IMG/VR virus record: IMGVR_UViG_3300032278_000156
Location: 1 to 20,511 of that record
Direction: 5' to 3' (one strand)
DNA length: 20,511 nt
DNA from: a virus
The notes beneath the pieces were generated by a model, which saw nothing but the letters and a program-made list of their open reading frames with translations, was not told the origin of the DNA and did no database searches. This document shows positions 1 to 20,511 of this stretch, in pieces. The translations under genes and the position numbers were made by a program. Position 1 is the first letter of the stretch; each line of letters opens with the position of its first letter.

Positions 1-32
1 GTGGTTCCAGTGGTGCTACCAGTGGAACCTAG
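1..32 (+). CDS. 3' end of an upstream gene (partial)
   Basis: One reading frame at the window edge runs from base 3 to a TAG at 30-32 and encodes Gly-Ser-Ser-Gly-Ala-Thr-Ser-Gly-Thr. A Gly/Ser/Thr-rich tail is common at the end of phage structural proteins, and the next gene starts 15 bases later with a clear ribosome-binding site. Only nine residues are visible, so no function can be given and the call rests on position and composition. Confidence 0.4.
   Translation, partial: GSSGATSGT
3..29. repeat. Inverted repeat at the end of the upstream gene
   Basis: Bases 3-13 and 19-29 form an 11-position stem around the loop TGCTA, with ten pairs and one G-G mismatch. It ends at the putative stop codon. 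No T-run follows, so an ordinary intrinsic terminator is unlikely. It may only reflect repetitive Gly/Ser/Thr codons. Confidence 0.35.
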
Positions 33-47
33 TAATAGGAAATTATC

Positions 48-1523
48 ATGGCATTGAATCTTCTCGATTATCAAGAACTTCTTCGCAACCTGCCCCAAGG
101 GCAGGTAGTGGGTCTGGCTAAGAAGGGTGATCCTCGCTCATGGATGGCAGGCGATGAGCTACGCCGCCGTGAGGAAATGCGCGATGCCGCTCAGGCGGAA
201 GCCGCAGAGGAACAGGGTCAAGAAAATGTAATGGATCAATACATTGCTCGTGCTTCAGGCATCCCTGGAGCAGGTCAACCCCCGATGGGTGGCCCACAAG
301 GCCCTCCAATGCCCACTCAAGGCCCTCCGATGCCCCAAGGTCCACCTCGGCCTCAAGGTCCTCCTATGGGTCCTCCTCCTATGGGGCTCCCTCCGGGCGC
401 TCCCCCTCAGGGGTTCCAGCGTGGTGGCCCGGTTGATGTGCTTGCTTCAAGAGGGCGTGGTGGGGACAGCCAACTGATGCATGTTGGCCCTCGTCAGGTG
501 AACCAGATGGGTACCTCGATCAACCCCGAGACGGGTTTGCCCGAGGCGTTTGCGTTTCCCCTCGTGGGACCCGCATTGGGGATGGGTGCGGTTTGGCTGC
601 TCAAACGTTATGGACCGAAAGCATTACAGAAAATCTCTCCTCGACTTGCAAAGTTCATGGGTGCAAAGAATGCAGCCGCAACGACTCAAGCCATGCAGTC
701 AGGGAGTGAAAAGGTTGGCTACATGGGAGGGGCTGCTACTGGGTCCATGGCCGGAGATGTTCCTTATTACCCCACTCCTTCTGTATCTGGCGCAGCAGCG
801 CCTGCTGCCGCTGGAGGTGTAGGTAATTGGCTGAAGAAAGCCGGGATGTACGGAGCCGGGGCGCTTGGTGGTGCTGCATTGATGCCAGAGGGAATCATGC
901 CGCCAGAGAAGGATGCGCCTCCGGTCCTTGATCCGACTACACCCGCTGGGACTGGTGGGACTGGTGGAACTGGTGGAACTGGTGGAGGTGCTGCACCCCC
1001 TACCGACATTCCGAGTCTTCAGGAACGTATTCAAGCCACCTCTCCCAATTGGATGCAGGAGCTTGGTCAGAGCATTGGTCAATTCGGCGTTGGCATGGGA
1101 CAAAGCACGGGAGACACGCTGGATGCCGTAACTTCAGGGTTCAAGAATGTCTTGGAGGTTCCCAATCAAATGGAAGTGAGGAGACAGCGTTCGCTTGGTC
1201 AAGAGGCTTCGTATGACCTTGGCCTCAAGAACATTGAAGCAGAAAAGCTTGTCGCCAAACTTGTTTCACAGTCCAAGGTTTCTGGGAAGAAGATGAACCC
1301 ATTGGAATTTGCTCGGTACCTTGGTGCCGAAGGAATTGTCCATACAGGAATGACCGAATCGGAGAGGAATGCGAAAATACAAGAACTGTATTTCATCTAT
1401 GATGAAGCAATTGGTTCGGGCTACGGCGGTGCTGGTGGAGTCCTTGGTAGGGGAGTTCCCATTACTTCCGGTGTCGATTCTTCTGGTATGCCAACCGGAA
1501 GATACCCTTACGGTGAAGAATAG
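48..1523 (+). CDS. Proline/glycine-rich putative virion protein, 491 aa
   Basis: I do not recognise a named family. The ATG follows AGGAAA at about 8 bases, a good ribosome-binding site. Residues 1-65 are charged and helical. Residues about 75-127 are a Gly-Pro-Pro-Met-Pro repeat tract encoded by short tandem DNA repeats at roughly 291-413. A segment at about 133-170 (RGGDSQLMHVGP followed by NPETGLPEAF) resembles, from memory, a motif seen in marine-phage virion proteins. A hydrophobic Gly/Ala stretch follows near 172-186, and a Gly-Thr tract near 300-315 comes from four 9-bp repeats. The C-terminal third is mixed helical. The gene sits three bases upstream of the giant virion-type gene, which suggests the two are co-made structural or ejection proteins. 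Role inferred from context only. Confidence 0.8.
   Translation: MALNLLDYQELLRNLPQGQVVGLAKKGDPRSWMAGDELRRREEMRDAAQAEAAEEQGQENVMDQYIARASGIPGAGQPPMGGPQGPPMPTQGPPMPQGPPRPQGPPMGPPPMGLPPGAPPQGFQRGGPVDVLASRGRGGDSQLMHVGPRQVNQMGTSINPETGLPEAFAFPLVGPALGMGAVWLLKRYGPKALQKISPRLAKFMGAKNAAATTQAMQSGSEKVGYMGGAATGSMAGDVPYYPTPSVSGAAAPAAAGGVGNWLKKAGMYGAGALGGAALMPEGIMPPEKDAPPVLDPTTPAGTGGTGGTGGTGGGAAPPTDIPSLQERIQATSPNWMQELGQSIGQFGVGMGQSTGDTLDAVTSGFKNVLEVPNQMEVRRQRSLGQEASYDLGLKNIEAEKLVAKLVSQSKVSGKKMNPLEFARYLGAEGIVHTGMTESERNAKIQELYFIYDEAIGSGYGGAGGVLGRGVPITSGVDSSGMPTGRYPYGEE
951..986 (+). repeat. Four tandem 9-bp ACTGGTGGR units
   Basis: ACTGGTGGG is followed by three ACTGGTGGA copies, all in frame, encoding a Thr-Gly-Gly linker in the 491-aa protein. 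Slippage at such repeats would change linker length in whole codons. Confidence 0.9.
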
Positions 1524-1526
1524 AGT

Positions 1527-4500
1527 ATGCCCTGGAATGTCAGGCTTCCCGACGGAAGGGTTCGATCCTTCCCTAATAGCGTAACAGAGGAACAGGCCCA
1601 GTCGATACTGGTAAGAGATCATCGCGATCTCTTCCCTGATGCAGGCGGCGGGTTCTGGGATGCTGCGGAGTCTTCAGGTAAGAGACTTCTCTCTAACGTT
1701 GCCGCTGCCGGTGACCTGACTCTTGGATCAATACTAGATGATGAAGAGCGGTACAATCGTGGCATAAGGACCTTGGAGAGAGGAGAGGAGTGGGCGCGTG
1801 GTGCCCTTCCTGCCCCTCTTACCACAGAAGATATTTCAAAGTCCTACGAAGATGAGGGGCTTGCTTCCTCCATTGGCACCGCCGGTCAATGGGCTCTCGA
1901 AACCATGGGGCAAAGCCTCCCGTACATGGCTCCCATGTTCGGGGCATCGAAGTTTGCCGCTGGTCCCGGTGCGCGTATGGCTACCCAGGCCATGCCAGCA
2001 CTCACTCGCAAGATGGGAACAGATCTCACGCGAGCCACGTTGGGCCACGCTGCTGGCTCATTATCCATGATCCCTGCCTTCTTTGCCGACAACCTTGCGC
2101 GGCAAGTTGAAGAAGGCGCAATCACACCAGAACAGCTAAAGCCGATGAACGCCGCTATGGCGGCTCCCGCACAATCGGCAATGGAATATATCTTTGTCGC
2201 CTTGATGGGGAAGATAGGCCAAGCCCCGCAACGTGCGGCGGCTCAATCTATTTCCCAATTCATTGGCCGACAGGGCCTTAGAGCTTCCACTGAAATACCC
2301 ACCGAGATGGCGCAGACCATTCTGGAACGTGCTCAGGCTGGTCAATCTATTTCGCCTAGAGATACAGAGAATGTCAAGGAAGTCCTGTACGCAGGTCTTG
2401 CTGGTGGCGTTGCCGGTGCCGGTTTTGGTGCGGTGTCCACTGGTGCCCAGATTCCAAGTGTACTGAGGGACCAGAGAAGGCTTGAGGCAGAGACGCAGTA
2501 TCGCAAGGAAGAAGACGAATCGATCAGAAAGAACATTCAGGACGAGTCGGATGCAGTTCACTTTCGTGGTGAGGGTGATGCGGTGGAAGCCAGAAGGCTT
2601 GGCCTCCAGTCGCTTGACCCCGTGAATGCAGAGATAGAGTTGCAAACGATTGAGGAATTAAAGGGTCGCCCTGTTACGGCAGAAGATATCCATAAGGCTG
2701 CTAGTGATAGGAACATTCTTTACGATGATGATCCTGGGTTCCTTGCGTTTTCAAAGAAGATTACTGGTGTAAGTAAGATTGACGAAATGGATCCGGATGG
2801 AGGAGACGCTCAAAAGCGCCAACTCTATGGCGCGTTAACTCAGTTCTCAAGACAGCCCATACCCAGTAATTCCGGAGGCGTGAGTCTTCCGACGTGGACA
2901 GAACCGGAGTACCAAAAAGCAATTAACTATCACCGTCCAAAGAGGGCAAGGAAGGCTCGTAAGGGCAAGCCTTCCGTAAGGGGGCGTGGTCAGATACCGA
3001 TTGAGGCAGAGGGTGGAACGATTCTTGAGGCTCTAGATCTTACCTTTAGTGATGAAGATGTTCGTCTTGCATTGGACATCAAGGACGAAGCTATTCGTAG
3101 GGGTGATGCAGTATTCAAGAAGGGGAAGAAGGGACAGAAGAGACAGATAGTCTTAAGCAAAAAGAAAGGTTACGAGGAATCGGAATACAGGGAGATACTA
3201 AATCGATCAAGGGCCAGGGTAGATCCCAAGACAGGTAAGCCATCGCCAATGGTTACGAGAGAGATCGTTGCTGATGCAACTGGTAGGAAGTCCCTGACCT
3301 ACATCAATATGATAAAGAACGATATGGTTAAAAGGGGTGACGCCGGAAGAACCGGTACGCAAACGATCCCCATCGTTCTTAGTTCTGTATTCAGAAACAG
3401 GGAAGTTTTTTCCGATGAGGACAAGGGGTTTCTTGTCAGGAACGAGGACAACGAAATACTTGGTGGTAAGACCACTGTACGTGCCGCCAGAGACGAAAAG
3501 AAAAGGTTGGAGCTACGTGATACTCGCTACTTCCTCGAAAGAGACGGGAAGATCATTGGGAATCCCGATGGATATAAGCCTAGCAAGCAACGTTATGGTG
3601 TGAAGGCTGATCCCCAGGCGACGGCTAGGTCGGCAAAGAGAACTATCAAGAAACGGGAGCCGGGTGGTCCCATTACCATCAAGACGGTAAAGCCAGAGTA
3701 TGCAATCTCTAAGGAGGCAGAGACCGGGTGGAGAATTGGCGAGAGGAGATCAGATCTCTACGGTTACACAACGCCATCGGAAGTTGAGTTTTGGGGAGAC
3801 AAGGAGGTAGCTGATAAGCGGGTCAGGGAGTTGTCAAGAGACTACGCTGGTGCCTACCCCGTCGAAGAACGTATTGCCAAAACGGTTGAGGGTGAGGTCG
3901 AGGGAAGACTACCCCAGCGCATAGATACCAGAAGCCAGGAGTATTCCCCTGAAGAGATTGCCAGGAGGGAAGCTCTCCTTAGTGCGTTGACTCGTTCTCT
4001 TGCTGGATATGGCTTGAATGATATCCGCCTACGTCTTACGGAGATCTTCAAGGGCGAAGGTGGTGTTGAGCAAACGACAGACACTGAGACTGGCGCAGTA
4101 TCTACGAAGTTGAAGCCCATTCTGAGACCGGATACCGAAGGGGAATACAACGCAGCGAGGATCATAACCGTTGCAATGAATCGCTTGACTCCCGATATGA
4201 CAGCGGAAGAGCAGGCAAATGTATTGGTTGATGTAGTCAACCATGAAATCATTCATGCAATGCGAGCCCTTGATCTTTTCACGCAATCTGAGTGGAACGT
4301 TCTTCGTAAGTACGTAGAGACTACTCCGTACCCGGAGGATTCAAGTGGTAGAACTTTCTATAACGTTGCCATGGATACGTACAGGGATGATTTTGATTCA
4401 GGGCAAATGGGTCAGGATGAAATCTTTGAGGAGGCAATTGCTCAGGCATATCGTTTCCATGCCAAAAACCCAGGTAGAGTTGCGGGCACCCCCAAGACAT

Positions 4501-7500
4501 TCTTTGATCGAATCAAGAGGCTTCTTGAGAAGATCGGTAATTACATTGTCGCTAATAGTTTGACAACGAGTGAGGATATCTTTGAGGAGATTCGCACTGG
4601 TAGGATAGGAGCTAGAGAGCGTGGCGAGATAAGAACCATCAAGGATGTAGTTACGCCAGAGGGACGTAGATGGTTGGAAACAAGCTACATCGCTGGGGAT
4701 GATGAACGTAGTAAGGAATCAAGAGTTGTTGACCTAAGTGACAGGCAACTACAGGGTGCGTTTAGGTCTGCCCTTGGAACTTCCTTGCTTAAAGCTCCGC
4801 AAGAAAAAATGGCTCGTGGTCAGCTAAGAAAATACCTTCAGGATTCTGGTGTGACACTGGAAGAAATGGAATGGTCTGGTCTTAATGATTACATAGAGAG
4901 CGTTCCCGAAACCCAAAAGTCAATCCAAATCGAAGATGTCATTAAGAATGTTGTTCTTCTTAGGATTGATGAGAAGATTATTACTTCTGGGTATGAAGAG
5001 TACACCCTCCCAGGTGGTGATAACTATATGGAAACGATTATTCGGGTGGCTCCGAACTTTTCCAGTCTTCCTGAGGTCCTAGCTCTCGTAAACATAGATA
5101 GCGGTTTGGTCCAAAAGTATTGGGGCCGCACTGATGACGAAGAGTCCTACGTCGGGGTTGGGCGAAAGGCACCAACCGACTGGGCAAACCTTGAGTACGG
5201 AAAGAGTCTAGCGTTCCAAGAGGATAGTGAACTTATCAGAAGGGAAGAACGTGTCGGAGAAAGGGGAACCGAGTATCGATACGGTGGGGAATGGTACGAA
5301 TTAAGCAATGATGAGAAGAAGGTTTTTGATTGGGCATCTAGCGTTGCGTCATCGAATTATTCATTAGCATTGGATGATCGTTCAAGTCTAGGTGGGTCCG
5401 AAGATGACTGGGGAGTTCATACAGCTAAGTTGCATGCAGATGAAAACATTAGAGATACCCTAACGGAGCTACCATCTTACTTGCGCGACCTCGGTTTGGA
5501 GGGTCGTGTCTCTGCTGAGACGTTAGATGAGGCAGTCAAAGCTGCGCTAAGGAGGCAGGATGCTGAGTTCCGACAGCAACTTTACCGTGAATACAACAGA
5601 GATCCTTCCGCCATAAAGTATTTACAAGACCTGACAAAGGAGAATCCTGATCGCTTTGGTGATCCAAGGAAATCCCCCTCTGATCGGAGCGAAAATATCC
5701 TAGAGGCTACCTCTCCAGATGAAATCTCCGATGAGATAAAGGTGGCTTTTGGGAAGCTTGGTCAAGAGTTCAGGATGGTTCCAGATCGAAGGAATGATGC
5801 AGATAGAAATCTTGTCTACGATGACCCTCATTATGGAGATCGGGTTGCTCCTAACGTAGTGGTCCAGATTCGTTCAAAAGAACGTTTGATTAATGGTAAA
5901 CGCATTCTTTTCATTGAAGAGATCCAATCTAGCTTGCATCAGAAGGGGGCGGAACATGGGTATATCACTGAACCAGGGTCCGTTCTTTCGCGTGAGAAGT
6001 TAGGAATCCGTCCTATCGGTGATGGTCGTGGGTATGACTGGGAGGTGTACCGAACTGATACAGGCGATGTAGTGGATAGATACCAAGGACAGACCAGAGA
6101 AAATGCGTTGGACATTGCCTTGGAACGGCATCGTGATACGGACGAGAGAGTTCCCGATGCTCCGTTCAAGAAGACATGGGAAGCCCTTGCCCTGAAACGA
6201 ATGATTGCGCTTGCTGCGAACAAAGGTCTTGCGGGTGTGGGGTGGACTACAGGCAAGCAGCAAGATGATCGGTTTGACGCGGGACTTCGCTCAGCCGTTG
6301 ACGAAGTTTCGTGGGGTCCTGGCATTCGGGCCGGTCAAGGCGGAAGAGAAGTCACTATCTACAATGAAGGAGATGTAGTTGTAAAGCTCTCCGTAAATAA
6401 AGAGAATCGCGTTAGAGAGAAAGTACATGCCTCGATACCAGTTGGTACTCCACTGTCTGATGTTATCGGGGGGGTTGCTGCCGACAAGATTGCAGGGAAA
6501 AATGAAGGTGTAATGGGCGTGGATGCAATGATTGGAGAAAGACAGTTCTTCAAGACATTGTATGACAAGAAGCTTGCTCAGGTTGGCAACAAGGTGGGTC
6601 GTAGGTTCGATACACAAGTAGAGTACGAACCAATGGAGGTTGATTTAAGTGGAACAACAGAGAGGGTTCCTTACTTCCCCATTAATGAAGAGCTAAGAGC
6701 TTCCGTAAAGAGTCAGGGATTCAACCTCTTTGGCTCCAAGGAATCTCGCGTTGTCGATGCAACTCGTCAGCTTGGAATCTTCAGGTCTCGCCTCAAGGAA
6801 GCGATAGACAAGGCACCCGACAAGCCGATGACTCCACGTAAGGCAATTGAATTCCTTCATAAGAACGGTGTTAAGAAGGATGAAATCCTATGGTCTGGTT
6901 TGGAGGAATTTCTTGATGGCAAGGACAAGGTAGTTCTCTCTTCCTTATGGTCCGAGCTTAGACCCGTTCAGATAGGGGAGACTATTTACGAAGGTGAAAA
7001 TAGAGAGCCAACGGATGAGGAAATTTATGGCTGGCGCCAGGAATGGGCTGATGAACGACTTGGTAATGCCTCAAGTCTTATTGAAGTAACAGAGGATGAT
7101 ATTGAATGGGATGAAGATTCCGAGGATTACAATGACGGACTCGATGAAGAGGGTAGGTCGGTTGGTCATTATTATTACTTAGATTCATACTCCAGTGACC
7201 GCTTTGATAGTGAAGAACAAGCACAGGAATCGCTTCATCAACGTGTCATGGAAGAGTCTTGGGATATAGACGTACAAGATCTCATTGACGAATGGGGTGG
7301 AGGTGACGAGTACAGATCTGAGTATGGCGCTCAGCATTATGATCATCGTTTGGAGGGAGAGATTGATGATTCCTATGGAGAGATTGTATTGAAGGTGCCA
7401 GGGAGAAATGCCAGTCTTGGTCCCGCAATTCCGAATGCAATGGCGAATCATGCATTTCCAGATGAAGATGGAATGGCATGGGGAAGGTTTGATGAGCGGT

Positions 7501-10500
7501 TCCGTTCCCCGCCTCCCCCTCTTCATTTTGTAGAGACCTACGAAGAAGCGATATCTGAATTGGAAAAGCTCGGCTTGCCGGATCCCCTGGAGTTCTGGGG
7601 TTTTGATGACAATTCCGATTACATCTCTCTAGTAAATAGCGGCGCTGCCGCATACCAGTCCGGCGGTGAGGAAGCGATGAAGATCTTCTTCATCGAAGAG
7701 ATCCAGTCGGATATGGAATCTGTTGTAACGGCTGCTGCGCGCCGGGGGGAGTTGCTTTCTAGAGCAGATGAAACGACGATTAAACGTCTCAAGGAATTTG
7801 CTTCACTTCTTATTAAAGGGGAAGGTTTACTCAAGCGTAACGAGCCAAGGACATATCACACGGACGTAGCCTCCAATTTTGAAACAACTGAAATGGTCAG
7901 GGATCGATTTGGTCGTAATGCTGCGGCGGACTCTGCCATTGGCAGAGACTCATGGTTGGGGAAAAGGTTCTTCGCTCCAGAAGACGTTACCAAGGAAGCA
8001 TACGTTGGGCGTATTGAATCCCTTATCAACCAACTGTCAGAGATCCTAGAGTTAGATGATGTAGAGAAACTCAATTACTTGAGATCTACTGTCTCCTGGG
8101 GGCTGACCACCAGACCACCGAGCTACACCACGAGATGGGCGTCATCCCCCAGACCATTAAGCCTTCAGGAGGAGGCGGACAACGCCGCGCAGCCGAGGAG
8201 GACATTAGCCCTAAGGAGAGAAGCTAGAACATTACGTGAACTCAGGAATGAAGTACTTAGATACATTAATGATCTCAATGCGCGTCAAGCCGATATTCCG
8301 TTCAGGGAATCGATCTACATGATTATGTTCAAAAGATTGGTGGCAGAGGCAGTGGCGCGTGGGCATAACGAGATAGCTTGGACCACTGCGGACATACAGG
8401 TCAATAGATGGAGTGATAGTTCTAGGAAATTCTACGAATTACTGTATGACAAAAAGCTACCAGCATACGCAAGAACACTAGGCAAAAGATTTGGAGCGAA
8501 GGTACGAAAGATATCCATACCGCTTGATGATTATGCAGACGAGGGATATGTAACTCCAAAAAGAGAGGTTCAGGTAGCAGAGAAAATCCTTTCCGAGGAA
8601 GAGGTAGAGTCAAGAAAGGAAGAGCTTCCCTTATTTGGTGACGTAGAAGTCTTTCCCAGGGTTGGTTACGTCTTGGAGGAAGTGAGGAATGAAGGTAGTC
8701 GCCGGATGCCACGACCAGATAGAACATTCCCATACGAAGACACCAAGAACATTACTTACTCTACTAAGGAATCTGCGAACCTTGCTGCTTCAAGAATAAA
8801 TGAATATCTCAAGAGCCTTGAAGACAATACTACCGAAGTATGGTCAATGACAATCCCGCCAGCCATGGCCGAGTCCGTGAGGGACCAGGGGTTTTCATTG
8901 TTTGGAACAAAGGAATCCAAGTTCATTATTCCTTCCGGAAGAAGTCGGGAGTTCAATCCCAATTCACGAACGGAAGTTAGTCCCCCAACCCCTATCGAAG
9001 ATGCCTTGACTCCGAGTAATAAATTTACTCCGATTGGTACTGTCCCTCGCATCAACACTGCCGCAAGTGAACGCGCCCAACAGATCGCCCGTGGAGAAAT
9101 TGAGGGCGAGAAGATGTCGGAGAACGATTGGAAGCCCTTCCTTCTTTCCAACAACAAGGCATCCATCTTTAGTCCTGCCCTCAGAAAGAGGGCAGGAGAG
9201 ACGATAAAGATCCCAACCAACCTAACGTTCTTTGATGTCGTCAAGTCGGTTCTCAACTTTGAAAAATGGGGAGGTATCGATGGTCTTCTGACTTGGGCAC
9301 GGCAGAAGATGGTGGATAAGTATGCTCGCATTGCCGAGATAGAGCAGCTTGTTGTTGATGAAATGAGAAAGGAAGGGGCTTCCGAGAAGGAGATACTCAG
9401 GAAGCTCATGGCGGATCAGAGTGCAGCGGCTGCTGCGTACCGATCAGATCGTGCTGCCGGTATCCTCCAGGCAGCATTGATGCGTGGTATCCCGATGCTC
9501 GTTAACGGACGAACGACCGTTGTGGATATGGATATTCAAGTCATAGATCCAAAGACGGGTGCTGTGTCAATGGGTAAGGGTGGGTTCACCCAGATATTCA
9601 GGCCGCTCCTCCGCAATCATTTGAACAAGAATCTCTTGGAAGACTGGGGGCTTTACAGGCTGGCTCTCAGGGAGAGGCGGTTCCTCGCCGAGGAAAGGGA
9701 CACCCAGCTAACGGGTCCCGAGATAAAGGAGATAATCGACACCGTTCACAATGCTGCAAAGGAATCCAGTAAAGGCAACCCGCTTCATGAAGAAGCAAAG
9801 ATCATGATGACTGTAGACGGAAACTTCAATAAGTGGAATGAAGGGTTTGTTAATTACTTGATTGATACGGGTGTAGTCAGCAAGGCAATGGGTGATCAGT
9901 GGATGGAGACGGTTGATTACATTCCTTTCTACAGGCAATGGGATGAAGAGGCTAGCGAGAACGAGAATTCATTGATTGAAAATATTCTAGGGAAACTAAG
10001 GGGGCAGAGCCCAAAGGTTCCCAAGACAATGATTGGTTCTCTTACGGGTATAAAGCTTCCGAAGAGGGCCAAGGGTGGCGACGCTCCTATTCTTGATCCC
10101 TTCACTACCATTCTACAGAACTCACTTTCTGCGATCACCAGCGGGCTCAAGAACGAAGCTGGACAAAAGGTCATGAAGGATGCTGAATATGTAAAGATGG
10201 CAAGGCGTCTTGGCATTGATGGTGAGTACGATTCATCCGGATTGGATTTAGCAAGCATCCATACAATTAGAGAAGATGGTGTAGAAGTAGACTATCTCGT
10301 CAGTGATCCTCTTCTTCATGATTCTCTCGTTGGTTTTACTGACGGCAAGCTTCCCTACCTCTCCATGATTGCTGCACCATCTACGTTTCTTAGGGAGATG
10401 GTCACTCGCTCTCCCGACTTCATCGTTGCCAATCTAATGCGTGATACGGTGTCGGCATGGGTCACGAGTGGATCCGACTTCACTCCGTTCAGTGATACGT

Positions 10501-11990
10501 TGAGGCACATGGCCGGGTCAACCAAGGCACCTAGCTTTGAAGCACTAAGCCGCGCTGGTCTCAACATGGGTTATGACTTTGGTAGGGACATGAGGTCTGC
10601 CCGTAATGAGGTCATGAAGCAGTTCCGTAAAGAAGGAACGCTTGAAGACGAAAGAAACATTGCTTGGAAAAGCGTAATGAATGTGTGGGATTGGGCCGGT
10701 GACGTAACGACCCGCTCCGACATGGCTACACGTCAAGCCGTTTACGAAGATGTACTCAAGAGACTTACTCCGGTGTACGGTGCCGCAGTTGCAGAGGTCG
10801 AGGCTGAATTCCAGGCGCAAGAGATCATTAACTTCTCAAGGAGAGGGAACAGCAACATCGCGCGTTACGTTACTGCGGCTGTACCTTTCCTGAATGCAAG
10901 AATTCAGGGGCTCGATGTTCTATACCGCGCAGGTACGGGTAGGTACAGTGCGAACGTAGACAAGACGATGACCAATGAGGCACGTCTCATTTTCACAAAC
11001 AGGATGATGACTCTTGCAGGTCTATCTATCCTTTACTGGATGTTCGTTCATGACGATGATGAGTACAGAAACGCACGGCCCGAGGTAAGGCAAGACAATA
11101 TAATCCTGCCTCGATTTGGTGGACTACTTGGCAAGTTGTTACCGAACAAGATTCCAAAACCATTTGAAGTTGGATTGATTGCTTGGACAATTCCCGAAAC
11201 ATTTGCTGAATTGATTTCAGGTAACCAAGACCAGAGGCAAACCGTTAATGCACTGAAGCGTGGGTTGATGACAACTCTTAGTTTCAATCCAGTGCCACAA
11301 GCAGTAAGACCTTTGTACGAAGCTTTCAACAACAAGTCTTACTTCACCGGAAGGAACATTGTCCCGTACTTCCAGACAGAGCTTAGCCCTGAGCTTCAAA
11401 CACAACCCGGCACGAACGTAATCGCCCAATCCTTGGGGTCTATGTTCAATGTCTCCCCAACGAAAATAGAATACGTTCTTCGTGGGTATAGTGGGACCAT
11501 TGGATCTTATATCTTGTTTGCTTCCGATGAAGCCCTGAGACCGATGAGTAACTACCCCTCGACTCCTAAGCTGCTTGGTAACCCAGAGAAGATGCCGATG
11601 TTCAGGAGGTTCTTCCAAGGTCCAGAGGGCGGTGGGAAGTTGGCTGAGTTCTATGAATTCAGGGAGGCTTCCGAAGCAATCACAAATGATATACGTGCTT
11701 TAAGAAAGCAAGGTCAGGCTAAAAAAGCAGCAGACTTGGTTACCAGTAACCTGGGTATCATTAAGACTGTATCGAGAAGAAAGGGACTTGATAAGACATT
11801 GAAGAACTTGAGGCAGCAGAAGAATATGATTATGTTCTCAAGGCATTTAACACCGGAGCAAAAACAACATGCCCTCAACGAGATTGAGAGGAAGCAGACG
11901 CAAGTCCTCTCAGGCATCACGGACATCAGGGAAAGGGCAGACCTCCCGGTCGAACTACCTTTCCCGCTCTCCATCTTCGAGAGGAGGTAA
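1527..11990 (+). CDS. Giant polyvalent virion-associated protein, 3487 aa
   Basis: A single uninterrupted frame, starting at the ATG three bases after the previous stop. Regions in order: a short N-terminal segment (LPDGRVRSF near residue 6); Gly/Ala-rich amphipathic helices at about 110-310; a basic region; a zincin motif HEIIH at residues 906-910 with a downstream EEAIAQAY helix that could supply a further ligand; two related modules at about 1064-1738 and 1739-2462, each with a WSGL motif and an EEIQS motif; a long helical region; and a C-terminal part (about 2962-3330, beginning SPDFIVANLMRD) that resembles LPD38. One strongly hydrophobic segment lies near 3160-3175. Proteins of this kind in podoviruses are usually internal virion proteins ejected into the host; that role is inferred. 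I see no RNA polymerase motifs. Residues about 2188-2231 look out of frame (see findings). Confidence 0.9.
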   Translation: MPWNVRLPDGRVRSFPNSVTEEQAQSILVRDHRDLFPDAGGGFWDAAESSGKRLLSNVAAAGDLTLGSILDDEERYNRGIRTLERGEEWARGALPAPLTTEDISKSYEDEGLASSIGTAGQWALETMGQSLPYMAPMFGASKFAAGPGARMATQAMPALTRKMGTDLTRATLGHAAGSLSMIPAFFADNLARQVEEGAITPEQLKPMNAAMAAPAQSAMEYIFVALMGKIGQAPQRAAAQSISQFIGRQGLRASTEIPTEMAQTILERAQAGQSISPRDTENVKEVLYAGLAGGVAGAGFGAVSTGAQIPSVLRDQRRLEAETQYRKEEDESIRKNIQDESDAVHFRGEGDAVEARRLGLQSLDPVNAEIELQTIEELKGRPVTAEDIHKAASDRNILYDDDPGFLAFSKKITGVSKIDEMDPDGGDAQKRQLYGALTQFSRQPIPSNSGGVSLPTWTEPEYQKAINYHRPKRARKARKGKPSVRGRGQIPIEAEGGTILEALDLTFSDEDVRLALDIKDEAIRRGDAVFKKGKKGQKRQIVLSKKKGYEESEYREILNRSRARVDPKTGKPSPMVTREIVADATGRKSLTYINMIKNDMVKRGDAGRTGTQTIPIVLSSVFRNREVFSDEDKGFLVRNEDNEILGGKTTVRAARDEKKRLELRDTRYFLERDGKIIGNPDGYKPSKQRYGVKADPQATARSAKRTIKKREPGGPITIKTVKPEYAISKEAETGWRIGERRSDLYGYTTPSEVEFWGDKEVADKRVRELSRDYAGAYPVEERIAKTVEGEVEGRLPQRIDTRSQEYSPEEIARREALLSALTRSLAGYGLNDIRLRLTEIFKGEGGVEQTTDTETGAVSTKLKPILRPDTEGEYNAARIITVAMNRLTPDMTAEEQANVLVDVVNHEIIHAMRALDLFTQSEWNVLRKYVETTPYPEDSSGRTFYNVAMDTYRDDFDSGQMGQDEIFEEAIAQAYRFHAKNPGRVAGTPKTFFDRIKRLLEKIGNYIVANSLTTSEDIFEEIRTGRIGARERGEIRTIKDVVTPEGRRWLETSYIAGDDERSKESRVVDLSDRQLQGAFRSALGTSLLKAPQEKMARGQLRKYLQDSGVTLEEMEWSGLNDYIESVPETQKSIQIEDVIKNVVLLRIDEKIITSGYEEYTLPGGDNYMETIIRVAPNFSSLPEVLALVNIDSGLVQKYWGRTDDEESYVGVGRKAPTDWANLEYGKSLAFQEDSELIRREERVGERGTEYRYGGEWYELSNDEKKVFDWASSVASSNYSLALDDRSSLGGSEDDWGVHTAKLHADENIRDTLTELPSYLRDLGLEGRVSAETLDEAVKAALRRQDAEFRQQLYREYNRDPSAIKYLQDLTKENPDRFGDPRKSPSDRSENILEATSPDEISDEIKVAFGKLGQEFRMVPDRRNDADRNLVYDDPHYGDRVAPNVVVQIRSKERLINGKRILFIEEIQSSLHQKGAEHGYITEPGSVLSREKLGIRPIGDGRGYDWEVYRTDTGDVVDRYQGQTRENALDIALERHRDTDERVPDAPFKKTWEALALKRMIALAANKGLAGVGWTTGKQQDDRFDAGLRSAVDEVSWGPGIRAGQGGREVTIYNEGDVVVKLSVNKENRVREKVHASIPVGTPLSDVIGGVAADKIAGKNEGVMGVDAMIGERQFFKTLYDKKLAQVGNKVGRRFDTQVEYEPMEVDLSGTTERVPYFPINEELRASVKSQGFNLFGSKESRVVDATRQLGIFRSRLKEAIDKAPDKPMTPRKAIEFLHKNGVKKDEILWSGLEEFLDGKDKVVLSSLWSELRPVQIGETIYEGENREPTDEEIYGWRQEWADERLGNASSLIEVTEDDIEWDEDSEDYNDGLDEEGRSVGHYYYLDSYSSDRFDSEEQAQESLHQRVMEESWDIDVQDLIDEWGGGDEYRSEYGAQHYDHRLEGEIDDSYGEIVLKVPGRNASLGPAIPNAMANHAFPDEDGMAWGRFDERFRSPPPPLHFVETYEEAISELEKLGLPDPLEFWGFDDNSDYISLVNSGAAAYQSGGEEAMKIFFIEEIQSDMESVVTAAARRGELLSRADETTIKRLKEFASLLIKGEGLLKRNEPRTYHTDVASNFETTEMVRDRFGRNAAADSAIGRDSWLGKRFFAPEDVTKEAYVGRIESLINQLSEILELDDVEKLNYLRSTVSWGLTTRPPSYTTRWASSPRPLSLQEEADNAAQPRRTLALRREARTLRELRNEVLRYINDLNARQADIPFRESIYMIMFKRLVAEAVARGHNEIAWTTADIQVNRWSDSSRKFYELLYDKKLPAYARTLGKRFGAKVRKISIPLDDYADEGYVTPKREVQVAEKILSEEEVESRKEELPLFGDVEVFPRVGYVLEEVRNEGSRRMPRPDRTFPYEDTKNITYSTKESANLAASRINEYLKSLEDNTTEVWSMTIPPAMAESVRDQGFSLFGTKESKFIIPSGRSREFNPNSRTEVSPPTPIEDALTPSNKFTPIGTVPRINTAASERAQQIARGEIEGEKMSENDWKPFLLSNNKASIFSPALRKRAGETIKIPTNLTFFDVVKSVLNFEKWGGIDGLLTWARQKMVDKYARIAEIEQLVVDEMRKEGASEKEILRKLMADQSAAAAAYRSDRAAGILQAALMRGIPMLVNGRTTVVDMDIQVIDPKTGAVSMGKGGFTQIFRPLLRNHLNKNLLEDWGLYRLALRERRFLAEERDTQLTGPEIKEIIDTVHNAAKESSKGNPLHEEAKIMMTVDGNFNKWNEGFVNYLIDTGVVSKAMGDQWMETVDYIPFYRQWDEEASENENSLIENILGKLRGQSPKVPKTMIGSLTGIKLPKRAKGGDAPILDPFTTILQNSLSAITSGLKNEAGQKVMKDAEYVKMARRLGIDGEYDSSGLDLASIHTIREDGVEVDYLVSDPLLHDSLVGFTDGKLPYLSMIAAPSTFLREMVTRSPDFIVANLMRDTVSAWVTSGSDFTPFSDTLRHMAGSTKAPSFEALSRAGLNMGYDFGRDMRSARNEVMKQFRKEGTLEDERNIAWKSVMNVWDWAGDVTTRSDMATRQAVYEDVLKRLTPVYGAAVAEVEAEFQAQEIINFSRRGNSNIARYVTAAVPFLNARIQGLDVLYRAGTGRYSANVDKTMTNEARLIFTNRMMTLAGLSILYWMFVHDDDEYRNARPEVRQDNIILPRFGGLLGKLLPNKIPKPFEVGLIAWTIPETFAELISGNQDQRQTVNALKRGLMTTLSFNPVPQAVRPLYEAFNNKSYFTGRNIVPYFQTELSPELQTQPGTNVIAQSLGSMFNVSPTKIEYVLRGYSGTIGSYILFASDEALRPMSNYPSTPKLLGNPEKMPMFRRFFQGPEGGGKLAEFYEFREASEAITNDIRALRKQGQAKKAADLVTSNLGIIKTVSRRKGLDKTLKNLRQQKNMIMFSRHLTPEQKQHALNEIERKQTQVLSGITDIRERADLPVELPFPLSIFERR

Positions 11991-12000
11991 CGTCAGTAAA

Positions 12001-12345
12001 ATGACATTAGGTAAGAAGCAGGAACTCTTTTCACGGGCGTTAGGTCTACTCATTCAGTTCGCCACGTTCCGTGGCTTTGAGATCAGAATGGGAGAGGTTC
12101 TCCGCTCGAAAGCAGAGGCTACTAGAAAGGGATTTCCGAACAGTAACCACACTAGGAAACTTGCTGCGGATCTGAATCTCTTCAAGGGTGGCAAGTACCT
12201 GAGTAAGACATCGGATCATCTGGTTCTGGGAGAGTTCTGGGAATCTCTCACCGGAGAGTACGATGGGGAACACGTTACGTTCGCATGGGGCGGACGTTTC
12301 AAAGATGGAAATCATTATTCAATACAACATGGAAAGGTAAAATAA
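12001..12345 (+). CDS. M15-family peptidase endolysin, 114 aa
   Basis: A zinc peptidase expected to cut the peptide side chains of peptidoglycan (VanY/L-Ala-D-Glu endopeptidase type), releasing progeny. The signature is complete: His50 in SNHTRK with Asp57 in AADLN, then WGGRF at 96-100 with Asp102, and His105 in NHYS. These match the family's SxHxxxxAxD and C-terminal HF-type motifs. The length suits a bare catalytic domain with no wall-binding domain. The ATG at 12001 is chosen because the family's N-terminal helix begins there; an AGGAGG lies 13 bases upstream, inside the end of the giant gene, a rather long spacing. It is followed directly by a holin-like gene and spanins, fitting a lysis cassette. 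Confidence 0.85.
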   Translation: MTLGKKQELFSRALGLLIQFATFRGFEIRMGEVLRSKAEATRKGFPNSNHTRKLAADLNLFKGGKYLSKTSDHLVLGEFWESLTGEYDGEHVTFAWGGRFKDGNHYSIQHGKVK

Positions 12346-12347
12346 CC

Positions 12348-12533
12348 ATGGAATGGATTACTAATAACTATGAATCAATCATTGATATCGTTGCGAAGGT
12401 TATTGCTTGTGCGGCTGCGGTCGCAGCAATAACTCCTTCACGAGTTGACAATGACATTATAAACCGAGTTCTTTCACTAGTTAATCTTTTGGGACTCAAT
12501 GTGCTTAAAGCCAAATCAGCAGATGATCAATAG
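12348..12533 (+). CDS. Small one-helix membrane protein, holin-like, 61 aa
   Basis: The ATG lies two bases after the endolysin stop, with AAAGG upstream. A hydrophobic helix (about residues 11-29, IIDIVAKVIACAAAVAAIT) is followed by a charged tail ending in NLLGLNVLKAK. This recalls a frequent phage family with an 'aaltpT...llalNvgkAK' pattern, often annotated as hypothetical or putative holin. Its place between an M15 endolysin and the spanins supports a role in membrane permeabilisation. One visible helix and 61 residues would make it a class III-like or pinholin-like protein. The function is inferred from context. Confidence 0.7.
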   Translation: MEWITNNYESIIDIVAKVIACAAAVAAITPSRVDNDIINRVLSLVNLLGLNVLKAKSADDQ

Positions 12534-12547
12534 AAAATGACCTCACG

Positions 12548-12892
12548 GTGAATGATACAAAGTTTTACGTTGCACCTTCCCCTATTCACGGGCAAGGTGC
12601 ATTTGCTAAAGAGGGCATAAGGCAGGGTGACGTAGTCGATTACCTTGTTCGGGGTCTCTATGCCGGGGGACTCGCTGGCGGCAACAGGACAAAGCTTGGC
12701 GATTACATAAACCACCGCTCGGATCCTAACGGCAGAATGAGGGAGGTCCCGGGTACTCCCGAGCATTACTACCTTGAGGCTCTTTCTGATATAGAGCCGG
12801 GGTCAGAGTTGACGATGAGTTACTGGGACACGCCCGACTTTGTGGCTAAGCCGAATCAGGTTGATCCTGAGAACTACGAGTCATGGGGATAA
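12548..12892 (+). CDS. Small SET-domain protein (putative protein-lysine methyltransferase), 114 aa
   Basis: SET domains transfer methyl groups from S-adenosylmethionine to lysines. The visible pattern is: GQGAFA with Gly15 and Gly17 at the N-terminal S-adenosylmethionine loop; GDYINH at 51-56 followed by PN at 60-61, matching the family's NHxxxPN; then LEALSDIEPGSELTMSY at 76-92, matching 'IxxGEELTxxY' with the conserved Tyr92. It is a minimal SET core with no pre- or post-SET cysteine clusters. The start is GTG at 12548, since the only nearby ATG reads into a stop after four codons; no strong ribosome-binding site is visible. It sits inside the lysis cassette, between the holin-like gene and Rz. 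The target is unknown. Confidence 0.8.
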   Translation: MNDTKFYVAPSPIHGQGAFAKEGIRQGDVVDYLVRGLYAGGLAGGNRTKLGDYINHRSDPNGRMREVPGTPEHYYLEALSDIEPGSELTMSYWDTPDFVAKPNQVDPENYESWG

Positions 12893-12893
12893 A

Positions 12894-13109
12894 ATGAATT
12901 CTATCTACTTGATTAGTGCATTGGTTGTCATTGTAATCAGCTTAGTCCTAATGCTCATATGGGTTTCCAAGGCGAGTGGTGGAGCGGAGGAGGAAAGGAA
13001 TGCGCTGCGCGACGGTGAAAAACGAAGGGAGAAGTTCGATGAGGAAATCAATCGTCCCCCTGCTCGGGGTCGTGATCTTCTCGATAAGCTGCGCGACATG
13101 GGCCGGTAA
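12894..13109 (+). CDS. Rz-like inner-membrane spanin, 71 aa
   Basis: The ATG overlaps the preceding gene's end to within one base. An N-terminal membrane anchor (about residues 4-24, hydrophobic from IYLISALV to MLIWV) is followed by a short charged, coiled-coil-like region rich in Glu/Arg/Lys. This is the topology of an i-spanin, which spans the periplasm to join the outer-membrane lipoprotein and disrupt the outer membrane at lysis. It is shorter than lambda Rz (about 150 aa). The identification rests on the anchor, the position after endolysin and holin-like genes, and above all the Rz1-like lipoprotein gene overlapping it out of frame. Confidence 0.8.
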   Translation: MNSIYLISALVVIVISLVLMLIWVSKASGGAEEERNALRDGEKRREKFDEEINRPPARGRDLLDKLRDMGR

Positions 13110-13266
13110 GCCACCTCCCTGCCCGCCGCCATCCCCGGCTGCGGTAAATGAACTTGAAGCTCTGATGGGCGATGAACCTAACGGTTCGTCGCCCATTTCT
13201 GCTTTAGAGGGTTGGATAGGGGAAATCGAGCGGTATTGCAGGGGAATCATGGAGATGCGTGGGTGA
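13039..13266 (+). CDS. Rz1-like outer-membrane spanin lipoprotein, 75 aa
   Basis: The start ATG at 13039 lies within Rz in another frame and follows GGGAGAAG, a good ribosome-binding site. The N-terminus MRKS plus a hydrophobic stretch ends in SISC, a lipobox with Cys18 as the expected lipidated residue. The mature part starts proline-rich (GKPPPCPPPSP), the hallmark of Rz1 o-spanins, then continues for about 45 residues longer than lambda Rz1's mature form. The two genes overlap by 71 bases, an embedded/overlapping architecture known for spanin pairs. It implies a Gram-negative host. Confidence 0.85.
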   Translation: MRKSIVPLLGVVIFSISCATWAGKPPPCPPPSPAAVNELEALMGDEPNGSSPISALEGWIGEIERYCRGIMEMRG

Positions 13267-13523
13267 GTGAAAAGAAGCTGACGAACCTGAAGATCCTCTT
13301 GAAGAAGAATCCTCCGAGCGAACCGGTAGCGGTGATGCTCAGAACAAACAGTGAGGTTTCCGATTGGCTGAGAAAACTTTTTGAACTTCGCAGTTCGGGT
13401 GAGATAAGCATGACGTTCTCTTCTATTGCTGAAGAGCTTTCTGAATTCCTAGAACGAAACGTTAAGCCACGTCAAGTGAGTGAGGCATTCAGAGAATGGC
13501 AACGAGAAAAAAAACGAAACTGA
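13263..13523 (+). CDS. Small helix-turn-helix-like protein, 86 aa
   Basis: The GTG start shares bases with the Rz1 stop codon, implying translational coupling. The protein is charged and helical; residues about 52-79 (FSSIAEELSEFLERNVKPRQVSEAF) have the spacing of a winged or plain helix-turn-helix, so DNA binding is possible. In T7-like gene order a small terminase subunit often lies near the lysis genes, but nothing specific supports that here. It overlaps the phosphoesterase gene by 28 bases across an A8 run, where a -1 slip would fuse the two products. Function not recognised. Confidence 0.65.
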   Translation: MSEKKLTNLKILLKKNPPSEPVAVMLRTNSEVSDWLRKLFELRSSGEISMTFSSIAEELSEFLERNVKPRQVSEAFREWQREKKRN

Positions 13524-14581
13524 AAACGATTGCAGAACTTGAGAAAGCCGCTGGTGCCAAAGATGAAGAGCGTTCTTCTGTTCGACGTGAGCTTGCCCTC
13601 GACCGTGCGAAGCGGAGCGAGGGGGAGTGGAAGAAGCTCGCGCTTCTCGCCAAGAAGGAACTGGAGGTTGCCGAAGGCAGACTAGATGTTCTCCTGGCAT
13701 CAGAGCAGCCACGCTCACCCATCATTTTCAAACCGGCCAAGCGTCAACTAAAGACACAATCCATTCCCATCATGATTGCTTCCGACTGGCACGTCGAAGA
13801 GGAGGTCGGAGAGGAGACGGCTCCGGGTGCCCTGTACACGCTCGATGTAGCCGAAGAGAGGATCTACAACTTCGGTAAGAACTCTCTTACGTTGGTGAAC
13901 GCTGCCCGTGCCCATACCCAAGTGAAGGAAGGGATCCTGCTCTTGCTGGGGGACCATTACACTGGACACATTCATGAGGAACTTCATGAAACAACCAGCC
14001 TCTCGCCGATTGAATCGATCCTCTGGTTAAGGGAAAGAATCAGTGCATTGATTCATTACCTTCAAGACAATGGGGATTTTGAAAAGCTCACCGTCGTCTG
14101 CAAGATAGGGAATCATTCGCGCACAACTCTGAAACCCAGGATTGCTACAGCGCACAAGCATTCATTTGAATGGTTGCTGTACCACGTCCTTGCCCTTGAG
14201 TTTGAAAAGGACAAGACCATCGAGTGGGTCATCGAACCCACCTATCACACGATGCTGGATGTTTACGGCATGAAGCTGCGCGTTCACCATGGCGATTGGA
14301 GTGGTCGATACCAAGGGGGCATCGGAGGTTTGGCTGTCCCTCTTTCCAAGTCGCACTTGAAGTGGAACCAAGACCCGCACCTCCGAGCCGACCGAGACAT
14401 CATCGGTCATTGGCATTCGTTTTCCGAAAGCACTGGCAAAGTCATCATTAACGGGTCATTGATTGGCCCCAACAAATTTGGAATCAAGGTACAATCCCAT
14501 GAGAGGCCGCTGCAAAGTTTCTCGCTCATCAGTGAAAAATTTAGCGACGAAACCATCCGCGCTCCCGTCTTCGTTGAGTGA
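13496..14581 (+). CDS. Calcineurin-like metallophosphoesterase, 361 aa
   Basis: All five metal-site blocks of the family are present in order: Asp97-x-His99 (SDWH), Gly-Asp153-His (LLLGDHY), Asn206-His207 (GNHS), His264-His265-Gly-Asp (HHGD) and Gly-His305-x-His307 (GHWH). The enzyme should cleave phosphodiesters or phosphomonoesters with two metal ions; the substrate is not predictable from these motifs. Residues 1-90 form a basic, coiled-coil-like extension outside the catalytic fold. The ATG at 13496 lies inside the previous gene with only a weak purine-rich leader, so coupling or frameshift fusion with that gene is possible. Relatives occur in many phages beside structural or packaging genes, with unsettled roles. 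Confidence 0.85.
   Translation: MATRKKTKLKTIAELEKAAGAKDEERSSVRRELALDRAKRSEGEWKKLALLAKKELEVAEGRLDVLLASEQPRSPIIFKPAKRQLKTQSIPIMIASDWHVEEEVGEETAPGALYTLDVAEERIYNFGKNSLTLVNAARAHTQVKEGILLLLGDHYTGHIHEELHETTSLSPIESILWLRERISALIHYLQDNGDFEKLTVVCKIGNHSRTTLKPRIATAHKHSFEWLLYHVLALEFEKDKTIEWVIEPTYHTMLDVYGMKLRVHHGDWSGRYQGGIGGLAVPLSKSHLKWNQDPHLRADRDIIGHWHSFSESTGKVIINGSLIGPNKFGIKVQSHERPLQSFSLISEKFSDETIRAPVFVE
13507..13514 (+). other. A8 run in a gene overlap (possible -1 slippery site)
   Basis: Eight consecutive A's are read as GAA AAA AAA by the 86-aa gene. A -1 slip there enters the phosphoesterase frame (ACG AAA CTG) before the upstream stop at 13521-13523. The heptamer A-AAA-AAA is a known efficient bacterial slip type. 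I see no obvious stimulatory hairpin just downstream. Confidence 0.45.
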
Positions 14582-14963
14582 CGAAGAACTCGCTCGCAAG
14601 TGGGCGAAGGAGACCAAGAGACTCGTACTATCGATGCTCGGTAAGGCATTGTTCGCAGGGCATGAACCTGCTCACCCCATCAAGATTAGATGGGTGGCGA
14701 TGGACGACGACGAATGGGGAGATGCTTCGCTAAAGAAGTACAAGTCTGGCGAAACGTTTCTGATACGGATGAATAAAGACTTGCTAAACCCTAACGTTCA
14801 TTCCAGGGATCTGGCCTTGTTCGTTTTCATTCATGAGTTGGCTCACTGCATGGCGTGGGCAGCGAATGAGACTGCGGAGGAGTCTCGCACTCGTGTTCAT
14901 GGAGATCACGGGGCGATTTGGTCGGCGGAACATGGAGTTCTTTGGGAGTCTCTATTCGATTAG
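14499..14963 (+). CDS. SprT/WLM-like zinc metallopeptidase, about 154 aa
   Basis: HELAH at residues 112-116 within a hydrophobic helix (LFVFIHELAHCMAW) is a zincin active site, and the later HGDHGAIW (134-141) offers the third zinc ligand in the manner of SprT/WLM-type peptidases seen in phages. The preceding segment with FLIRMNKDLL fits the family's beta-strand. Start is uncertain: ATG at 14499 has AAGG nine bases upstream and overlaps the phosphoesterase end by 83 bases; GTG at 14532 or TTG at 14574 are alternatives, and homology-like sequence begins only around the latter. It could act on DNA-bound or capsid proteins; the target is not shown. Its 3' end is overlapped by an opposite-strand gene. 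Confidence 0.75.
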   Translation: MRGRCKVSRSSVKNLATKPSALPSSLSDEELARKWAKETKRLVLSMLGKALFAGHEPAHPIKIRWVAMDDDEWGDASLKKYKSGETFLIRMNKDLLNPNVHSRDLALFVFIHELAHCMAWAANETAEESRTRVHGDHGAIWSAEHGVLWESLFD

Positions 14964-15078
14964 GCTTCGACACGCAATCAGTTGGCTCATCCTGATGGTC
15001 CCACCATGAGCCGGTACAGTACTTACACAGCAGGCTGTCTTCAAATTGGTGGCCCATGGCTTTAATCGAATACTTCAT
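14827..15078 (-). CDS. Small zinc-finger-like protein, about 83 aa
   Basis: The N-terminal half has CKYC at 18-21, His28-Gln29 and Cys35 in a pattern common in tiny phage proteins (C-x2-C ... HQ ... C), suggesting one zinc site. The second half is Pro/His/Glu-rich and is encoded antisense to the metallopeptidase active site, so it may be an unselected read-through tail. ATG at 15078 is chosen because a purine-rich stretch (GAGAAAGAAG) precedes it; ATG at 15057 would avoid overlap with the previous gene. It is the last gene of the leftward operon. Function unknown. Confidence 0.5.
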   Translation of the reverse strand: MKYSIKAMGHQFEDSLLCKYCTGSWWDHQDEPTDCVSKPNRIETPKELHVPPTKSPRDLHEHECETPPQSHSLPTPCSEPTHE

Positions 15079-15274
15079 CTTCTTTCTCTGTATCAAGACA
15101 GCCCTCCCCTCCCAGTCTCATGAGTTCCTTTTCGATCCCATCCCTGGCGATCTTTGCGGAACTGGTCCCCATCTTCTCGGCTAGTTCTTTAGCTAGTTCC
15201 TTGAACCGAACCGGAACACGAATGTTCCAGTAGGTTCCGGACTCACTCAGTTTTTCGTAGTGTCTAATCGTCAT
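15062..15274 (-). CDS. Ribbon-helix-helix-like DNA-binding protein, 70 aa
   Basis: A short beta-strand-like segment (TYWNIRVPVRF, about residues 13-23) is followed by two helices (KELAKELAEKMG and SSAKIARDGIEKELMRL). This is the arrangement of the MetJ/Arc fold, whose dimers insert the strand into the DNA major groove. A role as an autoregulator of the leftward operon is possible but not shown. The ATG overlaps the end of the preceding gene by 11 bases and has AAGGT upstream. The acidic C-terminus ends in EKEDEVFD. Confidence 0.65.
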   Translation of the reverse strand: MTIRHYEKLSESGTYWNIRVPVRFKELAKELAEKMGTSSAKIARDGIEKELMRLGGEGCLDTEKEDEVFD

Positions 15275-15599
15275 CGTCTACCTTGTACAGTTCAGAAACG
15301 ATTGACCATCCAACCGCTGCATAGCCAGCGATGTCCTGCCAAGAATCCTTGTGCGTTGGACTTTCCATAAGCCGCCCTATCTTTGTGAGAATCATTGCGA
15401 TCACCACATCTTTTTCACTGTAGAACTCACGGCTTGTATCTACGGAACTCCACAGACCAGCGATCCTCATATAGTTAACTGCGGGTCTTCCATACTTTTC
15501 CATTCTTTCACTTGTAATCGTGTTAGCTACGTCTTCCAGAAACGTTTTCATTGTATGCTCAGCTTTCTCGTTCAATTTTTTCTGAGTCATCTCATGCAT
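15264..15599 (-). CDS. DUF6378-like phage protein, 111 aa
   Basis: The pattern 'ERMEKYGRPAVNYMRIAGLW ... DVVIAMILTKIGRL ... DSWQDIAGYAAVGW' matches what I recall of the DUF6378 family, common in phage early regions and of unknown function; some all-alpha relatives look like MazG-type folds, but no such activity is claimed here. ATG at 15599 is chosen over earlier starts because AAGGAG lies six bases upstream. It overlaps the previous gene's stop by eight bases, so translational coupling is likely. Confidence 0.75.
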   Translation of the reverse strand: MHEMTQKKLNEKAEHTMKTFLEDVANTITSERMEKYGRPAVNYMRIAGLWSSVDTSREFYSEKDVVIAMILTKIGRLMESPTHKDSWQDIAGYAAVGWSIVSELYKVDDDD

Positions 15600-16062
15600 T
15601 TTTAACTCCTTCGACTTCATCAATAAAGGACTGACACAGGGTCTCAAACTTTTGTCTTGCTCCCATGTCTTCCTTTAATTCGGAACGTGATTCAATGTCG
15701 CATGCCTTGCGGAGCAGGCGTGCCGTATGCTGTTCTTCGTTTTCACCCCATACATCTCGTTCCTCTGGGTCCGTTTGCATGTATTCATGAATCCATTCTT
15801 GGAACCTAGATGACCTACAAAGCATTCCTGCCTGTTGAATGAGGGCATCGGATTCGCTTGCGTCCTTTGTCTTTACCGGCTGGTCGTCGTCGCTGAGTTG
15901 AACCATGGCACACTGGTACCGGGTACCTACCCAGGAAGAGAACAGATCTTGCGGAACATCATTTGGGTGCAGCACCAGGGTTAGATGGTATCCATCCTTG
16001 GTTTGCCTGAACGAAGTTTTAACTGCTTCAAAGTTCAGCGTGTAGTTTTGCATTCCATCCAT
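15592..16062 (-). CDS. Conserved phage protein of unknown function, 156 aa
   Basis: No enzyme motif is visible. Residues near 26-55 (YHLTLVLHPNDVP then GTRYQCAMVQL) resemble, from memory, a family in recombination operons of phages of Proteobacteria, with the pattern 'LHPDDvP...LGTRyqvaLVql'. A later helical part contains a CRSSRFQEWI segment and ACDIESRSELK. The start may be ATG at 16062 or 16053; both overlap the HNH gene's end. Lying between an HNH nuclease and a DUF6378 gene, it probably belongs to the recombination/replication set. Confidence 0.7.
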   Translation of the reverse strand: MDGMQNYTLNFEAVKTSFRQTKDGYHLTLVLHPNDVPQDLFSSWVGTRYQCAMVQLSDDDQPVKTKDASESDALIQQAGMLCRSSRFQEWIHEYMQTDPEERDVWGENEEQHTARLLRKACDIESRSELKEDMGARQKFETLCQSFIDEVEGVKNA

Positions 16063-16316
16063 AACTTATGACTTACCTTTGCCCAATCCTCTGGATCGAT
16101 TCGTTTCTTTATCCAGAACAATTCTTCATCACCAGTCTGGTGACATTGCATGTGGCAGAAACGACAAAGAGGGACTGCCCATTGGTCACCAGTTTTCCTG
16201 GCGAAACCGGACAGTCCCCCTTCGGCGTGTCGTAGATGATGTGCATCATCAGCAGGGCGTTTACAAATCAAGCATGGGTTCTCCCGTACTGACTTGAGAT
16301 ACGCCTTGCTTCTCAC
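16035..16316 (-). CDS. Small HNH-type nuclease-like protein, 93 aa
   Basis: The zinc-binding frame is clear: Cys15-x2-Cys18, the HNH-like DAHH at 24-27, and PLCRFCHMQCH at 49-59. The sequence resembles the DUF968/Ref-like recombination-associated HNH group ('PClicgrpad.HHl...KtgDqwavPLCr.cH'). It would nick or cut DNA using one metal ion, plausibly processing recombination intermediates beside the ERF-like protein. GTG at 16316 is the best start: AAGGAG sits seven bases upstream, and the preceding stop ends one base before it. An in-frame TTG at 16334 lies upstream of that ribosome-binding site and is unlikely. Confidence 0.75.
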   Translation of the reverse strand: MRSKAYLKSVRENPCLICKRPADDAHHLRHAEGGLSGFARKTGDQWAVPLCRFCHMQCHQTGDEELFWIKKRIDPEDWAKVSHKLWMECKTTR

Positions 16317-16317
16317 A

Positions 16318-16614
16318 TCAAAACTCCTTGTCAACCCAATCCTGTTGGGGGGCTCGGGGGGTTGAGCCTTCGGGCTTCTGGTACTTCTCGGAGTCGAGCT
16401 TCAGGTATACGTAGTCTTCCCCGCTCTTTTCCGATGTACCCTTCCAACCAGCGATGTATACCATTGCAGGTCCGTCCCCCTTTGATGCTGCGTCTGCAAG
16501 GTTCTTGATGAACCGTGCATCCACGGGAACTTCAGCCCTGAAATCAGGATGTTTCGGGGATGCCTTTCGGTTGGAGTTGAGATATCCGACATTAGGTTTC
16601 TTAGCTTGCGCCAT
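16318..16614 (-). CDS. Small SSB-like or recombination-accessory protein, 98 aa
   Basis: The sequence begins KKPNVGYLNSNRK, then HPDFRAEVPVD, a strand-rich middle (AMVYIAGWKGTSEKSGEDYVYLKL) and a disordered Pro-rich tail ending in the acidic-aromatic DWVDKEF. This resembles, from memory, a frequent small phage family placed beside recombinases and suspected to be OB-fold ssDNA-binding; an acidic-aromatic C-terminus is also typical of SSBs. The ATG has AAAGGA upstream and overlaps the ERF gene's end by 14 bases. Strand content and location support, but do not prove, ssDNA binding. Confidence 0.55.
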   Translation of the reverse strand: MAQAKKPNVGYLNSNRKASPKHPDFRAEVPVDARFIKNLADAASKGDGPAMVYIAGWKGTSEKSGEDYVYLKLDSEKYQKPEGSTPRAPQQDWVDKEF

Positions 16615-17380
16615 TGTCTGATCCTTTCATTAGTTTCTTGATTTCTTCCCTTCGGTCATTGAATTCAGAACGAATAGCTGAGTAGTTATTCTTTCCGAAG
16701 CTCTTGTATTCCTTCTTGTTCCGGTCGAAGACCTCCCACAATTCCTTCAGGCTGTCAATGTCCTGTATGTATCCGAGTTCAGGAATCTCCACTGCATCCA
16801 ATGCTTCGACTGCCATCTCAACTGCGTTTTTAGTTGTCTTCTTCCTGCGTCCATTGCCGCTGCTCTTTCTCTTGGGCTTGGGCTTGGGCTCTGCTTCCTC
16901 TGCTTCCTCTGCCTCCTTGGCTTCCTTGAGTTCCTCTTCCTTTTGCCTCAACTTTTCTTCGGTGTCGCGTAGCTGTGCTTCGTGTTGGCTACGCATGCCA
17001 TCATGGTCTTCACCGATCTGAGGCTTGCCGAGGCTCATCAGCGTATAGCGTTTGTTATAGGAGACGCCCGCCCCGCCATGCTGGTGGTCTTCTGTAACGA
17101 GCATCGTCATTGAAGACGATTCGCTCAAGCCCGTTTCGATGTGGGTAAACTTTGTCGTGATTACATCGAAGACACCGTTGTTCCCTGAAGCAATCGATTG
17201 ACGAATGAGGAATCCCTTTTCCTCTGCGATGGGTTCCCACTCCATCAAGATGTTTTCAAGGGTTGCGTACTTGTAGTTGAACCCTGTCTCAGTCTTTCCG
17301 GGCCAAGTTAACGCCGTCTTGAACTCAGCTAGTGCCTTCAGGAATTCAGTGTTCTCTCGATGTTCATCTTCACTTGCCAT
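16601..17380 (-). CDS. erf: ERF-like single-strand annealing recombinase, 259 aa
   Basis: The N-terminal 130 residues carry the ERF superfamily pattern: an acidic/hydrophobic helix (FLKALAEFKTAL), then NYKYATLENIL at 35-45, a strand pair with VITTKFTHIETGLSE, and GAGVSYNKRYTLMSLG. ERF proteins form rings that anneal complementary single strands. Residues about 131-185 are a Glu/Lys/Ala coiled-coil-like stretch and a basic Lys/Pro/Arg linker encoded by short DNA repeats; the C-terminal 70 residues are a helical domain of unknown role. AAGGAG lies seven bases before the ATG, which overlaps the nuclease gene by 11 bases. Pairing with the Cas4/RecB-like nuclease suggests an end-resection and annealing system. 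Confidence 0.85.
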   Translation of the reverse strand: MASEDEHRENTEFLKALAEFKTALTWPGKTETGFNYKYATLENILMEWEPIAEEKGFLIRQSIASGNNGVFDVITTKFTHIETGLSESSSMTMLVTEDHQHGGAGVSYNKRYTLMSLGKPQIGEDHDGMRSQHEAQLRDTEEKLRQKEEELKEAKEAEEAEEAEPKPKPKRKSSGNGRRKKTTKNAVEMAVEALDAVEIPELGYIQDIDSLKELWEVFDRNKKEYKSFGKNNYSAIRSEFNDRREEIKKLMKGSDNGAS

Positions 17381-18257
17381 TTAGATACTCCTTATTCTGG
17401 TCGCAGAATCTTGCGACTTCACAAAAGTTTTCGCATCGGGTTCTCTCGCCCTCCCTCCGTTCGATCATTGCCTTGGACATCTTTCGTTCTTCGATCCATT
17501 CGGTCGCCTCTTCTTCTGAGGCAAGGACACGCAGTGCGCGAGATGCATCGGGCCGCTTCACTGCAAAGGTTGCTGGCTTCTCCCACATTTCCTCTGCCGT
17601 GCAAGGGGGGATCTCGTCTGTGAATTCAAGCATCAAGTCCGCATCCATGTGAAGGTTCAACCGTTCCTCAAAGAATGCTTTCCTCAGTTCGGGTGACCAC
17701 ATGGCAATCTCTACCGTGATGCCGGGGGTCTTCGGGTAGCTCCTGTCACGTTGGGCTGACCGCCATGACCAATCACGCAGGATGGCGTACACCTCAAGGC
17801 GTCCCACTATGGCATGGTCCGGGTCCGTCTTTTCAAATAGATGGGCGTACAGGTTCAACTGCTGCGACCAGCTTGATTCCGGTGAGTGGCTAAGGGCGTA
17901 GACTGAGGTGAACTTGTAGTCCCCTATGGTGAACGTGCCGTCTTCGTTCTGATACGTCACATCCATAGCGCCGCTGACATCGATTCCGTTTAGATCTAGG
18001 TGGACTCTCTGCTCAACGGAATATCCACCCGTGTGCCGTTCTGCGATGGAATGGATTGCAGTCCCAACCAACCGAAAGATGTTCTCATACACGTCATCCT
18101 CGACCTGCTCAGCGTGCTCTGCGCGCAGGATTCGTATGCGTGGAGAATCCATTAGCTGCGTAACCGTGAAGTCAGAGCCTTCGCTGTCATAGTGGGGGGC
18201 GTTGGCGAACTCAACCAGGGAAGCGGGAGCGCCATGTTTGTTCGTAACAATTGCCAT
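17370..18257 (-). CDS. Cas4/RecB-like PD-(D/E)XK nuclease with four-Cys cluster, 295 aa
   Basis: The nuclease core shows GTAIHSIAE (His69, Glu73 region), GAMDVTY with Asp99, and GDYKF with Asp113 and Lys115, then WSQQLNLYAHL, the family's QxxxY motif. Cys219 (PPCTAEEMW) and Cys275, Cys279, Cys285 near the C-terminus match the Cas4/AddB-type 4Fe-4S cluster. The expected activity is resection of DNA ends for the ERF-like partner. I chose ATG at 18257 because related phage proteins begin with 'M-x-IVTNKHxxP'; an in-frame ATG at 18272 adds five residues but has no ribosome-binding site. It is the first firmly supported gene of the leftward operon. Confidence 0.85.
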   Translation of the reverse strand: MAIVTNKHGAPASLVEFANAPHYDSEGSDFTVTQLMDSPRIRILRAEHAEQVEDDVYENIFRLVGTAIHSIAERHTGGYSVEQRVHLDLNGIDVSGAMDVTYQNEDGTFTIGDYKFTSVYALSHSPESSWSQQLNLYAHLFEKTDPDHAIVGRLEVYAILRDWSWRSAQRDRSYPKTPGITVEIAMWSPELRKAFFEERLNLHMDADLMLEFTDEIPPCTAEEMWEKPATFAVKRPDASRALRVLASEEEATEWIEERKMSKAMIERREGERTRCENFCEVARFCDQNKEYLNGK

Positions 18258-18323
18258 TGCTCGCTCGATCATACGCCACGATACGTAACGGATGCAAGGG
18301 AAGATTAAGTAATTTATTAATAA

Positions 18324-18521
18324 TCAAGTATCTAAATCATTTGTGACGTACACAAAGATGTGTTCTCCTTCCGGCACATCCGGCACAACCGGCACAACCA
18401 TGGGGATAGCCCCCACTTGTTCCACTTGCTCCAGTTGCTCACCTAAATAGCCAGGATTTACCACGGCAATGTTGGCTATTAAATGAGTTGTGACGTAATG
18501 GCAGGGCTTGTCAATTGACAC
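18324..18521 (-). CDS. Doubtful small ORF with Val-Val-Pro repeats, 65 aa
   Basis: This GTG-initiated frame starts in the first operator-like palindrome and runs leftward toward the nuclease gene. It contains LEQVEQV and a VVPVVPDVP stretch made by three 9-bp units. No ribosome-binding site of quality is seen and no family is recognised. It could be a short leader peptide gene of the leftward operon, or an accident of repetitive noncoding DNA; I lean slightly to the latter. Confidence 0.25.
   Translation of the reverse strand: MSIDKPCHYVTTHLIANIAVVNPGYLGEQLEQVEQVGAIPMVVPVVPDVPEGEHIFVYVTNDLDT
18371..18397. repeat. Three tandem 9-bp CCGGCACAW units
   Basis: CCGGCACAT is followed by two copies of CCGGCACAA. 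They lie within the doubtful 65-aa ORF, where they encode Pro-Val-Val type triplets on the minus strand. Confidence 0.85.
18509..18520. promoter_or_regulatory. Operator-like palindrome, copy 1
   Basis: TGTCAATTGACA is a perfect 12-bp palindrome. An identical copy lies 20 bp to the right, so two dimers could bind on nearly the same face of the DNA. Both arms include TTGACA, the consensus -35 sequence, which could link repressor binding with promoter occlusion. Confidence 0.6.
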
Positions 18522-18528
18522 ACGCTCA

Positions 18529-18540
18529 TGTCAATTGACA
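18529..18540. promoter_or_regulatory. Operator-like palindrome, copy 2
   Basis: A second perfect TGTCAATTGACA, with its centre exactly 20 bp from that of copy 1 and an 8-bp spacer between them. The location in the divergent region suggests an operator for a phage regulator, possibly the ribbon-helix-helix protein encoded at 15062-15274 or one outside the window. Confidence 0.6.
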
Positions 18541-18613
18541 TCTAAACAATTTCATAATCAACTCACGGCTCCCGTTGGAGAACCGAACCCAACCGCGCCA
18601 ACAATGACAACAT

Positions 18614-18642
18614 TGCCAGGGTAAAAGCGAATGGCCCTGGCA
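18614..18642. repeat. Hairpin with 8-bp perfect stem
   Basis: TGCCAGGG and CCCTGGCA are perfectly complementary across a 13-base loop. T-rich sequence follows on the plus strand (TTCGAGTTTCTAATTCATTT), so a weak rightward terminator or a leader structure is possible; the T-run is interrupted. Confidence 0.45.
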
Positions 18643-18718
18643 TTCGAGTTTCTAATTCATTTAGGTGTGAGGGGTACCCCTGAAATCGCTGCAATCGTGC
18701 AATCGCTCCATCGAATTT

Positions 18719-18745
18719 TCGCAGCTTGCTTCCACAAGCTTGCGA
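18719..18745 (+). repeat. Hairpin just upstream of the RusA gene
   Basis: TCGCAGCTTG pairs with CAAGCTTGCGA with one bulged base and a 6-base loop; TTTCGTTC follows on the plus strand. It could be a weak attenuator-like terminator in the RusA leader. No stronger evidence is visible. Confidence 0.4.
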
Positions 18746-18784
18746 TTTCGTTCTAAAAATAGTATGAAGCCAGAGGGGGTGGAG

Positions 18785-19171
18785 ATGCAGTGGGATTACG
18801 AGGCGACATTCTTGGGGGAACCGGCAAGCAAAGCCAACAGTCGAAGGATCGTATTGATCAAGGGATCTCCGAGGGTGATACGATCTCAGAAAGCTCTCGC
18901 CTATGCGCGCTCGTTTCTCCGTCAGTGCAAGGCGCTTCCAGAGATGTTGGACGCAGACGGCTCGCTTCTGCTGACAGACATGGACATCTACTACGCCAGT
19001 CGGCGACCAGATCTGGACGAGTCCTTGATCCTCGATCTATTAGAGAATCAAGTCTACAAGAACGACAGAAGCGTCAGAGCGAAGACGATCCGTTGGCATC
19101 TCGACAAGGAGAACCCGAGGTGTACCGTGAGGATCTTGAAGCTTCCCGCAGACTTTGGATTGCCGTCCTGA
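18785..19171 (+). CDS. rusA: RusA-like Holliday junction resolvase, 128 aa
   Basis: RusA dimers cut four-way DNA junctions symmetrically. The family pattern is present: a strand with GEPASKANSRR (11-21), a basic segment around SQKALAY, then RRPDLDESLILDLLE with Asp76 and Asp78, and KNDRSV with Asp94. These correspond to the three catalytic aspartates of E. coli RusA. Length is normal (about 120 aa). I chose ATG at 18785 because GAGGGGGTGGAG precedes it and the domain starts right after; in-frame starts at 18740 and 18764 are possible but less well placed. It should resolve the branched intermediates made by the ERF-like system before packaging. Confidence 0.85.
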   Translation: MQWDYEATFLGEPASKANSRRIVLIKGSPRVIRSQKALAYARSFLRQCKALPEMLDADGSLLLTDMDIYYASRRPDLDESLILDLLENQVYKNDRSVRAKTIRWHLDKENPRCTVRILKLPADFGLPS

Positions 19172-19404
19172 CGCAAGCCTTCAGAGACTTCTGTGCCTCC
19201 GAACGAGAGGTAACGGGAGTTCTAAAGTGGATTAAAACTCCATCCTTTTCCATTGCCTGTGCTGCTTCAGACGTAGATCAGGACATGGCAATGGATGCAT
19301 TCAGAAACCTTGCACGCTTCGATCCACCAATGCGTGCGAAGCTAATGCGTGGAACGATTGCAACAACCATGGGTGGACAAAAAAGAAAGACCGAGAGGGA
19401 TTGA
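19120..19404 (+). CDS. Small conserved phage protein, 94 aa
   Basis: It starts at GTG 19120, eight bases after AAGGAG, and overlaps the RusA gene by 52 bases in another frame. The sequence shows 'SRRLWIAVLTQAFRDF ... VLKWIKTPSFSIACAASDVD', which resembles, from memory, a frequent phage protein with a pattern like 'LW.aVl.qA..D......WI.S.dF..vC..A.lD', often beside resolvase or endonuclease genes. Its role is unknown; a helical DNA-binding or regulatory protein is one possibility. The stop codon lies in the loop of a hairpin. Confidence 0.7.
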   Translation: MYREDLEASRRLWIAVLTQAFRDFCASEREVTGVLKWIKTPSFSIACAASDVDQDMAMDAFRNLARFDPPMRAKLMRGTIATTMGGQKRKTERD

Positions 19405-19415
19405 CCCTCTCGGTC
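19389..19415 (+). terminator. Hairpin with stop codon in its loop, possible terminator
   Basis: GACCGAGAGGG and CCCTCTCGGTC form a perfect 11-bp stem around ATTGA, whose TGA is the stop of the preceding gene. Flanking A19388 and T19416 can add a pair. The following TCATTGGG is a poor T-run, so termination may be weak or factor-assisted; mRNA 3'-end protection is an alternative. Confidence 0.6.
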
Positions 19416-19536
19416 TCATTGGGTACCCAATAGAGCAATGGCAAGCTCAACAAGAATCTACGTCCCCGACATCGCCGTGTCAACACGAACTTCTTCGGCC
19501 ATAAGAAGTTCATCCCCCCCTACTAAACGTTATACA

Positions 19537-19547
19537 TTTAACGACAT
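19537..19547 (+). repeat. TTTAACGACAT repeat, copy A
   Basis: TTTAACGACAT recurs identically 60 bases downstream. With CGTTAAA at 19551-19557 it also makes an inverted repeat around ACATGTA. A partial inverted element (CGTTA) lies 11 bases to the left at 19528-19532. Confidence 0.75.
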
Positions 19548-19550
19548 GTA

Positions 19551-19603
19551 CGTTAAAGGTACATTCTCTCTCCCTACGGGAGAGAGAACATGTACTTTTA
19601 ACG
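19551..19603. repeat. Long near-perfect hairpin with 3-base loop
   Basis: The left arm 19551-19574 pairs with 19578-19603 over 24 positions around the loop TAC. The inner ten pairs are TCTCTCTCCC/GGGAGAGAGA, then a two-base bulge (AC) on the right, then 14 positions with a single G-T wobble. No T-run follows, and the outer arms are themselves the TTTAACG repeats, so a regulatory or origin structure is as likely as a terminator. Confidence 0.8.
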
Positions 19604-19607
19604 ACAT
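19597..19607 (+). repeat. TTTAACGACAT repeat, copy C
   Basis: Identical to the 19537 copy and exactly 60 bases from it. It forms the outer right arm of the long hairpin and adjoins the ATTAATGC tandem repeat. Confidence 0.75.
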
Positions 19608-19609
19608 AC

Positions 19610-19626
19610 ATTAATGCATTAATGCA
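19610..19626. repeat. AT-rich 8-bp tandem repeat
   Basis: Two ATTAATGC units are followed by a further A and, beyond it, TTAG. The array contains overlapping palindromes, ATTAATGCATTAAT and TGCATTAATGCA. It ends about 14 bases before the primase start and could be an easily melted element or a binding site. Confidence 0.7.
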
Positions 19627-19639
19627 TTAGAGGTGCATC

Positions 19640-20511
19640 GTGGATAATTTCAGGGATCACATTTTCAGTTCAGGCAAGGCAGTGAGCAACGGGCGAGCAT
19701 ACTTGGTATGCCCTGCATGTTCGGAGGACAGAAGCACCGTTGCGCATCGGCGACAGCCGGTGCTTGGCGTGAACTACTCGCACGGTTCAGCAGTTTATTA
19801 TTGTAACCATTGTGGTACGTCGGGCCGCGTCTTTGAAGATGATGAACGCCGCGCAGATATTCCTGTTGCCGAACCGAGGATTCAATGGGATACGTTCAGC
19901 GAACTTTGCACCCCTGATCTGGCTTACTTTGAGAGCCGAGGAATTGATGCAGCCAAGCTAGACTTGCTATCGACCGTGAAGTATTTCCCTCAGCTTGAGT
20001 CTGCTCCGGCGATTGGATTCCCGTACCGGCTGGATGAGAACATCAAGTGGGTTGCGCGTGATCGTGGAGAGAACGGAGAGAAGTTCATTCAATGGGAAGT
20101 CACCGGAGGTGGGGCTGGCCTGTACCGCAGGGAACTCATCGATTACAACGATGAGTGTCTGGTGATCTGCGAAGGCGAAGTGGACTGCGAGAGCGCGCGG
20201 AACCTAGGGTTCAACGCAGTGTCGGTACCCAATGGAGCGCCGACAGGAACTCAAGCAGAGAAAACGTTGAAGGCAATCAACGGGAAACTCGGATCGTTTT
20301 CTCGCATCGTTATCGGAATGGATGCGGACGAGAAGGGACGCGAAGCCACTGATGCACTGGTAGATATCGTTGGTCGCAAGTGCGCCCACACGATCACGCA
20401 CCCGGTAGGGTGCAAGGATCTCAACGACATTCTCGTTCGGTTTGGACCCGATGCATTGCGTTCGGTGTTGACCAACACGCAACCGAGCATGTCAGGTATC
20501 GTGCGTGCGCG
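19640..20511 (+). CDS. T7 gp4-like DNA primase (or primase-helicase), N-terminal 290 aa, partial
   Basis: This gene runs off the window end. GTG at 19640 follows AGAGG at a suitable spacing. A zinc ribbon (Cys24, Cys27, Cys55, Cys58, in CPAC and CNHC) reads template sequence. The middle resembles the T7-like primase core (YFESRGID, then a GFPYRLDENIKWVARDR segment). The TOPRIM motifs follow: LVICEGEVD with Glu178, GMDAD with Asp228 and Asp230, and KDLND at 259-263. The enzyme makes RNA primers for lagging-strand synthesis. If complete like T7 gp4, a RecA-like helicase domain would follow beyond the edge; that part is not visible. The upstream repeats may be its origin or control region. Confidence 0.9.
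   Translation, partial: MDNFRDHIFSSGKAVSNGRAYLVCPACSEDRSTVAHRRQPVLGVNYSHGSAVYYCNHCGTSGRVFEDDERRADIPVAEPRIQWDTFSELCTPDLAYFESRGIDAAKLDLLSTVKYFPQLESAPAIGFPYRLDENIKWVARDRGENGEKFIQWEVTGGGAGLYRRELIDYNDECLVICEGEVDCESARNLGFNAVSVPNGAPTGTQAEKTLKAINGKLGSFSRIVIGMDADEKGREATDALVDIVGRKCAHTITHPVGCKDLNDILVRFGPDALRSVLTNTQPSMSGIVRA

Follow-up and report, generated by a model that had tools for sequence, protein, structure and literature searches.

Two strongly diverged, predicted GNAT-like modules in tandem within a giant polyvalent-type phage protein

Polyvalent proteins of phages are very long polypeptides for which processing by zincin peptidases has been proposed, and multiple copies of one domain in them have been recorded for MPTase and PBECR (Iyer et al. 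2017, PMC5512222). They include two described families of RimI-like GNATs. A GNAT-type gene of the T7 gp13/SIO1 kind is also known from the virion structural module of podoviruses, where it lies beside internal virion proteins and has been compared with T7 gp13 in connection with morphogenesis (PMC6775973). This is a separate gene, and we liken it to the modules described below from literature precedent only.

We examined a polyvalent-type protein of 3487 aa, encoded by an open frame at 1527..11990 of a 20,511-base virus record. This record in its full length is referred to here as the window, and all coordinates are on its plus strand. Like polyvalent proteins, the giant protein is very long and has a zincin-type motif, an LPD38 domain and effector-like domains. 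The known polyvalent-protein domain in it is LPD38 (aa 3177-3338, 11055..11540; PF18857, E 7.8e-29), the only match above the cut-off in a Pfam scan of the whole protein, and there is a PHROG match as well. LPD38 lies in a conserved C-terminal backbone (aa 2490-3487, 8994..11987). The N-terminal part (aa 1-1063) had no Pfam match and contains an HEIIH motif (aa 906-910, 4242..4256), which by its pattern is a candidate zincin metallopeptidase site. Between these two parts lie, back to back, the modules A (aa 1064-1738, 4716..6740) and B (aa 1739-2462, 6741..8912). We use the name EIQSD module for the family to which both belong, as defined from at least about 200 phage and prophage loci.

The original prediction held that the two segments carry the same motifs in the same order, and every quoted motif was found in its place. 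KESRVVD lies at aa 1063 and 1738 for A and B, respectively, WSGL at 1116 and 1789, FIEEIQS at 1462 and 2055, APF or IPF at 1545 and 2257, WTT at 1573 and 2285, YDKKL at 1679 and 2307 and LFG at 1734 and 2458. The low DNA identity between the copies was likewise borne out: it is negligible, with the best blastn match at an E of 0.013. At the protein level, phmmer aligned A and B with a whole-sequence E of 1.5e-15 and reported four segments, the last of which was not significant. BLASTP gave 43% identity across the first 61 residues, and identity overall was low and patchy. A profile comparison by hhalign of the A family with B was highly significant (probability 99.6, E 4.4e-24), but it covered the N-terminal 76 residues only.

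A family profile built from other phage contigs only, with the window left out, recovered both copies over the full length, from the helical N-terminal part through to the GxxLF at the end. Module A scored 236.8 bits as a whole, with segments at E 2.4e-10 for the N-terminal part (GVxxEExxWSGL, 4758..4943), 1.4e-4, and 4.5e-60 for the core (5772..6731). Module B scored 126.0 bits, with segments in model order at E 1.1e-18, 5e-4, 6.5e-11 for the alpha3-beta5 segment IPF...WTT..RW (8229..8417) and 7.6e-11 for the segment from alpha4 to the end, YDKKL...GKRFGAKV...GFSLFG (8445..8903). By these sequence comparisons, A and B represent a single module in two co-linear and strongly diverged versions, both homologous to the wider family. 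The module had been described as one of about 700 residues; the two co-linear copies stand, but the conserved unit is a domain of about 540 columns with large variable inserts and not a uniform repeat.

Single-sequence scans of viral contigs with A or B returned no relatives, and hence a degenerate motif pattern was needed. The pattern EEIQSDWHQ in degenerate form retrieved at least 120 viral stretches, and a genome scan with the motif pattern added 79 further loci, mostly from uncultivated bacteria of many phyla. The module was found in at least 203 open frames, including a few duplicates such as L132 and L133, which have the same sequence. As EEIQSDW(HQ) was the search pattern, the search itself partly dictates that these particular residues are invariant. 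Conservation extends outside the pattern to H, N, R, R, NYRE, APF..W and YD, and the polar residues among these are kept family-wide (H 100%, R 100%, N 96%, R 93%, YD 97-100%).

It had been stated that EIQSD segments are known from phage polyvalent proteins, and our searches did not bear this out. A full-text literature search for the motif string returned no relevant paper on such segments. Pfam had no model for the module among 73 family members, with two weak matches to single members, so that the module, unlike the polyvalent-protein domains (PMC5512222), matches none of the LPD or PBECR models. The PDB contained no sequence relative. Among 50,697 phage records the family occurred in five, every one of which is annotated as a hypothetical protein. 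Culturable phages with a solo member are Pelagibacter phage HTVC028P, Dolichospermum phage Dfl-JY45 and Pseudoalteromonas phage PH1. The family thus seems undescribed rather than known. The only PHROG match, phrog_7348, is common to 71 of the 73 members and aligns with module A at its positions 1804-1954. Although it is labelled endolysin, this label most likely refers to other domains of the 2564-position profile and not to the EIQSD module.

The two copies have departed from the family in different ways. In module A, 36 of the 45 conserved positions are unchanged; its departures include EIQSS in place of EIQSD, L in place of W and Q in place of a core H. Module B keeps 21 of the 27 conserved positions that could be aligned, the other 18 being unalignable. 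It retains EEIQSD in its FIEEIQSD strand (7677..7712) and has lost the family's subsequent WHQ..GY. The equivalent of the family's R..R strand LAHvRfndR was recovered in B as MAWGRFDER (7473..7499), as only 2 of 2000 shuffles scored higher (p about 0.001). The linker from WTT to YDK is long in A and short in B, and B has a long insert after EIQSD. The short-linker form is shared by B with L184, L180, L124 and L123.

A structural model of module A was obtained with AF2 from a 71-row alignment (73 rows minus two). Its mean pLDDT was 70.9, and the N-terminal part (pLDDT about 90) and the core were modelled with confidence. The long insert in module A caused MAFFT to misalign the NYRE strand there, and splitting the rows into fragments brought no improvement; the model is therefore unreliable outside the N-terminal part and the core. 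The compact family member L180 gave a model with a pLDDT of 91.6 and a core in the order beta-beta-beta-alpha-alpha-beta-alpha-beta-beta. From beta3 onward the models of A and L180 have the same order, beta-beta-alpha(-alpha)-beta-alpha-beta-beta, which in A runs through beta3-beta4 with EEIQS, alpha3, beta5, alpha4 and beta6-beta7. This is the element order of GNAT folds.

Structural searches with L180 pointed in the same direction. About 45 of the best 50 Foldseek rows against the PDB were GNAT proteins as judged from their names, including the ICL2 C-terminal domain, which we take to be GNAT-like, AtaT, KacT, SSAT, HAT1 and Eis2. Foldseek probabilities for these neighbours reached 0.90, many of the rows being repeated ICL2 and SSAT entries. 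None of the PDB matches reached an E of 0.001, and the best was at 0.06. Against a viral structure library, L180 matched 21 phage proteins at E < 0.001, mostly large and uncharacterised, and N-acyltransferases were among the next matches. The whole model of module A gave essentially noise in Foldseek, with no meaningful match. AtaT and KacT, which are among the nearest solved folds, are small toxin-antitoxin proteins, whereas the EIQSD fold is part of a giant phage protein with no detected sequence similarity to them.

The likeness to GNAT N-acetyltransferases thus lies in the predicted order of the core elements and in the nearest solved structures. The sequence comparisons set the family apart. 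The Pfam GNAT models did not match any of the 73 members, and an hhalign comparison of the family with a PF00583-derived GNAT alignment was weak (E 0.065), with alpha3-beta5 paired in the expected register and one of 20 shuffled controls giving an anomalous, unexplained high score. The canonical acyl-CoA motif, [QR]xxGx[GA], is absent from A and B and present in 23 of 204 modules; a search over the whole sequence found it in 29 of 33 GNAT controls. The EIQSD module also differs from GNATs in its additional helical N-terminal part, its inserts and its own conserved H/N/R/R and EEIQSD. In view of the weak hhalign result and the missing standard motif, we call the family GNAT-like and not GNAT, and each module would consist of a helical N-terminal part and a predicted GNAT-like core.

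Two modules in one polypeptide were found, besides the window, in L026, L002, L048 and L132 (with the identical L133) among the at least 203 frames. In L026, L002 and L048 the copies are roughly 430-440 residues apart. L132, like the window, has its two copies directly side by side, and its second copy is degenerate. A further frame, L138, was discarded on reading its sequence, as it has one module broken into two matches. Many frames are cut by contig ends and the count is therefore a lower bound. The double-module arrangement is rare but recurrent.

The nearest relative found is L234, which shares aa 2490-3487 at 56% identity and whose DNA also matches over later genes of the window. In L234 the 837 residues preceding this backbone, which cover part of the upstream region, contain no EIQSD module and have a sub-threshold match to ART-PolyVal. 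At the edge of the region that holds A and B, a 98-bp patch is 90% identical in DNA to L234. We rejected this patch as a recombination anchor since its codon identity is not exceptional (permutation p 0.22).

How the two modules came to lie in tandem can be read in two ways. The first is that A and B were acquired separately as mosaic cassettes and joined by exchange at a variable region, for which we see an even chance. The two belong to different core subtypes, and L234 has unrelated domains in the corresponding region on the same conserved backbone. The core of A has its best match in L063 (88 bits), with B ranking about 270th, and the core of B in L184 (46 bits), with A ranking about 130th. 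However, protein conservation accounts for the DNA patch at the edge where conservation is highest, and the trees do not tell the histories apart: A and B sit on long branches, and tests of clades reject neither duplication nor separate acquisition.

The second is that one ancestral module was duplicated in place and the second copy later became a specialised or partly inactive lobe, a history that we hold to be a serious candidate and somewhat improbable. Agreement between A and B is best in the N-terminal parts: among about 200 loci, only L075 matches either of them better than the other copy does. A single clade of A and B was not rejected (p-AU 0.963 and 0.449). Duplication within a protein is supported elsewhere, by the copies in L002 (98%) and L026 (0.91), and L132 provides a direct tandem with a degenerate second copy. 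Against this, the cores do not prefer each other, and B has the short and A the long linker form. Of the tandem duplication originally predicted, the presence of two complete but diverged copies side by side is supported; as to an origin in place, the N-terminal parts favour kinship and the cores do not.

The edges of the modules are marked by a short motif. KES[RK] occurs at exactly three sites in the giant protein, all of them module edges: KESR at aa 1063-1066 (4713..4724) in front of A, KESR at aa 1738-1741 (6738..6749) between A and B, and KESK at aa 2462-2465 (8910..8921) behind B. Three sites were reached in 3 of 2000 shuffles of the protein. L234 has the motif twice, a number reached in 7 of 2000 shuffles. 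KES was absent from all 209 other module ends, and we rejected KES[RK] as a general feature of the family. That KESR is a cleavage site is a conjecture; with the zincin processing proposed for polyvalent proteins, cleavage near these linkers is a reasonable idea.

The genomic setting of solo modules suggests where the giant protein may act. These modules adjoin genes for head, scaffold, portal, terminase, tail and internal virion proteins (L054, L061, L004), and this location among virion structural genes points to the EIQSD protein as a virion protein. It is from these homologues that packaging of the giant protein in the virion may be deduced. We slightly favour the view that the giant protein is a polyvalent virion protein of a phage and that A and B, as two diverged EIQSD modules of GNAT-like type, make up its effector-cassette region. 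Virions would contain the giant protein and release it into the host together with the DNA. The modules would do their work there soon after infection begins, whether still part of the giant protein or once cut free near the KES[RK] linkers, possibly by the candidate HEIIH peptidase of the protein itself. Each module might bind a host macromolecule or attach an acyl-type group to it, and the two copies may have diverged towards different targets. The suggestion that two related effectors are delivered together is plausible, as solo homologues are found in virion operons. A stronger version appears doubtful to us, namely that the family is an undescribed one of GNAT-fold enzymes with their own active site (H/N/R/R and EEIQSD) that many uncultivated phages carry as virion-delivered effectors, of which two subtypes are fused here as exchangeable cassettes bounded by KES[RK] and cut by the zincin after delivery.

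The main rival to the effector-cassette view is a structural role of the modules, as has been suggested for the GNAT gene of the T7 gp13 type (PMC6775973). We judge this role to be unlikely. Solo members inside structural operons would fit it, as would the precedent of the GNAT gene near internal virion proteins, the missing acyl-CoA motif and the loss of conserved residues in both A and B. On the other hand, polar residues that the search pattern did not cover are retained family-wide, and this resembles an active site more than a scaffold. Bacterial contigs also carry compact solo versions, and the few neighbouring genes that we checked there included no evident phage structural gene. Moreover, L234 has no such modules beside its backbone, and hence they may be dispensable for the particle. 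Finally, an ordering of short motifs by chance, with which the low and patchy identity of A and B would agree, can be dismissed because their 236.8 and 126.0 bits far exceed the family-profile scores of reversed B (-3.1 bits), of 1000 shuffled versions of B (at most 6.8) and of giant-protein segments free of module sequence (-1 to -3).

The EIQSD module is present in at least about 200 loci, yet we found no family name for it, no Pfam or PDB relative and no trace in the literature, and the GNAT-like reading provides a first testable hypothesis for its function. As A and B sit in a region whose content differs in L234, the modules probably serve as interchangeable tools that the phage delivers into its host. 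The tandem pair, together with the different domains that L234 has on the same backbone, offers a specific example of putative effectors being exchanged like cassettes within one phage polypeptide.

At the edge of the conserved backbone of the giant protein (aa 2490-3487) lies a 98-bp patch (window 9043-9140) with 90% DNA identity to L234, the nearest relative found. The patch codes for a nearly invariant peptide, and codon identity between the window and L234 showed no excess within it. Replication and recombination genes lie downstream (window 13496-20509), comprising an exonuclease on the + strand (phrog_284), an Erf-like annealing protein (phrog_2324) and a second exonuclease (phrog_2139) on the - strand, and a primase/helicase at the end of the window.

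Among other proteins with two EIQSD modules, that of L026 contains a GGDEF domain (aa 2594-2683), and that of L048 carries an ART-PolyVal domain (aa 731-846) between its modules. L132 and L133 hold the same 5004-aa frame with two modules in tandem. One of these identical frames was assigned to an Acidobacteria metagenome bin and the other to a Patescibacteria bin, so the binning is probably wrong for at least one of them. Loci L169-L203, on Gamma- and Betaproteobacteria contigs, encode compact solo EIQSD proteins of ~440-590 aa; the neighbours include a histidine kinase at L180 and FtsZ-like, PcfJ-like, WYL and NYN proteins at L195.

Inspection by eye located small strand-strand-helix inserts in the module cores of the giant protein, one in module A (aa 1503-1538; window about 6033-6140) and two in module B (aa 1878-1909 and 2379-2430; window about 7158-7253 and 8661-8816). 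These inserts have a W/Y..F..eeA..A pattern in common. They seem to occupy different core loops in A, B and their relatives, and they appear to explain part of the variation in length among these modules.
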